Below are positions 1 through 64,000 of a stretch of 64,000 bases of DNA, in pieces (position 1 is the first letter of the stretch; every line of letters begins with the position of its first letter). The position numbers and the translations under genes are program-made. The stretch spans positions 62,001-126,000 of the forward strand of contig CAIYMO010000021.1 in NCBI GenBank assembly GCA_903927345.1, written 5' to 3'. The stretch comes from an uncultured Armatimonadota bacterium. GTDB taxonomy: Bacteria; Armatimonadota; Fimbriimonadia; Fimbriimonadales; Fimbriimonadaceae. The notes under the pieces were generated by a model, which searched no databases, was not told where the DNA came from, and saw only the letters and a list, made by a program, of their open reading frames with translations.

Positions 1-882
1 GGTCGCGCCGTTCAAGCTGATCGTGGCGGTTGCCACAGCGTTTGTTCCGGTTGGCGAAACATTGGTTCCTGCGGCAGAGATGACTCCACTTGGATCAGTA
101 AAGTTGATCGCCTGTGAACCACCGAACTTTGAACTGGAGAGAGTCAGCAGGTTTGAACCTGAGTTGAAGTTCGCTGTGACGCCAGTTTGGTTTGATGAAG
201 CGTTGATAGAAGCAGCAACAGCACTGGCGGTGGTTCCGGCTGGAAAGCTGAAGTTGGTTCCGTTGATGTTGATGCTGCCTGCATTCAGAATCACTCCGCC
301 GGTGAGAGTTGACGACGTGAAGGTTGCTCGAGTTGCCTGAGTCGAAACAGAGACGCTGACAAGGCCGTTCGTGGTGATCGGTGATCCTGCGAAGTTCCCG
401 GCGAAAGACATCCCCTGGATTTTCTGGGCGTCACTGATTTGAGCTTGGACTCCAGAGGAACCGTCAAGAAGTCGTCGGGTCCCAAACTGAGTGTTCAGTG
501 CAATACGGGTGATCGAGGTCGCAATCGAAATGAGCTGATCCTGACCGGCTTGAATCTGCGAAGCTGATAGAGTTGCGCTGTTTCCGGCAGTGATCGCAAG
601 GGCACGAGCGTCGGAAAGCAGTTTGTTAACCTCAGCGAGAGCGGCCTCAGCTGTCTTCGAGAAGTTAATCGCATCCTGATTATTTCGGCTTGCCGAATCA
701 ATCGAGGCGATCTGTGATCTCAGAGACTCGGACGCGATCAGTCCGGCTGGATCGTCACCAGCCGTGTTGATTCGCATTCCCGAACTGAGGCGAGTGATCG
801 AGTCTTGGAGGCTCGATCCGCTCGTTGAAGCGTTCCGGTGGGCGATCATGCCCGGCATATTCGTATTGATTCGAAATGACAT
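1..882 (-). CDS. fliC: Flagellin, C-terminal end cut by window edge
   Basis: The minus strand is open from an ATG at 880-882 to base 1 without a stop (294 codons), so the C-terminus lies outside the window. The product starts MSFRINTNMPGMIAHRN and continues with SSLQDSITRLSSGMRINTA, DDPAGLIASESLRSQI and NNQDAINFSKTAEAALAEVN, the classic flagellin D0/D1 N-terminal helices. Later come ITRIALNTQFGTRRLLDG and, at about residues 195-245, a segment resembling the flagellin hook IN motif (GSININGTNFSFPAGTTAS). Flagellin polymerises into the flagellar filament after export by the flagellar type III system. No Shine-Dalgarno is seen; a sigma-28-like promoter ends 9 nt before the ATG. The neighbour on the plus strand is divergent and unrelated. 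The family call is secure. Confidence 0.92.
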   Translation of the reverse strand, partial: MSFRINTNMPGMIAHRNASTSGSSLQDSITRLSSGMRINTAGDDPAGLIASESLRSQIASIDSASRNNQDAINFSKTAEAALAEVNKLLSDARALAITAGNSATLSASQIQAGQDQLISIATSITRIALNTQFGTRRLLDGSSGVQAQISDAQKIQGMSFAGNFAGSPITTNGLVSVSVSTQATRATFTSSTLTGGVILNAGSININGTNFSFPAGTTASAVAASINASSNQTGVTANFNSGSNLLTLSSSKFGGSQAINFTDPSGVISAAGTNVSPTGTNAVATATISLNGAT

Positions 883-891
883 CTAGAAATG

Positions 892-918
892 TCTTCGGCG
901 CGTTCCCACGTATCTTTA
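892..918 (-). promoter_or_regulatory. Candidate sigma-28 (FliA-type) flagellin promoter
   Basis: On the minus strand TAAA (915-918) is followed by exactly 15 nt and then GCCGAAGA (892-899), close to the sigma-28 consensus TAAA-N15-GCCGATAA with two mismatches in the -10. The -10 ends 9 nt before the flagellin ATG, so the transcript would be nearly leaderless. Confidence 0.55.
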
Positions 919-958
919 CCAGGTTGTGAGGTTTTTCGCAAAAACTTCGAGTAGTCGG

Positions 959-964
959 TAAGAT
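959..964 (+). promoter_or_regulatory. -10 box TAAGAT of a leaderless transcript
   Basis: TAAGAT is followed by six bases (ATTCGC) and the ATG at 971. This spacing places the transcription start at or next to the start codon. No clear -35 or Shine-Dalgarno is visible. Confidence 0.55.
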
Positions 965-970
965 ATTCGC

Positions 971-2482
971 ATGAGTCTGGTCAGTCAAGTTGGACGTAAA
1001 CGCCCTCGCGCGCGCTTGGCAATGGCCTTCCTCTACTTACTTCTCACCACTGGCGCACTCACGACGGTCTACCCATTCCTGCTGATGGTGAGTACGGGAC
1101 TGAAGGGTCCGACTGACCAGAACGACACGTCGGTCATTCCTGCTTATGTCGCGGACTCCACCGAGCTCTTGAACAAGTATGTCGATGATAAGTATTCGGG
1201 CAACGTCGAGCTGATTGGATCGACCCGGATCGGTTCAGAAGGCGATGTTGAAGAGTATGAGCGGTTCCTGATGTCCCTACCTCCTGACCAGTGGATGGCG
1301 GGATTTCGGCTGGCTCCAAACCAGGTGACGAGCCGGGTTACTCAGCGGTATCAGCAATGGCTGCGCTCACGCTTTGAATCCATCGAAGAACTCAATAAGG
1401 CCTACATCGAGGAGAATGTCGCATTTCAGACCGTCCAGCCCCCGACCGAGCAATTGGAGCGGGCAACCTGGAAGCCCCTTGCTGCCCAGCGTTACCAAGA
1501 TTGGCTAGAGTTCAAGCAGACTTTGCCTGCCGAATATCGGATTCCGGTGAGGACGACACGCCTCTGGCAGGAGTACCTGCGGACCACCTATAAGAACCGA
1601 ATCGAAGATGTGCCAGCGGAACTGAGCGGCGGGGCAAAGAGTTTTGAGACGATCTCAACCAAGCCATCAGGCGACGATTATCTGAAGCAGCTCCCAGAGC
1701 GCTATAAGAATGGGACGGCCGAAGAAGCTTGGAGTGCGAGCCACTCTGAGTCAATGCCCATTCTTGCGGCAGAGAAGGCGTTTGCTTCCGCTCATGCAGG
1801 AGAGATCAAGCGAGAGTTTGCGGGTCGAAACTTCCGATACGTCCTCGACTACATCCTGATTAACGGCCGAGCTGTACTGAATACGATCATCTTCTGCGGA
1901 CTGGCGATCTTGACGCAACTGGTGGTGAATCCGCTTGCCGCCTATGCGCTTTCGCGATATCCGATCAAGGCGTCGGGAAAGATTTTGCTATTCTTGCTCG
2001 CGACCATGGCGTTTCCCGCTGAGGTTGCAATGATTCCTTCCTTCCTATTGCTTAAGGATCTTCACCTGTTGAACACCTTCGCCGCCTTGGTTCTCCCTGG
2101 TATGGCGAGCGGATATATGATCTTCCTGCTCAAAGGGTTCTTCGACTCACTACCAACCGAACTGTTTGAGGCTGGGCAGCTTGATGGCGCTCCCGAGACG
2201 ACCTTGTTGGCTCGAATCGCGCTTCCGTTGACCAAGCCGGTGTTAGGCTACTTGGCGCTTATGGCGTTCATGGCGAGTTACAGCACGTTCATGTTCGCGT
2301 TCTTGGTTGCCCAAGATCAGAAGATGTGGACGCTCATGGTGTGGGTGTACCAGCTCCAAACGACGGCGCCTAAAGCGGTTGTTATGGCAGCGCTTGCGCT
2401 TGCCGCACTGCCGACGCTTTTGGTTTTCCTGTTTGCCCAGCGGGTGATCATGAAGGGAATCGTCATTCCTGGTGACCGCTAG
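971..2482 (+). CDS. Carbohydrate ABC transporter permease (MalG type) with large extracytoplasmic insert
   Basis: Inner-membrane permease subunit of a binding-protein-dependent sugar ABC transporter. One TM segment lies at about residues 18-40; the usual MalG-type TM block runs from about 300 to the end and carries the EAA loop EAGQLDGAPETTLLARIAL that contacts the ATPase. At 503 aa it is about 200 aa longer than typical MalG-type permeases (about 280-300 aa). The excess is a hydrophilic insert (about 45-295) between TM1 and TM2, rich in W, Y and charged residues, with units such as QQWLRSRFESIEELNKAY that look like elements of GH42-type enzymes. The MalF-type partner, ATPase and binding protein are not adjacent. 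The ATG at 971 is supported by the -10 box six bases upstream. Confidence 0.85.
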   Translation: MSLVSQVGRKRPRARLAMAFLYLLLTTGALTTVYPFLLMVSTGLKGPTDQNDTSVIPAYVADSTELLNKYVDDKYSGNVELIGSTRIGSEGDVEEYERFLMSLPPDQWMAGFRLAPNQVTSRVTQRYQQWLRSRFESIEELNKAYIEENVAFQTVQPPTEQLERATWKPLAAQRYQDWLEFKQTLPAEYRIPVRTTRLWQEYLRTTYKNRIEDVPAELSGGAKSFETISTKPSGDDYLKQLPERYKNGTAEEAWSASHSESMPILAAEKAFASAHAGEIKREFAGRNFRYVLDYILINGRAVLNTIIFCGLAILTQLVVNPLAAYALSRYPIKASGKILLFLLATMAFPAEVAMIPSFLLLKDLHLLNTFAALVLPGMASGYMIFLLKGFFDSLPTELFEAGQLDGAPETTLLARIALPLTKPVLGYLALMAFMASYSTFMFAFLVAQDQKMWTLMVWVYQLQTTAPKAVVMAALALAALPTLLVFLFAQRVIMKGIVIPGDR

Positions 2483-2485
2483 CAG

Positions 2486-2491
2486 TACAAT
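2486..2491 (+). promoter_or_regulatory. -10 box TACAAT before the rhomboid gene
   Basis: TACAAT lies four bases after the permease stop and six bases before the GTG at 2498. It marks a probable leaderless transcript and supports the GTG start. Confidence 0.55.
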
Positions 2492-2497
2492 TTTGCT

Positions 2498-3178
2498 GTG
2501 CCCCAATCCGTCGACCAGCACAAAGAGCCAGTTCCGGTGATCACCTGGACTCTCATTTTGCTCAACGTGCTTGTCTACATCGCCGATCGGCGTGGAGGGT
2601 TGTTTGGTGCGAGCATCGTTTACGGTGACCTGTCTCTGAGAGCTCCCGAGGTGATCTCGGCGATCAGTGGCGGCAGTGACCGTTTCCCGATTGTCACGCT
2701 GTTTACGTCAATGTTCTTGCACGGAGGCTTAATGCACTTGCTGACAAACATGATGTTTCTCGGCGTGTTTGGTCCTCCGGTTGAGCAAGCGGTGGGGGCT
2801 TGGCGCTTCCCGTTGTACTACTTGGCATGGGGAATTTTTGCTTCGGCCTGCCACATCTATGCCGCGCCGTTCCGGAACGTGCCGACACTTGGGGCGAGTG
2901 GCGCGATTGGTGGAGTCTTAGGGTGCTTTTTCTTGCTGTTCCCCTCGAATCGGATCATCATTTCTCTGCTTGGCTGGCTTGAGTACGAGATGCGGGCATG
3001 GTTACTGCTTGGAGCTTGGTTCCTTTATCAGATATTTGTTCCTCAAGAAGGGGTGGCTACCTGGGCGCACGCAGGAGGCTTTTTAGCGGGTATGTTGACT
3101 GTGCTTGTCATCGGGGGAAGGACAGCAATTCTGCGTGAGCACCCCGAATTGATCGAGCTTGACGATGATGCGTCATGA
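2498..3178 (+). CDS. Rhomboid family intramembrane serine protease
   Basis: A 226-aa polytopic protein with about six hydrophobic segments. The catalytic dyad is visible: Ser134 in LGASGAIGG (GxSG motif) and His191 in WAHAGGFLAG. The second helix carries HGGLMHLLTNMMFLGVFG, with the conserved H75 and N84 that form the oxyanion site in GlpG-like rhomboids. Rhomboids cleave single-pass membrane proteins within the bilayer; the substrate is unknown. The GTG start follows a -10 box by six bases. The stop overlaps the next start by 4 bp (ATGA), implying translational coupling with the DUF5693 and CsaB genes. A processing role for surface proteins is inferred from that context only. Confidence 0.9.
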   Translation: MPQSVDQHKEPVPVITWTLILLNVLVYIADRRGGLFGASIVYGDLSLRAPEVISAISGGSDRFPIVTLFTSMFLHGGLMHLLTNMMFLGVFGPPVEQAVGAWRFPLYYLAWGIFASACHIYAAPFRNVPTLGASGAIGGVLGCFFLLFPSNRIIISLLGWLEYEMRAWLLLGAWFLYQIFVPQEGVATWAHAGGFLAGMLTVLVIGGRTAILREHPELIELDDDAS

Positions 3179-5046
3179 AGAAGTTTTTTGATTCATATCT
3201 GTCGATCGTCGTTCTGGCGATCCTGACCGCTGTGGTCGCGTCCGTTTCGATCTCGAAGCGCATTTCCGCAGAGACCGCCAACCATGACGTGATGATCGCG
3301 GCTGAGGTGGATACGATTCAATCGTACGCCGCCGCTCAAGGAATGACTTTTGAGGAGGGTCTCAAAACGCTGAAAGCCGCCGGTCTGAACGGTTTGGTCG
3401 TCCAAGAGGAAACGATTGGTGAGCTCATCACCGATGGTCGAGCAGAACTGACCGGCGTCACTCTAGACTCGGCTGATCAAGTGCGATCCTTGCTGTTCGC
3501 CGATGAGGAGACCGTCAACCGAGTCACCAAAGGCATGAGAATTCGCTTCGGTGATTTGGTGAAGTCGGTCGTCCCACGTGACCGTCGGCTTGCACTGCCT
3601 CCCGTTGATACCAGCTCGTTGCGGTCGACGGCGATTGGCCTGGATCCTCATGTGACCAAATTGGCTAAGGATAACGGCCTCGGAATCATTGCACGCTGCT
3701 CAAACCCACAGGGCGTGACCTCGGCTGCGGTAACGGCAACCCTCGTTTGGGCTAAAGAGATGGGGGCTTCTGTTTTCCTTGCTCAAGGCGAGCAAGTGCT
3801 GGGTCGTCGGGATGCAATGGAAGCAACCGTGTCGACTCTTAAATTGACCGGCATCCTTTACGCGTCACCCGAGTTTGCGAAACTTGGCGGGGATGTTGAG
3901 ATGCTTGGTAAGGTCGGCGCGCAGACTGTTCGGTTGCACTCGGCTCAGGCCGCAGAGCTCGATAAACTCAGCCTTGATAGCGCAATTGAACGGTTCAGGA
4001 AAGCAGCACGAGAGCGGAATATGCGCGTGCTACTTCTTCGTGGAATCAGCAACGCATCCGATGCACCCGTCACCACGTTCGGAGAGTTCATTTCCAAGAT
4101 CGTCGGTCAGCTCGGTAAAGAGGGATTGACTGTGGGGAGCCCGCAACCCTACCAAGAGCCAGGCGTTTCAAAGGCGATCAAGATTGCCATTGGCCTCCTG
4201 AGTGGTCTCGGCGCGCTTTGGGTTGGCGTGAGGATGTTTGGCGAAAAACGAGGGTTGATCCTCGGAGCATTAGGTGGTATCGCGATTGTCTTGGGCTCGA
4301 CCCGGGAAGGAACGGCGCTTCAACTTGCGGCTCTGCTGGCTTCGCTAGTGTTCCCCTTCGGTGCCTTCTACTTCATGCTTGAATCGAAGTTGGCCCCTTG
4401 GATTTCCTTGATTGCTACCTCTTTGTTGGCAATGGTTTCGGGCGCCTGTGTTGCGGGACTGCTTAACGGTGTTGAGTACTACATCCGGGCCGAAACGTTC
4501 CCTGGAGTCAAGATTTCGGTGTTTCTCCCGGTTCTGGTTCTTGGAATTTTGGGATTCGCGAAGCTGAACAATCTGAAGGACGCGCTCAAGGATCCAATCA
4601 CTTGGGGTGCGGCTGTGACCGGTCTGGTGATCATGGCGGTCATCGGCCTGATGATTCTTCGAACGGGCAACGACAGTCCGAACACCGTAAGCGGTGGAGA
4701 ACTTGCCTTCCGTGGCTTGCTTGAGCAAGTGCTTCCGGTTCGACCACGCTCGAAGGAGTTTCTTCTGGCGTTCCCGGCGCTGTTTGTCGCGCTTGCCGTG
4801 TTGCATAAAGCCAGTTACGACCCTGCCCAATTAGGAAAGCTGCGTGGTTGGGTGGCGCTGCTGCTAATGCTCGGAGTAGTGGGCTTGACCGACGTAGTGA
4901 ATACGATGTGCCACTTGCACACACCGGTAATGATTTCGGTGATTCGCAATGTGGAGGGGATTGTGCTTGGTGGACTAATTGGTCAGGTGATCTGGTTGGG
5001 TATCCAGAAATTCTTGGTGAAACAGATGGAGATTGCGAATGGCTAG
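3175..5046 (+). CDS. DUF5693 family polytopic membrane protein
   Basis: A 623-aa protein with an N-terminal TM anchor (about residues 8-26), a soluble region to about 330 beginning NHDVMIAAEVDTIQSYAAA, and about ten hydrophobic segments in the C-terminal half. The layout and N-terminal sequence match the DUF5693 family, which is commonly encoded next to csaB in Gram-positive and related genomes. The biochemical role is not established to my knowledge; linkage to CsaB suggests membrane-side handling or export of a surface polymer. It overlaps the rhomboid gene by 4 bp and csaB by 8 bp, so the three are almost certainly co-transcribed. Confidence 0.8.
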   Translation: MKKFFDSYLSIVVLAILTAVVASVSISKRISAETANHDVMIAAEVDTIQSYAAAQGMTFEEGLKTLKAAGLNGLVVQEETIGELITDGRAELTGVTLDSADQVRSLLFADEETVNRVTKGMRIRFGDLVKSVVPRDRRLALPPVDTSSLRSTAIGLDPHVTKLAKDNGLGIIARCSNPQGVTSAAVTATLVWAKEMGASVFLAQGEQVLGRRDAMEATVSTLKLTGILYASPEFAKLGGDVEMLGKVGAQTVRLHSAQAAELDKLSLDSAIERFRKAARERNMRVLLLRGISNASDAPVTTFGEFISKIVGQLGKEGLTVGSPQPYQEPGVSKAIKIAIGLLSGLGALWVGVRMFGEKRGLILGALGGIAIVLGSTREGTALQLAALLASLVFPFGAFYFMLESKLAPWISLIATSLLAMVSGACVAGLLNGVEYYIRAETFPGVKISVFLPVLVLGILGFAKLNNLKDALKDPITWGAAVTGLVIMAVIGLMILRTGNDSPNTVSGGELAFRGLLEQVLPVRPRSKEFLLAFPALFVALAVLHKASYDPAQLGKLRGWVALLLMLGVVGLTDVVNTMCHLHTPVMISVIRNVEGIVLGGLIGQVIWLGIQKFLVKQMEIANG

Positions 5047-6100
5047 AATTGTTTTGGCTGGATACTTGGGTTGCGGGAATTTGGGCGACGACGCCGTCAT
5101 GTTGGGCGTGATGGATCGCCTTGGCGACCATGACTACACGATCATGAGCGGTAGTCCGTCGGAGTCTAATCAAAATTTCGGTATTCGGGCGATTGATCGC
5201 CGCGATGTACGAATGACCGAGAGTGTGATCAAGGATTCGGACGCGGTCATTTTTCCAGGCGGATCGATTTTTCAGGACGTTACGAGTGCAAAGAGCACGG
5301 TCTATTACAACGGCATCGTCAAGATCGCGAAGAAGCACGGCAAGAAAGTGATCTTCTTGGGTCAGGGTGTCGGGCCGTTGAAGTCCTGGCTGGCGCGCCG
5401 GCAAGCTTTTGCAGCATTCACGGCGGCAGATCTTATTACCGTTCGTGATCCGGGATCTTTGACTGTTCTTCGCGAGATCGGCATCCAGAAGAAGGTTCAC
5501 CTCGCTGCGGATAGTGCCTTCCTGATGACGGAGCCAATTCGCGATGGTGATGAAGGGAAATACCAGGTCGGCGGAATGCCTTCGGTAGCACTCGCACCGC
5601 GACCAGCGATACGAAAGGGAGTTGATGTTGTCACCCTGTTCGGCGAAACGTGCCGCCTCCTGTACCAAGCTGGCTACGCACCGAATCTGATTGAGATGGA
5701 TTCGCACGAAGACGGTCCGTTGATCACCGCGATTTCGAAGCAACAGGGCGGTCGAATTCCGGAAATTAAACGGCTCGGGACTCCGAGAATGAGCCAGCTG
5801 CGATTTGCTCGAATGGAGGCGGTTATCGCCATGCGCTTGCATGCGGGAATTCTTGCGGCAACGGTCGGCGTACCTCCTATCATGATTAGCTACGATCCTA
5901 AGGTGACGGCGTTTGCGCGTCAGCTCGATATCGGTGGCGCGCTGCCTTTGGAGAGTTTGACTCCACAGCGTCTGTTTGACGCCTTTAGGGCGCATCATAA
6001 AAACATGGAGAAGATGCGACCAATTGTTGAGAAAAAACGAAAAGAGTTGCTCGCTGAGGCCATGAAGAGCGTCGAACTAGCTAACGAAATCTTGCGTTAA
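5039..6100 (+). CDS. csaB: Polysaccharide pyruvyl transferase CsaB
   Basis: A 353-aa protein starting MARIVLAGYLGCGNLGDDAV, the signature N-terminus of CsaB, which transfers pyruvate from PEP to a cell-wall polysaccharide; the ketal-pyruvate groups are bound by SLH domains of S-layer proteins. Further family features are FPGGSIFQDVTSAKS, FLGQGVGPLKS and the C-terminal AVIAMRLHAGILAATVGVP. A longer reading from TTG at 5033 exists, but ATG 5039 is preferred because GGAG lies seven bases upstream and the start matches the family. It overlaps DUF5693 by 8 bp and is 5 bp before the next gene. In a diderm this implies a pyruvylated polymer in addition to LPS. Confidence 0.93.
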   Translation: MARIVLAGYLGCGNLGDDAVMLGVMDRLGDHDYTIMSGSPSESNQNFGIRAIDRRDVRMTESVIKDSDAVIFPGGSIFQDVTSAKSTVYYNGIVKIAKKHGKKVIFLGQGVGPLKSWLARRQAFAAFTAADLITVRDPGSLTVLREIGIQKKVHLAADSAFLMTEPIRDGDEGKYQVGGMPSVALAPRPAIRKGVDVVTLFGETCRLLYQAGYAPNLIEMDSHEDGPLITAISKQQGGRIPEIKRLGTPRMSQLRFARMEAVIAMRLHAGILAATVGVPPIMISYDPKVTAFARQLDIGGALPLESLTPQRLFDAFRAHHKNMEKMRPIVEKKRKELLAEAMKSVELANEILR

Positions 6101-6105
6101 ACCCC

Positions 6106-8667
6106 ATGAAGCGATTCGCCGTCCTGGCGCTGGGAGCATCCAGCGCGCTCATTTCTGCCCAGGAGGTCAGTCTGGGTCGGCAAAGCTGGTTCCAAACGAA
6201 TGTTGTCAACCGCTTGCAGTGGTCAGGTCAAAGAACTCTCGGTTATCACTTGTTCCGCTTTGAAGGTGACGCTGAGAGCTTCAACGCGCTGACCAACTAT
6301 GGCACCGGACTCCAGACTTTTTCTGACACGGGCAATCTCAGCGTTGCCGGTGACAAAGTCTTGGGCTTCCTGAAGTTCAACGTCACGTTCAACGACAACC
6401 GATTTAGCGATCCCGAGCAACAGCAGTATCTGTTGACGTACGCCAAGAACGGTCTTGATTTGAACTACGGTACAGTCCGGGCGAGTCTGACGGGTGGCAA
6501 TCAGTTTGTTAACTTCAGTCGCTCACTCGATGGATTGACGGCGGGCTTCAAGAAGGGAAGACTGGACGCTCGGGTGATCAGTTCAAACGCTCGGGGTGCA
6601 GCGCAAACGATTACCGTCGAGGGTAACAACACCAGCGGTCCGTACTACCTTCAGACAGGTCGCATCATTCGAGATACATTACAAGTTCAAGTTGACGGTA
6701 AGCCGCAAATTGTTGGGCAGGATTACGTCGCAGACAACCAGCTTGGAACCATTACGTTCTTAAACAAGGTCATCGCCCCGACCAGCGTCATCAACGCGAG
6801 CTACGAGAGCTTTGACTTTGGCGGTCAGCGTGGATCGATTCGTGGCGTCGGCGTTACGTATAACTTGGGGTGGGCGGGACGGTTAGGTTTTACGTCGGTT
6901 GAACAGCTCACGGGAGATTCGAACGATAATCCGATTCGCGAGGAAAAATCCCTCGGCTTTGGTCGTCCGGGTGATCAGTACTACCTGCAGTTTGAGCCGG
7001 TCGCCTCGACGATCCGCATCACGGTCAACGGAATACCGCGAACGCTGTCTATCGTCGATGATGGTGTTTCTGATTTCTACATCGACCCACGACTTCCGAT
7101 TCTGATCATCTCACGGGTTGCTATTCCGACGAGTCAGGAGATCATCTTCTCGTACCGCCCGAAGATTGTCCAGTCGGCGAGTGGGGACCGCAAGGTCACA
7201 GGCGTTGATTACACGATCCCAATTGGCGAATCCGGGCGAAGCTTCGTGAAATTCTCGCAGGCTTCGGGCGAGGTTAAGGGTCTAAACCCCAATAGTGGAG
7301 TGGCTCAGGCGCTCGATTTCAAGATCGACGAAGGAAAGGGCGGCTTTACGGCTCAGTTCAAGAAGATCGAACCCGGTTTTTCATCGATTGAGCAAACAGG
7401 CTTTAATCGAAACGAAGACCGCGTTCAGTATGGCCTTGACTACTTTACGAAGGGACTTACGAGTCGAATCGGGAGTTACAACACCTCGATCACGGCATTC
7501 GACACCACCACCGGGACGGCGGTCATCGGATCGACACGAGTTGTAGACGACCGAATTGAACTGGAGTACAGCGATCCATCGAGCCGAAACCGCACCATGA
7601 GCCATCGGCAGAACCTTCGGTATTCGAGAACGCGAAGCATTGCGGCAGACGACAATGTGCTGCACACACTGGGGATCGGCGATGAGTATCGGTTCAAACG
7701 ACTGAGCTTTACGGCTGAAGGTGAAAAGCAGGATGGTCGGGGCCGGATAAACAACAAGATTCAAGATGTTGGAATCAACACCTTCCGGACGACAGTGGGC
7801 TATGATGCAACCTCTAAGCTTCGGCTAACGGCGAGCGCAAGTCAGAGCGCGATCAAGACGGATGACGAAAATTCGCTTGGCTATGACTACTCATTCGGGG
7901 CAAACCTGCTCGACACGGGGCCGTGGAGTGGCTCGCTGATTTATGCGTTGAGCGATTCTGGAACGTTGGCATCCCTCGGATTTTTGAACGGAAACGGAAT
8001 TGGCTATGGGAACAACGGATTCTCCGGTAGCGGTGGTCTGGGGACTCTAAGCACAGGACAGCTTCGCAGTCGCCGTATGGCGTTGAATGGCGCTCACCAA
8101 GTGCGCGAGAATATGCTTTTGAACTTTAGCGTGATCCAACAAAACAGCGAAGGATTAAGCACAAGCAATGCAGATTTGAAGTCACTCGTTCTGGGGATGT
8201 CTTGGCGTCCGAACGATGTCTCGAACTTCAATGTTGATTGGTCAAAGTCGGGTACCACGTTCTTCAGCGGGAGCACTCCGACCTCGTCTTCAAGTTCAAT
8301 TGATCTGAACTACAGCACGTCGCCGGGCCGATTTTGGTCGCTTAACTTGGGCTACAACTTTACTGATTCGAGCGGTGGGAACTTTGCGCAGAGCAGTTTG
8401 AACAGTGCCTTCAGCGCGGGATACCGAATCAATGACCGCCAGCGGCTGTTCCTCAACGCAATTCTCAGCAACACAAGGGGCTTTTATCCGCAGGATGACA
8501 TTAGCCTCAATGCTGGATATTCTTATCAATTGATTTCTGGAATTGCGCTCACTGGTCGCTATACTTTTAGAGACCTCGCGAACTTGGATTTGAATCAGGC
8601 TGCGGGAGCCTTTAGGTCAAACGGACTGAGTTTAGAACTCACATTTGATTTTTCTTCTCGGCGATGA
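6106..8667 (+). CDS. Exported beta-rich protein, probable outer-membrane beta-barrel
   Basis: An 853-aa protein with a signal peptide (MKRFAVLALGASSALISAQ, cleavage near residue 19). The rest is almost wholly amphipathic beta-strand with alternating polar and aromatic residues, and the last strands end SLELTFDFSS, as expected for an outer-membrane barrel. Around residues 185-240 a motif of the form DYVADNQLGTITFLNKVI resembles short repeats in SprA-like and other large surface barrels, and a second related block starts near 290 (STIRITVNGIPRTLSIVDD). I cannot assign a family. It begins 5 bp after csaB and belongs to the same cluster of envelope proteins. A secreted non-barrel adhesin is the main alternative. 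Confidence 0.55.
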   Translation: MKRFAVLALGASSALISAQEVSLGRQSWFQTNVVNRLQWSGQRTLGYHLFRFEGDAESFNALTNYGTGLQTFSDTGNLSVAGDKVLGFLKFNVTFNDNRFSDPEQQQYLLTYAKNGLDLNYGTVRASLTGGNQFVNFSRSLDGLTAGFKKGRLDARVISSNARGAAQTITVEGNNTSGPYYLQTGRIIRDTLQVQVDGKPQIVGQDYVADNQLGTITFLNKVIAPTSVINASYESFDFGGQRGSIRGVGVTYNLGWAGRLGFTSVEQLTGDSNDNPIREEKSLGFGRPGDQYYLQFEPVASTIRITVNGIPRTLSIVDDGVSDFYIDPRLPILIISRVAIPTSQEIIFSYRPKIVQSASGDRKVTGVDYTIPIGESGRSFVKFSQASGEVKGLNPNSGVAQALDFKIDEGKGGFTAQFKKIEPGFSSIEQTGFNRNEDRVQYGLDYFTKGLTSRIGSYNTSITAFDTTTGTAVIGSTRVVDDRIELEYSDPSSRNRTMSHRQNLRYSRTRSIAADDNVLHTLGIGDEYRFKRLSFTAEGEKQDGRGRINNKIQDVGINTFRTTVGYDATSKLRLTASASQSAIKTDDENSLGYDYSFGANLLDTGPWSGSLIYALSDSGTLASLGFLNGNGIGYGNNGFSGSGGLGTLSTGQLRSRRMALNGAHQVRENMLLNFSVIQQNSEGLSTSNADLKSLVLGMSWRPNDVSNFNVDWSKSGTTFFSGSTPTSSSSSIDLNYSTSPGRFWSLNLGYNFTDSSGGNFAQSSLNSAFSAGYRINDRQRLFLNAILSNTRGFYPQDDISLNAGYSYQLISGIALTGRYTFRDLANLDLNQAAGAFRSNGLSLELTFDFSSRR

Positions 8668-8698
8668 AGTGAATTTTGTCGTCAAACGTATCAACAAC

Positions 8699-10015
8699 AT
8701 GAAATCGTCTCAGATTGCATTTGGAATTTTCGCATTCACTCTGATTGCGTGTGGCGGCGGCGGTACTCAAACCGGGAGCGTGAGTGGCCTCGTTTTGGAC
8801 ACGGATGGCAACCCGGTGAGAGGTGCCCGTGTGTATGTATCGGATTCACCGGTTCGAGAAACCGTATCCAATTCTTCTGGATCGTTTTCATTGACAGGTG
8901 TTATCGCTGACAATATCCAAGTCAAAGCGTCGATCGACAAGGGCTCGACCACTTTTTACGGTGAGAACTTAGCTCAGGTCTACAAGGATGAGAATTCGCA
9001 GAGTATCAACGTCATTGTGATGCCGCTCAGCCAAGTTTCTGCGATCCAGGGAACGGTCACCGAGGCCTCTCGAGGAGTCCGTATTCAGGGTGCTCGTATT
9101 ACGGCAAAGCCGACCACAGGCTCCCAGTTCGCATCGGCTCAAACGGTTACGGATTCTAACGGCAATTACTATTTGAACGGCCTCCAAAGTGGAGTGAGCT
9201 ACCAGATCATGGCAAGCTTTACCGGCTTCCGTTCCACCGATGCTGCGCGGATCCCGACGGCCGGAATTACGCTGAGCCAAAACCTGGTGCTTCAGAACTC
9301 GGTTGACGGTGTTTTGCCCGCTCCGGCAAACCTTTCCGCGGTGGCGTGGACCTCGCCCAGCGAAGTAACACGAGATCGCGTTGCCGCTCAGGCGTTGAGC
9401 AACGTCAAGAAGTTCATTGATGCTCGATACAAGCCAAGTACCAGTCGTGTGACAGCAAATGGCAACCAGGTCGAGGTTCAACTCTTCTGGGACAAGTTTG
9501 ATTCACTCAACATCCTCGGCTACGAGATTTGGCGAAAGCGCGGCAGCGATAACTGGTCGGGTCTTGACTTCCTCCGAGACCCAATCGCGGAGACCTATCT
9601 CGACAGCGACTCGGCTCTGCGGGAGAATCTGACCTACTCCTATGCGGTTGCAGGTGGAAATTCGAACTATCCTGATACGACCAACTCAGCTGGAGACTTC
9701 AGCGGAACCGTCGCCGTTACTCCACTGGGGGACATGTATGTGAACAGCGTGACCACTGGCGGTGGTCAGGTGACGTTCAACTGGCAGGCCGTTACGGGTG
9801 CCGCCAACTACACGGTCTATGTTTTCTCCGAGTATCCCGGTGTGCGAGTCAGCTCCTACGCTAATAACTTCAACGCTCCAGCGACTGGAACCTCGTGGGT
9901 TTACAATCTGACCCCGTTGGCTTCCGGCCAGCGCTACTACTATCTCGTCATGGGAGCCAACTCCACTGACTCCGCTCGAACACTGAGCGCCGTCGGATCA
10001 TTCATCGCCCCCTAA
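8699..10015 (+). CDS. Lipoprotein with two carboxypeptidase-regulatory-like domains
   Basis: The reading frame is open from a TTG at 8645, but the ATG at 8699 gives a proper lipoprotein signal (MKSSQIAFGIFAFTLIACGG, lipidated Cys at residue 18) and is preferred. Product 438 aa. Two Ig-like CarboxypepD_reg domains follow, recognisable from GLVLDTDGNPVRGARVYV with SNSSGSFSLTGV, and from AIQGTVTEASRG with DSNGNYYLNGLQSG. The C-terminal half has two fibronectin-III-like stretches (VEVQLFWDKFDSLNILGYEI and GQVTFNWQAVTGAANYTVYV). Such domains mediate surface binding or spacing. It lies 31 bp after the beta-barrel gene in a same-strand envelope cluster; role otherwise unknown. Confidence 0.75.
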   Translation: MKSSQIAFGIFAFTLIACGGGGTQTGSVSGLVLDTDGNPVRGARVYVSDSPVRETVSNSSGSFSLTGVIADNIQVKASIDKGSTTFYGENLAQVYKDENSQSINVIVMPLSQVSAIQGTVTEASRGVRIQGARITAKPTTGSQFASAQTVTDSNGNYYLNGLQSGVSYQIMASFTGFRSTDAARIPTAGITLSQNLVLQNSVDGVLPAPANLSAVAWTSPSEVTRDRVAAQALSNVKKFIDARYKPSTSRVTANGNQVEVQLFWDKFDSLNILGYEIWRKRGSDNWSGLDFLRDPIAETYLDSDSALRENLTYSYAVAGGNSNYPDTTNSAGDFSGTVAVTPLGDMYVNSVTTGGGQVTFNWQAVTGAANYTVYVFSEYPGVRVSSYANNFNAPATGTSWVYNLTPLASGQRYYYLVMGANSTDSARTLSAVGSFIAP

Positions 10016-10018
10016 CTT
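10013..10018 (+). promoter_or_regulatory. Possible internal -10 TAACTT overlapping a stop codon
   Basis: The TAA stop of the lipoprotein gene forms the first three bases of TAACTT, which ends 11 bases before the ATG at 10030. It fits the TANNNT pattern of this window but could be chance. Confidence 0.25.
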
Positions 10019-10029
10019 CACTGAATCAC

Positions 10030-12777
10030 ATGAAAGCCCTGCGTCCGCTCGTCGCCGCACTTGTCGCCCTTATGGGGGCGACAAGTGCGTTTTCGCAATC
10101 CAGCATCCTGAAGCTCGATCTTGGTTCCACAACGCGGGAGCCATTGGTCACGCAAGCGGATGCCGTGTTTGGGAAGTACTTGAAGAAGTATGCCGAGCTG
10201 ACGAGCCAAAACCGCGCCAGCCGGACACGGGCATTTCCAAAGAACAAGCAACCCTATATCGTGCCCGCCATGCTACGAATCACTCAGGGCGGCGTCCCGC
10301 TTCCGACGGGTGGACGTGGTCGTGCCGATGGTCTGACGCTCGTTTTTGATCCGACATTTAACTCGATTGATACGGGTCGGACCGCGTTTATGCAGTCGGT
10401 TTACGACAGTGCGAAGGCGACGATGGAGTCTATGTTCGGCGCGCCTGCAATCAGTGGCACCGTCAATGTTGTTAACTACGACGCGACAATTGGAGACCGT
10501 CAAGCAATCGTCGGTGGTTACTACCTCCCCAACAACGGATCGGGCGGACGGGAGATTCGACTTCCGCTGAACACCAGCCGAGACGTTGCAGCGGTCGCGC
10601 TGATCCATTGTTTGCTTCTCGCTTATCTGCCTGACCCAACTTATGGGTTCGATGCCTACCTTGAAGGGCTGGTGCGGGCAACGACAATGCGCATTTGCCG
10701 CATTCCTGCGGTAGTTCCTGCCTTGAACCAAGCGACGGTCGCTGATGTTCTGGCAAACAGCTACGATGTTGGATCCGACTACGATTGGCTGAATCAAAAA
10801 TCGTTGGGCGGCCCCAATTTCATCGCGCCAAACCTTCTTTCGGCACCGATCACAAGCGGCAACCTCGGTGGTCTTTTCCTCACCCGTTTCCGAATGGCTG
10901 GTTCGGCCTGGGCCAAGGTGATGGTTGAGTATCCGACGATTGCTAAGGATTTAAATGCGGCAATCAAGGCGACCCCAGCCGCAGCGACCAACGCCGCTCA
11001 GCTCCAAACTTTGGCGGTAAGCACCCTCGAAGCAATTGCTCCGGGCGGAACGATTGAAGGAGTTCCGTTTGCAAATTGGATCCGGGAACAGGGGATTCTT
11101 CAAACCAAGCTGACACAAGGGACCAAGCTTCACACGACGATCTTCCCAATCACGGACGGACTGGCAGGTACCGATTTTGGTGTCTTTGGAGTCGAGACGA
11201 CGTGGTTTGAAACGGCAGCAAACGGCAACGAAACTCTGCTTTCAGGGACGAGTTACCCCGTTTTCTGGGACAAGGACTACAACCGAATCCTGGCGAGCGC
11301 GCAGAGCGAACGCATTGATGTTGCAAGCTCGTACGGCAGCGTCGCACCTAACTTTTCTGATGAAAACGCTGGCAAGGCATACCGAGTCGCGATCGATATT
11401 CCGATCCAGGACAAGATCACTCGGCAGTACGTTCCCGCCGGAGCGATTGCGACACCAACGACTGCAACCTCGGACTTTTTCGGTTCAATCGTGGGCGTAG
11501 GCCAGCCGGTAGGAACAAACCTCTTCGTCAACATCAGCTACGGCTCAGAGTCGGTCAATGACATTCCGGTGAGCCGATTTGCCTTTGGAACTCGAATCGC
11601 GTCGACCAGCTTCTCGGCTGCCCGACAAGTGACGATCACAGTCGTTCGAAAGGATACAACGGGAACGCCGACGACGATTCTCACCCGCAAGGTGAATAAG
11701 TCTGTCGGAGCACTTGGGGTAACGCTCGGGGCAGCTCCTTCGGGTTCAATCGGTTTCCCGAGCGGACTACCGGGTGGTCTCGTGATGGTTGGCCTTTCGG
11801 GTGATCCGCTCATGTCGGATCTGGCTGACTCTCTCGGAACCAGCGCGTTCTTGGGCGCTCGCTACAATCCGTCGAAGGCGAAATATGACCTTTATCCGCT
11901 GACTGGTCTGGTCAGCGGCGGTCAGGGATACTTTGTCCGCACAGGCACTTTGCAGAACCCGAACATTGCTGCTCGCGTCGAAATCGGAGATTCGCTGGGA
12001 GTCGCATTGCGTCCAGGTTGGAATTTGATTTCGAACCCGTTGGGGTCGCAGTGTGCGTTTGCTGATGTTCAGGTCGTCCGCACGACCGGATTCCCACTGC
12101 CTTATCTTGGAGCCAGTGGAAACGATCCGAACGAAACCTCGGCGCCGATCCTTGGTAAGACGGTGTTCCAGTTCGTGCCCGGAGCCGCAGATGCGGTGAC
12201 TGGTTTGCCCGAGGGCGGATCATTTACCGCAGCAACTCAGTTCGCGCCTGGCATCGGATACTTTGTGCGATGCTTAGCTCCCGAAGGGGCGGTGATGCTC
12301 TTCGGAGCGCAGGCGAGCGGATCGCGAGTTCCTCGGGTGGCTCGGGCGGGAGCGCTTGCTGCGGTTCAGACAAGTACCTTCCGGGCGAGCCTATTTGGCA
12401 AAGGCGAGCAGAGTTCGGCTTTCTTTGGAATGTCCTCGGCAGGAACGACTGGTTTCGATGCACGACTGGATAGCAACTTGCCTCCAGCGATTGGAGGAAT
12501 GCAGATTTCCGTGCTGTCGCCAGCAAGCGACAAACGCTATTTGGAATATCGGCCGTATTCGTCGGCTGAAACTTACCGAATGACTCTGGATGGACTGGTA
12601 AAAGGCAAAACATACACGTTCGTGATTGACCAAGTGCAAGGCCGATGGACTCAGGCAGTTGCCAAGAACTTGGCAACGGGAGCAAGCTACTCGACAGGTG
12701 CGGCGCGGCTTACGGTCGCATTTGTCGCAACGGGCACCTCGGCAACGTTTGATGTTTCGGTTCGAGGTGTACGATGA
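10030..12777 (+). CDS. Large exported protein with degenerate metalloprotease-like segment
   Basis: A 915-aa protein with a signal peptide (MKALRPLVAALVALMGATSAFSQ). Residues 100-220 have the look of an exported gluzincin: a beta hairpin, GGYYLPNNGSGGREIRLPL, then a helix LIHCLLLAYL and YLEGLVRATTM. At the place of HExxH the sequence reads H193-C194-L-L-L, so both the general-base Glu and the second zinc His are missing, while an EG dipeptide (E212) remains. The rest is beta-rich, with Ig-like stretches and a region around 660-720 (YFVRTGTL, GWNLISNPLG) repeated as GYFVRCLA. The function is unknown. It overlaps the next lipoprotein gene by 4 bp. Confidence 0.6.
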   Translation: MKALRPLVAALVALMGATSAFSQSSILKLDLGSTTREPLVTQADAVFGKYLKKYAELTSQNRASRTRAFPKNKQPYIVPAMLRITQGGVPLPTGGRGRADGLTLVFDPTFNSIDTGRTAFMQSVYDSAKATMESMFGAPAISGTVNVVNYDATIGDRQAIVGGYYLPNNGSGGREIRLPLNTSRDVAAVALIHCLLLAYLPDPTYGFDAYLEGLVRATTMRICRIPAVVPALNQATVADVLANSYDVGSDYDWLNQKSLGGPNFIAPNLLSAPITSGNLGGLFLTRFRMAGSAWAKVMVEYPTIAKDLNAAIKATPAAATNAAQLQTLAVSTLEAIAPGGTIEGVPFANWIREQGILQTKLTQGTKLHTTIFPITDGLAGTDFGVFGVETTWFETAANGNETLLSGTSYPVFWDKDYNRILASAQSERIDVASSYGSVAPNFSDENAGKAYRVAIDIPIQDKITRQYVPAGAIATPTTATSDFFGSIVGVGQPVGTNLFVNISYGSESVNDIPVSRFAFGTRIASTSFSAARQVTITVVRKDTTGTPTTILTRKVNKSVGALGVTLGAAPSGSIGFPSGLPGGLVMVGLSGDPLMSDLADSLGTSAFLGARYNPSKAKYDLYPLTGLVSGGQGYFVRTGTLQNPNIAARVEIGDSLGVALRPGWNLISNPLGSQCAFADVQVVRTTGFPLPYLGASGNDPNETSAPILGKTVFQFVPGAADAVTGLPEGGSFTAATQFAPGIGYFVRCLAPEGAVMLFGAQASGSRVPRVARAGALAAVQTSTFRASLFGKGEQSSAFFGMSSAGTTGFDARLDSNLPPAIGGMQISVLSPASDKRYLEYRPYSSAETYRMTLDGLVKGKTYTFVIDQVQGRWTQAVAKNLATGASYSTGAARLTVAFVATGTSATFDVSVRGVR

Positions 12778-13646
12778 TGCGAAATCTTCTGGCTTTTCTT
12801 CTGATTCTCACCCTCTTCGCCTGCGGCGGAGGCGGTGGTGGCGGGACCAAGATTGTGGTCACCGGTCGCGTCCTCAACGTGGACACCGGAGCACCGTTTA
12901 GCACGGCTGCGACAGTACAAACTTCGGCTGCGAGTTCGACCACTGCGGTGGCTGATGGATCGTTTACAGTCCAAGCGGACAGTGGGATCACTGGGCTGAC
13001 CGTATTGGCTCCTTCGACGCTCGGTTATCCGGTTTTTGACTTCGTGTTCCCGGCAAAGACTCTCGCCGTGAGTGATGTTGGAGACCTTTGGGTTGGACCC
13101 CAAAAAGTGACCTTGCGCGGAACGATTCGCAACGCAGCGACTAGCAACGGGATCGCGGGCGCAAAGGTTTCCTTTGGCGGTCAAAACGGGACATCTGCTA
13201 CGGACGGTACGTTCAGCATTCCGAACGTGGCGTATTCCAATGCGAATACCGCCAGCTTCCTTGGCCTAGTCGGCCAGGTGACGGCGAACAACTTCTTTAG
13301 CAATGAATTCACCCCGAACGGCAACTTGGCCATCAGTGGGACGGTTGATATTGGGGAAGTACTGATGACCCCGTTGGACAGCGACAACCCTCCGGGACTG
13401 CCTTACAATATCTGGGGAATCATTACTCCGAGTGGGTCGGCAAGCGGAACGATTGTGACGCTGAAGAATACCGGCGGGACTGTGGTTCGTCGATTTACGG
13501 TCGGCAGCGATGCACGATACCAATTCTGGGTCGATCCGGCGGCATATCGGATCGAATTTCAAAATGGAACGCTCACTGCGCCCGCTCAGAACGTCACACT
13601 AAGTAGTACCTCTGATGTCATCCGCGCCGACGCAACTCTCAACTAA
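12774..13646 (+). CDS. Lipoprotein with carboxypeptidase-regulatory-like repeats
   Basis: A 290-aa protein with a lipoprotein signal (MMRNLLAFLLILTLFACGGG, lipidated Cys17) and a glycine-rich linker. Three consecutive Ig-like units follow: VVTGRVLNVDTGAPF, VTLRGTIRNAATSNGIAG with TSATDGTFSIPNV, and a C-terminal NIWGIITPSGSASGTIV unit. These resemble CarboxypepD_reg/CNA_B-type folds seen in surface proteins. Start ATG 12774 overlaps the preceding stop by 4 bp (ATGA), so translation is probably coupled. It parallels the lipoprotein at 8699, suggesting that the two belong to one envelope assembly; that is inference. Confidence 0.7.
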   Translation: MMRNLLAFLLILTLFACGGGGGGGTKIVVTGRVLNVDTGAPFSTAATVQTSAASSTTAVADGSFTVQADSGITGLTVLAPSTLGYPVFDFVFPAKTLAVSDVGDLWVGPQKVTLRGTIRNAATSNGIAGAKVSFGGQNGTSATDGTFSIPNVAYSNANTASFLGLVGQVTANNFFSNEFTPNGNLAISGTVDIGEVLMTPLDSDNPPGLPYNIWGIITPSGSASGTIVTLKNTGGTVVRRFTVGSDARYQFWVDPAAYRIEFQNGTLTAPAQNVTLSSTSDVIRADATLN

Positions 13647-15066
13647 CCGGAAAAGACTCCGAAACCTCGCGCTCCTCGTTTTGACGGGTGCGGTGAGTTT
13701 CGGGGTTTTCCAAGGTACACGGAGGATTCTCAAAGCAGATCCTCTGGAGGCTTATCGTAAGCCAGTTAAGGATGAATTGCCGTCGAACGTCGCAGTGTTC
13801 ATGAAGGACTCGGATTTCAGCCGAGTTGAGCCCAACCAACCCGAAGCAAAGTGTTTTGTGACGGAGATGCGCATCGCCCAGAACAGGCAGATGTACGACT
13901 TCATTGGAGTTTCTAAAGGTCAGCTGACTTGGAAGAAAGCGCTTTACGAGTTCAGTGCCGCACGCGGAAATTGGAACGGCTATGGCAAGATTCTTCAGCT
14001 CGATGGATCAGTAAAACTGAAAAGCACGAAGTTTGATCTGGCTTCGCAGGAACTGAGTTATGACGAGGCAAGCCGAACGATTAGGGTTCCGCGTCCGGTA
14101 ACCGGGAAATTGTACGGTGGCGACCTCCAAGTTGCCAACTTCGTTTACAACATGGAGAACGAGGAGTACAGCGTTGGTGAGGGTAGTTGGGTGGGCGCGC
14201 TCGCCAGCCTCGGAATGCAGGATACGCCCGGAGCATCGGGCAGCCGTGAGTGGAAGATCACATTCATTAACGGCGTCGGCAACATCAAGCAGAGCAATGG
14301 CATTGCAACCTACACCGATGCGAGAGCGACAGACGGAGACATCATCATCATCGCCCCAAAGATGGTGCACGACACCAAGAAGGACATCCTGACTGCAACC
14401 GGCGAAGTGAAGTACTTCTCAAGCAAGGCTAACGTCATCGCCGATCAGATCGTTGTGTATCGCAAGGAAAAGCGGGCAGTTTTGTCGGGTCGGGTGACCA
14501 TGTTGGTCAAGCCTAAGGCGCAAGAGAATGAGAAAGTTGAGGAAGGAACGCTACCTCCGATGTTGCCTCAGATTCCTGACTCTATTTCCAAGTCTCGCCC
14601 ACCGGCGCCGTTTGACAAGGACACCCAAAAGAAGCGAGAGGACACCGTCCGCAATGGTTCAAATCTTCGCGACTATCCGCTGACCATCACCGCGGGTCGG
14701 ATTGAGTATTGGTACAAGAAGGGGGAGCGACGGGCGAACATCACAGACTCTCCTCAAGCGCGCCAGGAGTTGCCAGAGGGTGAGTGGCGATACGCATGGG
14801 CGTTCTCGGGCAAGTACGATGGTGAGAAGGAAACCCTAACCCTTGAAAGCTCGAAGAACAAGCAAGATGTGATTCTGAAGAACTCGCTTGGCGATGAAAT
14901 CTTTGGCGTCTGGGGGCTGCTCTCGACCAAAGAGGGTGACGATGAATATGAGTTTCGGGCTAATCGAGCCAAGATGACGACCTCGGATGACGACGACATT
15001 CCTCCGTCAAAATCTGGTAAGGGCGGTGGCGGTCTCTCTGGTCCCATCGGGAATCGTCGAACCTAA
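13615..15066 (+). CDS. LptC/LptA-like (OstA-fold) LPS transport protein
   Basis: A 483-aa protein with one N-terminal TM anchor (residues 18-35, LALLVLTGAVSFGVFQGT). It is followed by the LptC/OstA pattern: KILQLDGSVKLKSTKFDLA, ELSYDEASRTIRVPRPVTG and DLQVANFVYNMEN, then a second OstA-like unit, GEVKYFSSKANVIADQIVVY. Single-domain LptC is about 190 aa, so this protein appears to combine LptC- and LptA-like units plus a low-complexity tail ending in DDDDIPPSKSGKGGG. The family role is to move LPS across the periplasm. The first ATG overlaps the previous gene by 32 bp; a later start is possible. Presence together with lpxA/lpxB supports a diderm LPS envelope. Confidence 0.7.
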   Translation: MSSAPTQLSTNRKRLRNLALLVLTGAVSFGVFQGTRRILKADPLEAYRKPVKDELPSNVAVFMKDSDFSRVEPNQPEAKCFVTEMRIAQNRQMYDFIGVSKGQLTWKKALYEFSAARGNWNGYGKILQLDGSVKLKSTKFDLASQELSYDEASRTIRVPRPVTGKLYGGDLQVANFVYNMENEEYSVGEGSWVGALASLGMQDTPGASGSREWKITFINGVGNIKQSNGIATYTDARATDGDIIIIAPKMVHDTKKDILTATGEVKYFSSKANVIADQIVVYRKEKRAVLSGRVTMLVKPKAQENEKVEEGTLPPMLPQIPDSISKSRPPAPFDKDTQKKREDTVRNGSNLRDYPLTITAGRIEYWYKKGERRANITDSPQARQELPEGEWRYAWAFSGKYDGEKETLTLESSKNKQDVILKNSLGDEIFGVWGLLSTKEGDDEYEFRANRAKMTTSDDDDIPPSKSGKGGGGLSGPIGNRRT

Positions 15067-15072
15067 AACGGG

Positions 15073-15078
15073 TACGAT
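15073..15078 (+). promoter_or_regulatory. Possible -10 TACGAT for argC
   Basis: TACGAT lies 13 bases before the argC ATG at 15092, just after the LptC-like stop. It would give a leader of only a few bases. Confidence 0.35.
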
Positions 15079-15091
15079 TCCGGTTCCCTCT

Positions 15092-16090
15092 ATGAGTAAA
15101 ATTCGGGTCGCGATTGTTGGTGCAACTGGCTATACCGGTGCCGAACTCGTGCGTCTGTTGTCTTCTCATTCAGGAATTGACGTTGTCGCGGCGACTTCGG
15201 GACGCGCAGCGGGGGAACGGCTCGACAAGCATTGTCCTTGGCTTTCGACCGACATCATCCTTTCAACATTTGTCCCTGAAGAGATCGATGCTGACGTCGT
15301 CTTTCTCGCTCAAGAGAACGGGTTTGCAGCTAAAGTCGCTCCCAGCTTGGTGAAGCGTGGAATCCGGGTTGTCGACTTATCCGCAGACTATCGGCTGTTA
15401 GACGAAGTTGCGTACGAAGCGCATTACAAGATGCCTCGAGCGGCATTTGATTTTCCAGTTGCCTACGGTCTGTGCGAGCTTGCGGATCGGGAGCAGATTC
15501 GAAACGCCGCTCTCGTAGCTAATCCCGGATGCTATCCAACGGCAACATGCCTTGCTTTGGCTCCTTTGTACCGCGCTGGACTGGTTGCCGGAACCCCGGT
15601 GATTGACGCGAAGTCGGGCGTATCGGGCGCCGGCCGAAGCAAGACCGATACCACCTATCTGTTTAGTGAGCGAGAAGGTTCCTTTGCACCGTACGCCGTG
15701 ACTGGGCATCGACATGTTCCCGAGATTGAGCAGACAATTGGGGTTCCGGTCCGCTTCACGCCTCATCTCATCCCGGCACCACGGGGAATGGAAGTGACTT
15801 GCCATGTTCCGATAACCGGCGCTGGTGATCCAGTCGCGCTCCTGACCGACGCATACTCACCCTCGCCGTTCGTTCGCGTTGTTTCGAGCTTGCCGGAGAC
15901 AAAGCAAGTGGTTGGATCTAATCGGTGCGATGTCTACGCTACTGTTGACCAGCACACTAACTACCTAGTCACGACGAGTGTGATCGATAACCTGGTCAAA
16001 GGTGCGGCAGGACAGGCTATCCAAAATATGAACATCATGTTCGGTTTCGACGAAACCGCTGGACTTCCGATTCACGGAGTGTGGCCTTGA
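15092..16090 (+). CDS. argC: N-acetyl-gamma-glutamyl-phosphate reductase
   Basis: ArgC performs the NADPH-dependent reduction of N-acetylglutamyl phosphate in arginine synthesis. The 332-aa product has the N-terminal Rossmann motif VAIVGATGYTGAELVRLL and the catalytic Cys147 in VANPGCYPTATCLAL, plus DAKSGVSGAGR and TGHRHVPEIEQ. The frame is open from 14987, but the ATG at 15092 (MSKIRVAIVG) matches the family N-terminus. argJ overlaps its end by 10 bp, giving an argCJ unit; the other arg genes are not in the window. Confidence 0.96.
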   Translation: MSKIRVAIVGATGYTGAELVRLLSSHSGIDVVAATSGRAAGERLDKHCPWLSTDIILSTFVPEEIDADVVFLAQENGFAAKVAPSLVKRGIRVVDLSADYRLLDEVAYEAHYKMPRAAFDFPVAYGLCELADREQIRNAALVANPGCYPTATCLALAPLYRAGLVAGTPVIDAKSGVSGAGRSKTDTTYLFSEREGSFAPYAVTGHRHVPEIEQTIGVPVRFTPHLIPAPRGMEVTCHVPITGAGDPVALLTDAYSPSPFVRVVSSLPETKQVVGSNRCDVYATVDQHTNYLVTTSVIDNLVKGAAGQAIQNMNIMFGFDETAGLPIHGVWP

Positions 16091-17271
16091 TTCCTCAGGG
16101 GTTCCGATTTGCCGGAGTTCGCTGTGGGCTCAAGAACCGGCGTAACGACATGGGATTGATCATCTGCGACGCCGACTATCCGGCCGCAGGAGTTTTTACA
16201 ACTAACCAATTCCGAGCTTCCTGCGTGGACTTCTCCCGAGCCGCATTGGCGGGTGGACGGCTACGCGGCTTGGTCGTTAATAGCGGCAATGCAAACTGTG
16301 CGACTGGAGAACAAGGTGCCAAGGATACGGCCCGAATGGCTCAGCTCGTCGCGGATTCCGTCGGGATCGATGGCGCGATTGCGGTAGCGTCAACCGGCGT
16401 CATCGGTCACCATCTGGATATGCAGAAGGTGGAGAAAGGAATTCTGGATGCCTCCACTGCACTGAGCCGTGACCCAAATCCGTTCATTGAAGCGATTTTG
16501 ACGACTGACTTGGTCGAAAAGTGGGCAGGAACTGCTTGGGGCTCGGATGAACTCGCAACCCCAAAGAATCCTATAGATATTCAAGGTGAGGCCTTCGTCT
16601 ATGGGGTCTGTAAGGGAAGCGGAATGATCGCGCCTAACATGGCGACGATGCTAGGCTATGTCGTGACGGACCTTGATCTTTCGCATCTGGATATTCAATC
16701 CGTTCTGCGCCAAGCGAACTCTGTGAGCTTCAACTGTCTCACAGTGGATTCAGACACATCGACCAACGACATGGTTATCCTGATCGCGAGCGGCTTGTCG
16801 GGCATCGCTCCGTCGGAGACGGAAGCCGTGGAGATCATTTCGAGAGTTTGCACCGAACTGGCGAAGCAGGTTGCTAAGGACGGCGAGGGCGCGACAAAGC
16901 TGATCGAGGTCCGCGTGACCGGTACCGAGAACCCGACCCAGGTGGCGCGATCCATCGCTGATTCTCCGCTGGTCAAGACGGCAATGTTTGGCTGCGATCC
17001 TAACTGGGGGCGCGTGATTATGGCGACTGGGAAGAGCGGAGTTCCGCTGGATGTCAGCAAAGCGGTCCTGCACTTTGAGATCGGCGACGAGCGGCACTTG
17101 CTGTTCGAAAATGGCGAGCCTGCTCGATTTGACCCGGCTAAGGTCTCGACTGCTCTCAAAGCGGATCACGTCGTTGTCGACCTTCACTTAGGTGACGGGG
17201 CGACCGCAACGATCTACACTTGCGATTTCGGGTACGGATACGTTCGGATCAACGCCGAGTATCACACCTGA
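16081..17271 (+). CDS. argJ: Bifunctional glutamate N-acetyltransferase/N-acetylglutamate synthase
   Basis: ArgJ (396 aa) transfers acetyl from N-acetylornithine to glutamate, the cyclic route of arginine synthesis, and in bifunctional forms also uses acetyl-CoA. It belongs to the self-cleaving Ntn class. The cleavage and nucleophile motif is visible as KGSGMIAPNMATMLGY, with the nucleophile Thr189, and the oxyanion-hole region as ASTGVIGHHLDM. The C-terminal DPNWGRVIMATGKSG is also typical. The GTG at 16081 overlaps argC by 10 bp; a TTG at 16087 is an alternative. The 3' end overlaps the convergent lpxB by 10 bp. Confidence 0.95.
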   Translation: MALIPQGFRFAGVRCGLKNRRNDMGLIICDADYPAAGVFTTNQFRASCVDFSRAALAGGRLRGLVVNSGNANCATGEQGAKDTARMAQLVADSVGIDGAIAVASTGVIGHHLDMQKVEKGILDASTALSRDPNPFIEAILTTDLVEKWAGTAWGSDELATPKNPIDIQGEAFVYGVCKGSGMIAPNMATMLGYVVTDLDLSHLDIQSVLRQANSVSFNCLTVDSDTSTNDMVILIASGLSGIAPSETEAVEIISRVCTELAKQVAKDGEGATKLIEVRVTGTENPTQVARSIADSPLVKTAMFGCDPNWGRVIMATGKSGVPLDVSKAVLHFEIGDERHLLFENGEPARFDPAKVSTALKADHVVVDLHLGDGATATIYTCDFGYGYVRINAEYHT

Positions 17272-18338
17272 GACGCGAGCTTTTGGACTAGCTCGACGGT
17301 CTGGGTTAAACAGGTCGCGGGAGAGAGGAGCGCCTCGATCTCGTCGAATCCTTGGAGTTGCTTGCCAACGTCGAGGGAGCCAAGCGTGTCGCGCAACGAT
17401 TGTACGGTGAGTCCCTCTTGGATGAGCTCCGGCACAATCTCTCGTTGAAGCAAAATGTTGGGCTGGCTAACGAATTCTGGGCGCTTAAACCCGATAAGCT
17501 TCGTTTCGACTTCCACGGCCTTGGAGACCTTGTAGACGACAACCATTGGGGTCTTGGCCAACGCCGCTTCGAGAGTGGCGGTGCCGGAGCAGACGACGGC
17601 ACTCTCGGCGCCTCGAAGGGTGCTCAACACTGCTCCTTTCACCGAGCCATCGATGATGTCGTCGCTTCCTCGAGACCACATTCGTCGAACTCGGTCGAGC
17701 TGTTTCGGAGGGACAGGGATTGTGATATGCCCCTCGTAACTGCTGAGTGCTTGGTTAAGAATTGGGAGAAGTTGTTCGATTTCCGAACGACGTGAGCCCG
17801 GGAGGACGGCTAGCCCTGATCGCGGAAGATCAGATTGCAACACTTGATTGTGGATTTCAAGCAGTGGATGGCCGTAAAAATGGGCGGAACAACCCATTTT
17901 CTGGAGAATTTCTGCTGACCATGGGAAGTTTGTTACCACTTCGTTGGCAAGGGTTGGGATGTCCTTCCCTTGGCGATCTCTCCGCCAAGACCCAGGAGGG
18001 ATGAAGTAGAGAACTTTCCAGCCTGCTTGCTTTGCGAAACGACAGAGGCGAAGATTCATATAGCCAAAGTCGATAGGAATAAACACTCCGGGTGGTCCGG
18101 TTTGCAGAGCGGCTTTAAGCCGGTTATACGTTCCGATCCCGCGGAGGCCTTCTCGCACGGATTGGACAATTGAGATTGATCCCCAGGTTGATGAGTCACC
18201 AATCAAGGGAACGCCAAGTGCAGCCATTCTTGACCCACCAAGGCCTGTGACTTCGTGTCCGAGGGGGATGAGGCGAGCTGCGAGTTCGGCGCCGTAGAGG
18301 TCCCCAGATGCCTCACCTGCCGAGATGAAGATCTGCAT
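17262..18338 (-). CDS. lpxB: Lipid-A-disaccharide synthase
   Basis: LpxB condenses UDP-2,3-diacylglucosamine with lipid X to form the lipid A disaccharide on the inner membrane. The 358-aa product starts MQIFISAGEASGDLYGAELA, the family signature (AGExSGD), and shows LPGSRRSEIEQLLP and SGTATLEAALAKTPMVVVYK, the GT-B acceptor and UDP-binding elements. Its ATG shares one base with the stop of lpxA, so the two are translationally coupled within fabZ-lpxA-lpxB. It proves lipid A synthesis and hence an outer membrane. Confidence 0.95.
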   Translation of the reverse strand: MQIFISAGEASGDLYGAELAARLIPLGHEVTGLGGSRMAALGVPLIGDSSTWGSISIVQSVREGLRGIGTYNRLKAALQTGPPGVFIPIDFGYMNLRLCRFAKQAGWKVLYFIPPGSWRRDRQGKDIPTLANEVVTNFPWSAEILQKMGCSAHFYGHPLLEIHNQVLQSDLPRSGLAVLPGSRRSEIEQLLPILNQALSSYEGHITIPVPPKQLDRVRRMWSRGSDDIIDGSVKGAVLSTLRGAESAVVCSGTATLEAALAKTPMVVVYKVSKAVEVETKLIGFKRPEFVSQPNILLQREIVPELIQEGLTVQSLRDTLGSLDVGKQLQGFDEIEALLSPATCLTQTVELVQKLASQV

Positions 18339-19126
18339 CAGTGCTGGTCGCCGCGGCCGTTGCGGCCGTGGAATCGGCGCTCCTCAAAAGCCAGGAGATA
18401 TTTCACTTCGTCGGTCATCGGAACTTCGTTTCGCACAAGTTCGAGAGCGTTCGTGAGTCCAATTTTGGACTTGAACAGGAGTTTGACGGCTTTATGGAGA
18501 GCAAGTCGTGCGTCCTGGGTTACGCCGAGTCGGCGAAGACCGACGGCGTTGATGTCTCGAACAGCTTCATCGGCCCCTTCGACAAGGACGAACGGGGGAA
18601 CGTCGCGCGTGACCTTCGTGAATCCGCCCACCATGGACGATTTGCCGACGCGGCAGAATTGGTGAATTCCGACCATGCCACCGATGTTTGCCTTCTCTTC
18701 GATGGTGACGTGACCCGCGATGCCAGCTGAGTTGGTGATGGTGACTTGGTCGTGGATATGGCAGTTGTGACCAATGTGGGTGTAGGCCATGACGAAGACG
18801 TCGTTGCCCACCGTCGTGAACCGCCCCTCACCGGTTGCCCGGTGGATGGTCACGTACTCCCGGAAGACGTTATCATCTCCGATTTGCAGGAACGTGGGCT
18901 CGCCGTGATACTTGCGATCTTGAGGGTCTCCGCCGATAACCGTTCCAGGTCCAAAACGATTGTTTTTGCCGATCGATGTCCATCGGTGGATGGTGACGTG
19001 GCTTTCGAGAATGCAACCCGACCCTAACGATGCTCCCGCTTCCACGTTGCAGAACGGCCCAATAACGACGTCGTCAGCGACTTCGGCTTTGGGGTCAACG
19101 TATGCGAGGGGGTGGATCGTCGGCAA
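18338..19126 (-). CDS. lpxA: Acyl-ACP--UDP-N-acetylglucosamine O-acyltransferase
   Basis: LpxA catalyses the first step of lipid A synthesis. The 262-aa product begins TIHPLAYVDPKAEVADDVVI and is built of left-handed beta-helix hexapeptide repeats, with VFVMAYTHIGHNCHIHDQ and GGMVGIHQFCRVGKSSMVGG in the expected order, followed by a C-terminal helical domain (RLALHKAVKLLFKSK). It lies between fabZ (2 bp gap) and lpxB (1 bp overlap), the order common in many diderms. Length and motifs fit the family without oddities. Confidence 0.95.
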   Translation of the reverse strand: MPTIHPLAYVDPKAEVADDVVIGPFCNVEAGASLGSGCILESHVTIHRWTSIGKNNRFGPGTVIGGDPQDRKYHGEPTFLQIGDDNVFREYVTIHRATGEGRFTTVGNDVFVMAYTHIGHNCHIHDQVTITNSAGIAGHVTIEEKANIGGMVGIHQFCRVGKSSMVGGFTKVTRDVPPFVLVEGADEAVRDINAVGLRRLGVTQDARLALHKAVKLLFKSKIGLTNALELVRNEVPMTDEVKYLLAFEERRFHGRNGRGDQH

Positions 19127-19128
19127 AC

Positions 19129-19590
19129 TTATTCCTTGTCAGGTGCGCTCAGCTTGAAGAGCATGGTCATTTTGGCGGCGAGTTCTCCGTCGACGGTTGC
19201 CTCGGCCTCCATTTTGCCGACGCCTCCTTTCACCCACAGAATTTTGATTTCGTGGATCAGTTGATCGCCTGGCTTTACCATTCTTCGGAATTTGGCTTCT
19301 TCAATACTGCCGATTAATGGAATTCTTCCCGCCAATTGTGGGTTTTTCATGAGGCAGGCTGCACCGACTTGAGCCATGGACTCGATGATGAGCACGCCGG
19401 GCATGATTGGATTTCCGGGATAGTGACCCTGGAAGAACGGCTCGTTCATCGTCACGTTCTTTAGACCGCGACAGTAGGTGCCTTCATCGTTGATCTCAAG
19501 GATCCGGTCAACCAACATGATGGGATATCGATGTGGCAAAACGGACAACAGTTCGTTAATTTCGATCATGCGAGCCTCAGATTTCTCCAT
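19129..19590 (-). CDS. fabZ: 3-hydroxyacyl-ACP dehydratase FabZ
   Basis: FabZ dehydrates 3-hydroxyacyl-ACP in type II fatty acid synthesis, competing with the lipid A pathway for the same acyl substrate. The catalytic region FFQGHYPGNPIMPGVL with its His, and the Glu in IIESMAQVGA, are present, as is the N-terminal LPHRYPIMLVDRI. The ATG at 19590 gives 153 aa; an in-frame ATG at 19569 (MIEINELLSVLPHR) would also give a full domain. It is the first gene of fabZ-lpxA-lpxB. Its promoter overlaps that of the divergent gene at 19620. Confidence 0.94.
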   Translation of the reverse strand: MEKSEARMIEINELLSVLPHRYPIMLVDRILEINDEGTYCRGLKNVTMNEPFFQGHYPGNPIMPGVLIIESMAQVGAACLMKNPQLAGRIPLIGSIEEAKFRRMVKPGDQLIHEIKILWVKGGVGKMEAEATVDGELAAKMTMLFKLSAPDKE

Positions 19591-19606
19591 GAGGGTACCC
19601 GCGCGA

Positions 19607-19613
19607 TACAATA
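19607..19613. promoter_or_regulatory. Overlapping divergent -10 boxes
   Basis: On the plus strand TACAAT (19607-19612) ends seven bases before the ATG at 19620. On the minus strand TATTGT (19608-19613) ends 17 bases before the fabZ ATG. The two hexamers share five base pairs, so RNA polymerase could bind only one at a time. Confidence 0.45.
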
Positions 19614-19619
19614 CACTTC

Positions 19620-20429
19620 ATGATTCCCCTGACAATGCCGTACAGGATGCCGGATTCTGCGGTCCCGACTTACCATATCTCGCATCTTCGCAAGTTCGGA
19701 TTCGGGGTTCCTGAAGCCAATCGGGCGGTTTTACACGGAGTTGATATCGTGCAGGCCACCGCACCGGATGGTGGGGGATATTTCATAGGAGTGAAAGCCG
19801 ATCCGCCCGAGTCTCCCATTGGCTACCGAGTGACGTTCCTCGAACGTCCGTTGCTATCGCCTCCTCGATGCACGAGTTACTGTTCAGGAGCCTCATACGC
19901 GGCATTTGTGACTGCGCTGGACTTGCTTCTGGGTGAGTCGGGGTTACGCGTCTCGGATGAGGTGCAGGAGGCCGTTCGGATGCAGGAACCGGATGGTGGC
20001 CGTCGTGAAGACACAGTCAAGTTGTTCGGCTGGTGGAACGCCGACGGGCCTGGCTCCCTCTATGCGCTTTGTGGATTCTCAGAGATGGGCGTGCGAGTCT
20101 CGCCGAAGGATGCGCTGCCCGGCGACTTTTGCAACATCAACTGGGTGAAGGGCCCGGGGCACTCGGTGGTGTTCCTCGGATGGGAGAAGACCGCTGAAGG
20201 AGAGCCAGGGATGCGGTTCTGGTCATCTCAGGCTTCGACGAACGGGCTTGGCGATAAGACCGTTCCGGTGTCCTCAATAGCAGGATTCGTGTTCACACGC
20301 TTGACGGCACCGGCGAAACTTGCAGCGTTGAATCCAAGCATGAAAATGGAGCGGATGAAGGTCACATACGACGTTCCAGAACGATCTGCACCGAGTGGCG
20401 GTCCAACGACCAAAACTCCTCGGATTTGA
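19620..20429 (+). CDS. Putative NlpC/P60- or CHAP-like thiol hydrolase
   Basis: A 269-aa protein without signal peptide or TM. I do not recognise a named family, but the motif order suggests a papain-like fold. CTSYCSGASYAAF (C84, C88) begins a helix where the catalytic Cys sits, ALPGDFCNINWVKGPGHSVV holds a candidate His181 in the typical GDF...GH context, and FWSSQASTNGLG supplies a polar third residue (Q204 or N208). If so it would be an amidase or peptidase acting in the cytoplasm or exported by another route. The start follows a -10 box by seven bases. The 3' end overlaps the convergent methyltransferase gene by 68 bp. Confidence 0.5.
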   Translation: MIPLTMPYRMPDSAVPTYHISHLRKFGFGVPEANRAVLHGVDIVQATAPDGGGYFIGVKADPPESPIGYRVTFLERPLLSPPRCTSYCSGASYAAFVTALDLLLGESGLRVSDEVQEAVRMQEPDGGRREDTVKLFGWWNADGPGSLYALCGFSEMGVRVSPKDALPGDFCNINWVKGPGHSVVFLGWEKTAEGEPGMRFWSSQASTNGLGDKTVPVSSIAGFVFTRLTAPAKLAALNPSMKMERMKVTYDVPERSAPSGGPTTKTPRI

Positions 20430-21015
20430 TCACTGAGAATTCAGAAGCTCGTTGAACGTTGAGCGTCTTCAGCCCCGGATAAATCACGTTGACGAAGCCC
20501 GACTCACTGAAGACCTTCGACTTTCGTGGGTGGCCGAAGCATCGCCAATGCTGTTCGGAGTGAGCGAGGATGGAAACACGACCGCCTTCGACGCAGAGTC
20601 GCAAAGCAAGCTTGAGGTACTCGGGATCCCAGCAGTAATGGAGGAGAACGAGATCGAATTGTCGCTCCGTTCGGAACTCATGGAGATTTGCCTGGAGGAA
20701 GGGAATTTCAGCTTGAGGAGGGAGTCGGTCGACTCCGAGCACATCCCAGCCCCGTCGCTGTAGCCAATAGGCGTCCCGTCCCGCTCCACAACCCAGGTCG
20801 ATAGCTGATTGCCCCGAACCGTCGATCAGGCTTTCGATCCCGTGGGATGGGGAAGGCAAGAACGAGGACTCCGCATCCCGTTCGAATGGCTCGATGATTG
20901 GTCTCCGCCCGCGGGAATGCACCCATTCCGACATCTCGTCCGAGGTGACACGGACATCAGCGAACGGTGCCGGGAGCATCCAGTCAGGTATCGGAGCGGT
21001 CAAAATGGAGTGCAT
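20362..21015 (-). CDS. Class I SAM-dependent methyltransferase
   Basis: A 217-aa protein with the SAM-binding motif I SAIDLGCGAGRDAYWLQRRG, an acidic motif II DVLGVDRLP, and a following FDLVLLHYCWD (motif IV region). The substrate is unknown. An upstream segment, VHSRGRRPIIEPFERDAES, is also present. The ATG at 21015 is chosen; the frame is open further upstream but would run into the divergent gene. Its ATG overlaps the ATG of the next plus-strand gene inside one CATG palindrome. The C-terminus overlaps the 3' end of the gene at 19620 by 68 bp, which is long for a convergent pair. Confidence 0.75.
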   Translation of the reverse strand: MHSILTAPIPDWMLPAPFADVRVTSDEMSEWVHSRGRRPIIEPFERDAESSFLPSPSHGIESLIDGSGQSAIDLGCGAGRDAYWLQRRGWDVLGVDRLPPQAEIPFLQANLHEFRTERQFDLVLLHYCWDPEYLKLALRLCVEGGRVSILAHSEQHWRCFGHPRKSKVFSESGFVNVIYPGLKTLNVQRASEFSVIKSEEFWSLDRHSVQIVLERRM

Positions 21016-21355
21016 GGAAGAAGTCGTTACGTTGTACCGCCCCTGTGGCCAAGCTGAGCTTGACCTTGTTGCGGCACTCGAGTACAAAGCTTGGCCGCCA
21101 CGGCTTCCGATTCAACCGATTTTCTATCCGGTCACGAATATCGGCTACGCCCGCGAGGTTAATGTATGGAACGTCAATCAGTACGGCAAGGGATACATCA
21201 CGGAATTCCAAGTTAAGAAGGTCTTTATGGATCGATATCGGATCGAAACAGTTGGCAATTCCAGTCACACCGAGTGGTGGATTCCTGCCAAGGATCTCGA
21301 TGAGATGAACGCGAATATCGTCGGATTGATTCGGGTTGTTGAAGAGTCGCCTTGA
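21014..21355 (+). CDS. Small conserved protein (family often labelled ADP-ribosylation/crystallin J1)
   Basis: A 113-aa protein starting MEEVVTLYRPCGQAELDLV, followed by WPPRLPIQPIFYPVTNIGYA, GKGYITEFQVKKVFMDRY and EWWIPAKDLDEMNANIVG. I recognise this arrangement from a small bacterial family that databases often label ADP-ribosylation/crystallin J1, but no activity is known to me. It has no signal peptide or TM. An in-frame ATG at 21005 would add three residues; ATG 21014 fits the family N-terminus better. No -10 box or Shine-Dalgarno stands out. It ends 1 bp before the convergent ogt. Confidence 0.65.
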   Translation: MEEVVTLYRPCGQAELDLVAALEYKAWPPRLPIQPIFYPVTNIGYAREVNVWNVNQYGKGYITEFQVKKVFMDRYRIETVGNSSHTEWWIPAKDLDEMNANIVGLIRVVEESP

Positions 21356-21356
21356 C

Positions 21357-21872
21357 CTAAAACAACTGGTCCGTCGATTCGAAGTCGATCAGCCATCGCT
21401 TGTTCTTAATTCCTCCACCATAGCCGACCAGATGTCCATTGGCTCCAACGACCCGATGACAAGGGATCATGATCGAGATGGGGTTTTTGCCATTGGCGAG
21501 GCCAACTGCGCGGGTCTTCTTCTCATCACCCATGCACCGAGCGAGCTCACTGTAGGAAATGGTTTTTCCAAAAGGGATGTTTTGTAGTTCCGCCCAAACG
21601 TCTCGCTGGAAGTCGGTGCCGGCAGGCGCAAGCGGAATCGTGAAGGATTGCCGATTGCCCGAGAAATACTCGTTGAGCTGGGATTCGGCTAGGTCGAGAA
21701 TTGTGTGAGGGCTGTTGGCCTCAAAGAGGCTCTGGGTGCTTGGTGGAGGGGTGGCATTGAGACCATCAACTTCAGCCCTGTGGTTCTCGAAAAAGAGCTC
21801 CGTAAGCGCGACGTCGGACGCCGTGAGGAAGAGTTTCCCCACGGGCGTTTTGATCGTTCGCTTGCTCAGCAT
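21357..21872 (-). CDS. ogt: Methylated-DNA--protein-cysteine S-methyltransferase
   Basis: A 171-aa suicide DNA-repair protein that removes alkyl groups from O6-alkylguanine. The acceptor Cys lies in SIMIPCHRVVGANG (PCHR motif); the DNA-binding helix-turn-helix region is FQRDVWAELQNIPFGKTISY and GLANGKNPIS. The open frame extends much further upstream, but that part is antisense-free overlap with serS in another frame; the ATG at 21872 (MLSKRTIKTPVGKL) fits the family. It lies 7 bp after serS on the same strand and is probably co-transcribed with it. Confidence 0.95.
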   Translation of the reverse strand: MLSKRTIKTPVGKLFLTASDVALTELFFENHRAEVDGLNATPPPSTQSLFEANSPHTILDLAESQLNEYFSGNRQSFTIPLAPAGTDFQRDVWAELQNIPFGKTISYSELARCMGDEKKTRAVGLANGKNPISIMIPCHRVVGANGHLVGYGGGIKNKRWLIDFESTDQLF

Positions 21873-21879
21873 TTGACGT

Positions 21880-23154
21880 TTAGCCGATGAGTTCGCGACC
21901 GACGTAAGGCCGAAGCGCTTCGGGAATGACAACCGAACCGTCGGCTTGCTGGTAGGTCTCGAGGACCGCGGCCATGAGGCGTGGGACGGCGACACCGGAG
22001 CCATTGAGGATGTGGACGAATTCTGGTTTTGCGCCCGCTTCGGGCCGGTAGCGGATGTTCGCGCGGCGAGACTGGTAGTCGCCGAAGTTTCCGACCGACG
22101 AAACTTCGAGGTATTTGGCAACGCCAGGAGCCCAAACTTCGACGTCGTAGATCTTCGTCGCCTTGGGACCCATATCACCGCTGCACAACTCGATGACTCG
22201 ATAGTGCAATCCAAGCGCTTGGAGGATTGACTCGGCATCGACAACCATCGACTCAAGCTCATCGTAAGCCGCGGCTGGTTCGACGAATTTGACCATTTCG
22301 ACCTTGTCGAATTGGTGGATTCGCAGGAGTCCACGCGTATCCTTTCCAGCTGCTCCGGCCTCGCGGCGGAAGCAACCCGAGAAGGCAGCATGGCGAATCG
22401 GGAGCTGAGAGGCTTCCAAGATCTCGTCTCGGTAGAGGTTGGTGACAGGAACTTCTGCGGTTGGAATCAGGAAGAAGTCGTCTTGGGTTTTGTAAAGGTC
22501 ATCCTCGAATTTCGGAAGGTTTCCGGTGCCGATCAGAGATTCGCGGTTCACCACAAACGGAGGATAAATCTCGCTGTAGCCGTTCTGCTCAGTTTGGAAA
22601 TCGACCATAAAGTTGAACAGAGCGCGTTGGAGCTTTGCTCCGATTCCGGTGTAAACGACCCAGCCTGATCCCGTGATCTTGGCACCTCGGGAAAGGTCGA
22701 TCATCTTGTGCTGATCGGCGATGTCCCAGTGGGGCTTCGGCTCAAAGTCGAACTTCACCTGCTCGCCGTGGAGGCGGATGACCGGGTTGTCGTTTTCGTC
22801 GGCTCCATCGGGAACTGAATCGTGGGGGATGTTCGGGAATTCTAGTTCGAGGGTTCGGAGCTTAGCTTCGGCCTCTCGCTCTTGGGCTTCTAGCTCGGCA
22901 ACGCGACCCTTCAGGGCGGATGCCTTGGCCTTTGCTTCCTCGGCTTCCTCGAACTTCTTTTGACCCATCAGCATGCCGATGGACTTCGCCATGGCGTTGG
23001 ATTCTGCTTGGGAGTTTCCTGTTTCGGTCGCGATGCGGCGGAACTCTGCATCGAGCTCAAGGAACTGATCAACGAGTGAGGCGTCGCCTTTTTTGCGAAG
23101 GATGCCTTGGCGCACCAAATCAGGCTGCTTACGAATCAGTTCTCGGTCGAGCAT
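21880..23154 (-). CDS. serS: Seryl-tRNA synthetase
   Basis: A 424-aa class II aminoacyl-tRNA synthetase charging tRNA-Ser. The N-terminal coiled-coil arm spans about residues 25-105 (GMLMGQKKFEEAEEAKAKAS). Motif 2 is visible in FSGCFRREAGAAGKDTRGL with RIHQFDKVE, and motif 3 at the end, LNGSGVAVPRLMAAVLE. SVGNFGDYQSRR is also characteristic. The start follows TAAACT by nine bases. No T-box or leader structure is evident. It precedes ogt by 7 bp. Confidence 0.97.
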   Translation of the reverse strand: MLDRELIRKQPDLVRQGILRKKGDASLVDQFLELDAEFRRIATETGNSQAESNAMAKSIGMLMGQKKFEEAEEAKAKASALKGRVAELEAQEREAEAKLRTLELEFPNIPHDSVPDGADENDNPVIRLHGEQVKFDFEPKPHWDIADQHKMIDLSRGAKITGSGWVVYTGIGAKLQRALFNFMVDFQTEQNGYSEIYPPFVVNRESLIGTGNLPKFEDDLYKTQDDFFLIPTAEVPVTNLYRDEILEASQLPIRHAAFSGCFRREAGAAGKDTRGLLRIHQFDKVEMVKFVEPAAAYDELESMVVDAESILQALGLHYRVIELCSGDMGPKATKIYDVEVWAPGVAKYLEVSSVGNFGDYQSRRANIRYRPEAGAKPEFVHILNGSGVAVPRLMAAVLETYQQADGSVVIPEALRPYVGRELIG

Positions 23155-23163
23155 AGAACCTTG

Positions 23164-23169
23164 AGTTTA
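23164..23169 (-). promoter_or_regulatory. -10 box TAAACT for serS
   Basis: TAAACT on the minus strand ends nine bases before the serS ATG, giving a leaderless or nearly leaderless transcript. Confidence 0.5.
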
Positions 23170-23201
23170 TCTGAGTTGCACCCATTGAGACCTCTAAGCC
23201 G

Positions 23202-23207
23202 TACAAT
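23202..23207 (+). promoter_or_regulatory. -10 box TACAAT for the MFS gene
   Basis: TACAAT lies 15 bases before the ATG at 23223, leaving a leader of about eight bases. It is back to back with the serS promoter. Confidence 0.4.
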
Positions 23208-23222
23208 AGAGAGCGCACAACG

Positions 23223-24581
23223 ATGAGCATCGCCGTCCCCAATCTCGCCTGCTGGAAGAAGCGTCCCGTGCAAAACCTTTTGCTCATCGCGCTTTTTGCC
23301 GAGATTGGCTACGCGACGATGAACATCTCCACGATGCCGATCTACCTCGTTGCCGACCGCAAATTCGGTCAAAGCGTGATCGGGCTGGTCATGGTCTCAT
23401 TCCTGTTGTTTGAGGCGGTGTTCAAATCGGTCATGGGGCACGTGGCGGACCGCTTTGGGACCCGCAAACTCCTGATCGCAGGGCCGTCTATCTCGATCGC
23501 TACGTCGATTATTTCTATTTTCCTTCCCCACGGAAATGGGTCGGCGATCGAAGTTTTTGCGTTTGTTGTTTTGCGGGCTTTTGACGGGCTCGCGGTCGCA
23601 ATGCTCTGGCCGGCGGCGTTTTCGCAGATGAATTCCGTCGTCGAAGACGGCGAGCGGCAGCAGGCGATGAGCTATTTGAACGCCTGTTACATGATCGGAA
23701 TCGCACTTGCGTTCCCGATGGGTGGCATCGCAAACGACATTTTTAAAGTCAAATGGGCTGGCCTCGTGCTGGCGACGATTTTGTTTGTTGGTGCCGCACT
23801 TGGGGCTTACTTCACGCCTTCCAGTAATGCGCCGATTGTCGCGGATGAAGAGCATTCAGGCGGCGGACTGAAGGCGTTCCTGGATTCTATTAAACAGATT
23901 CCGGAGTATCTGTTGCTCGCGGTCGTCGCATTCATGGGAATCGGATTCCCCCTGGCGATCTTTAAGCTGTTCACCTTGGAAGAGTTCGGAATGTCTGAGT
24001 CAGCGGTTGGCGGAATGATCTTCCCAGGAGCGATTGCGATGGCGGCTCTGAGCGGTCCCTTGGCAAAATTTGGCGACCGGATCGGTCGGGCTCGGGCGGT
24101 GCACTTTGGTCTGATGCTGTGTACGATCGGCCTCTCGCTCATAGCAATCGGCGGATTCCTCCCGTTCCTTCGCTCGCCTTATCTCTTCGGGCTTGCGGGT
24201 TTGCCAGCGGGGCTCGGCTTCCTCCTGACGATTCCTGCTTGGATGGCGAGCGTCAGTGACTTGAACCCGGAGCGGCGCGCCACGAACATCGGTGCGATCA
24301 TGACCGCCCAAGGTGTGGGGGCGATGATCGGCGCCCCCATCGGCTCGGCAATGTACGAAAAGCTTCAGCCCCTCGGGAAGTCTTTGCACCTTGGCGAGAG
24401 CTTTGGTCGGTATTCACCCTTTATGGGGTGCGCGGTTTGTGTTGGGGTGGCTTGGGCTCTGAGTTTGAAGATTCTTCATCCGGTGAAGGTCGAGGCTGAA
24501 ACGACTCCGGTGGAGGTAGCTGTGGTCGAGCCGGAAACTGAAGGAGCCGATTCGCGCTACGATGAAGTCTCTTCACGGTAG
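23223..24581 (+). CDS. MFS transporter
   Basis: A 452-aa major facilitator with about 12 predicted TM helices. It has the loop 2-3 signature in GHVADRFGTRKLLIAGP (between TM2 and TM3) and a related GPLAKFGDRIGRARAVHFG at the start of the second half. The C-terminal tail (about 30 residues, rich in E, T and V) is soluble. The substrate cannot be told from sequence. It is a single transcription unit, divergent from serS and convergent with the ORF at 24591. Confidence 0.9.
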   Translation: MSIAVPNLACWKKRPVQNLLLIALFAEIGYATMNISTMPIYLVADRKFGQSVIGLVMVSFLLFEAVFKSVMGHVADRFGTRKLLIAGPSISIATSIISIFLPHGNGSAIEVFAFVVLRAFDGLAVAMLWPAAFSQMNSVVEDGERQQAMSYLNACYMIGIALAFPMGGIANDIFKVKWAGLVLATILFVGAALGAYFTPSSNAPIVADEEHSGGGLKAFLDSIKQIPEYLLLAVVAFMGIGFPLAIFKLFTLEEFGMSESAVGGMIFPGAIAMAALSGPLAKFGDRIGRARAVHFGLMLCTIGLSLIAIGGFLPFLRSPYLFGLAGLPAGLGFLLTIPAWMASVSDLNPERRATNIGAIMTAQGVGAMIGAPIGSAMYEKLQPLGKSLHLGESFGRYSPFMGCAVCVGVAWALSLKILHPVKVEAETTPVEVAVVEPETEGADSRYDEVSSR

Positions 24582-24590
24582 CTCCTCGAG

Positions 24591-24998
24591 TTAAGACGCG
24601 TAAAACAGCACAAATTCGCCGCCAAGGCTATAGAAAGCGAAGCACCAAATGATGGGAATGAGTAGGCCTAATGCTGCCCTGATTCGGACCTCACGACCGG
24701 GAACAGATTCTTTTCCCGAAAGGACCCACGGCAGCAATGCGACTGCATAAAATGGCGGCACAAGAATCATTCCAAAGAACGGCGGTTGAATTGTCAGCAA
24801 GACTGTTGCTACCGTAAGCCCGATCCCGCATCCCAGAACGCGACCCGGATCAACTGGGCGCGAACTGAAGACAAGCGCAGAAACCAGACATATGGCTGGC
24901 AACCAGATCGGGAACAGTAGGATTGGAAAGGTAACTAGAACCAGCGGCGTGTAACCGGCCGTCAGGAATAGAGCAATTAGGAAGGCAGTTTCAAGCAC
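24591..24998 (-). CDS. Small hypothetical membrane protein
   Basis: A 135-aa protein made of four or five hydrophobic segments (for example ALFLTAGYTPLVLVTFPILL and GIGLTVATVLLTIQPPFFG) with a short basic loop PGREVRIRAALG. The start is GTG at 24998. I recognise no family. It is the last of three unrecognised minus-strand ORFs (24591-26191) between the MFS gene and gapA. The coding call rests on an uninterrupted, strongly hydrophobic reading frame. Confidence 0.5.
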   Translation of the reverse strand: MLETAFLIALFLTAGYTPLVLVTFPILLFPIWLPAICLVSALVFSSRPVDPGRVLGCGIGLTVATVLLTIQPPFFGMILVPPFYAVALLPWVLSGKESVPGREVRIRAALGLLIPIIWCFAFYSLGGEFVLFYAS

Positions 24999-25059
24999 TT
25001 TTTAAGTTCCAGGTCAACGATAACGGGCACGAGAACGAATCCTCACGCTAATTCATCTT

Positions 25060-25677
25060 CTACTTGAACGAGATCCAGTAGAGCTGCTCTCCAATTGCGC
25101 CGATGTGATACGAGTTGTCGCTTGAGTAGAAGGATCCCTTGAATCCGCCGACCACCATCCAGCCGGAACGGTCAATGTGAATGATGTTAGCAGTAGCGAA
25201 CTGTTTCAGGCCTGGTACCAGCGCGGACAGCTGCTTCGCTTTTCCTCGCCCGACCTGCACAACGACTTGTGAGAAGTTCTGGGCTCCACCTTCATAGGTC
25301 AGTTGGCAGACATCAACTCCCGCTTTGAGTGGGTAGCGTTGCCCTGAAACGGCCCAAGTGCAATCAGTCGGTCCTCCAGTCGGAAAGTCCTTGAACAATT
25401 GGTCATTTTTCGAAATGGGCTGTCCAGATGGAAGCGAACACGCCGGAATGGTGAACGCTTTTTTAACACGCTTTCCAGATCGATACCAAACCGGCTGCGT
25501 CCACCCATCGTGGAGGCCAGAGTAGCCTTCGAGTCCGTATAGGCTTCCGCTCTTTGAGACACTGGAGATGCTGTAAAACGGCGACTCCGAATTCTCAATT
25601 CTCCGCATCAGCTTGAAAGTAACTGACGGCGCTGTAACGAATACGGATGGCAAGATTGAGACCAGCATCTGTCCCAT
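25060..25677 (-). CDS. Hypothetical protein
   Basis: A 205-aa protein I do not recognise. It is mixed alpha/beta with aromatic-rich stretches (SGLHDGWTQPVWYRSGKRV, FKGSFYSSDNSYHIGAIG) and three cysteines (PACSLPSG, TDCTWAVSG, VDVCQLTY). The N-terminus (MGQMLVSILPSVFVTAP) is mildly hydrophobic and might be a weak signal peptide, but no clear cleavage site is seen. No Shine-Dalgarno or good -10 box precedes the ATG at 25677. The gene may be strain-specific. Confidence 0.4.
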   Translation of the reverse strand: MGQMLVSILPSVFVTAPSVTFKLMRRIENSESPFYSISSVSKSGSLYGLEGYSGLHDGWTQPVWYRSGKRVKKAFTIPACSLPSGQPISKNDQLFKDFPTGGPTDCTWAVSGQRYPLKAGVDVCQLTYEGGAQNFSQVVVQVGRGKAKQLSALVPGLKQFATANIIHIDRSGWMVVGGFKGSFYSSDNSYHIGAIGEQLYWISFK

Positions 25678-25768
25678 GTTACATGGCGGTCAATCAAAGA
25701 TCGAGTAGATAAGCTGAGCGAAATCGACAAAATTGGACCGCTACTTAGAACTGAACAGACACTCCACG

Positions 25769-26191
25769 TCAACTGGCTAAACCGTTCAAATTGTCCATCA
25801 CATTGTCGCGGTAGACAATCCAAAGCGCTTGGGATGCAAGTCCGAAGATGCAGAGCGACCGGGGTTTGGGAAGCCGCTTAAGGGGCACTTTGACCCTCCA
25901 TGCCGAGCAGAGCCCCGTCACAACATAGATCACAAACGCGAGGGCAAGTGCCTCTTTACTGTCTCGTGGTGTCGCAGCCATCGATAGTGTGGCAATCCAG
26001 ATGCAGAGTGCTTGCCCCGCTGCCGTTTGTCGAACGTCTAGTGAGTCGACCGGAACCTCAGGATCGAGAACCGCCAGCAAGCGAGTCGCTGGAATCAACA
26101 TCGGTGAGCACGCGAAGGGAATCGATAACAAGAACAGTGGCGGAAACCACCACGAACTCAACATCACCATCCACCCAAGCGCGTAAATCAT
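25769..26191 (-). CDS. Small hypothetical membrane protein
   Basis: A 140-aa protein with three or four hydrophobic segments (MVMLSSWWFPPLFLLSIPFA, ALCIWIATLSMAAT, ALALAFVIYVVTGLCSAW). A basic loop follows (RVKVPLKRLPKPRS). No family is recognised. AGGAG lies four bases before the ATG at 26191, a plausible Shine-Dalgarno that supports the start. It heads the three-ORF minus-strand group and is divergent from gapA with 89 bp between the starts. Confidence 0.5.
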   Translation of the reverse strand: MIYALGWMVMLSSWWFPPLFLLSIPFACSPMLIPATRLLAVLDPEVPVDSLDVRQTAAGQALCIWIATLSMAATPRDSKEALALAFVIYVVTGLCSAWRVKVPLKRLPKPRSLCIFGLASQALWIVYRDNVMDNLNGLAS

Positions 26192-26245
26192 GGTGCTCCT
26201 ACAAAGTTACGATCCACACGAGTCAGGGTTTCAGGTGACTTAACA

Positions 26246-26273
26246 TTGCCCAAATCTTCACACAGAGTAAACT
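26246..26273 (+). promoter_or_regulatory. gapA promoter with leaderless -10
   Basis: TTGCCC (26246-26251), a 16-base spacer and TAAACT (26268-26273) form a recognisable sigma-70-type promoter. The -10 ends seven bases before the gapA ATG, so the mRNA should begin at or next to the start codon. Confidence 0.65.
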
Positions 26274-26280
26274 CGCAGGT

Positions 26281-27291
26281 ATGCCAGTGCGCGTCGGAAT
26301 TAACGGCTTTGGACGAATCGGTCGTCTCTCTCTTCGAACTATCCTTGAGCGTCATGCTGACAACATCGAAGTTGTTGCCGTCAACGATCTGACGGATACC
26401 GCTACAAATGCCCATTTGCTGAAATACGACAGCACCTACGGCAATTTTAACGGCACCGTGTCTACCGACGAAAAGAACATCATCGTCAACGGAAAGCCAA
26501 TCACAGTTTTTGCTGAGAGAGATCCAGCGAACATTCCTTGGGACTCTGCTGGTGTCGATATCGTCATTGAATCCACCGGATTCTTCACCGACGCTACTCT
26601 CGCTGTCAACCACCGCAACCACGGCGTCAAGAAGGTCATCATCTCGGCTCCTGCCAAGAACGAGGACATCACCATCGTTCTCGGCGTCAACCAAGATAAG
26701 TACGATCCAGCAAAGCACCACGTCATTTCGAACGCTAGCTGTACCACCAACGGTCTCGCACCAGTTGCAAAGGTTCTGCACGAGACGTTCGGTATCGATA
26801 AGGGTCTTCTCACCACCGTCCACGCATTCACCAACACGCAGCGAACCCAGGACACCGCAAGCAAGGACTGGCGCGACGCCCGAGCGGCTTCGCAGAACAT
26901 CGTTCCTTCTTCAACTGGCGCAGCCCGAGCAGTTGGCCTGGTCATTCCTGAGTTGGTCGGCAAGTTCACCGGAATGGCCTTCCGCGTCCCAACTCCAACC
27001 GTCTCCGTTGTTGACTTCACGGCAGTCCTTCTTAAGGAAGCCAGCGTCGCCGAAATCAACGCCGCGATGAAGGAGTATGCAGATGGTCCGATGAAGGGCA
27101 TCCTCCGCTACTCGGACGAGCAGCTCGTTTCGACCGACCTGCGCGGAGACACTCACAGCTCCATCTTCAGCGCTGTGGACACCATCACCATTGGCAACAT
27201 GGCCAAGGCAGTTGCCTGGTACGACAATGAGTGGGGCTACAGCTGCCGAATCGCCGACATCGTCGATTTCGTCGCCAAAGCTGGTCTCTAA
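26281..27291 (+). CDS. gapA: Type I glyceraldehyde-3-phosphate dehydrogenase
   Basis: A 336-aa glycolytic enzyme oxidising glyceraldehyde-3-phosphate with NAD. It has the Rossmann start VRVGINGFGRIGRLSLRTIL and the catalytic Cys in ISNASCTTNGLAPVAKVL, with HAFTNTQRTQD and WYDNEWGYSCR downstream. Codon use is strongly biased, with C-ending codons and mostly CGA or CGC for Arg, as in ppdK, which suggests high expression. It is a monocistronic unit with its own promoter (TAAACT seven bases upstream) and a strong terminator at 27308-27340. Confidence 0.97.
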   Translation: MPVRVGINGFGRIGRLSLRTILERHADNIEVVAVNDLTDTATNAHLLKYDSTYGNFNGTVSTDEKNIIVNGKPITVFAERDPANIPWDSAGVDIVIESTGFFTDATLAVNHRNHGVKKVIISAPAKNEDITIVLGVNQDKYDPAKHHVISNASCTTNGLAPVAKVLHETFGIDKGLLTTVHAFTNTQRTQDTASKDWRDARAASQNIVPSSTGAARAVGLVIPELVGKFTGMAFRVPTPTVSVVDFTAVLLKEASVAEINAAMKEYADGPMKGILRYSDEQLVSTDLRGDTHSSIFSAVDTITIGNMAKAVAWYDNEWGYSCRIADIVDFVAKAGL

Positions 27292-27307
27292 GCTTCCAAA
27301 TCCTAAT

Positions 27308-27340
27308 GAGTGCCGAACATTGTTCGGCACTCGTTTTTTT
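27308..27340 (+). terminator. Rho-independent terminator of gapA
   Basis: An 11-bp perfect stem (GAGTGCCGAAC pairing with GTTCGGCACTC), a 3-base loop and a run of seven T. It ends only eight bases before the -10 of the next gene. Confidence 0.93.
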
Positions 27341-27347
27341 GTCCGGT

Positions 27348-27353
27348 TAAACT
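27348..27353 (+). promoter_or_regulatory. -10 box TAAACT of a leaderless transcript
   Basis: TAAACT is followed by six bases (GCAAAC) and the GTG at 27360. It lies directly after the gapA terminator. Confidence 0.55.
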
Positions 27354-27359
27354 GCAAAC

Positions 27360-28271
27360 GTGGAAGTGGGTATCTGCTGTTCGCTTGCCAATGCTCCTAT
27401 GGCAGAAGGCATGGGGTTCGACTATGTCGAGTTGTCTGCAAGCGAAATGGCGACCATGGAGCCCTGGGATCCCACGGCATATGCTGGACTCAGAGTGCGC
27501 GCGCTCAACCTGTTTTTACCCAGCGGAATGTCGGTCTGGACCGACCCTCCCTCCGGCTTTCTGGCGCAAATGATGCGCGTTTTTCCTCGGGCCGGAGACA
27601 TCGGCGTTGACGTTGTCGTCGTCGGGGGTGGTGGTCAGCGGTGGCACGACTTTTCGAAGGAAAGCTGGCGGCAATTATCGCCAGAGTTCTTGCCCTGCAC
27701 ATCGGCTGAATCAGCGTTTGGAAAGCTGATCTTTGGGGCATTCTTGCGTTTCTATCACTCCGAATATGATCAGTTTCTCAAAGATTTTTTGGACATCTCC
27801 CTGCAAGAGACACCTTCGAGGGAAGACTTTCACCAGAAAATCAGGGAAGCCGTTCGAAGCTGGATGTCACCCGTAATGGCGCCAGAGGGATTGAATCGTT
27901 CGGAGACTAACTTGGGAACTGACACCGGTTCATTTGCCCATACGTTGGCGTACTACGGAATCCCATACACTGCGGACGCCTTTCACATTCTGAAAGAGTG
28001 GGATTTTGATGGTCGAGAAGGCGGACTCGAAGAGCCGACTCCGAGGTTTTGGGAGGAACAACTCCCCTTCGCTCCGGCGCATGTTCATGTGGCAAACCTA
28101 GTTGGTCGTGCCGCACCTTTTAGTTACGATCAACTTCTCCCTGGCTTCTTCAGAAGGCTATCGAAGCTTGGCTACCAGGGTCGAGTTTCGCTGGAGGTAA
28201 GCACTCCTTTCTCAGAGCTCGATGGCGCGGCGGATCGTTTGCGGGCTTTGATTGAGTCCAATTCTTACTGA
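27360..28271 (+). CDS. Sugar phosphate isomerase/epimerase-like TIM-barrel protein
   Basis: A 303-aa protein with the organisation of the xylose-isomerase-like TIM barrel family: MEVGICCSLANAPMAEGMGF with DYVELSASEM, RVRALNLFLPSG, ETNLGTDTGSFAHTLAYYG, and a C-terminal GYQGRVSLEVSTPFSELDGA. The usual metal-site residues (Glu near the middle, His in the DAFH element, Glu in SLEVS) appear to be present (ETN, DAFHIL, EVS). The substrate is unknown. The GTG start is supported by a -10 box six bases upstream. The 3' end overlaps the convergent gene at 28265 by 7 bp. Confidence 0.75.
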   Translation: MEVGICCSLANAPMAEGMGFDYVELSASEMATMEPWDPTAYAGLRVRALNLFLPSGMSVWTDPPSGFLAQMMRVFPRAGDIGVDVVVVGGGGQRWHDFSKESWRQLSPEFLPCTSAESAFGKLIFGAFLRFYHSEYDQFLKDFLDISLQETPSREDFHQKIREAVRSWMSPVMAPEGLNRSETNLGTDTGSFAHTLAYYGIPYTADAFHILKEWDFDGREGGLEEPTPRFWEEQLPFAPAHVHVANLVGRAAPFSYDQLLPGFFRRLSKLGYQGRVSLEVSTPFSELDGAADRLRALIESNSY

Positions 28272-28909
28272 TCAGATTGCTTAGGAAAGTCTAGGCCGTT
28301 CTTGTTCATGCCGACCACTTTTGCATGGCCGTCTGCGAAAACCAAGTTGAACTTGAGTCCATGACCACTCTTGATGAGCAGGGAGCCTTCGTCGTCCTCA
28401 ATCGCGCGAATTGGGTCGCGGAGGTATGGAAGATTTGCGGGATCCGGGATCGCGGTGAGTTTGAAGGAATCGGCTTTTCGGACGAATCGAGCGTATTCGA
28501 TCGGGTGGATATAGCTCATTTTGCCGGAGCCTTCAATTCCCGAAAAGACTTCGCCTCTGAGTGAGCGCGGCGTCTCTGGGCAGTGCCAGATGTAGTCGAA
28601 AGAGTCGGGCTTGAAGTAGGGACGAACCGCGTCAACGAACAGCGCTTGGCCTTCTACCGAGATGCTTGTCGTCAGGTAGGGTGGTGCCGACTCGGAGTTG
28701 TCAGCGGCATACATTTGAACTGCAGAACCGAACTGCTTGAGATTCGAAAGGCATTGGGCACGCTTGGCGATGTGCTTTGGCTGGGGTCCGATTGGGATAA
28801 GAACGCCGACCATGACGAGTGTGATCAGCGCAATTCCAAAGAGTGCACAACCGTCCTTCCACGTTAGCGGCCTGCCGTTCACCTCTGTTTTAAAGAAATT
28901 TTTGGACAT
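28265..28909 (-). CDS. Membrane-anchored DG-type pseudopilin-like protein
   Basis: A 214-aa protein with a cytoplasmic N-terminal stretch of about 24 residues, one TM helix (about 24-43, LFGIALITLVMVGVLIPIG), and a globular domain starting RAQCLSNLKQFGSAVQMYA with C-terminal FNLVFADGHAKVV. The last two patterns match the major-pilin-like domain of Armatimonadota and Planctomycetes pseudopilins, including the closing DG motif. The usual prepilin peptidase motif (FTLIELLVVIAI) is absent, so it may stay as a membrane protein. Its ATG overlaps the stop of the similar upstream gene by 1 bp (TAATG). Confidence 0.65.
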   Translation of the reverse strand: MSKNFFKTEVNGRPLTWKDGCALFGIALITLVMVGVLIPIGPQPKHIAKRAQCLSNLKQFGSAVQMYAADNSESAPPYLTTSISVEGQALFVDAVRPYFKPDSFDYIWHCPETPRSLRGEVFSGIEGSGKMSYIHPIEYARFVRKADSFKLTAIPDPANLPYLRDPIRAIEDDEGSLLIKSGHGLKFNLVFADGHAKVVGMNKNGLDFPKQSDQ

Positions 28910-29634
28910 TAGATGCCTTCGTTATAGGTGCGGGCGACCTTGAAATTTGACCCATAGAAAAGAACCCGCCGGATGCGTCCTTCTAGATTCGAACTCATGA
29001 AGCGGTCTCCATGGGGCGAATGAATGTGGGGCACATTGTCGTGAGTCAAGACCTCCCGGATTGGATCGCGGAAGAACAAAACTTCTTCCTTGGCACTCAC
29101 TTGGTCGAGGTTGATCAGCTTACGCCCAGGCTGTTTCGGGTCGTAGAGCGCCGCCAGTGAGGAGTCGTGGACATAGCCGAGCGGGCCGGTTCCTTCAATC
29201 GTTCCGGACTCGTATTTGCGAAATGCCGCCTTGTCTTCCGGGCAGAATTTGCTCTCGTGCCCAAGATACTCGTGAAGGACACCAAGGAGCTTTTCCCCGT
29301 CACCAGTGGTTTTGTCGTAGGTGTAAATCGGGGGAAGAATGTGGTCGTAGTCATCGGCATAGAGCAAGCTTGCGCGGGAGACTTCGAGCAAATTCGACGT
29401 GCAAGAAGACTCACGAGAGAGTTTCATCGCATCCCGAATCATTGGGTAAGCAAACGCACCACCCGCCGCGATCACTCCGAGGACGATGTAATCAATCAAC
29501 CGCATCCGCCAGCCTGGACGATCAACGTAGTCCAAGTTGACGTAACCCGAGCCGTGCGTGGGTGGAGAATTAGTCTCCGTCGGATCCGCCGAAGGGGCTG
29601 CTGTAGTTGGGTGGTTCCTTCGTGATTTGAACAT
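28909..29634 (-). CDS. Membrane-anchored pseudopilin-like protein
   Basis: A 241-aa protein related in layout to the next gene: a proline-rich N-terminus, one TM helix (about 46-64, LIDYIVLGVIAAGGAFAYPM), then SSCTSNLLEVSRASLLYADD and a globular domain with CPEDK and HSPHGDRF. It lacks the prepilin methylation motif. The ATG at 29634 overlaps the guaB coding end by 65 bp; an in-frame ATG at 29505 (MRLIDYIVLGV), just before the TM helix, would avoid this and may be the true start. It is followed with 1 bp overlap by the gene at 28265. Confidence 0.6.
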   Translation of the reverse strand: MFKSRRNHPTTAAPSADPTETNSPPTHGSGYVNLDYVDRPGWRMRLIDYIVLGVIAAGGAFAYPMIRDAMKLSRESSCTSNLLEVSRASLLYADDYDHILPPIYTYDKTTGDGEKLLGVLHEYLGHESKFCPEDKAAFRKYESGTIEGTGPLGYVHDSSLAALYDPKQPGRKLINLDQVSAKEEVLFFRDPIREVLTHDNVPHIHSPHGDRFMSSNLEGRIRRVLFYGSNFKVARTYNEGI

Positions 29635-31048
29635 CGTGAGGGTGACTCTCTCGCAAGGCGGCGTTAGTGATCTTCTGGAACTCAGCTTTCTCTCTTAGTT
29701 CTAACAGATTTTCTGCCCCGACGTATCCCATTCCAGAGCGAAGGCCGCCGATCAGTTGCGCCATGGTGTCGCGAAGTGGTCCCTTGAACGGAACGCGCCC
29801 TTCGACTCCTTCGGGAACGATGACTGCACCGGAATCCTTGATTTGCATGTAGCGATCGCTCGAGCCAGACTTCATGGCCCCGACCGATCCCATGCCTCGG
29901 TACACCTTGTAGGCGCGGTTTCGGAAGATTTCGACCTCGCCAGGACTCTCTTCACAACCCGCGAACATGTTGCCCATCATCACGCAGCTTGCACCAGCGG
30001 CAAGGCACTTGACGATGTCGCCTGAAGAGCGGATTCCACCGTCGGCAATGGTGGGAATACCAAGCTTGTTGGCTTCCTCGGCACATTCAAGGACGGCGGT
30101 GAACTGGGGAACACCGATTCCGGCAACGACCCGCGTGGTACAGATCGAGCCAGCACCAATTCCGACACGAAGGCCATCTGCGCCAAGTTCGGCCAGAGCG
30201 CGGACACCCTGCGGCGTGGCAACGCTTCCGGCGATCACCTTCAGGTCAGGAAGCTTGTCCTTGAGCATCTTGAGGCAGCTCATGACTCCCTTGCTGTGTC
30301 CATGAGCGGCGTCGATGACAACAAAGTCCACACCGGCATCGTGGAGGGCTTTGGCTCGCTCGTAAGGCTCGCGGAGCGCACCGATAGCAGCTCCGACCAC
30401 GAGTCGGCCTTTATCGTCCTTGGTCGAAAGCGGATGCTGTTGGACCTTAAGGATGTCCTTGATGGTGATGAGGCCCTTGAGGATTCCGTCGGCATCAACG
30501 ATGGGGAGCTTCTCAATTCGATGCTCGGCAAGAATTTTTTGAGCCTCATCGAGAGAGGTACCGACTGCGGTGGTGACCAGGTTCTTGCTGGTCATCCGGG
30601 AGGAAATCTTCTGGGTGTAGTCGCTCTCGAATCGGATGTCTCGGTTGGTGAGAATTCCGACGAGGTGCCCCTCAGCGTCAACAACGGGCACGCCGGAGAT
30701 GTGATACCGCTCCATCAGATCAACGGCATCTTGGATGACGGCATCAGCAGTGAGCTTGAACGGCTTGGTAATGACTCCACTTTCAGAGCGCTTCACTCGG
30801 TCGACAGCGGCACATTGGGCATCGATCGACATTGTTCGGTGAAGGACCCCAACGCCGCCCTCTCGCGCCATCGCGATGGCCATTCGAGCATCGGTGACGG
30901 TATCCATCGGGGAAGACACGATGGGCACCCGAAGGCGAATTCCGGGCAGGAATTGGGTGGAAAGATTTACTTCGGATGGAAGGACTTCGGTGTGCTGGGG
31001 AACCAGGAGTATGTCGTCGAAGCTTAGTCCTTCCTTAAATGAAGCCAT
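29570..31048 (-). CDS. guaB: Inosine-5'-monophosphate dehydrogenase
   Basis: A 492-aa enzyme oxidising IMP to XMP, the committed step of GMP synthesis. It begins [20 protein letters not shown], has two CBS domains (about residues 95-210; [20 protein letters not shown] and [20 protein letters not shown]), and the catalytic Cys in [19 protein letters not shown] with the flap GRVPFKGPL. Length and motifs are complete. The start has CATAAT five bases upstream. The 3' end overlaps the pseudopilin-like gene at 28909 if that gene uses its first ATG. Confidence 0.97.
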
Positions 31049-31053
31049 AGATG

Positions 31054-31059
31054 ATTATG
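31054..31059 (-). promoter_or_regulatory. -10 box CATAAT for guaB
   Basis: CATAAT on the minus strand ends five bases before the guaB ATG, consistent with a leaderless transcript. It is a weaker match than the TAAACT boxes. Confidence 0.35.
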
Positions 31060-31070
31060 ACATAGCCGAA

Positions 31071-31670
31071 CTACGCCGAGCCGATGGGTTGGATGATCAA
31101 TTCGGCGCGAAGGAAGGCTTCGACGACCTCGGGGTTCCATTCACGGCCCGAGCTGCGCTCGATTTCTTCGAGTGCGATTTCGCGCATGATTGGGTCCTTC
31201 CACGACGCTCCGTGGAGCATCACGTCAAACGCTTCGCAAAGGCCGATGATCTGTGCGGCGAGGGGGATTTCTTCGGCGACGAGTCCGTCGGGATATCCAG
31301 CCCCGTTCCAGCGCTCGTGGTGGTACCGAATGCCGGGGATTGCGGTGGCGAGCCAGTCGTAGGATTCGACCAGGCGTACGGAAAACTCCGCATGTCGGCG
31401 GATGACGTCCAGTTCGGCATCGGTCAGCGAGCCAACCTTCGAGAGAACCGTCGAATCGAGCTTCGTTTTGCCAACATCGTGGAGGAGGGCAGAGTAGCGA
31501 AGTCGCAGGAGCTCTGCTTCGGAGAGGCCGAGCTCGGCGCCGGTTCCAACCGCGTAAACCGCGACTCGCTCAGCATGATCTCGTTCGCCAGGAGCGTTGA
31601 GGTCCAAAGCGACCAAAAGAGCTCGGATTGTTTCGTTGCGTTGCCGCCTTTCTTCGTTAGAAATTTCCAT
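31071..31670 (-). CDS. HD-GYP domain protein (stand-alone)
   Basis: A 199-aa protein that is almost entirely an HD-GYP domain. The metal-binding HD is in LLHDVGKTKLDSTVL, followed by HAEFSVRLVES, YHHERWNGAGYPDGL (the HHE...GYP signature) and GLCEAFDVML. HD-GYP proteins hydrolyse cyclic di-GMP or related dinucleotides. There is no attached sensor or receiver domain, so the input would be another protein. The ATG at 31670 (MEISNEERRQRN) is chosen over the TTG at 31709. It lies 22 bp upstream of the guaB start on the same strand. Confidence 0.85.
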   Translation of the reverse strand: MEISNEERRQRNETIRALLVALDLNAPGERDHAERVAVYAVGTGAELGLSEAELLRLRYSALLHDVGKTKLDSTVLSKVGSLTDAELDVIRRHAEFSVRLVESYDWLATAIPGIRYHHERWNGAGYPDGLVAEEIPLAAQIIGLCEAFDVMLHGASWKDPIMREIALEEIERSSGREWNPEVVEAFLRAELIIQPIGSA

Positions 31671-31724
31671 CGCGTTTACCGTTATGGGACGTTTGCACCT
31701 CTTCTGCAACGGCAGAGATGTTGG

Positions 31725-31731
31725 TACAGTA
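31725..31731. promoter_or_regulatory. Overlapping divergent -10-like boxes
   Basis: Plus strand TACAGT (31725-31730) ends 14 bases before the ATG at 31745. Minus strand TACTGT (31726-31731) points toward the HD-GYP gene 55 bases away. Only the plus-strand assignment is reasonably placed. Confidence 0.3.
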
Positions 31732-31744
31732 AACCTGAATCAAG

Positions 31745-32479
31745 ATGCAAACACCTCCTCCTTTTAACCGTCCGCCGGAAGGCCAATATTATCAGCAGCC
31801 GATGAAGCCAAAGAAGAATCCTTTGGTGATTGTCTTCGCTATTTTAGGCGTTTTGACGCTTTGCTGTGGATTGCCCTTGGGGTTTGTCGGCTACTTCGGA
31901 TTCAAAGGCATTAAAGCTGGGGTCGGCATGGGGCAATGTGCGGTTAATGTCCAGTTGATGTCTGACGCACTTAAGGGCTACGCGGCTGCAAACGGAGGGA
32001 AGCTTCCCCCGGCTGCCACATGGCAAACAGATATAGCAAAGTATTTCAAGGTTGAGAAGGACATGAAGGACCTTGACGACTTAAAGGGATCTCCAATCGA
32101 GTTCAAGATCTGGACCGCGAACGGTGAGTGGAGCTGTGGGCAACAAGAGAAGACTGGTTTTGCATTCAACGAGTCGCTTGCTGGAAAAGCAATCGAAGAT
32201 GTCATGAAGTCATCGGCAAAGACTCCTGTGATCTTTGAAACAAACAAAGTTGCGTTTAATCAACACTCAAAGTATGTCCCGGTGGATAACTCCAAGGGAC
32301 CACTCATGCTCGAAGGGATGGGAGACGCCCGACGACCTTGGTTCCTTGTCATGGCTGACGGAGCCATTGAGGGAATTAGCGACAAGAAGAACAAAGGGAG
32401 TGGCGATTTTCAGATCGACATTTCATCTGGTGAAGACTCTTCGAGCAACCAGAACCCCGATTCCAAGAACTCGCAGTAG
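31745..32479 (+). CDS. Membrane-anchored pseudopilin-like protein
   Basis: A 244-aa protein with a proline-rich cytoplasmic N-terminus (PPPFNRPPEGQYYQQ), one TM segment (about 27-52, VIVFAILGVLTLCCGLPLGFVG), and a soluble domain (QCAVNVQLMSDALKGYAAAN, then a Cys- and Trp-containing region). A Ser/Asn-rich tail (GEDSSSNQNPDSKNS) follows. The helix start after the membrane resembles the N-terminal helix of DG-type pseudopilins at 28265 and 28909, but no DG motif closes it exactly (VMADGAIEGI is the nearest). The function is unknown. It precedes the tatA cluster on the same strand. Confidence 0.6.
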   Translation: MQTPPPFNRPPEGQYYQQPMKPKKNPLVIVFAILGVLTLCCGLPLGFVGYFGFKGIKAGVGMGQCAVNVQLMSDALKGYAAANGGKLPPAATWQTDIAKYFKVEKDMKDLDDLKGSPIEFKIWTANGEWSCGQQEKTGFAFNESLAGKAIEDVMKSSAKTPVIFETNKVAFNQHSKYVPVDNSKGPLMLEGMGDARRPWFLVMADGAIEGISDKKNKGSGDFQIDISSGEDSSSNQNPDSKNSQ

Positions 32480-32485
32480 TAAACT
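32480..32485 (+). promoter_or_regulatory. -10 box TAAACT before tatA
   Basis: TAAACT directly follows the stop of the upstream gene and lies 15 bases before the tatA ATG at 32501, giving a leader of about eight bases. Confidence 0.4.
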
Positions 32486-32500
32486 AGCGTTAAGGCAACT

Positions 32501-32725
32501 ATGGCAAACCTCTTTATCGCAGCATTTGGACTTCCTGCTGGTTCAGAACTCTGGATCATCGGTGGCGTCGTTCTTCTTTTGTTCGGAGGAGCGAAGATTC
32601 CGCAACTGATGCGCGGCCTCGGTCGAGGTGTTGGTGAGCTAAAGGTCGGACTGGAAGAAGGCAAGAAAGCCTTCACCGATGCTTCGAGCGAAGATAAGAA
32701 AGACGACGAAAAGAAAGGCGAGTGA
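32501..32725 (+). CDS. tatA: Twin-arginine translocase subunit TatA/TatE
   Basis: A 74-aa protein with the TatA plan: a short N-terminal TM helix (LWIIGGVVLLLFGGAKIPQL, with the FG hinge), an amphipathic helix (MRGLGRGVGELKVGLEEGKK), and a charged tail. TatA oligomerises to let folded proteins with twin-arginine signals cross the inner membrane. Two other such proteins follow at once. Clients in this window are the two Gfo/Idh/MocA proteins with SRRELLAA and SRRDVLRG signals. The stop overlaps the next ATG by 1 bp (TGATG). Confidence 0.93.
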   Translation: MANLFIAAFGLPAGSELWIIGGVVLLLFGGAKIPQLMRGLGRGVGELKVGLEEGKKAFTDASSEDKKDDEKKGE

Positions 32726-32913
32726 TGTTGGCTGCTATTGGTCTTCCGGGACCTGTCGAGTTGTTCATTCTCGCTTTTCTCATAATCAAAGTCGGTCTCA
32801 TCGTGGCTTTGATCTCGTACCTGTTCCGAAAATTCCCATCGATGATGCGCGGTCTCGGACGGGGGATCGGTCAGATGCAGCGCGGAATCGAAGAAGGACG
32901 TCGGGGTAAGTAA
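32725..32913 (+). CDS. Divergent TatA-like protein
   Basis: A 62-aa protein between two TatA genes. It keeps the amphipathic-helix sequence MMRGLGRGIGQMQRGIEEG, but the membrane part differs: LFILAFLIIKVGLIVALISY is longer, carries a Lys, and lacks the FG hinge, being followed by LFRKFPS instead. The length and position suggest a specialised TatA/TatB-like partner. A GTG at 32722 is an alternative start. Its ATG shares a base with the tatA stop, and its stop shares a base with the next ATG (TAATG), so the three genes are translationally coupled. Confidence 0.7.
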   Translation: MLAAIGLPGPVELFILAFLIIKVGLIVALISYLFRKFPSMMRGLGRGIGQMQRGIEEGRRGK

Positions 32914-33107
32914 TGCCAGGTCTACCGGGCGGTTCTGAGTGGATTCTCATTGGACTAGTTGTCCTTTTGCTGTTTGGCGGTGAAAAACTACCGTCCCTGA
33001 TGCGCGGAATTGGCAAAGGTGTCGGCGAGCTCAAGGCTGGCCTTGAAGACGGAAAGCGCAAACTTCAGGAAGCGATGGAAGAAGCGGCCGACAAAAAAGC
33101 CGAGTAA
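32913..33107 (+). CDS. tatA: Twin-arginine translocase subunit TatA/TatE (second canonical copy)
   Basis: A 64-aa canonical TatA: TM helix EWILIGLVVLLLFGGEKLPS with the FG hinge, amphipathic helix LMRGIGKGVGELKAGLEDGK and a charged tail (EAADKKAE). It is about 65 percent similar by eye to the copy at 32501, so a local duplication is likely. tatC is not in the window. It is the last gene of the cluster; ppdK follows after 141 bp with its own promoter. Confidence 0.92.
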   Translation: MPGLPGGSEWILIGLVVLLLFGGEKLPSLMRGIGKGVGELKAGLEDGKRKLQEAMEEAADKKAE

Positions 33108-33169
33108 ATCAACGCTCCGTTTGTAGCGTCTCTTAACATTTCAAAAATGGGACGCGCCTGACTGCCGGG

Positions 33170-33175
33170 TAAACT
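33170..33175 (+). promoter_or_regulatory. -10 box TAAACT for ppdK with a leadered transcript
   Basis: TAAACT lies 73 bases before the ppdK ATG, unlike the leaderless promoters elsewhere here. The transcript would carry a leader of about 66 bases, containing GGAG at 33240-33233 region upstream of the ATG and a short upstream reading frame. Confidence 0.45.
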
Positions 33176-33248
33176 GCCTACGAAAAATTGTGTGCTCGTC
33201 AACGACGCCGAGCGTTTGCAATGAAATTCGGAGAAAAACATTCACCTT

Positions 33249-35921
33249 ATGAGCAACAAGCGCGTCTGGCTGTTTCGTGAGGGTAACGCAACTCTGCGTG
33301 ACCTCCTCGGTGGTAAAGGTGCAAACCTTGCCGAAATGACCAATATTGGTCTTCCTGTCCCCCCCGGTTTTACCATTACGACCGAAGTTTGCACGGAGTA
33401 TTACGCAACTGGTCGCGAGCTCCCAGCGGGCTTGATGGAAGAAATGACGACCGCACTTGCGGACGTTGAAAAGGACCTCGGCAAGAAGTTTGGCGATGCT
33501 TCCAATCCGCTTCTTCTTTCGGTTCGATCCGGTGCTAAGTTCTCGATGCCGGGAATGATGGATACGGTTTTGAACTTGGGTCTCACCGACGAAATCGTCG
33601 ATGCACTCTGCAAAGTCTCCGATCCACGATTTGTTTACGACAGCTACCGCCGCCTCATCATGATGCTTTCGGATGTTGCTTATTCCGATAAGTACGAGCA
33701 CATTTCCAAGCACGACTTCGAGCACCTGTTCGCTGACCTCAAGAAGGAACTCGGCGTTAAGGAAGATCTTGAAGTTGATGCAGAAGGCCTCAAGAAGCTC
33801 TGCGAGCAGTACAAAGCACACGTCCTCAAGGTCACCGGAAAGGACTTCCCACAAGATCCGTTCGTTCAGATGAAGGAAGCTGTCGAGGCTGTCTTCCGCT
33901 CCTGGAACAACGATCGAGCCATCGTTTACCGACGCAAGGAGAAGATTCCAGACGAGATCGGAACTGCGGTCAACATCCAGGCAATGGTCTTCGGAAACCG
34001 AGGCGACGACTGCGGAACTGGCGTTGCGTTCACTCGAAACGCTTCGACCGGCGAGAATGTTGTTTTCGGCGAGTACTTGATGAACGCACAGGGCGAAGAC
34101 GTCGTTGCTGGCGTTCGCACCCCGCTCGAAATTGCTGACCTCCAGAAGGCAAATCCTGCGATCTACCAAGAGTTTGATGACACCTGTAAGAAGCTCGAAG
34201 CTCACTACAAGGACATGCAGGACATCGAGTTCACCATCGAGCACGGCAAGCTGTTCATTCTTCAGTGCCGATCCGGTAAGCGAACTGGACCAGCTGCGAT
34301 CAAGATCGCCGTTGACCAGGTTAACGAAGGCCTCATCACCAAGGACCAAGCTCTTCTTCGAGTCGATCCTGAGCTGTTGAACCACTGCCTTCTTCCAGTT
34401 ATCGCTCCAGGCACCAAGTACGCAACCATCGCCAAGGGTCTTCCCGCTGGCCCAGGTGCTGCAACTGGTATTGCAATCTTCGACTCCGAACGAGCTGCTG
34501 AGCTTGGTAAGGGCGGACTTGGTCAGAACGTAATCTTGGTTCGCGCCGAGACCTCGCCAGACGACCTCAAGGGAATGCTCGCCGCACAAGGCGTTCTTAC
34601 CGAAAAGGGTGGAATGACCTCACACGCGGCACTCGTTGCACGTGGCTTTGGTATCCCAACCGTTGCTGGCTGTTCCGAAATCTCGGTTAACGCTGGTAAG
34701 AAGGAGTTCACCTACGCTGGCGGAACCATTAAGGAAGGCGATCTGATCTCCCTTAACGGAACCCTTGGTGAAGTTATCAACGGTAGCGTTCCTGTCGAGC
34801 CTCCAATGATGACCGGCGAGTTCGGCACCTTCCTTGGATGGGCCGACTCCGAGCGAACCCTTGGAATTCGAACCAACGCCGACACCCCAGAAGACACCGA
34901 GCTTGCAATCAAGTTCGGCGCTGAGGGAATCGGTCTCTGCCGAACCGAGCACATGTTCTTCGAAGGCGAGCGACGCCCAGTCGTTCAGCGCATGATTCTC
35001 GCTGAGAATGATGCCGAGCGAAAGGCCGCTCTCGACGAGCTTTTGGTCTTCCAGCGCGAAGACTTCAAGGGAATCTTTGAAGCTCTGAAGGGCAAGCCGA
35101 TGACGGTCCGCCTCATCGACCCACCTCTCCACGAGTTCCTTCCGTCGCTTGCTTCGCTTATCGAAGAAGTTGCGGTTGCAAAGGCAAGCGGCAAGCCAGA
35201 TGCGGCGAAGGAAGAACTCCTTCACACCGTTGAAGGAATGCACGAAATCAACCCGATGATGGGACTCCGAGGATGCCGATTGAGCATCGTCTTCCCTCAG
35301 ATCGTTGAGATGCAAACCCGAGCAATCCTCGAAGGCGCTGCCGCAGTCATCAAGGCTGGCGGGGCTGCTAAGCCTGAGATCATGATCCCGCTGGTCGGCC
35401 ACGTTAACGAGCTTCGCTTCGTTCGTGAGCGACTTGAGGCAACTGCAAAGAAGGTTGTCGAAGAGCAGGGCGTCGCAATTCCTTACGAGTTCGGCACCAT
35501 GATCGAAGTTCCTCGCGGTGCTCTCACCGCCGACGAGATCGCAGCGGAAGCTTCGTTCTTCTCGTTCGGAACCAACGACCTTACGCAGATGACCTTCGGC
35601 TTCTCGCGAGACGACTCGGACAAGTTCCTCAAGCCATACGTGGCCCAGAAGATCCTCCCTGGCGATCCGTTTGAGTCAATCGACCAGACCGGCGTCGGCC
35701 TCCTCATGGAGATCGCCGTCGAGAAGGGCCGAAAGGTTCGACCAGGCCTCAAGATGGGCATCTGCGGCGAGCACGGCGGCGAGCCACGATCCATTGCATT
35801 CTGCAACAAGATCGGCCTCGACTACGTCAGCTGCTCCCCATTCCGAGTGCCTATCGCTCGACTCGCAGCGGCACAAGCCGCAATCCTTGCCAGCAAGGGC
35901 GGCGCTGAGCGCGACAAGTAA
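33249..35921 (+). CDS. ppdK: Pyruvate, phosphate dikinase
   Basis: An 890-aa enzyme interconverting pyruvate and PEP with ATP and phosphate. The N-terminal nucleotide-binding domain starts LLGGKGANLAEMTNIGLPVP; the swivelling phospho-His domain shows GGMTSHAALVARGFGIPTVA; the C-terminal PEP-binding TIM barrel has GLCRTEHMFFE, GTMIEVPRG, FFSFGTNDLTQMT and ICGEHGGEP. Codons are strongly biased (Arg mostly CGA), which suggests high expression. It has its own promoter with a leader of about 66 nt and a strong terminator at 35938-35976. It may supply PEP for gluconeogenesis and for CsaB; the latter link is inference. Confidence 0.97.
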   Translation: MSNKRVWLFREGNATLRDLLGGKGANLAEMTNIGLPVPPGFTITTEVCTEYYATGRELPAGLMEEMTTALADVEKDLGKKFGDASNPLLLSVRSGAKFSMPGMMDTVLNLGLTDEIVDALCKVSDPRFVYDSYRRLIMMLSDVAYSDKYEHISKHDFEHLFADLKKELGVKEDLEVDAEGLKKLCEQYKAHVLKVTGKDFPQDPFVQMKEAVEAVFRSWNNDRAIVYRRKEKIPDEIGTAVNIQAMVFGNRGDDCGTGVAFTRNASTGENVVFGEYLMNAQGEDVVAGVRTPLEIADLQKANPAIYQEFDDTCKKLEAHYKDMQDIEFTIEHGKLFILQCRSGKRTGPAAIKIAVDQVNEGLITKDQALLRVDPELLNHCLLPVIAPGTKYATIAKGLPAGPGAATGIAIFDSERAAELGKGGLGQNVILVRAETSPDDLKGMLAAQGVLTEKGGMTSHAALVARGFGIPTVAGCSEISVNAGKKEFTYAGGTIKEGDLISLNGTLGEVINGSVPVEPPMMTGEFGTFLGWADSERTLGIRTNADTPEDTELAIKFGAEGIGLCRTEHMFFEGERRPVVQRMILAENDAERKAALDELLVFQREDFKGIFEALKGKPMTVRLIDPPLHEFLPSLASLIEEVAVAKASGKPDAAKEELLHTVEGMHEINPMMGLRGCRLSIVFPQIVEMQTRAILEGAAAVIKAGGAAKPEIMIPLVGHVNELRFVRERLEATAKKVVEEQGVAIPYEFGTMIEVPRGALTADEIAAEASFFSFGTNDLTQMTFGFSRDDSDKFLKPYVAQKILPGDPFESIDQTGVGLLMEIAVEKGRKVRPGLKMGICGEHGGEPRSIAFCNKIGLDYVSCSPFRVPIARLAAAQAAILASKGGAERDK

Positions 35922-35937
35922 ACGCGAAGCAGTTCGC

Positions 35938-35976
35938 AAAAAAATCCCCCATCGGTTATCCGATGGGGGATTTTTT
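35938..35976. terminator. Bidirectional Rho-independent terminator
   Basis: A 12-bp stem (ATCCCCCATCGG pairing with CCGATGGGGGAT) with a 4-base loop, flanked by A-runs on the left and T-runs on the right, so it can serve ppdK on the plus strand and the lipoprotein gene on the minus strand. Confidence 0.93.
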
Positions 35977-35994
35977 GTAAGTGATCTAGCCGCC

Positions 35995-36633
35995 TCAGAG
36001 GGAGGTGTAAACCTTTGCTCCTGAACCGCCTTTATAGACAACCACGGCTGTTCCGCCGGAGGTTCCCAGGTTGATAGGGTCAGACGTGCCGACGACGGTG
36101 GTGCTTCCTGGCGCCGTGAAGAGGACTCGGTAGCTGCCCTTCGTTAGAATGACTTCGCCGAAATTGAGCGAAGCGAGCGACTTCCAATCATTAAACGACG
36201 GTGTGACGGTCGAACTGAGCGACGAGACCAAGTAGGCGTCGACTGCGCTCCCGGTTCCGTTGAGGACGGCGATGAACGCTTCATCGGTCGTAGGTCCTCG
36301 GAACGGCTTATAGGAGGCGGTCGCGGTGTTGAGGAAGACGCGGAACGTAGGCGCCGATGCAGAGATGGTCACCGTTTCGTTAAGCTGGTCAGTTGAGCTT
36401 CCCACAAATCGGTAGCGAGCGGCAAAGGCGCGAGCTTCCAGTGAGAACGTTCGACTCTGGTCGGGAGTGTCGGTTCCGGCGCTCACTGCGTCCAAAAAAG
36501 TTTCCAGATTTGAACTGGACGCATTGACGACAATCAGCTTGCCGGTGGCACTTGAAGTTCCGGCTCCGCCGCCGCCACATGCAAAAAGCGTGAGGACAAG
36601 CGCGACTCCACCGAGGAATTTAGCGAATCTCAT
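35995..36633 (-). CDS. Lipoprotein, DUF4397-like
   Basis: A 212-aa protein with a lipoprotein signal (MRFAKFLGGVALVLTLFACG, lipidated Cys19) and a Gly-rich linker. Two beta-rich repeats follow, starting KLIVVNASSSNLETFLDAVS and FIAVLNGTGSAVDAYLVSSL. The pattern (variables followed by a short extended domain with LTKGSYRVLFTAPGST) resembles the DUF4397 surface family. Its role is unknown. The start has TAAAAT nine bases upstream and the gene ends at the bidirectional terminator. Confidence 0.65.
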   Translation of the reverse strand: MRFAKFLGGVALVLTLFACGGGGAGTSSATGKLIVVNASSSNLETFLDAVSAGTDTPDQSRTFSLEARAFAARYRFVGSSTDQLNETVTISASAPTFRVFLNTATASYKPFRGPTTDEAFIAVLNGTGSAVDAYLVSSLSSTVTPSFNDWKSLASLNFGEVILTKGSYRVLFTAPGSTTVVGTSDPINLGTSGGTAVVVYKGGSGAKVYTSL

Positions 36634-36642
36634 ATCACAGAG

Positions 36643-36648
36643 ATTTTA
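36643..36648 (-). promoter_or_regulatory. -10 box TAAAAT of the lipoprotein gene
   Basis: TAAAAT on the minus strand ends nine bases before the ATG at 36633, consistent with a leaderless or nearly leaderless transcript. Confidence 0.45.
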
Positions 36649-36694
36649 TCCCGAAGTTCTACGGCAACATTTCGTAAGCAGTCAAGGCGAGCAA

Positions 36695-37756
36695 TCACAG
36701 CCGAATCGGCTTGCCGCCAGCGTCCGCAGATCGGAGGATTGCGTCCATGATTCTCACGTCACGCAGACCCATATCGCCGCCTGTTCGGAGCACCATCTTG
36801 GGGTCGCGGATGCACTGGCTGAGATGGTCCATCTGAAGCGCCCATTGGTTGGCTTCATTTGGAATCATCGGCTGGCCATTCAGCGTGAATTGGTGGTTTT
36901 CGTAGCCGGTGGCAGGTTCGGCGTCGATACGTCCAGCATTGCCATAGATGCGAACGTTGTTGGCGTTCCAACTGTAGCTGGTGGCCCCTTGCCCTGTAAT
37001 GCCGTTCGGGAAGACAAGGGTGAAGTGATTGGAGTCTTCAACTTCTTTGAACAGCTTGTTACTGCTCTTGTCGCGGGTTCCGATGACCTCAACAGGGTCG
37101 GCTCCAGCGAACATGCACATCGCCTGAATGGCGTAGATGCCGATCTCACTGATTGCGCCAAAGCCGCCAATTGCTCGCTTGTGGTGCCACTGACTCCAGT
37201 CGCCGAGAGTGAAGCCGTGGTCGCTGCGAATGTAGCGAATCGTGCCAAGTTTCCCTTCTTTGCAGAGTCGAAGCGCCTCCAAGTTGTGGGGCTCGAAATG
37301 GCAACGGTAGCCAACTCCGAGTCGCTTGTTCCGCTTCTTTGCTTCCTCAACCATCTCGATCGCCTGCTTGAGGTCGCCCGTCATGGGCTTTTCGCAGCTG
37401 ACGTGCTTTCCGGCCTTGAGCGCCCGCATCACGTACTCGTGATGGGTTCCGGGAGGGGTGATGACGTAAACAACGTCAATGTCTGGATCGTTGGCGATCT
37501 TCTCCAAGTTTTTGTAGTCGTAAATCTTGTTCTCGGGAATCCCATATTGCGCGCCGTACTGCTTGCCCTTCTCGGGCGTTCCTGTGATCAGCGACACTAG
37601 ACGACTGTGTTTGCAGTGCTTGAAGTTCGGAAGGATATTGCGAGTCGCATAACCTCCCAAGCCCAACACGGCCCACCCGACCGGCTTATCTTGTCCAAAG
37701 TTGCCGAGTGCGGCAGCTCCGGTTGCGGCCAGAAGTTCGCGACGAGAAAGATCCAT
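36695..37756 (-). CDS. Tat-exported Gfo/Idh/MocA family oxidoreductase
   Basis: A 353-aa NAD(P)-dependent oxidoreductase. The N-terminus MDLSRRELLAATGAAALG is a short twin-arginine signal. The Rossmann motif is VGWAVLGLGGYATRNILP and the family hallmark CEKPM is seen in HVSCEKPMTGDLKQA, with RSDHGFTLGDWSQW further on. It resembles periplasmic glucose-fructose oxidoreductase in organisation, with a tightly bound cofactor expected. The start is supported by TAAACT six bases upstream, whose TAA is the stop of the DUF2314 gene. Confidence 0.88.
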   Translation of the reverse strand: MDLSRRELLAATGAAALGNFGQDKPVGWAVLGLGGYATRNILPNFKHCKHSRLVSLITGTPEKGKQYGAQYGIPENKIYDYKNLEKIANDPDIDVVYVITPPGTHHEYVMRALKAGKHVSCEKPMTGDLKQAIEMVEEAKKRNKRLGVGYRCHFEPHNLEALRLCKEGKLGTIRYIRSDHGFTLGDWSQWHHKRAIGGFGAISEIGIYAIQAMCMFAGADPVEVIGTRDKSSNKLFKEVEDSNHFTLVFPNGITGQGATSYSWNANNVRIYGNAGRIDAEPATGYENHQFTLNGQPMIPNEANQWALQMDHLSQCIRDPKMVLRTGGDMGLRDVRIMDAILRSADAGGKPIRL

Positions 37757-37762
37757 GAACGC

Positions 37763-37768
37763 AGTTTA
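37763..37768 (-). promoter_or_regulatory. -10 box TAAACT overlapping a stop codon
   Basis: The TAA stop of the DUF2314 gene is the first three bases of TAAACT, which ends six bases before the oxidoreductase ATG at 37756. It is an internal leaderless promoter candidate. Confidence 0.5.
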
Positions 37769-38287
37769 CGCTTCGATGTCTGGCAATGGAGCAAATTTCT
37801 CCATCAGCTGTGCGTACTGCTTTGCGCCCATGTTATGCGGCCTCGCGGTGACACGAGCGGTGAAGTTTCCATGGATGAAATCGCCTTCGGTGTACATCCA
37901 ATCAGAGATTTGAGAGGTGGGGTAGCTAACCTTCTGGCCGACTTCCACACACCGTACAACGCCCGGATCGTTACCGACGATCCCTGTAATCTGGTCCCCG
38001 TCCAAGGCGGGATTCTCAAGCCAAAAGTGTTCAGCCCCGTACTCATCTTCGATGCGAACTTTTACGAAGTAGTCCTCAGGGTTAAGAGCGGAGTCTCGCT
38101 TCTCCCAGAAGTAAGGGAGGGACTGGCGTGCGTTAGCGTATGCTGCCTGGAGCCCCGGATCATCCGGATCGACTGATGTGAGCGTCTCGGGAAGTCGGGA
38201 TCGACGGAAGAAGTCCAGTGCCTTGACGATCAGGAGTCCTATCGCGACAATTCCGATGAATTGAAACAGCTCAGCCACAGCGGTCAT
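37766..38287 (-). CDS. DUF2314 domain protein with N-terminal membrane anchor
   Basis: A 173-aa protein with one N-terminal TM (about residues 6-24, LFQFIGIVAIGLLIVKALDF) and a C-terminal DUF2314 domain recognisable from VKVRIEDEYGAEHFWLENP, ITGIVGNDPGVVRCVEVGQ and ISDWMYTEGDFIHGNFTAR. DUF2314 proteins have no known enzymatic role to me. The ATG at 38287 is preferred over a GTG at 38317, because the latter adds only a short polar segment. Its 5' end is divergent from, and close to, the LigT-like gene. Confidence 0.75.
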   Translation of the reverse strand: MTAVAELFQFIGIVAIGLLIVKALDFFRRSRLPETLTSVDPDDPGLQAAYANARQSLPYFWEKRDSALNPEDYFVKVRIEDEYGAEHFWLENPALDGDQITGIVGNDPGVVRCVEVGQKVSYPTSQISDWMYTEGDFIHGNFTARVTARPHNMGAKQYAQLMEKFAPLPDIEA

Positions 38288-38344
38288 TGTACAGGTCTCG
38301 AGGCAAAAGCGGAACACTCGTGTTCATTCGTCCGTCGCTTCTAT

Positions 38345-38929
38345 ATGGACATGCTCAATCGAGTGACGATCGGGATCCGAATTCCCGAGTTGAACCTCGA
38401 AGAAGTTGAACGGGCCCTTCTGCAGATTCGGCGAAAGCCGGGAATCTTGGATGTTCGCTGGAGTCAGCCAGACGAGTGGATCGTTCCGCTGGTCCCTGTC
38501 GGGGAAGTCGGGGTTGCGACCATCGCTGCGTTGAAGCAGAAACTCACTCCGTTCATTGCGAACATCAACCACTTTGATGCGGTCTTTGGTGGCTTCTCAG
38601 GGATGCCAAACTTGATTCAGCCACGTTATGTGACGCTCACATTCGATGAAGTTTATGCGGGCGCAATGTCACGAATTGCGACAGCCATTCAAGAGGAAGT
38701 TGCGAACATTATTCCGCCAAAGGATGCGAAGAGCTTGCAGAACTACATCACTCTTGGGCGCCTCAAAACCGAGAGTGAGCCCCTTAGAGTTGCGCTCGGA
38801 CGGGCGCTTAAGATTCCCGAACAGCCCTCACTTCAACCGCTTCCGGTGACTTCGATCGACCTTCTCAGTGCGTACGCCACGACAAATGGGATGAGCTACA
38901 AGGTGATTGAGTCGTTTCCAATGAAGTAA
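38345..38929 (+). CDS. LigT/2H phosphoesterase-like protein lacking both catalytic histidines
   Basis: A 194-aa protein whose layout matches the 2'-5' RNA ligase/cyclic phosphodiesterase family: an N-terminal strand (RVTIGIRIPELNLEEVERAL), the first motif region DEWIVPLVPVGEV (residues 43-55), and the second motif region QNYITLGRLK (132-141). In active members both regions read HxT(L); here the first is I-V-P-L and the second Y-I-T-L, so no catalytic His remains. It could be an RNA- or nucleotide-binding pseudoenzyme. The open frame extends upstream to 38261, but ATG 38345 or 38351 fits better. Confidence 0.6.
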   Translation: MDMLNRVTIGIRIPELNLEEVERALLQIRRKPGILDVRWSQPDEWIVPLVPVGEVGVATIAALKQKLTPFIANINHFDAVFGGFSGMPNLIQPRYVTLTFDEVYAGAMSRIATAIQEEVANIIPPKDAKSLQNYITLGRLKTESEPLRVALGRALKIPEQPSLQPLPVTSIDLLSAYATTNGMSYKVIESFPMK

Positions 38930-38932
38930 TCT
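38927..38932 (+). promoter_or_regulatory. Possible -10 TAATCT overlapping a stop codon
   Basis: The TAA stop of the LigT-like gene begins TAATCT, which ends ten bases before the ATG at 38943. Confidence 0.3.
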
Positions 38933-38942
38933 GCCGGGCAAC

Positions 38943-40412
38943 ATGACTTTAGCGACCCTCGCCCTAGCATTCTCACTTGCTCCTCAGAGTAACGATGAGA
39001 TCATTTCCAAAATCGTCAATGAGGCCAAAACCAACTCGCAGGCAATGAAAAGCCTGCAAGAGCTTACGTCGAAGTTTGGTCCCCGGCTGACAAGCTCCTC
39101 GAACTTGGAACGATCAGAAAAGTGGATGATGGACCAGTTCAAGCGCTATGGATGTACTAATGTTCACCTAGAGGCCTGGGGCGCATTTCCGGTCGGCTTC
39201 GACCGTGGAAAGAACTCGTTTGGGCGGATGACTGCGCCGACTGCGCGACAGTTTGAGTTCACTTCGCCAAGTTGGAGCGAGGGGACGAAGGGCGCTGTTA
39301 AGGGGCTCGCTATTGCTTGTCCCAAGGATAAGGCAGAACTAGAGGCGGTCAAGGGCAAGTTGAAAGGGGCCTGGATTGTTATGGACCGACAGCCACGCCG
39401 GTCGCGGCCCGGCGCTGATGCGCCGTCTGCCGAGATGCAAGCGCAGATCGATCTCGACTCTGCTATCGATGCTATGGGGATCGCGGGCCGAGTTTACGGA
39501 TCACGCAGCGAACTCGTGATTACCTCCGGAAGTTTCCGAGATAAGACCTTTGAGAAGCATCCGACTGACCGGAGCGTCACGATTCGAAAGTCGGATATGG
39601 ACGCGCTCAAGGCGTCGATGGCGGAAGGAAAGTCCGTTGAGCTTGAGTTCAACTTGGATCAGAAGTTCCGCAAAGGTCCAGTGGTCCAGCACAATGTTGT
39701 CGCCGAGATCAAAGGCACAGAAAAGCCTGACGAGATCGTGATCATCAGTGGTCACCTCGACAGCTGGGATGGTCCCGGCGCAGTCGGTGCGTCGGATAAC
39801 GGCACTGGCTCCTGCACCGCGCTTGAGGCAGCTCGGCTCCTGTTAAAAGCCGGAGCGAAGCCAAAGCGCACGATCCGCTTCATCCTGTGGGGTGGTGAGG
39901 AGCAGGGCCTTTATGGATCGCGGAGTTATGTCATCCAGCACGAGAAGGAGATGGACAAGATCAGTGCTGTCTTCGTTGACGATGGTGGAAGCAACTATAT
40001 TGGCGGCTATAACGGACACCCTGATATGAAGGCGATCCTCCAGAAGGGAATGGACTCCGTGGTTGCAGCGTTCCCTGACCTGCCTATGCGCTACACCGAG
40101 CGAGCAAACCCGAAGACGCAGATCGGATCAGACCAAGATAGCTTCAATGCCGTCGGAGTGCCTGGATTCTTCACTCTTGAGACTGGTTCTGAGAAGTACG
40201 GGACGCAAGACTACAACTTCATTCACCACACCCAGCACGACACGATGAAGTACGTGATCCCCATGTACATGGTCCAGTCGTCAGTGGCCCACGCTATTGT
40301 CGGTCTGACCGTGGCGAACGCCGACACGATGCTTCCTCGGTATCCAAAGTTTGAGTACAAGCTGAATCCAGAGGGGATTCCGGGGCTCGCTTCGGTTTGG
40401 CCAAAGAAGTAA
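38943..40412 (+). CDS. M28 family zinc aminopeptidase, probably exported
   Basis: A 489-aa peptidase with a short signal-like N-terminus (MTLATLALAFSLAPQSNDE). The M28 zinc ligands are visible: His-Asp in IISGHLDSWDGPGAVGASDN, Glu-Glu in ILWGGEEQGLYGSRSYV, Asp in FVDDGGSNYIGG and the C-terminal His in YNFIHHTQHDT. A protease-associated domain (about residues 120-240) lies before the catalytic core. The family cleaves N-terminal residues from peptides and is often secreted. It stands just upstream of the his leader but ends 7 bp before the -35 of that promoter. Confidence 0.88.
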   Translation: MTLATLALAFSLAPQSNDEIISKIVNEAKTNSQAMKSLQELTSKFGPRLTSSSNLERSEKWMMDQFKRYGCTNVHLEAWGAFPVGFDRGKNSFGRMTAPTARQFEFTSPSWSEGTKGAVKGLAIACPKDKAELEAVKGKLKGAWIVMDRQPRRSRPGADAPSAEMQAQIDLDSAIDAMGIAGRVYGSRSELVITSGSFRDKTFEKHPTDRSVTIRKSDMDALKASMAEGKSVELEFNLDQKFRKGPVVQHNVVAEIKGTEKPDEIVIISGHLDSWDGPGAVGASDNGTGSCTALEAARLLLKAGAKPKRTIRFILWGGEEQGLYGSRSYVIQHEKEMDKISAVFVDDGGSNYIGGYNGHPDMKAILQKGMDSVVAAFPDLPMRYTERANPKTQIGSDQDSFNAVGVPGFFTLETGSEKYGTQDYNFIHHTQHDTMKYVIPMYMVQSSVAHAIVGLTVANADTMLPRYPKFEYKLNPEGIPGLASVWPKK

Positions 40413-40418
40413 TCGCGG

Positions 40419-40453
40419 TTGACATCAAGAGATTCAGCATGCAAGACTACAAG
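40419..40453 (+). promoter_or_regulatory. Probable his operon promoter
   Basis: A perfect -35 TTGACA (40419-40424) and, downstream, TACAAG (40448-40453), which ends seven bases before the hisL ATG as in the leaderless genes of this window. The spacing between them is 23 bp, longer than the usual 16-18, so the exact -10 is uncertain. Confidence 0.45.
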
Positions 40454-40470
40454 GGTCTTGATGCTGAATC
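40431..40470 (+). repeat. Inverted repeat over the his promoter/leader start
   Basis: GATTCAGCATGCAAGAC (40431-40447) pairs with GTCTTGATGCTGAATC (40455-40470) with one unpaired G, around a 7-base loop. It covers the putative -10 and the hisL start. It may be a DNA operator, or an RNA hairpin sequestering the leader start if transcription begins upstream. Confidence 0.6.
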
Positions 40471-40508
40471 TTCTTCACCATCACCATATCCACCATCATT
40501 GCGCCTAA
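40461..40508 (+). CDS. hisL: his operon leader peptide
   Basis: A 15-codon reading frame reading MLNLLHHHHIHHHCA, with seven His codons in fifteen, between the M28 peptidase gene and hisG. Such His-rich peptides serve as ribosome sensors of charged tRNA-His in his attenuation. The last His codons form the 5' arm of the terminator hairpin at 40494-40529, so a ribosome stalled there would prevent the terminator from folding. The peptide itself probably has no other role. The start may be leaderless (TACAAG seven bases upstream). Confidence 0.9.
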   Translation: MLNLLHHHHIHHHCA

Positions 40509-40529
40509 GTTGCCGCAATGATGTTTTTT
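40494..40529 (+). terminator. his operon attenuator terminator
   Basis: A perfect 10-bp stem, CATCATTGCG (40494-40503) with CGCAATGATG (40514-40523), a 10-base loop holding the hisL stop codon, then six T (40524-40529). It lies 49 bp before hisG. Confidence 0.92.
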
Positions 40530-40578
40530 GGTTTGCCGTTCCGCGCGAGCCACCTTCCCCCCAATTCGACAGCCAAAT

Positions 40579-41433
40579 ATGAACTTAAAACTTGCCCTTC
40601 CTACTGGGCGCATCCAGCAAAACGTATACAAGCTTCTTGAAGAAGCCGGAATTCGGCTCTCTGGTGGTCCTCGATCTTATCGTCCAACCCTCAGCGCGGA
40701 GGGGTTTGACACCAAGATCCTCAAGACCCAAAACATTGTCGAGATGCTCTCGATCGGTCGCCGTGATCTCGGTTTTGCGGGGCACGATTGGGTGCGTGAA
40801 AAGCGAGCCGATGTTGTTCATTTGCTCGATACGGGTCTGGATAAAGTGCGTATTGTCGCCGCTGCTCCGGCTGGTTTTCCTGAGGCTGAGTCCTATCAGG
40901 GTCGGCAACTGGTGGTCGCGACGGAATACGTTCAGCTTGCGCAGGATTGGATCGACGAAAAAGGCATGAACGCAAAGGTCATCCGGTCGTACGGAACAAC
41001 TGAGGTCTTCCCACCTGAAGATGCCGACTGTATCGTCGATAACACTTCCACCGGCGAGACGTTGAAGGCATCGGGCTTGCAAATCATCGACGACATTATG
41101 CGGTCGTCCACTGCGCTCTTTGCGAGCCAGCAGGCGATGGCCAATCCAGAGCTACGGGGCCGCATCGAAGACTTCGTCGTACTCATTCAATCCGTTTTGG
41201 ATGCCCGAGATCGGGTCATGATCGAAGTCAACGTCAGTCGAGAATCGCTGGAAGCGGTGGCGGCTTGCTTACCTTCGATGCGCCAGCCGACGGTGGCTGC
41301 TCTCCACGGAGACGCGGGCTTCGTCGTTAAGTCAGCGGTAAAACGCACCGATCTGCCGGTTCTGATTCCTTTGATTAAAGCAAAGGGAGGCACCGATATC
41401 GTTGTTTCGACGATCTCCAACGTAATTCCATGA
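40579..41433 (+). CDS. hisG: ATP phosphoribosyltransferase, long form
   Basis: HisG joins ATP and PRPP in the first step of histidine synthesis. The 284-aa product starts MNLKLALPTGRIQQNVYKLL and has the PRPP loop region DCIVDNTSTGETLKASGLQI. The length indicates the long form with a C-terminal regulatory domain (PTVAALHGDAGFVVKSAVKR, about residues 210-284) that binds histidine, so HisZ is not needed. The open frame extends upstream to 40528, but ATG 40579 fits. Expression is controlled by the attenuator just upstream. It overlaps hisH by 4 bp. Confidence 0.95.
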   Translation: MNLKLALPTGRIQQNVYKLLEEAGIRLSGGPRSYRPTLSAEGFDTKILKTQNIVEMLSIGRRDLGFAGHDWVREKRADVVHLLDTGLDKVRIVAAAPAGFPEAESYQGRQLVVATEYVQLAQDWIDEKGMNAKVIRSYGTTEVFPPEDADCIVDNTSTGETLKASGLQIIDDIMRSSTALFASQQAMANPELRGRIEDFVVLIQSVLDARDRVMIEVNVSRESLEAVAACLPSMRQPTVAALHGDAGFVVKSAVKRTDLPVLIPLIKAKGGTDIVVSTISNVIP

Positions 41434-42020
41434 GCCGGATTGTCGGGGTGATTGACACCAAAGTTGCGAACACCGCGAGCATCTTCGCAGGGCTTCGCCG
41501 AGCTGGGTTAGAACCAGTTCCGGTTGGATCCGCTTCGGAGATGGCAGCGCAAGAGGCAATTGTCTTGCCGGGCGTAGGGGCCTTCGCCGCAGGGATGGCT
41601 GCCCTTGAGCGAATGTTTTTGGTCGAGCCTTTGCGGGATTGGATCGCCGCAGATCGACCGTTTTTGTCCGTTTGTCTCGGTATGCAACTTCTGTTCGAAT
41701 CGAGTGAAGAATCGCCCGGAGTTGAGGGGCTAGGCATTGTTCCAGGAGCGGTCACTCGGTTCCCCACCGGCGTTGTGATCCCGCACTTTGGCTGGAACCA
41801 GATCTCGTCAGATTCGGAGTTCTTCCCGTCAGGAGATGTCTACTTCGCAAACTCGTTCCGAGCTACCGATCCGCCAGAAGGATTTGAAGTTGCGACTTGC
41901 AACCATGGTGGAGAATTCCTTGCCGGAATCCGGAAGGGAAGGGTCGCGGCAGTGCAGTTCCACCCGGAAATTTCAGGAGACGCTGGAGCGAAAATCCTTT
42001 CGAGGTGGGCTCAGTGGTAA
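41430..42020 (+). CDS. hisH: Imidazole glycerol phosphate synthase, glutaminase subunit
   Basis: HisH supplies ammonia from glutamine to HisF. The 196-aa class I glutamine amidotransferase has the nucleophile Cys82 in FLSVCLGMQLLFE, the oxyanion strand LPGVGAFAAGMAAL, and the His-Glu pair in AVQFHPEISGDAG. The start ATG overlaps hisG by 4 bp (ATGA), and the end overlaps the hisF GTG by 7 bp, giving tight translational coupling and the expected 1:1 partner ratio. Confidence 0.95.
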   Translation: MSRIVGVIDTKVANTASIFAGLRRAGLEPVPVGSASEMAAQEAIVLPGVGAFAAGMAALERMFLVEPLRDWIAADRPFLSVCLGMQLLFESSEESPGVEGLGIVPGAVTRFPTGVVIPHFGWNQISSDSEFFPSGDVYFANSFRATDPPEGFEVATCNHGGEFLAGIRKGRVAAVQFHPEISGDAGAKILSRWAQW

Positions 42021-42766
42021 CGAAGCGCATCATTCCATGCTTGGACTGTCGCGATGGTCGCGTTGTGAAAGGTGTCAACTTCCAGGGGCTGAAGGACGCT
42101 GGTTCACCGGTTGAGCTATCGCTTCGATACCAAGACGAAGGTGCAGACGAGATCGTGATCTTGGATGTTGGAGCAACGGTCGAGGGACGGCAGAATCAGC
42201 TGGACACGATTCGTGCAGTACGCGTTGACCTTGCGATTCCTTTGACCGTCGGTGGCGGAGTCAGGGAACTGAGGGACATCGAAGCATTGCTCGATGCTGG
42301 GGCGGATAAGGTTTCGATTAACACCGCTGGAGTTGACCGACCAGAGTTGATCCGTGAGGCCACCGAGGCCTTTGGCGCTCAATGCACAGTTGTCGCAATC
42401 GACACCAAGTGGACGGGAGATCGATGGAGCGTTCTTACTCGTGCGGGGCGAGATGTGCGCGATATCGACACCCTGCAGTGGTGCGAAGAAGTCGCCAGAC
42501 TGGGTGCCGGAGAAATTCTTCTGACGAGTTTTGACCGCGATGGAACGAAGGAAGGGTATGACCTCAAACTTCTTCGAGCGGCGAGTGGTGCCGTGCAAAT
42601 TCCCATCATCGCCAGCGGTGGCGCAAAGACCGCGGATGACCTGTACGACGCCTTCAAAGCCGGTGCAAACGCGGCCCTGGCTGCTTCTATCTTCCACTAT
42701 GACAATCTCCACATCTCGGACATCAAAGCCCATTTGGCGGGCAAAGGCATTAGGGTGAGACAATGA
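42014..42766 (+). CDS. hisF: Imidazole glycerol phosphate synthase, cyclase subunit
   Basis: HisF (250 aa) forms imidazole glycerol phosphate and AICAR inside a TIM barrel, using ammonia channelled from HisH. It shows TKRIIPCLDCRDGRVVKGVN (catalytic Asp in CLD), LTVGGGVRELRDIEALLDAG, LLTSFDRDGTKEGYDL (second catalytic Asp) and IASGGAKTADDLY. The frame is open far upstream inside hisH, but the GTG at 42014 gives the family N-terminus. It overlaps the HisA fusion gene by 4 bp. Confidence 0.95.
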   Translation: MVTKRIIPCLDCRDGRVVKGVNFQGLKDAGSPVELSLRYQDEGADEIVILDVGATVEGRQNQLDTIRAVRVDLAIPLTVGGGVRELRDIEALLDAGADKVSINTAGVDRPELIREATEAFGAQCTVVAIDTKWTGDRWSVLTRAGRDVRDIDTLQWCEEVARLGAGEILLTSFDRDGTKEGYDLKLLRAASGAVQIPIIASGGAKTADDLYDAFKAGANAALAASIFHYDNLHISDIKAHLAGKGIRVRQ

Positions 42767-44022
42767 TCATTCCAAGTATCGATCTACAAAGCGGCAAGGC
42801 CGTTCAACTGATTGGCGGCAAGGAGTTTGCCGTCGATGGGGGCGATCCGCTCAACTGGGCAAGTGAATTTGGGATTGCGGGTGAAATTGGGGTCATTGAT
42901 CTCGATGCCGCGCTGGGAACCGGGAACAACCGCGAGACGATCGTCGGTATTCTGCGTGATCATCGATGCAGGGTCGGTGGCGGAATCCGCACCATCGAAG
43001 ACGCGATGTTCTACTTGGATCACGGCGCGCTCCAAGTGATTATTGGCACCAAAGCGACCCCGGAGTTTTGTTCCCAGCTTCCTCGGGCGCGAGTAATGGC
43101 GGCGCTTGACACCTATCATGGCGAAGTCGTGGTGGATGGATGGCAGACGAACACGAAGAAGCCGATCGAAGAGCGCATTGCCGAGTTGAAGGATCACGTA
43201 GGCGGATTTTTGGTTACGTTTGTCGAGCGCGAAGGGCGCATGGTCACGATGGACATGGATCGATGCCGAGCTCTGAAAGAGCTTTGCGGCGATGTTCCGC
43301 TGACCGTCGCCGGAGGGCTTTCAACCGTCGAAGAAGTCGCCGAGTTGGACGCAATGGACATTGATGTCCAGGTTGGGATGGCACTTTATACGCGCAAGAT
43401 TGACTACATCGACTGCGTACTCTCGCCGCTGAAGCGGCGGCTCCCGGACCAGCTTTGGCCCACCGTGGTGGCTGATGAGCAGGGGCGAGCGTTGGGGCTG
43501 GTTTGGAGCAGTGAAGAGTCGGTACGGCTTGCCGCCAAAGAGCGTCGGGGCATCTACTACTCCCGATCGCGCCAGGAGATTTGGCGAAAGGGCGAAACCA
43601 GTGGAGCAGTGCAGGAGCTTCTCAGAATCGACTTGGATTGCGATCGAGATGCGCTCCGGTTCACGGTTCGTCAGGCGGGAACGGGATTCTGTCACAAGCA
43701 GACAGAGTCGTGCTGGGGAGATTTGGGCGGGTTTGGAGCCTTACAGGCAACCTTGGTTGACCGGAAAGCAGATGCGCCCACAGGTTCATACTCGGCCCGA
43801 CTGTTCACCGAGGATGGGCTTCTTGAGAGCAAGCTCAAAGAAGAAGCAAAGGAGTTGACAGAGGCTACTGAGCGGAGCCACATCATCGCGGAAGCGGCCG
43901 ATCTGTTCTATCTTGCGACAACGAAGCTTGTTCAGTCGGGGATTTCATTGGTGGAGGTTGAGCGAGAGCTTGACCGCCGAAGCAAAAAGGTGACGCGCCG
44001 CGGAGGAGACCGGAAGTCGTGA
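42763..44022 (+). CDS. hisA-hisIE: Trifunctional HisA-HisI-HisE fusion protein
   Basis: A 419-aa fusion of three consecutive-step enzymes. Residues 1-218 are the HisA isomerase barrel (MIIPSIDLQSGKAVQLIGG with D7, CRVGGGIRTIEDAM, D116 in MAALDTYHGEVVVDGWQ). Residues 226-320 are HisI, the PRA-CH cyclohydrolase (GIYYSRSRQEIWRKGETSG, IDLDCDRDALRF, zinc site FCHKQTESC with C310 and C317). Residues 343-410 are HisE, the PRA-PH pyrophosphohydrolase (ESKLKEEAKELTEA, EAADLFYLATTKL). All key motifs appear intact. The usual forms are separate HisA and HisIE. It overlaps hisF and hisD by 4 bp each. Confidence 0.93.
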   Translation: MIIPSIDLQSGKAVQLIGGKEFAVDGGDPLNWASEFGIAGEIGVIDLDAALGTGNNRETIVGILRDHRCRVGGGIRTIEDAMFYLDHGALQVIIGTKATPEFCSQLPRARVMAALDTYHGEVVVDGWQTNTKKPIEERIAELKDHVGGFLVTFVEREGRMVTMDMDRCRALKELCGDVPLTVAGGLSTVEEVAELDAMDIDVQVGMALYTRKIDYIDCVLSPLKRRLPDQLWPTVVADEQGRALGLVWSSEESVRLAAKERRGIYYSRSRQEIWRKGETSGAVQELLRIDLDCDRDALRFTVRQAGTGFCHKQTESCWGDLGGFGALQATLVDRKADAPTGSYSARLFTEDGLLESKLKEEAKELTEATERSHIIAEAADLFYLATTKLVQSGISLVEVERELDRRSKKVTRRGGDRKS

Positions 44023-45344
44023 TCACGATTTTTCAATATGAGAAGCTCAGTGATGCCGACCGTAGTCGGCTGATGGCTCGAAGCCAGGCTTCACTAATCG
44101 ACATTGCCCCCACGGTGCAATCTTGGCTCGGTCGCATTGCCAAAGACGGCGATGTCGCCGTCATGGATTATCTTAAGACGTTTGACCAGAAGGAAGGCAA
44201 ATTGGGCTGGCAGGACGCGGAGAGTTTTCGGTTGGAAGTCTCCCAGGAGGATATTGTCCGAGCGTACGAAACGATTTCGGAGGATCTTCGAGATCGTATT
44301 CGTCAGCAGGTAACACTGTCACGCAAATTCCACACTGAGTATGCGGCGACGCTTCCTCAAGAGTGGGAAACTGTGCAGGTCGAAGGTGTTCGCGCAGGTT
44401 ATCGGCGGGTTCCGATCGAGCGCGCCGGACTTTATGTTCCCGCAGGTAAGGCCCCGTTGCCGACAGTTGCTCAGATTCTGACTGTAGCAGCGAAGGCGGC
44501 CGGAGTGGCTACCGCAGTGGTGACTTTTCCACCGTGCCCTTGGGAGAGTGAGGCCGCGATCATCGTGGCGGCAACTGAGGCAGGAGCCGACCGCATTTTC
44601 CGAGTCGGAGGAATTGCGGCGATAGGGGCGTTGGCGTACGGGACTGAGTCAATTCCAAAGGTGGACAAGATCGCGGGCCCCGGCAATCTCTATGTTCAGG
44701 CTGCGAAACTGTTTGTGTCTGACCGGGTCGGGATCGACATGTTTGCGGGACCAAGCGAGGCGATGTTCATCGCCGACGATACGGCTAACCCGGCATTCAT
44801 TGCCGCCGATGTGTTGGGGCAGTGTGAGCACGGCCCAGACTCAGCGGGTGTTGTCGTAACGACGTCACAGGTGATGGCGGAGGCGATTCAATCTGAGATT
44901 GCGCGTCAATTGGAGAAGTTGGATAGGCAGGCGTACGCTGCCACGGCCTTGGAACGGTACTCGGCGATTATTGTGTTTGCATCTGAAGCTGAGATGCTCG
45001 ACTATGTCGATGCCTACGCTCCGGAACACCTCGAAATCCAGACAAGCGATCCTGTCGCAATTTTGGAGCGACTGCGAAACGTCGGTTCCGCATTCCTGGG
45101 GCAGTTTGCGCCCATCGCGGCGGGGGATTACGCGACGGGAACGAACCACACACTTCCCACCGGAGGTGCCGCTCGATACGCGTCGGCAGTAAGCCCGGAG
45201 ACATTTATGCGAACGATCCAATTCCAGGAGGCCACTCGCGAGGGGCTGGGGTCGTTGGAGCAGATCGTGACTTCAATCGCGAATGCGGAAGGCTTAACTG
45301 CCCACAGAGATTCGGTGAAGATCCGAAACTCACCGCTTGAGTGA
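44019..45344 (+). CDS. hisD: Histidinol dehydrogenase
   Basis: HisD performs the last two oxidations, histidinol to histidine, with NAD and zinc. The 441-aa product carries the family signatures VPAGKAPLPTVAQILTVAAK, GPGNLYVQAAKLFVSDRVGI, DMFAGPSEAMFIADDTANP, GQCEHGPDSAGVVVTTS and the C-terminal NHTLPTGGAARYASAVSPE. The GTG start overlaps the HisA-IE fusion by 4 bp. It closes this operon; hisB and hisC are not present in the window. Confidence 0.96.
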   Translation: MITIFQYEKLSDADRSRLMARSQASLIDIAPTVQSWLGRIAKDGDVAVMDYLKTFDQKEGKLGWQDAESFRLEVSQEDIVRAYETISEDLRDRIRQQVTLSRKFHTEYAATLPQEWETVQVEGVRAGYRRVPIERAGLYVPAGKAPLPTVAQILTVAAKAAGVATAVVTFPPCPWESEAAIIVAATEAGADRIFRVGGIAAIGALAYGTESIPKVDKIAGPGNLYVQAAKLFVSDRVGIDMFAGPSEAMFIADDTANPAFIAADVLGQCEHGPDSAGVVVTTSQVMAEAIQSEIARQLEKLDRQAYAATALERYSAIIVFASEAEMLDYVDAYAPEHLEIQTSDPVAILERLRNVGSAFLGQFAPIAAGDYATGTNHTLPTGGAARYASAVSPETFMRTIQFQEATREGLGSLEQIVTSIANAEGLTAHRDSVKIRNSPLE

Positions 45345-45355
45345 CAGGATTCATG

Positions 45356-45361
45356 TAAAGT
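45356..45361 (+). promoter_or_regulatory. -10 box TAAAGT of a leaderless transcript
   Basis: TAAAGT lies seven bases before the ATG at 45369, after hisD. Confidence 0.5.
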
Positions 45362-45368
45362 CTGGGGC

Positions 45369-46559
45369 ATGCCCAAAAAGCTTTGTTTCTTGTTGCCCCT
45401 GATCCTCGTTGGCTGTGGAGGTTCTGGCTCAGGAGATACGGCGGTTACGCTCGCAAAGCAAGTGATTGCGTCGGGCCTCAGCCAGCCAATGCAGTACAAA
45501 GCGGTCCCAGGCCAACCAACTTTGGCGTACGTGGTCGAGCGCGGCGGGCTCATCAAGGTTTTGGTCAATGACGTTGTTCAATCGACTCCATTACTGAACC
45601 TTTCTGCGCTCTTAAGCACGGCTGGAGAGGGTGGCGTCTTGGGCATCGCGTTCGATCCAGACTTCACCACAAATCGGTACATCTATGCTCACTTCTCGTC
45701 AGGAACCGATGTCGATACAACCATCGTTCGATATACGGTTGACAGCTCATTTTTGACCGCGAGCATCAGTAGTTCGGCGCCAATATTCAAAACGAACCAG
45801 GCTCCCTACGGCAACCACAAAGGGGGATCGATAAACTTCGGCAGCGATAACATGCTGTACGTTGCGCTTGGAGATGGTGGAAGCTCAAACGATCCACTCA
45901 ACCGCTCGCAGGACAAAACCACTCTTCTGGGGAAGATGCTCAGAATCAACCCGACCGGCGATGCCTACCCAACGGATCCAGATAACAATTACTCGATCCC
46001 AGCCGGAAATCCATTTCTGGGCGACTCAACTGTTCGACCCGAAATCTGGTCCTTCGGTCTACGCAACCCCTTCCGCTGGTCGTTCGACTCGGTCCTTGGT
46101 GGATTTCTGATTTCGGATGTTGGGCAGGATTCTTACGAAGAGGTTAGCTATGTCGCAATCGTTAATGGCGGACGCAATTTTGGCTGGCGAGTTCGAGAAG
46201 GGAAGCACGCGATCAGCAACTCAGGACCCACCTTTGGCACTGCATTCACCGATCCATTCATCGATTACCCGAGATCCGCAGGTCGATCGATCACGGGTGG
46301 CTTTGTCTACAGGGGGACTGCGTTGCCCGAGCTAACTGGTCGCTACTTTGTAGCCGACTTTGTTACAAACAAGTTCTGGGCAGTACCGATCACTGTGGTG
46401 GGTGGAGAAGCAACATCGATTACGATGCCTTCGGCAACTTCCATCACTGGGGGCCTCAATGGAACGGTCTCCATCGATCCTGATGCGAACGGAGAAGCAA
46501 TCGTCACCGAACTCAGCGCAGGAAGAGTCTCGCGCCTCATTCCGGTCGCAACGCCTTAG
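45369..46559 (+). CDS. PQQ-dependent sugar dehydrogenase-like lipoprotein
   Basis: A 396-aa lipoprotein (MPKKLCFLLPLILVGCGGSG, lipidated Cys16) with the six-bladed propeller of the soluble glucose dehydrogenase (GdhB/YliI) family. Landmarks are GGLIKVLVNDVV, GVLGIAFDPDFTTNRYIY, YGNHKGGSINFGSDNMLYVA with GDGGSSNDPLNRSQD, PEIWSFGLRNPFRWSFD, DVGQDSYEEVS and GRNFGWRVREG. The catalytic His and the Arg of the PQQ site appear present (GNHKGG, SFGLRNPFR). It probably oxidises aldose sugars in the periplasm. No Ca or PQQ biosynthesis genes are nearby. Confidence 0.88.
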   Translation: MPKKLCFLLPLILVGCGGSGSGDTAVTLAKQVIASGLSQPMQYKAVPGQPTLAYVVERGGLIKVLVNDVVQSTPLLNLSALLSTAGEGGVLGIAFDPDFTTNRYIYAHFSSGTDVDTTIVRYTVDSSFLTASISSSAPIFKTNQAPYGNHKGGSINFGSDNMLYVALGDGGSSNDPLNRSQDKTTLLGKMLRINPTGDAYPTDPDNNYSIPAGNPFLGDSTVRPEIWSFGLRNPFRWSFDSVLGGFLISDVGQDSYEEVSYVAIVNGGRNFGWRVREGKHAISNSGPTFGTAFTDPFIDYPRSAGRSITGGFVYRGTALPELTGRYFVADFVTNKFWAVPITVVGGEATSITMPSATSITGGLNGTVSIDPDANGEAIVTELSAGRVSRLIPVATP

Positions 46560-47181
46560 TTCAGGAAGCATAAGTACCCACGACAACTTTTGGACCATCG
46601 ATATCGATCCTCATATTTACTGCGGGATTGTCCTCGACGCCGATGAGGAGACAATTCCTTTTGCGTTGGCGCAACGCCTGCGAATAGATGGAGAGCTAAC
46701 TCTCTGGGAGTTCCAAGCGGGTTGGAACCATAACCATCCAGCGCTCAGGGGGCTTGCGGAAATTCGGAATGAAATCGAGACATTCAAGCTGTGGGAGCGC
46801 ATCCTGAATGAGCGGTTTCCAGATGAATCATTTGTCATTGAGCAGTGTCCACTCGAATCAATGACTTGGTATCAGCCGGGACCCGGTGCACCGCAGACTG
46901 ACGCGGACGATTGGGAACCAGCTCCGATCTTCCGCGAAGTTCCCGCAAAAGATTTCTTAGCGGCTCTAAAGTCGAAGACATCACCTGTAGAAGGGCTTGC
47001 CGAGTTTCACGAATCAAGTCAAGAGTTGGCTAACGTCAAAGCCAAGCTCCAGACAGTTGTCGATGTTCGGCTCCATCCGGAACATCGTGGTGTGCTAATC
47101 GCGACTGACTCCACAACCGGAGAGACTGTCGCTTATGCAACTCGAACGATTCGGACTTTGATTGGCCCTACCCCCGAATAA
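46483..47181 (+). CDS. Hypothetical protein with uncertain start
   Basis: A cytoplasmic-looking protein I do not recognise. The frame is convincing from about 46575 (HDNFWTIDIDPHIYCGIVLD) to the stop at 47181, with acidic and aromatic residues (GELTLWEFQAGWNHNHPALR, SMTWYQPGPGAPQTDADDWE). No ATG, GTG or TTG lies between the previous stop and that segment; the nearest upstream ATG is at 46483, inside the dehydrogenase gene with 77 bp overlap. The true start may be a rare codon (ATA at 46570 region) or that overlap. The 3' end overlaps the convergent phosphomutase by 14 bp. Confidence 0.5.
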   Translation: MRTEKQSSPNSAQEESRASFRSQRLSSGSISTHDNFWTIDIDPHIYCGIVLDADEETIPFALAQRLRIDGELTLWEFQAGWNHNHPALRGLAEIRNEIETFKLWERILNERFPDESFVIEQCPLESMTWYQPGPGAPQTDADDWEPAPIFREVPAKDFLAALKSKTSPVEGLAEFHESSQELANVKAKLQTVVDVRLHPEHRGVLIATDSTTGETVAYATRTIRTLIGPTPE

Positions 47182-48514
47182 TCGCGAGCAACTCTTCGGT
47201 CTTCGCAACCATCATCGCGTGATCGCCTCGAGTCTCGACGTTGAGCCGGATAACCGGTTCGGTGTTCGAACCCCGAAGGTTGAATCGCCAGTTGGGGTAC
47301 TCGATGGACAGACCGTCGATTCGAGTAATCGTTCCGCCGGGAGCGTACTTCTCTTCAACCGCCGCGAGGATGGTTTGGACATCAGAAACCTTGGAGTTGA
47401 CTTCGCCGGAGCATGGATAGTTGGCAACCATCTCGGAAACAAGGTCACCGAGCGAACGACCAGTGGATGAGACAAGCCGAGCGATCAGCAAGAACGGGAT
47501 CATGCCGCTGTCGCAGTACCAGTGGTCCTTGAAGTAGTGGTGAGCCGACATCTCTCCGCCATAAGTGGCATCTTCGGCGCGCATCTTCTCTTTGATAAAC
47601 GCGTGGCCCGACTTGCACATTACTGCCCGTCCGCCAAGCTTTTCGACGATATCGAGCGTGTTCCAAGTGAGTCTGGGGTCGTAAACGATGGTTGCCGTCG
47701 GATCGGCCTGAAGAACGGCTTGGGCGAGTAGACCGACGATGTAGTAGCCCTCAATGAAGTTGGCGTGCTCGTCGAAGAAGAAGCAACGGTCGTAGTCGCC
47801 GTCCCAGGCAACGCCGAAGTCGTACCAGCCAGCCTTCATATCGGCAATCGCGCCGGCTCGGGCTTCTTCAAGAATGGGGTTAGGGACGCCGTTGGGGAAG
47901 TTTCCGTCGGGCGTAAAGAGACGATTCGTTGACTCCAGCGGAAGATGGGGTAACAGCTTTTCGAGGGCAACTCCAGCCGCACCGTTTCCAACATCGCAAA
48001 GAACCTTAAGGGGCTTGAGCGAGGATGGCGAGACGATTTTGAGAAGGTGGTCGACGAAGTCGGCGTAAACATCCTTATCAATGCGCGATCCGTTTCCGGT
48101 TCGCTCCCAGTTCTGCTCGTGAGCCCGTCGCTCAATCTCATTGAGTCCGGTGTCAGAGGATACGGGTCGGCTCTCTTGGCGAACCATCTTGAGACCGTTG
48201 TACTCTGGCGGGTTGTGGCTGGCGGTGATCATACAGCCGCCGTCGTAGCCGTAGAACGCGGTGGCAAAGTAAACCATCTCGGTTCCGACGAGTCCTAGGT
48301 GGATAACATCGACTCCAGCGTCGTTGAGTCCACGGGCAAAAGCATCGTAAAGTTCGGGGCCAGAAAGACGGATATCGTAGCCGACGCAGACCGTTTTGGG
48401 TTGAAGCTCATCGGCATAGGCGCGACCTACTCGGTAAGCGACATCGGGATTCAGTTCCGTAGGAACGATGCCGCGAATGTCGTACGCCTTGAATGCTGGA
48501 AAGTATTTGCCCAT
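47168..48514 (-). CDS. Phosphomannomutase/phosphoglucomutase
   Basis: A 448-aa alpha-D-phosphohexomutase interconverting hexose 1- and 6-phosphates, feeding nucleotide-sugar and LPS synthesis. It shows FKAYDIRGIVPTELNPD, the phosphoserine loop MITASHNPPEYNGLK, the metal loop AWDGDYDRCFFFDE (Tyr in place of the commoner Gly, as in several homologues), the sugar-binding YGGEMSAHHYFKD, and a phosphate-binding RGSNTEPVIRLNVE. The length fits the AlgC/ManB class. No close promoter hexamer was found; a short spacer with TAAGGT further upstream is possible. Confidence 0.92.
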   Translation of the reverse strand: MGKYFPAFKAYDIRGIVPTELNPDVAYRVGRAYADELQPKTVCVGYDIRLSGPELYDAFARGLNDAGVDVIHLGLVGTEMVYFATAFYGYDGGCMITASHNPPEYNGLKMVRQESRPVSSDTGLNEIERRAHEQNWERTGNGSRIDKDVYADFVDHLLKIVSPSSLKPLKVLCDVGNGAAGVALEKLLPHLPLESTNRLFTPDGNFPNGVPNPILEEARAGAIADMKAGWYDFGVAWDGDYDRCFFFDEHANFIEGYYIVGLLAQAVLQADPTATIVYDPRLTWNTLDIVEKLGGRAVMCKSGHAFIKEKMRAEDATYGGEMSAHHYFKDHWYCDSGMIPFLLIARLVSSTGRSLGDLVSEMVANYPCSGEVNSKVSDVQTILAAVEEKYAPGGTITRIDGLSIEYPNWRFNLRGSNTEPVIRLNVETRGDHAMMVAKTEELLAIIRG

Positions 48515-48576
48515 GAGACCCTTAGTTCTTACCTTATGGTTGGCAAATTGTGCTGTCTCTTAACCATCATAGATGA

Positions 48577-49422
48577 ATGCCCGCAGAACTTCTAGGTGCC
48601 CATACCCCCATCAAAAACGGCCTCGGAGGGGCAATTCGTGAGGGGAAACGGATCGGCTGTACGGCGGTCCAGGTCTTCACCAAGAGTCCACAGCTATGGA
48701 AGGCAAAGGAGATCTCGGCTGAAATGGTCGCCGATTTCAAGGCCGCACAGGCAGAGACGGGGATCACCGAAGTCGTCGTCCACGACTCGTACCTGATCAA
48801 CATGGCATCTGCGGTAGAAGAAGGGCGCGAAAAGTCGATCCTCGGTTTGACGGATGAACTCAACCGTTGCGCTCAGTATGGGATTCGATATTGCAACTCA
48901 CACATGGGTGCGCATGTTGGCCAGGGGGTAGAGGAGGGCATTCGGCTCTTGGTCGAAGGGGCTAAGCGGGTACTCGCGAACTCCGACCCTTCTGTGATTC
49001 TCCTGATGGAAACCACGGCTGGTTCCGGGTCCTCGCTCGGTGCTACTTTTGAGGAGCTCAAAGCGGTTCTGGATGGACTTCATGGTGACGCGCGAGTTGG
49101 GGTGTGCGTCGATACGTGCCATATCTTCGCGGCCGGGTACGACTTGCGTACGCCGGAGACCTATGCGGAAACATGGGCGAAGTTTGAATCTGTGATCGGT
49201 TTCGACCGGCTGAAGGCGGTCCACTGCAACGACTCATTGAAGCCATTTGGATCGCGTAAGGATCGCCATGCGCAGCTTTCCGAAGGCGAAATTGGCGAAA
49301 CTCCATTCCGACTGATGGTCAACGATGAGCGTTTCCGCCACATCCCGATTCTTCTCGAAACTCCGATCGAGAATGACGGGCATGAACGAGACTTGGCGAA
49401 GCTGAAGAGCTACATCGCCTAA
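48577..49422 (+). CDS. nfo: Endonuclease IV (AP endonuclease family 2)
   Basis: A 281-aa zinc TIM-barrel endonuclease that cuts 5' of abasic sites in base excision repair. The family pattern is clear: LGAHTPIKNGLGGAIREGKR, AVQVFTKSPQLWKAKEIS, VVVHDSYLINMAS, RYCNSHMGAHVGQGVEEG, LMETTAGSGSSLGATFEEL, VCVDTCHIFAAGYDLRTP, VHCNDSLKPFGSRKDRH and PILLETPIE. The metal ligands (His, Glu, Asp) lie in these motifs. It is a single gene divergent from the phosphomutase, with 62 bp between starts. Confidence 0.96.
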   Translation: MPAELLGAHTPIKNGLGGAIREGKRIGCTAVQVFTKSPQLWKAKEISAEMVADFKAAQAETGITEVVVHDSYLINMASAVEEGREKSILGLTDELNRCAQYGIRYCNSHMGAHVGQGVEEGIRLLVEGAKRVLANSDPSVILLMETTAGSGSSLGATFEELKAVLDGLHGDARVGVCVDTCHIFAAGYDLRTPETYAETWAKFESVIGFDRLKAVHCNDSLKPFGSRKDRHAQLSEGEIGETPFRLMVNDERFRHIPILLETPIENDGHERDLAKLKSYIA

Positions 49423-49534
49423 CCTGAAAAATGGGTCTAGTGACTGATAACCTCGGTCACCATCATTCAGGGAAACTGGTACACGAAGCGAGACTTCCAG
49501 AGTCGAAATCTGCCAAAATTGAACCTAGATTCCC

Positions 49535-50686
49535 TTGACCACCTCCACGCCAACCTTTTATGACATCCTAGGTGTGGGGCCAGTTGCCGATTCCGAGACG
49601 ATTCGTCGTGCGTATCGACGACTCGCCCAGAAGCACCACCCGGACGTGAGCGACTCTCCAGACGCTCATGAAAACATGGCGCGGATCAACGAGGCGTTCG
49701 AGACTCTGACCGACAAAAGTCGGCGCGAAGAGTACGATGCACTCCTCGCTGGGGGACCCCAAGATCAGGCGGAAGCCACCCCCCAAACGCCCGTTATGGT
49801 CCGCTTGGTTAAGCGGCTTCATGGACACAAAACTCCGGTCTACGCAGTGGCGTTTGCACCCGACAGCGGCCAACTCATGTCGGTTGGCTTCGACAACGAG
49901 CTGATCTGGTGGGCAGAAGAAGGCGAGTCCACTCGCCAAACTAAACTCGAAAGTGGAGCAGTTTCGACGCTGCGAGCGTTCGCCGATGGACGAGTGATGG
50001 CTGCAGGATCAACCGAGAGCCATGTAAACGTCTGGCGGCTTGATGGAGAAGAGGTCAAGAACTGGAAGGGCGTCCAAGAAGAGTGGGTGAGCTGCGTTGC
50101 GATCTCCGGAGACGGATCATCGATCGCCGCAGGTTCGGTACACGCTCAGCTGAGGGTCTGCGACGCTCAAACTGGGACGGCAATGTACACGCTGAGAAGT
50201 GCCGACGCAAGCGTCACTGCGGTTGCGTTTAGCTCCGACGGACAGCTTTTGGCCGGTGGGACGGCAGATGCTCGGGTGACGATTCGTGAGGCGAAAACGG
50301 GACGTTGGATCCGAACGATCGAGCGACTCCGTTCGATGGTTACCGCAATTGCCTTCAGTGTTGATAACCAGTTCCTCGCAGTTGCCGGAGTTGATCTCAG
50401 CATCCGGGTCTTTGATCTTTCAACAGGCAATCTCCTCAAAATGGTGTATGGCCACTCAAAGCCGATCGAGGCTCTGGCCTTCCATCCCAACGGCTGGCTG
50501 TTTGCCTCAGGGTCGCGAGACGGCACAATCGGCCTATGGAACGCGGCAAAAGGCATTGGAAGCGTCCGCATTGAGGCGTCATCGCGTCCTATCTCATGCG
50601 TCGCGTTTAACGCGGATGGATCGCGGCTGGCTGCGAGCGGGCAAGATAAGCTCGTCCGCTTGTTTGAGATCACTGCCAAGGTCTAA
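49535..50686 (+). CDS. J-domain protein fused to a seven-bladed WD40 propeller
   Basis: A 383-aa protein starting with a DnaJ J domain (residues about 7-70; TFYDILGVGPVADSETIRRA, HPD at 35-37, EAFETLTDKSRREEYDALL), followed after a short linker by seven WD40-like repeats (about 92-383; for example KTPVYAVAFAPDSGQLMSVG and IEALAFHPNGWLFASGSRDG). J domains stimulate DnaK ATPase and WD40 propellers bind proteins, so it may recruit DnaK to a specific client. The J-plus-WD40 arrangement is unusual. The start is a TTG at 49535. The 3' end overlaps the convergent gene by 4 bp. Confidence 0.85.
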   Translation: MTTSTPTFYDILGVGPVADSETIRRAYRRLAQKHHPDVSDSPDAHENMARINEAFETLTDKSRREEYDALLAGGPQDQAEATPQTPVMVRLVKRLHGHKTPVYAVAFAPDSGQLMSVGFDNELIWWAEEGESTRQTKLESGAVSTLRAFADGRVMAAGSTESHVNVWRLDGEEVKNWKGVQEEWVSCVAISGDGSSIAAGSVHAQLRVCDAQTGTAMYTLRSADASVTAVAFSSDGQLLAGGTADARVTIREAKTGRWIRTIERLRSMVTAIAFSVDNQFLAVAGVDLSIRVFDLSTGNLLKMVYGHSKPIEALAFHPNGWLFASGSRDGTIGLWNAAKGIGSVRIEASSRPISCVAFNADGSRLAASGQDKLVRLFEITAKV

Positions 50687-51126
50687 AGGCTGATCGTACA
50701 GCCGATTGGCTTCGTTTCCTTCACTTTAGGCGCTTGCCCAGCGAGAGCCGATTGGATCGCGTTTCGAAGGTCCGGGCTAGTGGGCTTCCGCCACTTGTAA
50801 TCGGAGCCGTAGGCATCGTCGATCCGCCCCCTGTAGACCAGGCTTTGCCCCATGTAGACCACTGCCGTTGGTACAACCGTGGCTCCGGCTCGCTTCGCCT
50901 CAACTGCCTTGGGATCAAGGAGGAAGGGAGCCATGATCTTGAATTCCTTCTGATGCTGCTTTGCCGTCTTCGTTGTGATTCCGGGTTCTGAGTAGACCAT
51001 TCGGAAGTTAGCTTTTGGGAAATCGCGCACGATCCGATTGACTTCCGGTGAATATCGTCGGCAAATAGGACAGTCAGAAGTGATAAAGAAATCGACTCGA
51101 ACTTGTGGCGTGAACAGGGGCAACAT
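50683..51126 (-). CDS. Thioredoxin-fold protein with CPIC motif
   Basis: A 147-aa protein with a thioredoxin-like start (VRVDFFITSDCPICRRYSPE), redox motif C-P-I-C, and the cis-Pro segment VVPTAVVYMGQSLVYRGRID. The C-terminus KPIGCTISL adds a third Cys. It resembles redoxin-type proteins in Planctomycetes and Armatimonadota. No signal peptide is evident from ATG 51126, so it may be cytoplasmic or its start is misplaced; a TTG at 51132 is the only close alternative. It lies 41 bp after pruA on the same strand, behind a hairpin. Confidence 0.7.
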   Translation of the reverse strand: MLPLFTPQVRVDFFITSDCPICRRYSPEVNRIVRDFPKANFRMVYSEPGITTKTAKQHQKEFKIMAPFLLDPKAVEAKRAGATVVPTAVVYMGQSLVYRGRIDDAYGSDYKWRKPTSPDLRNAIQSALAGQAPKVKETKPIGCTISL

Positions 51127-51135
51127 ATACAAGTT

Positions 51136-51160
51136 GAACGCCGGAGGTCATCCGGCGTTC
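51136..51160 (-). terminator. Terminator-like hairpin after pruA
   Basis: GAACGCCGGA (51136-51145) pairs perfectly with TCCGGCGTTC (51151-51160) around a 5-base loop. The U tract on the minus strand is poor, so it may only slow transcription or limit flow into the thioredoxin-fold gene. Confidence 0.4.
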
Positions 51161-51167
51161 TGCGAAT

Positions 51168-52802
51168 TCACTCGCTAGCGAGGAACGGGTAGCGATAGTC
51201 GGTCGGAGGAACGAAGGTCTCTTTGATCGTCCGCGCCGAGAGCCAGCGATAGAGATTTAGAGCAGAGCCAGCTTTATCGTTGGTTCCGCTTGCCCGGGCT
51301 CCGCCGAAGGGCTGCTGCCCGACAACCGCACCAGTTGGTTTGTCGTTGATGTAGAAGTTTCCTGCTGCATTGCGGAGGAGCTTGGTGGCAGTCTCGACAG
51401 CGTATCGATCTTGGGAGATGACGGCTCCCGTTAGGGCATAAGGCGAGGTTTCATCAACCAGCTTGAGGGTCTCTTCCCATTTCTCTGCGTCATAGACGAA
51501 GAGGGTTAGGACTGGGCCAAAGATCTCTTCGCACATCGTTCGGTACATCGGATCGGTGACTTCAATGACCGTGGGTTCGATGAAGTAGCCCTTTGACTTA
51601 TCGTAGCCACCGCCGACCAGGATGTTCTGGCCGTCTACCTTTGCCTTATCGATGTAGGCGGCAATATTATCGAAGCTCTTCTCATCAATGACAGCATTGA
51701 CGAAGTTGCCGAAGTCCTCGACCGACCCTTGCTTGAAGGATTTAGTCCCTTCGATCAAGAGTTCTTTGACGCGAGGAGCGATGTTCGAGGGGATGTAGCA
51801 GCGAGATGCCGCTGAGCACTTTTGCCCCTGATACTCAAAGGCACCGCGGAGAAGGGCGGTCGCGACCACGGCGGGGTCAGCGGACTTGTGAGCGACCACG
51901 AAGTCTTTTCCACCGGTCTCTCCGACGATTCGAGGGTACGAGCGATAAATGTTGTTGGCAAGACCCTCGCCGATTTGCTTCCACATGGTGTTGAAGACTC
52001 CCGTAGAACCTGTGAAGTGAACTCCAGCGAAGTCGCGGTGGTTAAAACAAACCTTACCGATCGTTGGACCATCGACGTAGATCAGGTTGATAACGCCGTC
52101 GGGGAGTCCGGCTTCCTTCAGGACTCTCATGAACATTTGGGCGCTGTAAACCTGCGTGTTGGCTGGCTTCCAGACGACAACGTTGCCGCACATTGCCGCT
52201 GATGTCGGCAGGTTGCCGCCGATGGCGGTGAAGTTGAACGGAGTGACTGCAAGAACGAAGCCCTCAAGCGGTCGGTACTCAAGGCGGTTGTGCATTCCTG
52301 GTCCGCTGATCGGCTGCTGGGCGTAGATTTCGCTGAGGAAGTGGACGTTGAATCGCAGGAAGTCAATGATTTCGCAAGCAGCGTCGATCTCTGCTTGGAA
52401 GGCGTTCTTGCTTTGCCCCAGCATCGTCGTGCCGTTCATGTACGGACGGTACTTGGTCGCAATCAGGTCGGCTGCGCGGAGGAAGATATTTGCGCGACTT
52501 TCCCAGCTCATATTGCTCCAAGCCTCGCGTGCCGAGAGAGCGCATTCGATGGCCTTTTCGACATGGCTCGCGTCGCCAGCGTGGAAGACTCCGAGGGTGT
52601 GTGCCCGCTCGTGGGGAGGGTGCATGGTGACAGTCTTCCCGGTCCGAACCTCTTCGCCGCCGATGTACATCGGCACATCGACTTGCGTCGCTTTGAGCTC
52701 AGCCAGAACTTCCTTCAACCGCGCTCGCTCAGGTGTTCCCGGAGCGTAGCTCAGGACGGGTTCGTTGACGGGCAGAGCGTAGTGAAAGTCACCAAAGTTC
52801 AT
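51168..52802 (-). CDS. pruA: L-glutamate gamma-semialdehyde dehydrogenase (P5C dehydrogenase)
   Basis: A 544-aa aldehyde dehydrogenase completing proline breakdown, converting glutamate semialdehyde to glutamate with NAD. The ALDH4-type N-terminus NEPVLSYAPGTPERARLKEV is diagnostic. The active-site Glu lies in VGETGGKDFVVAHKSADPA, the Cys in EYQGQKCSAASRCYIPSN, and the C-terminal DKPTGAVVGQQPFGGARASG closes the pattern. It is a stand-alone protein without a proline dehydrogenase domain, and no putA-like gene is nearby. TAAACT lies six bases before the ATG. Confidence 0.95.
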   Translation of the reverse strand: MNFGDFHYALPVNEPVLSYAPGTPERARLKEVLAELKATQVDVPMYIGGEEVRTGKTVTMHPPHERAHTLGVFHAGDASHVEKAIECALSAREAWSNMSWESRANIFLRAADLIATKYRPYMNGTTMLGQSKNAFQAEIDAACEIIDFLRFNVHFLSEIYAQQPISGPGMHNRLEYRPLEGFVLAVTPFNFTAIGGNLPTSAAMCGNVVVWKPANTQVYSAQMFMRVLKEAGLPDGVINLIYVDGPTIGKVCFNHRDFAGVHFTGSTGVFNTMWKQIGEGLANNIYRSYPRIVGETGGKDFVVAHKSADPAVVATALLRGAFEYQGQKCSAASRCYIPSNIAPRVKELLIEGTKSFKQGSVEDFGNFVNAVIDEKSFDNIAAYIDKAKVDGQNILVGGGYDKSKGYFIEPTVIEVTDPMYRTMCEEIFGPVLTLFVYDAEKWEETLKLVDETSPYALTGAVISQDRYAVETATKLLRNAAGNFYINDKPTGAVVGQQPFGGARASGTNDKAGSALNLYRWLSARTIKETFVPPTDYRYPFLASE

Positions 52803-52808
52803 ACCCAG

Positions 52809-52814
52809 AGTTTA
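52809..52814 (-). promoter_or_regulatory. -10 box TAAACT of pruA
   Basis: TAAACT on the minus strand ends six bases before the pruA ATG, indicating a leaderless transcript. Confidence 0.55.
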
Positions 52815-52822
52815 CCGGGCGA

Positions 52823-53176
52823 TCAGCTTTGGCGAAGAATCTTCTCCATCGGGCGGCCCTTCGCCAGCTCATCGACAATCTTGTCGAGATAGCGCACTTC
52901 GCGCATCAGTGGATCCTCAATCTCTTCGATGCGAACTCCGCAGATCACTCCAGTGATTAGGGTGCGGTTCGGGTTCAGAGCGGGTGCTTGGGCGAAGAAC
53001 TCTTCAAAGTTGGTTCTAGCGTCGATTTGAGACTCAAGTTGTGGCTGGGAGTAACCGGTGAGCCATCGTATCACATGGTCAAGCTCCGCCTGTGTGCGCC
53101 CCTTCTTCTCCACTTTCTGGAGATACATCGGATAAACTCCGGCGAAGATCATTGTGTAGATTCGGTGCTGTGCCAT
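52823..53176 (-). CDS. DUF2200 family protein
   Basis: A 117-aa protein that I recognise as DUF2200 from [59 protein letters not shown] and [20 protein letters not shown]. The family is small, cytoplasmic and of unknown function; it includes conserved Arg, Tyr and Trp that could bind a small ligand. The open frame begins upstream at 53203, but ATG 53176 fits the family. No Shine-Dalgarno is seen. It lies just upstream of pruA on the same strand. Confidence 0.8.
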
Positions 53177-53202
53177 ACGAGTTCTCAAGCTGGATCTATG
53201 CA

Positions 53203-53239
53203 AATGCCCTCCCCGTCGAAATCGAACGGGGAGGGCATT
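53203..53239 (-). terminator. Terminator-like hairpin after the oxidoreductase gene
   Basis: A perfect 14-bp stem (AATGCCCTCCCCGT with ACGGGGAGGGCATT) around a 9-base loop, starting 9 bp after the stop at 53248 on the minus strand. The T tract is only three bases long, so it is a strong hairpin with a weak tail. Confidence 0.6.
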
Positions 53240-53247
53240 GAGGGATA

Positions 53248-54570
53248 TCAGACCTTGACGGAGAAGCCAGGGCGGAACTCGGGCTTGATAAGGCTATCAA
53301 ACTCGTTGGTTCCTTTCACCTTCATGTTCTTGGAATCCCACTCAAGGCGAGGGCCGTCGGCCCAGATTGCCAGGTTGCCGAGCAGAACTGCTTCGGTAAG
53401 TGGTCCCGAGTAACCTGGGAAGTTGGAGACGGCTTGGGTTCCGCTCAAGCAGGCGTTGACCCACTCCTTCATGTGACCCGGAGATTGGACAACTTCGGTG
53501 TCTGGAATCGGGTTTCCGCTAACCAGGCTAAATCGAGTGTTGCTCTCATCAGCGCCAAAGATCGTGTCCTTTTCGCAGACGACAATAACGCCGTTTCCGC
53601 CGAACGTGAACAGCTCAGCGAGCTCCTGCGGTGGCTTTTGGCCGCCGTCGTACCAGTGGAGTTTGAATGGGTCCATCTTGCCCTTTGCGCCGTACTCGTA
53701 CGTAACGTGCGCCCAGGTTGGGAAGGACTCCTTGTTGTGGCCGCTGGTCTTTGCCTGAACAGCGAGAGGAGCATCAAGTCCGAGAGCCATGTGTGGCATG
53801 TTGAAGATATGGCAGCCCATGTCTCCGAGAGCACCGGTGCCGAAGTCCCAGAAACCGCGCCATGAGAAATGGTGGTAGCCGTCTGCGTAGTCTCGCATTG
53901 GGCGAGGACCAACCCACATGTCCCAATCGAGTCCCTTTGGAACTGGCTTCGAGGCTGGACGAGGGATTCCTTGCTCCCAATAGACTTTGGCTCGGTCGGT
54001 CCAAAGATGAATTTCTTTGACCTTGCCCCAGGTTCCTTCTCGAAGGAGCTTGGCAACCTTTCGCATTTGGGTGCTCTGGGTTGAGTTGTTGCCCATCTGG
54101 GTGATCGCCTTCTTCTTCTTTGCCAGAATAGCGAGCTGACGAGCTTCCCAAATTGTTCGGCAGAGTGGCTTTTCGGTGTAGGTGTGCATTCCAGCGTGAA
54201 GTGCCAGAACAGTTGCCGGAGCGTGGTGGTGATCCGGGGTGCTGATGATGACAGCATCCATCTTGCCGCGCATCGATGCGATCATCTCTCGATAGTCATC
54301 AAACGCTGCCGCCTTCATGTGCTCGCGCTGAGCTTTAATTCGGTCTTCAAGGTCGACGTCGCATACGGCGACGACTTCTGCACCGGCAGCGACTGCTTGC
54401 TCGCGACCGCTCCAACCCTTACCGCCGCAACCAATAATTCCGACGCGAAGCTTCTGCCCCGGCTCCATCGGCTTTTGAGCCTGTGCGGCTTCTGTTAGAC
54501 CTAAACCAAGTCCTACGGTAGCGGCCACGCCACCCCGCAAAACATCTCTTCTTGAATAGTTGTTGCTCAT
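53248..54570 (-). CDS. Tat-exported Gfo/Idh/MocA family oxidoreductase
   Basis: A 440-aa oxidoreductase with a twin-arginine signal ([20 protein letters not shown]). The Rossmann motif is [20 protein letters not shown], the family CEKP-like element is [18 protein letters not shown], and the second domain contains [18 protein letters not shown] and [20 protein letters not shown]. This subtype is common in Planctomycetes, Armatimonadota and Bacteroidota next to DUF1080 genes. GGAGG lies nine bases before the ATG, and the DUF1080 gene ends 20 bp upstream, so the two form an operon. A role in 3-keto-sugar formation or reduction is inferred from context. Confidence 0.88.
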
Positions 54571-54590
54571 ACCTTGAACCTCCGCCGATG

Positions 54591-55277
54591 TTACTCCGAA
54601 CCCTTGGTTGCCTTCACCTTTAATGGGCGAATTTTGATGTTTTTGAACGACACCAAACCGTGGTCTCCTTGAATTGCGATGTGCCCAATTCCCGCCTTGC
54701 CGAATTCGGGATATTGCTTGAACTTGCTCTTAGCAACGCGCTCCAGGAAGTCTGGGCTGTTCAATACGAAGTCAAAGTAGCGAACACCGTTGACTTCGAC
54801 GAAGCTCTTCTTGGGATCAATCATGATGCGGAAGTGATTCCACTCGCCAATCGGTTTCACCGCATCTTTGTCGGATCGATAGAGCTCGTAGAGGAATCCA
54901 GCGAGTTGACCCTTTGGATCGACTGCCTTGTCCATGATCTGAATCTCAGGACCGCTGAACCAAGGCGCTCCGCCGGAGTCGAGGACATGGAACATGATTC
55001 CGCTGTTCTGCATAGCTGGCATCTTCCAATCAAGTTGGAGTTCAAACCATTCGTACTTCTCGTCGGTGAGGATATCGCCAGCATTGTGCGGATCTTTGCA
55101 CTGGAGTTCGCCGTTCTCAATGACCCAACCTGGCTTGACCCCGGTTCCTCGGAAATTGTGCCAACCCTTGGTGGTTTGGCCGTCGAAAAGGAGTTTCCAT
55201 CCTTGTCGGACCTCACGGGTCGAAAGGGTGTTGTCGGGACCAGCGAGGGCAATTGCAAAAGCTAGCGAGGTGAGCAT
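54591..55277 (-). CDS. DUF1080 (3-keto-disaccharide hydrolase family) protein, exported
   Basis: A 228-aa protein with a signal peptide (MLTSLAFAIALAGPDNTLST) and a DUF1080 jelly-roll: GWKLLFDGQTTKGWHNFRG, ELQCKDPHNAGDILTDEKYE, ELQLDWKMPAMQNSGIMFHV, GPEIQIMDKAVDP and GHIAIQGDHGLVSFKNIKIR. The family has been linked to hydrolysis of 3-keto-glycosides. It is the first gene of a two-gene unit with the Tat-exported oxidoreductase, which fits a periplasmic 3-keto-sugar route. TAGAAT lies six bases before the ATG, so it appears leaderless. Confidence 0.9.
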   Translation of the reverse strand: MLTSLAFAIALAGPDNTLSTREVRQGWKLLFDGQTTKGWHNFRGTGVKPGWVIENGELQCKDPHNAGDILTDEKYEWFELQLDWKMPAMQNSGIMFHVLDSGGAPWFSGPEIQIMDKAVDPKGQLAGFLYELYRSDKDAVKPIGEWNHFRIMIDPKKSFVEVNGVRYFDFVLNSPDFLERVAKSKFKQYPEFGKAGIGHIAIQGDHGLVSFKNIKIRPLKVKATKGSE

Positions 55278-55283
55278 CTGCTG

Positions 55284-55289
55284 ATTCTA
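55284..55289 (-). promoter_or_regulatory. -10 box TAGAAT of the DUF1080 operon
   Basis: TAGAAT on the minus strand ends six bases before the ATG at 55277. The internal gene of the unit has a Shine-Dalgarno instead, a clear contrast within one operon. Confidence 0.55.
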
Positions 55290-55298
55290 GCACGTTGT

Positions 55299-55304
55299 TA
55301 AGTT
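55299..55304 (+). promoter_or_regulatory. -10 box TAAGTT of the HD-GYP gene
   Basis: TAAGTT ends six bases before the ATG at 55311 and supports that start. It lies back to back with the divergent DUF1080 promoter. Confidence 0.45.
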
Positions 55305-55310
55305 CAAATT

Positions 55311-57161
55311 ATGAATATACGACGCGCTGATATATCAGTGAGCTTTTGGTACCTAGCTGTCAATAATGTCACTATGAGGAAGCGGATGTGGTCGGTCATA
55401 GCATCCGCGGTTATCGTGGCGGGAATCGCGATAACGTTTATTGAGAACAAGTACGCCGCTGATGTCGAGCGGGCACGTGATAACTATGTTCTGGAACAAG
55501 CCAAGTCGGATGCAGAAACATCAGTTCGCGTTGAGTCGAGTCTGTCGCATATGTTTCAGGGGTTGAGGACTATCGCCCGTTTACCCGGTGTCCGAAAGAT
55601 TGACCGATACGCGACGAATTTTTCGGCCGACTCACGCTCAACCGTTCAGGAGATCTACAACAATCTTGCTGCCTCCGTCGAAATATCTGAGGTCTACATT
55701 GTTCCGGCAGATTTAGAGCCTGATCGACTTGACCCTAGGACTGGAAAGAACCAAGAACCCATCACGACGTTTGATCACCTCATCGTTGGTCGTTATGCAG
55801 GTGGCGACTCGGAGACGTATGAGACCGAGCCTCTTGAAGAAATTGAGATTTATGAATATCGGCTCATGAAGGAGCAGATTTCCCGGCTTAAAGCGGAGTA
55901 CCCAACCGCGAGCGCGATCAATGGTCTGAACTCTCCCGGGATCATTGGACCTGAAGTTGTGACTTGTGACAACCGCTACGTGAATCCAAAGAATGTCGTT
56001 GATAAAGACCGATCTGGAATGATTTTCTCAGTGCCCTTCTATGGACCTGATGGGAGCTTTAAGGGAGTCATTGCTGGAGTTTTGCTATCACGGGTGGTTG
56101 AAAAAATCATCAGGTCGCCAGACGTCGCGGTCGTAAATCCGATTTACAACTATGTAATCGCCTCACCAGGTGGAGAAGTGGACAAACGCCGTCGTCTCGT
56201 TGATGCCGCACGGCCAGCAACCGATTTGGTTTATTCGCGATGTGTGCCGCTCAACATTCCGGAATTGAGTCAAACGTGGCGCCTTTGGTCTGCCCGTCCG
56301 GATGCGGCCTTTACGAAGTTGCCCGTTCTCCGTCAAGCTGCAAATTTCCGACTCTTGGCTCGTGCTGCGACGTTGATTTTGGTCGCGCTACTGGTCGTGG
56401 TCACCGTTCAGTACGAGCGAAGACAAGTGCTACTTGCAGAATCGAATCAGAACCTTGAAGTGCTGGTCGGCGAGAGAACGACCCAATTGGAAGCCGCGCA
56501 GTTTGAAATCGTTTACCGCTTGGCAAAGACGACTGAGCTTCGTGACGCCGAGACTGGTAACCACAACCTTCGGGTCGCCTACTCCAGCAAGATTATCTCC
56601 GAGACACTCGGATTTGATGCGGAATACCAGCGGCATCTCTTCCTCGCGGCAATGCTTCACGACATTGGGAAGATCGGAATTCGGGACGCGATTCTCTTGA
56701 AACCCAGCAAGCTGACGAATGAGGAGTTTGCCGAAATGCGTAACCACACGATCATTGGCGAAGCCTTGCTCGCGAGCGATATCTCAATTCCAGACGCCGT
56801 TAAAGCGGAGCTTGAGCTCGTTGATTTGACTTCGTCTCCGTTCATTCAACTTGCCGGCGTGATTGCATCGCAGCATCACGAGAAGTTCGACGGCGAAGGA
56901 TATCCCATGGGGTTGGTAGGCGAAGAGATAGATATCTCAGCGCGAATCGCAGCCGTCGCCGATGTGTTTGACGCCCTTCGCAGTTCTCGTCCTTATAAGC
57001 GCGCGATGACCGAGGCTGAGGCGGTAGCTGTTCTTAAAGAGGGTTCAGGGAAACACTTTGACCCAGCGATCGTGACCGCATTTTGTGAGTCACTGCCAAG
57101 TATTCGAGAGGTCTACTTGCACCTTCACGACGGTCCTGATTCGATTTCCCTTGCCGCGTAA
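55311..57161 (+). CDS. Membrane sensor HD-GYP phosphodiesterase
   Basis: A 616-aa protein with an N-terminal TM (about 27-46, SVIASAVIVAGIAITFIENK), an extracytoplasmic sensor region of about 300 aa resembling a Cache-type domain, and a second TM (about 344-365, LLARAATLILVALLVVVTVQ). A coiled-coil linker follows, then an HD-GYP domain (about 395-590; MLHDIGKIGIRDAILL, QHHEKFDGEGYPMGL, ADVFDALRSSRPYKRA). It probably degrades cyclic di-GMP in response to a periplasmic ligand. The ATG at 55311 has a -10 box at the leaderless distance; an internal ATG at 55374 (MRKRMWSVIAS) is the alternative. Confidence 0.9.
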   Translation: MNIRRADISVSFWYLAVNNVTMRKRMWSVIASAVIVAGIAITFIENKYAADVERARDNYVLEQAKSDAETSVRVESSLSHMFQGLRTIARLPGVRKIDRYATNFSADSRSTVQEIYNNLAASVEISEVYIVPADLEPDRLDPRTGKNQEPITTFDHLIVGRYAGGDSETYETEPLEEIEIYEYRLMKEQISRLKAEYPTASAINGLNSPGIIGPEVVTCDNRYVNPKNVVDKDRSGMIFSVPFYGPDGSFKGVIAGVLLSRVVEKIIRSPDVAVVNPIYNYVIASPGGEVDKRRRLVDAARPATDLVYSRCVPLNIPELSQTWRLWSARPDAAFTKLPVLRQAANFRLLARAATLILVALLVVVTVQYERRQVLLAESNQNLEVLVGERTTQLEAAQFEIVYRLAKTTELRDAETGNHNLRVAYSSKIISETLGFDAEYQRHLFLAAMLHDIGKIGIRDAILLKPSKLTNEEFAEMRNHTIIGEALLASDISIPDAVKAELELVDLTSSPFIQLAGVIASQHHEKFDGEGYPMGLVGEEIDISARIAAVADVFDALRSSRPYKRAMTEAEAVAVLKEGSGKHFDPAIVTAFCESLPSIREVYLHLHDGPDSISLAA

Positions 57162-57178
57162 AGGAAGATTGCACTGGC

Positions 57179-57209
57179 AAAAAAATGGCGCATAGTCCAA
57201 CTATGCGCC
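57179..57209 (-). terminator. Rho-independent terminator on the minus strand
   Basis: GGCGCATAGT (57187-57196) pairs with ACTATGCGCC (57200-57209) around three bases. On the minus strand the hairpin is followed by A and then seven T (57179-57185), so it ends the transcript of the lipoprotein/prepilin pair. Confidence 0.88.
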
Positions 57210-57255
57210 GATTGAACTCAAAGTCCTGAAGAATCAGGCTCTGACAATGTTTCTC

Positions 57256-57465
57256 TTATCGTTTTCCGCCGAGCCCAGGTTCAGCCATGCCTCGTGCAAC
57301 CTCAGGTGAGATTCCACGGTCTTGCTGAGCCTTTGCTTCAGAAACAGGAGGCTTTGAAGGAGCATCCAAGAAGGCGTCTTTAGCATCCTCAGAGCCTGCA
57401 CCGCTGCAGCCAGCCAAGAGCAGCGCCGCAGTAACAAGGCTCGACCAGATCAGTTTCCGGCCCAA
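57256..57465 (-). CDS. Small lipoprotein
   Basis: A 69-aa lipoprotein: MGRKLIWSSLVTAALLLAGC gives a clear lipobox (LAGC, lipidated Cys20), followed by an acidic, low-complexity segment (SEDAKDAFLDAPSKPPVSEA) with no recognised domain. The start is a TTG at 57465, overlapping by 16 bp the end of the prepilin reading frame if that is read past its in-frame TGA, which suggests coupled translation originally. It lies just upstream of a minus-strand terminator. Confidence 0.75.
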   Translation of the reverse strand: MGRKLIWSSLVTAALLLAGCSGAGSEDAKDAFLDAPSKPPVSEAKAQQDRGISPEVARGMAEPGLGGKR

Positions 57466-58310
57466 GATGCTCCCCAGAACTTGACGATATCCTTGTCAAC
57501 CAGCTTCTGGCAGTACTGAGCTGTTGTAGAAGCTTCGGTCAGACCTGGGTTGATCGCGGAGTAGCCGACGAATTTTTCGCGACCGTACTTTCCAGCGTGA
57601 CCATCAGCGTAGGCACCGCTGAACTTTGCATCCCATCGCTTTCGTGCGTCTCAGCTAAGGGCGTACCAGCTGAAGCCGTTGGTGTATTGGTCAATGTAAG
57701 GCCAAGCGCTCTCGTAGCCGCGGAAGTACATCCACGAGAACGGCAACGTTCCGTATGCAGTTGGCTGAACCATGATGCGATCCGCCACGCTTTCGATTGC
57801 CGTGAGCGACTTCATGCTGTTGTATCGGCTAGGAGCGGTGCACGTTCCCGAACCGTTGTATGCAAAGCCGTCTGAGTTGAGGCTCAGATTCGTGACCCAC
57901 TGCCAGGTGTAGTAGTACGAGCCACCACCAGTTGGACAGGTGTCGTAATACTTGTCACAGTAGTAAGGAGTGCCGCTGATATTCGCGTCCTCGCGTGGTT
58001 CGGTGGTTGTCGGATCGAAGAAGATACTTCGGTTCTTCACATAGGGAAAGATGCGGCCGACCCAGGTATCCGTGTTGTGATACTGGTTTGCATCAGTTGG
58101 GGTTCCGGTGCCATAGTGCGGAACCGCCATGTCGTCGAAGTCAATCGAGTAAGTCAGGACGCCAAGAGCAGTCTGCTTCATGTTTGAAAGTGAAGAAGAC
58201 TTCTTCGCCGATGCCTTTGCCTGAGCAAAAACGGGGAAGAGAATGGCGGCCAGAATTGCTATGATTGCAATCACGACGAGGAGTTCAATAAGGGTGAATG
58301 CTCTTCGCAT
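57450..58310 (-). pseudogene. DG-type prepilin with an in-frame TGA
   Basis: The first 219 codons (58310 to 57651) encode a type IV-like prepilin with the methylation motif FTLIELLVVIAIIAILAAI and a pilin-like domain. At 57651-57653 the frame has a TGA. Beyond it the same frame stays open for 66 codons to TGA 57450-57452 and encodes the missing C-terminal part (RKRWDAKFSGAYADGHAGKY, the closing DG motif, then AQYCQKLVDKDIVKFWGASW). So a single nonsense change, perhaps CGA to TGA, or a sequencing error, cuts off the conserved C-terminus. Selenocysteine or read-through is possible but unsupported. The next gene overlaps the full-length end by 16 bp. Confidence 0.85.
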
Positions 58311-58356
58311 TTCTCAGTTTCGCCCTCGCAATGTTAGTGGGTTGTTAACTGGATGT

Positions 58357-59334
58357 TCAGAGTTTTTTATTAACGACTTCTTTATCCAATTGCGAAAGCA
58401 CTTCGGCAAGCGATTCAGCTCGTTTGACCCGTTGGAACAAGTCGAAATCGCCGTGGCGGTACGCGATGTTAAGCCACTGCTTGAGGCGGGCGAGAGTCCG
58501 CCGCTCTGTTCCGGGATGGAACTGTTCGCACCAGTGGATCAGCCGGTTCAGCCGCTCTTCCCAAGTTGCTTCGGGCTGATTCACGACGGGCAAACCTAAA
58601 TCGCGCGCCACCTGCCACGCCAGTCCCGGAGTTGCCAATGCACCACGACCCAGCATGAAGTGCCCGCAACCGGTGACATCTCGGCACCGATGGAAGTCGT
58701 CCAATGAGAAGATGTCGCCGTTGGCGATGATTGGGACACCAACGAGTTCACGGACCCGCGCCAACTGAGGCCAGAACACCGGAGGGTCATAGCGTTGTGT
58801 CCTTGTTCGAGCGTGAAGGGTGAGCCATGAGGCACCGCCTTCTACGGCCATGGGTGCGTTCTCAAAGATATCGTCGATTGACTCCCAGCCAAGTCGCAAC
58901 TTTGCCGAAACTGACACCTCTGTTGGCAAGGCCCCGCGAACCGCACGCACAACGTCCCTGATTCTGCAGGGCGACTTCAGCAACGAGGCACCACCGTCAT
59001 TACCGTTCACTGTCGGCGAAGGACACCCAAAATTGATGTCAATCGAGGTTGCCCCTGCGCGGACCGCGGCGAGCGCCGAGATCGCCATCCGCTCCGGATC
59101 CCCGCCCAAGATTTGAACTTGAACCGGCAGGCCCGTTGCGGTCTGTCCTCCCGTAGCCAACTCGGGCACTTCGCGGCGAAACACCTTGGCAGGGAGCGCC
59201 TCGGAGCTCACTCGAACAAACTCAGTTACGCAGTAACTAAAACAACCCCACTCTCCGACAAGCGCCCGCATGGGCGCGTCGGTTATGCCGTCCATCGGTG
59301 CAAAGACCAAAGCTGGGTTGCCTGCGCGAATCAA
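58357..59334 (-). CDS. dusC: tRNA-dihydrouridine synthase, DusC-like
   Basis: A 325-aa FMN enzyme reducing uridine to dihydrouridine in tRNA. It shows LVFAPMDGITDAPMRALVGE, the tRNA- and FMN-site DINFGCPSPTVNGNDGGASL, SVSAKLRLGWESID, the catalytic-region TLHARTRTQRYDPPVFWPQL and PIIANGDIFSLDDF. GCPSPTVNGNDGG rather than GCPAPKVNKx(G/S)GGS points to the DusC subgroup; DusA/B are less likely. The start is a TTG at 59334. It precedes the prepilin gene on the same strand by 46 bp. Confidence 0.88.
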   Translation of the reverse strand: MIRAGNPALVFAPMDGITDAPMRALVGEWGCFSYCVTEFVRVSSEALPAKVFRREVPELATGGQTATGLPVQVQILGGDPERMAISALAAVRAGATSIDINFGCPSPTVNGNDGGASLLKSPCRIRDVVRAVRGALPTEVSVSAKLRLGWESIDDIFENAPMAVEGGASWLTLHARTRTQRYDPPVFWPQLARVRELVGVPIIANGDIFSLDDFHRCRDVTGCGHFMLGRGALATPGLAWQVARDLGLPVVNQPEATWEERLNRLIHWCEQFHPGTERRTLARLKQWLNIAYRHGDFDLFQRVKRAESLAEVLSQLDKEVVNKKL

Positions 59335-59352
59335 GATACGAGTAAACCCGTT

Positions 59353-60609
59353 TTAGATGATGCCGGCGGAGAGGGACTCGCGATGCTCTGGATGGGCGAT
59401 CTCGATAAGTGCTTCGGCACGTTGCCGGAGGTTCTTGCCCTTTAAGTACGCGACCCCGTACTCTGTGACCACATAGTGCACATGGGCGCGGGTGGTCACC
59501 ACTCCGGCACCGCTTTTGAGCTGAGTAACGATCCGGCTTGCGCCCGTCTTCGTTGTCGAGGGTAGCGCGATGATCGGCTTACCACCGTCGGAGTAGCTTG
59601 CCCCGCGGATGAAGTCCATTTGACCCCCGACGCCCGAATATAAGCGTGGCCCAATAGAGTCTGCGCACACCTGCCCCGTTAGGTCCACTTCGATCGCCGA
59701 GTTAATCGCCGTGACCTTCGGATTCTTACGGATGACGGCAGTGTCATTAACGTAGGCCGCGTCCAGCATCTGGATGTAGGGATTGTCGTCGACGAAGTCA
59801 TAAAGCCGCCGAGTTCCGATCACGAAAGTCGCGACGATCTTTCCGGGGTGAATCGTCTTCTTCTCATTCGTGATAACTCCCTTCTCAACGAGGTCAATGA
59901 CTCCGTCCGAGAACATTTCTGTATGGATTCCGAGCCGCTTGTGGTCGGTGAGTGAAGCAAGGACTGCATCTGGAATTGCTCCGATTCCCATCTGCAAAGT
60001 TGCTCCATCTTCCACCAGGGCTGCGACATTCCTTCCGATGGAAAGTTGGGTGGCGCTCGGAGCACAGTGCGGGTGTTCGGGCAGCGGTTCATCTGCCTCC
60101 ACAAGGTAGTGGATTTGGCTCTCATGGATCAGCGCATCGCCGTGGGTTCGGGGCATGTACTTATTAACTTGGGCAATGACAAAGTTAGCGGTTTGGACCG
60201 CCGCACGGGTCGCCTCGATCGAGGTTCCGAGCGAGTAGTATCCGTGCTTATCTGGGGGCGAAACAGTTATGAGCGCCGCATTCAGAGGCAAAATTCCCTT
60301 GCGAAACAGCGCGGGAGCCTCGCTCAGAAACACTGGAATGTAGTCGGCCCTGCCTTCGTCAACTGCTTTTCGAACGTTAGCCCCAACGAAAAGCGCATTG
60401 ACCCGAAAAATGCCTTGGTATTCGGGGTCCGCGTAGGGGGCGGGTCCTTCAGTGTGGAGTTGAACGATCTCAACATCGCGAAGGGAATCTGCGCGCTGGA
60501 CAAGGGCATTGATCAGGGCTCGTGGTGCGGCGGCCATGCCATGAATCCAGATTCGATCTCCACTTTGGATGGCTTGGACAGCATCGTGGGCAGAGACGGG
60601 GTGGGGCAT
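59353..60609 (-). CDS. Acetyl-CoA hydrolase/CoA-transferase family protein
   Basis: A 418-aa CoA-transferase of the family that includes 4-hydroxybutyrate CoA-transferase and acetyl-CoA hydrolase. It shows GDRIWIHGMAAAPRALINAL, FVGANVRKAVDEGRADYIPV, TLQMGIGAIPDAVLASLTDH and the active-site Glu in INSAIEVDLTGQVCADSIG, followed by GVGGQMDFIRGASYSDGGKP. The acyl acceptor cannot be told. It likely balances CoA esters in fermentation or acid use. TAAAAC lies six bases before the ATG. It ends 18 bp before the dusC start on the same strand. Confidence 0.9.
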   Translation of the reverse strand: MPHPVSAHDAVQAIQSGDRIWIHGMAAAPRALINALVQRADSLRDVEIVQLHTEGPAPYADPEYQGIFRVNALFVGANVRKAVDEGRADYIPVFLSEAPALFRKGILPLNAALITVSPPDKHGYYSLGTSIEATRAAVQTANFVIAQVNKYMPRTHGDALIHESQIHYLVEADEPLPEHPHCAPSATQLSIGRNVAALVEDGATLQMGIGAIPDAVLASLTDHKRLGIHTEMFSDGVIDLVEKGVITNEKKTIHPGKIVATFVIGTRRLYDFVDDNPYIQMLDAAYVNDTAVIRKNPKVTAINSAIEVDLTGQVCADSIGPRLYSGVGGQMDFIRGASYSDGGKPIIALPSTTKTGASRIVTQLKSGAGVVTTRAHVHYVVTEYGVAYLKGKNLRQRAEALIEIAHPEHRESLSAGII

Positions 60610-60615
60610 GGAACT

Positions 60616-60621
60616 GTTTTA
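60616..60621 (-). promoter_or_regulatory. -10-like TAAAAC of the CoA-transferase gene
   Basis: TAAAAC on the minus strand ends six bases before the ATG at 60609, at the leaderless distance; the final base differs from the usual T. Confidence 0.4.
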
Positions 60622-60672
60622 CCGTCTGGTCCCCGGGTTCTCACCTCAATGACCTGATACTTCACTACAGCG

Positions 60673-60678
60673 TAAACT
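60673..60678 (+). promoter_or_regulatory. -10 box TAAACT of a leaderless transcript
   Basis: TAAACT is followed by six bases (GACCCA) and the ATG at 60685. Confidence 0.55.
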
Positions 60679-60684
60679 GACCCA

Positions 60685-61566
60685 ATGCGAATTTTGGTCA
60701 CCGGCGCGACAGGCAATATTGGGAAGGGAATCATCCCAAAGCTTCATGGGGCGGGCCACAAACTCGTTCTCTCTGACCTTGGATCACTGCCTGAATCACT
60801 GCAACCGTTCGCGGAAAGCTATCATCAATTGGACATTCAGACCGGGTTCGGACTTGACCGCGCGGCGGAGGGCTGTGACCTGATTCTTCACCTCCCGGCG
60901 TGGCACGGAATCCATTGGAACGCGAAGACCGAAGTTGACTTCTGGCGGCTCAATGTCGACGGCACGTTCTACGCCTTCCAAGCCGCGAGAGCAAATGGAA
61001 TCAAAAAATTCGTCTTCTTGAGTAGCCAAGCGTGGCACGGTCACTACGACAAGTACGGCTTCACCAAGAGAGTCGGCGAGGAGCTGTGTGAGTACAACAA
61101 GAATCAAAATGGCATTAGCTACATCGCTATTCGTCCAGCAGACTTGACGCCGTGGCGAGACTGGGTCAGCCACTACGGACCCCGGCTTCTTTATGGCGGC
61201 GTTGACCGACAGGATGTCTTGGAATCCATATTCTGTGCGGTTCAGCACCTGCTTGGAACTGACGAGCTGCAGGGCTTCCCAGTCGATGCAATGCGTCCGA
61301 ACGCATTTACTGCCGAACAGATTGAGGGTTGGGAATCAGACCCGCTTGGCAAATGCGAATCGATCTTCCCAGGATATCGCGACTTGATTGAGAGATATGC
61401 GCTGGATATCACGCGAAAGCCCAACTTGACGCCGACCTTCCTTGGAGGAGAGCAGGTTGGGTTCACTCCAAAGGTCCATTTTGGGACATTCCTGGCAGAG
61501 TTGCGCCGCCTCGACGCGGAACTCGGCGAGGACGCCGTTAAGGCAATTCGTTGCGACTATCTTTAG
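60685..61566 (+). CDS. NAD-dependent epimerase/dehydratase
   Basis: A 293-aa extended short-chain dehydrogenase. The N-terminal MRILVTGATGNIGKGIIPKL is the NAD-binding GxxGxxG motif; FVFLSSQAWHGHYDKYGFTK holds the Ser and the catalytic YxxxK (Y-G-F-T-K), and YIAIRPADLTPW follows the substrate site. The substrate is unknown but is probably a nucleotide sugar. It is monocistronic, with its own -10 box and a short gap before the recQ promoter. Confidence 0.85.
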   Translation: MRILVTGATGNIGKGIIPKLHGAGHKLVLSDLGSLPESLQPFAESYHQLDIQTGFGLDRAAEGCDLILHLPAWHGIHWNAKTEVDFWRLNVDGTFYAFQAARANGIKKFVFLSSQAWHGHYDKYGFTKRVGEELCEYNKNQNGISYIAIRPADLTPWRDWVSHYGPRLLYGGVDRQDVLESIFCAVQHLLGTDELQGFPVDAMRPNAFTAEQIEGWESDPLGKCESIFPGYRDLIERYALDITRKPNLTPTFLGGEQVGFTPKVHFGTFLAELRRLDAELGEDAVKAIRCDYL

Positions 61567-61573
61567 ATAGTGC

Positions 61574-61602
61574 TTGCAAAATAGTAGATTCTTGTCTATA
61601 CT
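61574..61602 (+). promoter_or_regulatory. recQ promoter
   Basis: TTGCAA (61574-61579), a 17-base spacer and TATACT (61597-61602) form a good sigma-70 promoter, ending 17 bases before the recQ ATG. The transcript would have a leader of about ten bases. Confidence 0.7.
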
Positions 61603-61619
61603 TTTGACCGGGATCGACA

Positions 61620-63791
61620 ATGGTTGCAGAGCAAAATTTGATGGAAGGGCTAAGCGAAACCCTCAGGAAAATCTGGGGATTTGATTCGCTTCGCCCGTTG
61701 CAACATGAAGTTGTCGAATCCTCGCTCGCAAACCGCGACGCGGTTGTCGTCATGCCGACTGGTGGAGGCAAAAGCCTTTGCTTCCAACTTCCTGCGTTGC
61801 TTTCGGAGTCGCTGACGGTTGTCATCTCTCCCCTGATCGCCTTGATGAAAGATCAGGTTGATGCTTTGAATGTGGTTGGTGTGGAAGCCGCAGCCCTCAA
61901 TTCCTCAATGGATGAAGAAGAGGAAGCTGACACTCGTCGCAAAGTGCTGAGCGGCCAGATGCGTTTGCTCTACGTTAGCCCTGAGCGGTTGTTGCTCTCG
62001 TCAACGCTCGACCTCCTTCGTCAGGCAAAGGTCGCCCGTTTTGCCGTCGACGAAGCCCACTGTATCAGCGCCTGGGGGCACGATTTCCGACCCGAGTTTC
62101 GACAATTGGGGCGACTCAAGGAGCTGTTCCCGTCCATTCCTGTTCAGGCTTTCACGGCGACTGCGACGCCGCAGGTGCAACGCGATATTGCAATCCAGCT
62201 GCGGATGGAACGCCCTCGACGTTTTGTAGGGACGTTCGACCGACCTAATCTCACCTACCGAATTGTCGCCAAAGACGATGCCGTAAGGCGCACGATTGAG
62301 GCGGTGAAGCGTTATCCAAACGAAGGCGTCATCGTCTACTGCCTTTCTAGGAAAGACACGGAATCGATCGCGAATGCATTGGTCGCAAACGGAATCGAGG
62401 CGGTTGCGTATCATGCGGGATTACCGAACGAAACGCGTCGAAAAATCAGCGAAGACTTTGCCCAAGAGCGGGCGAACATCATTGTTGCGACAGTAGCGTT
62501 TGGAATGGGAATTGACCGAGCAAACGTGCGTTGCGTCATCCACGAATGCCTCCCCAAAAGCATGGAGGGCTATCAGCAGGAGACCGGACGCGCGGGTCGA
62601 GATGGTTTGCCAAGCGAGTGCGTTTTGCTCTACAACCACGGCGATGTCATCCGACTCAAACGCCTTCTTGCCGGTGCCGATCAAGAGTTGGTTGCTCACC
62701 AGAATCGACTTCTTGAAGAAGTTCGAAGATTTGCCACCAGTCACCAGTGCAGGCACAAGTCCTTGAGCGAATACTTCGGCCAAGAGTATGTTGGCGAGGA
62801 AGATGGCTGTGGAGCTTGTGATGTGTGCCTGGGTGGAATGAAGCCGCTCGATGGTTCAACTGAGATCGCGCATACCGTCCTCGGGGCCATTTCGAGTCTA
62901 CGGATTCAGAACGGAGTAGCGTTTTGGGCAGCGGTCCTTACGGGTTCTCGAGCAAAGCGCATCACGGATCGAGGCGGTCATGATGCCGTCGGATTTGGTG
63001 CCTTCTCAGCAGAGTCCCCGGATCGCGTTACTGCGTGGATTCACCAGCTCCTCGATCTTGGGCTCCTACAGGTCGAAGATGGTCAATACGCAACCATCTC
63101 AATCACCGACGAGGGGCAGCAGGTACTGACCGCCGGGTCGAGTGTTGAGCTCATCGAAAATGCTGCATTGATCCAACCTGCCAAACCGCGGAAATCTAAG
63201 GCAGGCGGAACGATGGAAGTTCCTGGAATGGATCACGCGCTCTTTGAGCGGATGAGGGCATGGCGCAAGCAGACCGCTCAAGAACTTGCCGTCCCCGCCT
63301 ACGTCATCATGCACGACGTGACGTTGATGAAACTCTCTGCGATACGTCCATCGAGTACGGCTCTGCTCAGACAGATCTCTGGCATCGGTGAGAAACAAGC
63401 CGCGAGCTATGGCGACGCCCTCGTTGAGTTGATTCATGAAAGTGGGCTGCCAACCGATCAAGACGCTCCTTCAACTGCGAAGAAGGTCATCCCGACGAGC
63501 CTTCCGAACAAGACGGCTACTTACGCGAACAGCTTCCGAGCGGGGATTGCGATTTCGGAGATCGCCAGCAAACATGGCGCGAGTGAGCGTACAGTTTGGG
63601 ATCACCTTGCCACTTGGGTTGAAATCGAAAAGCCCGATTCGATTTCTAACTGGGTGCCAGTTGATGTTCAGTCCGAGGTCAAAAAAGCGATCTCGAAGAC
63701 AGGCTCAGAGCTTCTGAAGCCTATCTTCGAGCACCTCGATGGCGCGATCTCTTACGAGCACATCAAGGTTGTGCGGGCCACCTTAGGGTAG
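61620..63791 (+). CDS. recQ: ATP-dependent DNA helicase RecQ
   Basis: A 723-aa helicase with a full RecQ layout: Q-motif region (SLRPLQHEVVESSLANRDAV), Walker A VVMPTGGGKSLCFQLP, DEAH box FAVDEAHCISAWGHDF, motif VI YQQETGRAGRDGLPS, and the zinc-binding domain with CRHKSLSEYFGQ and CGACDVCLGG. It then has a winged-helix region, an HRDC domain (about 540-610, RAWRKQTAQELAVPAYVIMH) and a C-terminal helix-turn-helix region (about 625-720, TYANSFRAGIAISEIASKHG). It unwinds DNA in recombination and repair. The 3' end overlaps the convergent aldo/keto reductase by 9 bp. Confidence 0.96.
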   Translation: MVAEQNLMEGLSETLRKIWGFDSLRPLQHEVVESSLANRDAVVVMPTGGGKSLCFQLPALLSESLTVVISPLIALMKDQVDALNVVGVEAAALNSSMDEEEEADTRRKVLSGQMRLLYVSPERLLLSSTLDLLRQAKVARFAVDEAHCISAWGHDFRPEFRQLGRLKELFPSIPVQAFTATATPQVQRDIAIQLRMERPRRFVGTFDRPNLTYRIVAKDDAVRRTIEAVKRYPNEGVIVYCLSRKDTESIANALVANGIEAVAYHAGLPNETRRKISEDFAQERANIIVATVAFGMGIDRANVRCVIHECLPKSMEGYQQETGRAGRDGLPSECVLLYNHGDVIRLKRLLAGADQELVAHQNRLLEEVRRFATSHQCRHKSLSEYFGQEYVGEEDGCGACDVCLGGMKPLDGSTEIAHTVLGAISSLRIQNGVAFWAAVLTGSRAKRITDRGGHDAVGFGAFSAESPDRVTAWIHQLLDLGLLQVEDGQYATISITDEGQQVLTAGSSVELIENAALIQPAKPRKSKAGGTMEVPGMDHALFERMRAWRKQTAQELAVPAYVIMHDVTLMKLSAIRPSSTALLRQISGIGEKQAASYGDALVELIHESGLPTDQDAPSTAKKVIPTSLPNKTATYANSFRAGIAISEIASKHGASERTVWDHLATWVEIEKPDSISNWVPVDVQSEVKKAISKTGSELLKPIFEHLDGAISYEHIKVVRATLG

Positions 63792-64000
63792 GACGTTTCC
63801 AGCTGCGCGGTAGATCTCGTACCAGTGCGGGCGGGACAAGTTGATCTTGCAAGCCTCGGCAACTTGGCGAACTCGATCGGCATTCGTTGTGCCGAGTACC
63901 GTTTGCATCTTCGCTGGGTGTCTCTGGAGCCAGGCGATTGCCAGTCCAGTTGTTGTAACACCATATTCAGCTGCCAACGCGGTCATCACCTTGGTGAGCT
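63783..64000 (-). CDS. Aldo/keto reductase, N-terminal part outside the window
   Basis: The minus-strand frame is open from the right window edge to a stop at 63783-63785. It encodes only the C-terminal part: TALAAEYGVTTTGLAIAWLQ, HPAKMQTVLGTTNADRVRQV and LSRPHWYEIYRAAG. These are the NADPH-phosphate-binding C-terminal segment of aldo/keto reductases of the YdhF-like group (GTTNADRVR). The catalytic Asp-Tyr-Lys-His tetrad would lie outside. Its 3' end overlaps recQ by 9 bp. Confidence 0.85.
   Translation of the reverse strand, partial: LTKVMTALAAEYGVTTTGLAIAWLQRHPAKMQTVLGTTNADRVRQVAEACKINLSRPHWYEIYRAAGNVLP

Follow-up and report, generated by a model that had tools for sequence, protein, structure and literature searches.

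A csaB-linked envelope gene cluster conserved in Armatimonadota encodes a putative SprA-like outer-membrane barrel

Gene content of the locus

The window analysed here, a stretch of 64,000 nucleotides from an uncultured member of the Armatimonadota class Fimbriimonadia, contains eight open reading frames that follow one another on a single strand, with gaps of at most 31 bp and several overlaps (Table 1), as an earlier note on this DNA had described. Two start choices exist for csaB (an in-frame TTG at 5033 and an ATG at 5039), and the frame of lipoprotein A opens at a TTG at 8645, with the start that yields the lipobox at 8699. The two lipoproteins had been presented as Ig-domain proteins; their lipoboxes bear out the lipoprotein part of this description, but the domains are β-sandwiches of the CarboxypepD_reg type, strong in lipoprotein A and weak in lipoprotein B. 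The rhomboid retains its GASG serine motif (GASGA in 39 of 39 aligned sequences), and the catalytic histidine is conserved in all.

Table 1. Genes of the cluster, with positions in the window
Gene product	Position	Strand	Supporting features
Rhomboid intramembrane serine protease, 226 aa	2498..3178	+	PF01694, 2e-29
DUF5693 membrane protein, 623 aa	3175..5046	+	PF18949, 6e-112
CsaB polysaccharide pyruvyl transferase	5039..6100	+	TIGR03609, above cut-off
Putative SprA-like outer-membrane β-barrel, 853 aa	6106..8667	+	No Pfam family; 36 predicted strands of at least 8 residues
Lipoprotein A	8699..10015	+	Signal peptide with lipobox TLIAC; two CarboxypepD_reg domains
BigS, exported protein, 915 aa	10030..12777	+	No Pfam family; predicted gluzincin fold at ~40-360, then β-sandwich domains with GWNLISNP motif
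Lipoprotein B	12774..13646	+	Lipobox TLFAC; weak carboxypeptidase-regulatory-like domains; directly 3' of bigS
LptC/LptA-like protein, 483 aa	13615..15066	+	LptC domain 50-165; LptD_N/OstA domain 247-411

The ends of this run are arbitrary, not biological, because it is continued by an ABC permease gene (971-2482), which ends 15 bp before the cluster, and by argC, which begins at about 15092 after a gap of 25 bp and is followed by an overlapping argJ. The eight-gene set is defined by genome comparison and not by gene spacing. A scan for promoters and terminators returned sites no more common than in shuffled sequence and is thus uninformative on transcription units.

Conservation and co-inheritance

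Comparison with other Fimbriimonadia, the check proposed in the earlier note, revealed that the set is conserved across the class and in part across the phylum, and the association of these genes is therefore far beyond chance. The full gene order recurs in many named contigs. DUF5693, CsaB and the barrel are contiguous in 45 of the 53 class genomes (scored as DUF5693-barrel adjacency on the same strand), and so are bigS, lipoprotein B and the LptC-like gene (45/53, scored as bigS-LptC-like adjacency). Barrel and bigS are adjacent in only 26 of the 53, the two halves of the cluster lying apart in about half of the genomes. In almost all full loci read, CsaB adjoins DUF5693. Family f3 is among the exceptions: one of its genomes (G037) has DUF5693 elsewhere and still keeps CsaB and the barrel together. 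At many loci the latter two genes overlap or almost abut each other, and theirs is the tightest link of the cluster.

The arrangement DUF5693-(CsaB)-barrel is also found in other classes of Armatimonadota: outside Fimbriimonadia, DUF5693 lies 0-3 kb upstream of the barrel in 34 of the 38 genomes with both on one contig, with CsaB between them in most loci read. Barrel, bigS and lipoprotein B occur together in several families of other classes, and the idea that bigS is limited to Fimbriimonadia was rejected, as its homologues adjoin the barrel there.

Barrel and bigS are strictly co-inherited: among 61 class genomes, 53 possess both and 8 neither, with no discordant case, a pattern for which a tree requires five or six changes. 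Genomes devoid of both include a complete one (G013, 5.23 Mb), and lipoprotein B was not found at the loci of such genomes. DUF5693 is present in all 61 class genomes and in 147 of the 151 phylum genomes searched, and the LptC-like gene is present as a single copy in all 61 class genomes searched. Two genomes have lost barrel, bigS and lipoprotein B and still carry rhomboid, DUF5693, CsaB and the LptC-like gene, alone (G034) or together with lipoprotein A (G040). Since the core genes persist without barrel and bigS, the two units are separable, and the single assembly pathway previously envisaged for all eight genes gives way to a universal core and a part in which barrel, bigS and lipoprotein B are lost together.

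Such separability raises the possibility that the locus is a housekeeping envelope neighbourhood, in which independently useful genes are held together by co-expression with no joint mechanism. The continuation of the run by the permease and arginine genes, the frequent parting of barrel and bigS, and the survival of the core without them all fit this possibility. However, barrel and bigS co-occur without exception although they were lost several times, and their neighbours recur in distant classes. Both observations speak for a common function of barrel, bigS and lipoprotein B at the least, and for a link to CsaB, and we consider a mere neighbourhood unlikely.

The outer-membrane barrel

The structural model of the barrel is of moderate confidence (pLDDT 76, pTM 0.50). 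Its best fold match in the model search is SprA (6h3i; Z 19.0 over 543 residues), and comparison with a second SprA structure (8gl6) gives Z 18.8 over 581 residues, SprA also yielding the longest alignment; the TM scores of the Foldseek matches reach only 0.3-0.4. SprA itself has 36 strands (PMC10994853), the number of long strands predicted here. The SprA profile TIGR04189 weakly matches 27 of 29 barrels of the class (best 1.6e-12) and 8 of 9 from other classes (best 1.1e-19), over about 100 residues and far under the 200-bit cut-off of the model. The same stretch also matches phage tail models, so that the TIGR04189 match may reflect a shared domain. Neither the OmpM nor the LptD candidate of the same genome is matched by this profile, and profiles of the barrel, DUF5693 and bigS gave no useful match to sequences of solved structures. 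As part of the explanation preferred below, and only as such, we tentatively regard the barrel as SprA-like, a modelled resemblance that the earlier note missed.

Alternatively, the barrel could be a polysaccharide export pore, through which a CsaB-modified polymer would leave to coat the cell; outside, bigS and the lipoproteins would shape or retain this polymer. The tight CsaB-barrel link, kept even in the f3 genome, would suit such a role; moreover, the alginate exporter AlgE is among the fold matches, and a few barrels weakly match EpsL, an outer-membrane protein of polysaccharide biosynthesis. Nevertheless, AlgE was aligned over about 260 residues only, as against 543-581 for SprA, exit barrels of the AlgE type are much smaller than 36 strands, and the cluster has no polymer co-polymerase or Wza-like gene. 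A polysaccharide pore thus appears improbable.

BigS, a predicted gluzincin without its catalytic glutamate

Residues ~40-360 of the bigS model resemble gluzincin metallopeptidases, namely Lugdulysin (Z 13.7) and M1 aminopeptidases (up to Z 12.7). Unlike these enzymes, every bigS family member aligned lacks the HExxH motif, the position of the catalytic glutamate being occupied by C, S, T, L or similar residues, and β-sandwich domains are attached. An active metalloprotease was consequently rejected: bigS is almost certainly not a peptidase, and its earlier description as an exported pseudo-protease-like protein is upheld. Eight of nine homologues from deeper lineages end in a FlgD_ig domain, and several of these C-termini weakly match the tail of PorU. 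The bigS proteins of this genome's own family have no FlgD_ig tail, and such tails occur on other proteins besides bigS.

CsaB and the LptC-like protein

CsaB scores 223.4 bits against TIGR03609, above the curated cut-off of 213.1. Two SLH-coiled coil-porins of the OmpM type, both with the TRYE motif, are encoded in this genome outside the cluster; TRYE, which fits the pyruvate-binding pattern TRxE, forms a salt bridge with ketal-pyruvate (PMC10628300). Where the SLH profile had found nothing, a full-length OmpM search still recovered homologues, all of full length except a partial one in G011, and some of them with SRYE instead; a different use of CsaB in seemingly SLH-less genomes was accordingly rejected. 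Judging from these sequences, CsaB most likely serves OmpM-type SLH tethers encoded elsewhere in the genome. The proposed union of a pyruvylated polymer with outer-membrane components thus holds insofar as the pyruvyl transferase gene adjoins outer-membrane genes, but the likely user of the polymer lies outside the cluster. The cluster resembles the CsaB/SLH anchoring of secondary wall polymers in Bacillus and Paenibacillus, and the OmpM tethers of diderm Terrabacteria, in its equivalog-level CsaB and the accompanying TRYE porins; it differs in containing neither SLH nor tagO/tagA genes and in tying CsaB to DUF5693, a rhomboid and a giant barrel.

The LptC-like family carries PF06835 in 15 and PF03968 in 18 of 20 members, in agreement with the earlier description of the protein as LptC/LptA-like. 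As in the Lpt bridge, LptC and OstA-type domains are both present, but here they are united in one longer chain, no LptB, LptF or LptG gene is adjacent, and the genome of a sister species has a canonical LptC-LptA-LptB-LptF locus at another site; in this genome, LptG adjoins an LptD candidate. A role as Lpt bridge is not supported, and the proposal that the protein is a missing LptC was rejected as stated, the sister species having a canonical LptC. An additional export route for lipid or LPS, in which this protein would span the periplasm and the barrel would act like LptD, could draw on the same domains and on the proximity of lpxB-lpxA, which lie 2.2 kb downstream of the cluster here and directly upstream of it in G042. 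Against such a route stand the canonical Lpt genes and the retention of the LptC-like gene where the barrel has been lost, and we judge it very unlikely.

A proposed wall-glycan core with a putative co-inherited translocon

A function in the cell envelope, as originally proposed, is supported. Our preferred explanation, to which we give slightly less than an even chance, is a conserved Armatimonadota cluster for envelope biogenesis in which a wall-glycan core and a co-inherited SprA-type outer-membrane translocon cooperate. We infer wall-glycan pyruvylation, as well as the direction of transport, the cargo, the anchoring link and the roles of DUF5693, the rhomboid and the LptC-like protein, in the following scheme. 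In the near-universal core (rhomboid, DUF5693, CsaB and LptC-like protein), CsaB would act in the cytoplasm and add pyruvate ketals to a lipid-linked wall glycan, and DUF5693 would probably carry, polymerise or attach this glycan, which would then be gripped by the SLH domains of OmpM-type porins, tethering the outer membrane. The second unit (barrel, bigS, lipoprotein B and usually lipoprotein A) would form an outer-membrane complex around a compact giant pore of the SprA type, with bigS, a dead gluzincin, either exported through the pore or capping it, and the lipoproteins as partners. The closeness of this unit to CsaB suggests that whatever it exports or displays is attached to the pyruvylated glycan or assembled jointly with it. 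A comparable case is the type IX secretion system (T9SS), whose cargo is anchored on A-LPS.

The T9SS of Bacteroidota (SprA/Sov with PorV, SprE and PPI) shares with the preferred explanation a giant single-chain outer-membrane barrel, to which the weak SprA profile match here is colinear, a partner whose tail is FlgD-Ig/CTD-like in deeper lineages, lipoproteins of the outer membrane as further partners, and a genetic connection with a pathway for surface glycan. By contrast, the barrels here span 853-1246 aa (as frames), as against about 2400 in T9SS, they adjoin csaB, and their partner is a pseudo-gluzincin, not PorU, and tailless in this genome's own family. The T9SS cargo tail TIGR04183 has no match in this genome and weak matches in 17 of the 61 class genomes; GldM was found neither in this genome nor in the other class genomes (0/61), but control genomes were equally silent. 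The papers searched describe T9SS as restricted to Bacteroidota or to the superphylum that includes them. A bolder proposal, which we regard as rather unlikely, would be a second class of SprA-type translocons outside Bacteroidota, widespread in Armatimonadota, working without the T9SS motor, specialised for a pseudo-gluzincin partner and genetically linked to csaB; a pyruvylated wall glycan would then anchor either the proteins exported or the pore itself.

Our literature search found no description of this cluster or of its combination of csaB, giant pore and dead protease-like protein, and no paper naming DUF5693. New here, on the strength of structural and profile models, are the apparent SprA likeness of the barrel and the predicted gluzincin fold of bigS without its catalytic glutamate, with an end resembling FlgD-Ig and T9SS tails in deeper lineages. 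With a compact SprA-like barrel conserved across another deep-branching diderm phylum and mostly close to csaB, it would become possible to test how SprA-type translocons and glycan-anchored surface proteins originated. The cluster also gives DUF5693 a context, that of a pathway for wall glycan and outer-membrane tethers.

Gene organization of the locus

All eight same-strand genes described in the earlier note were recovered as ORFs on the + strand, with gaps of 31 bp or less and several overlaps. Domain searches identified rhomboid, DUF5693 and CsaB (exceeding the TIGR equivalog cut-off), placed lipoproteins A and B in the CarboxypepD_reg type and detected LptC and LptD_N domains in the last, LptC-like gene; they assigned no family to the barrel (853 aa) or to the exported bigS (915 aa). 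The gene run extends past both cluster ends, and a consensus scan for promoters and terminators returned no more sites than in shuffled sequence; the limits of the unit are set by genome comparison. Our literature search found no paper naming DUF5693 and none describing this cluster. The lpxB-lpxA pair, 2.2 kb downstream of the cluster in the host, immediately precedes the rhomboid gene in genome G042 (L042/L102).

Coordinates of the cluster, its neighbours and related loci
Feature	Location	Strand	Remarks
Sugar-type ABC permease	window 971-2482		15 bp upstream of cluster; UgpE/MalG-type, 503 aa, ~250-aa insert after first membrane segment
Eight-gene cluster	window 2498-15066	+	
argC/argJ			25 bp downstream of cluster
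lpxB-lpxA	window 17262-19126	-	
HisA + HisI (PRA-CH) + HisE (PRA-PH) fusion	window 42763-44022		single 419-aa protein
Exported 1177-aa protein	L135:4534-8064 (G000:C53)		host genome
Exported 923-aa protein	L217:704-3472 (G000:C17)		host genome
Counterpart of 923-aa protein	L218:6457-9300		
Longer lipoprotein A	L138:10421-12181 (G036)		587 aa, adjoining LptC-like gene

Conservation and co-inheritance

Synteny in other Fimbriimonadia, proposed earlier as a check, bears out the conservation of the cluster genes across 61 genomes of the class, in the form of two blocks. Every genome (61/61) has DUF5693 and the LptC-like protein, while the barrel occurs in 53 genomes and bigS in the identical 53; in a few of these (G038, G048, G019) the genes are interrupted or incomplete at a contig end. 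In 45 of the 53, DUF5693 and the barrel are same-strand neighbours (seven of the remaining genomes split them between contigs); bigS is next to the LptC-like gene, likewise in 45/53, and barrel next to bigS in 26/53; the genes therefore fall into the blocks rhomboid-DUF5693-CsaB-barrel and lipoprotein A-bigS-lipoprotein B-LptC-like. These are mostly joined or close, sometimes mutually inverted (G007, G008, G031) or far apart, and the same pattern is seen in 38 named contigs. In G037 (family f3), CsaB and the barrel stay together with a 1-base overlap, DUF5693 being located elsewhere, and bigS and lipoprotein B likewise remain paired.

The eight genomes of the class without the barrel are exactly the eight without bigS. 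Mapped on the DUF5693 tree, this distribution requires six changes, and well-supported branches make five of these unavoidable. Two of the loci retain rhomboid-DUF5693-CsaB-LptC-like (G034), with lipoprotein A in addition in G040, as if barrel, bigS and lipoprotein B had been excised from the operon. Joint presence and absence through several changes, together with these loci, argues that barrel and bigS very likely form a functional unit. Judged by gene content, DUF5693, CsaB and the LptC-like protein are independent of it; two 1.5 Mb genomes still keep all three. G036, a genome with neither barrel nor bigS, encodes a longer lipoprotein A.

Across Armatimonadota, DUF5693 was found in 147 of 151 genomes and barrel-profile matches in 127, part of which span just the shared SprA-like stretch. 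Among the matches listed, 38 non-class genomes have both on one contig; in 34 of them the barrel follows DUF5693 on the same strand at a distance of 0-3 kb. In most loci read outside the class CsaB stands between the two; others show barrel-bigS-lipoprotein B or barrel-lipoprotein A-bigS-lipoprotein B-LptC-like.

A probable SprA-like barrel

SprA, the pore of the type IX secretion system (T9SS), forms a barrel of 36 strands that opens laterally (PMC10994853). Our AlphaFold2 model of the barrel (24 sequences; pLDDT 76, pTM 0.50) has 36 strands of at least 8 residues, counted from the strand list. TM-scores from plain Foldseek were low, with several large barrels ranked together; a second aligner, run on solved structures, placed SprA 6h3i first (Z 19.0, 543 residues; barrel 37-849 on SprA 137-2401), with 8gl6 at Z 18.8 (581 residues), followed by MtrB-type proteins (Z 17.4, 439 residues) and porins (about 260 residues). 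As a separate line of evidence, 27 of 29 barrels of the class (best 1.6e-12) and 8 of the 9 taken from other classes (best 1.1e-19) match the SprA profile TIGR04189, each time over ~100 residues and far below cut-off; the matches follow the order predicted by the structural match, and none was obtained in the OmpM and LptD-candidate proteins of the host genome. The barrel is thus likely to be SprA-like, as predicted from model and profile, and the cluster may represent a barrel of SprA type placed in a CsaB-linked context. A cargo-tail search of the host genome did not find a classical T9SS; a GldM search was uninformative because control genomes were silent as well.

The SprA-like stretch (barrel residues 183-234) also occurs in an exported 1177-aa protein. 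This protein has ~1160-1215-aa counterparts in many class genomes and no Pfam or NCBIfam name, and is possibly a second large barrel.

bigS and FlgD_ig tails

The bigS model is confident (pLDDT 87, pTM 0.86). The fold of residues ~40-360 resembles that of Lugdulysin (Z 13.7, rmsd 3.9, 239 residues) and of M1 aminopeptidases (Z up to 12.7). All 37 aligned class members keep the first His and have a residue other than His at the second zinc-ligand position; some other lineages have an HxxxH-like arrangement, and the catalytic Glu is absent from all lineages aligned. The peptidase fold without this Glu upholds the earlier description of an exported pseudo-protease-like protein: bigS is, by predicted structure and alignment, a pseudo-peptidase.

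An FlgD_ig domain lies above the Pfam cut-off at the C-terminus of eight of nine deeper homologues (other class families and other classes), several of which also weakly match the tail of the T9SS sortase PorU; this tail is missing from bigS of the window's family. The exported 923-aa protein ends in an FlgD_ig/T9SS-tail-like domain and has relatives in most class genomes; its L218 counterpart additionally carries a GWNLIGNP motif. These sequence features suggest that tail-bearing proteins may be clients of the barrel, the 923-aa protein being a candidate.

CsaB and the LptC-like protein

Outside the cluster, the host genome encodes two SLH-bearing OmpM-type proteins, one clearly an SLH-coiled coil-porin. 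Both contain TRYE. In SLH-glycan complexes this motif forms a salt bridge with the ketal-pyruvate, and it is a conserved feature of OmpM-like proteins in diderm Terrabacteria (PMC10628300); genomes missed by the SLH profile nonetheless contain OmpM homologues. In work on Paenibacillus CsaB, a lipid-linked glycan is pyruvylated (PMC6801904). Taken together, these points argue that the cluster CsaB most likely makes the ligand of the SLH tether.

LptC and OstA domains were detected in most members of the LptC-like family. A sister species carries LptC-LptA-LptB-LptF at a separate locus and LptF/G genes occur in 61/61 class genomes, which argues that the LptC-like protein is an additional, universal protein of the OstA family.
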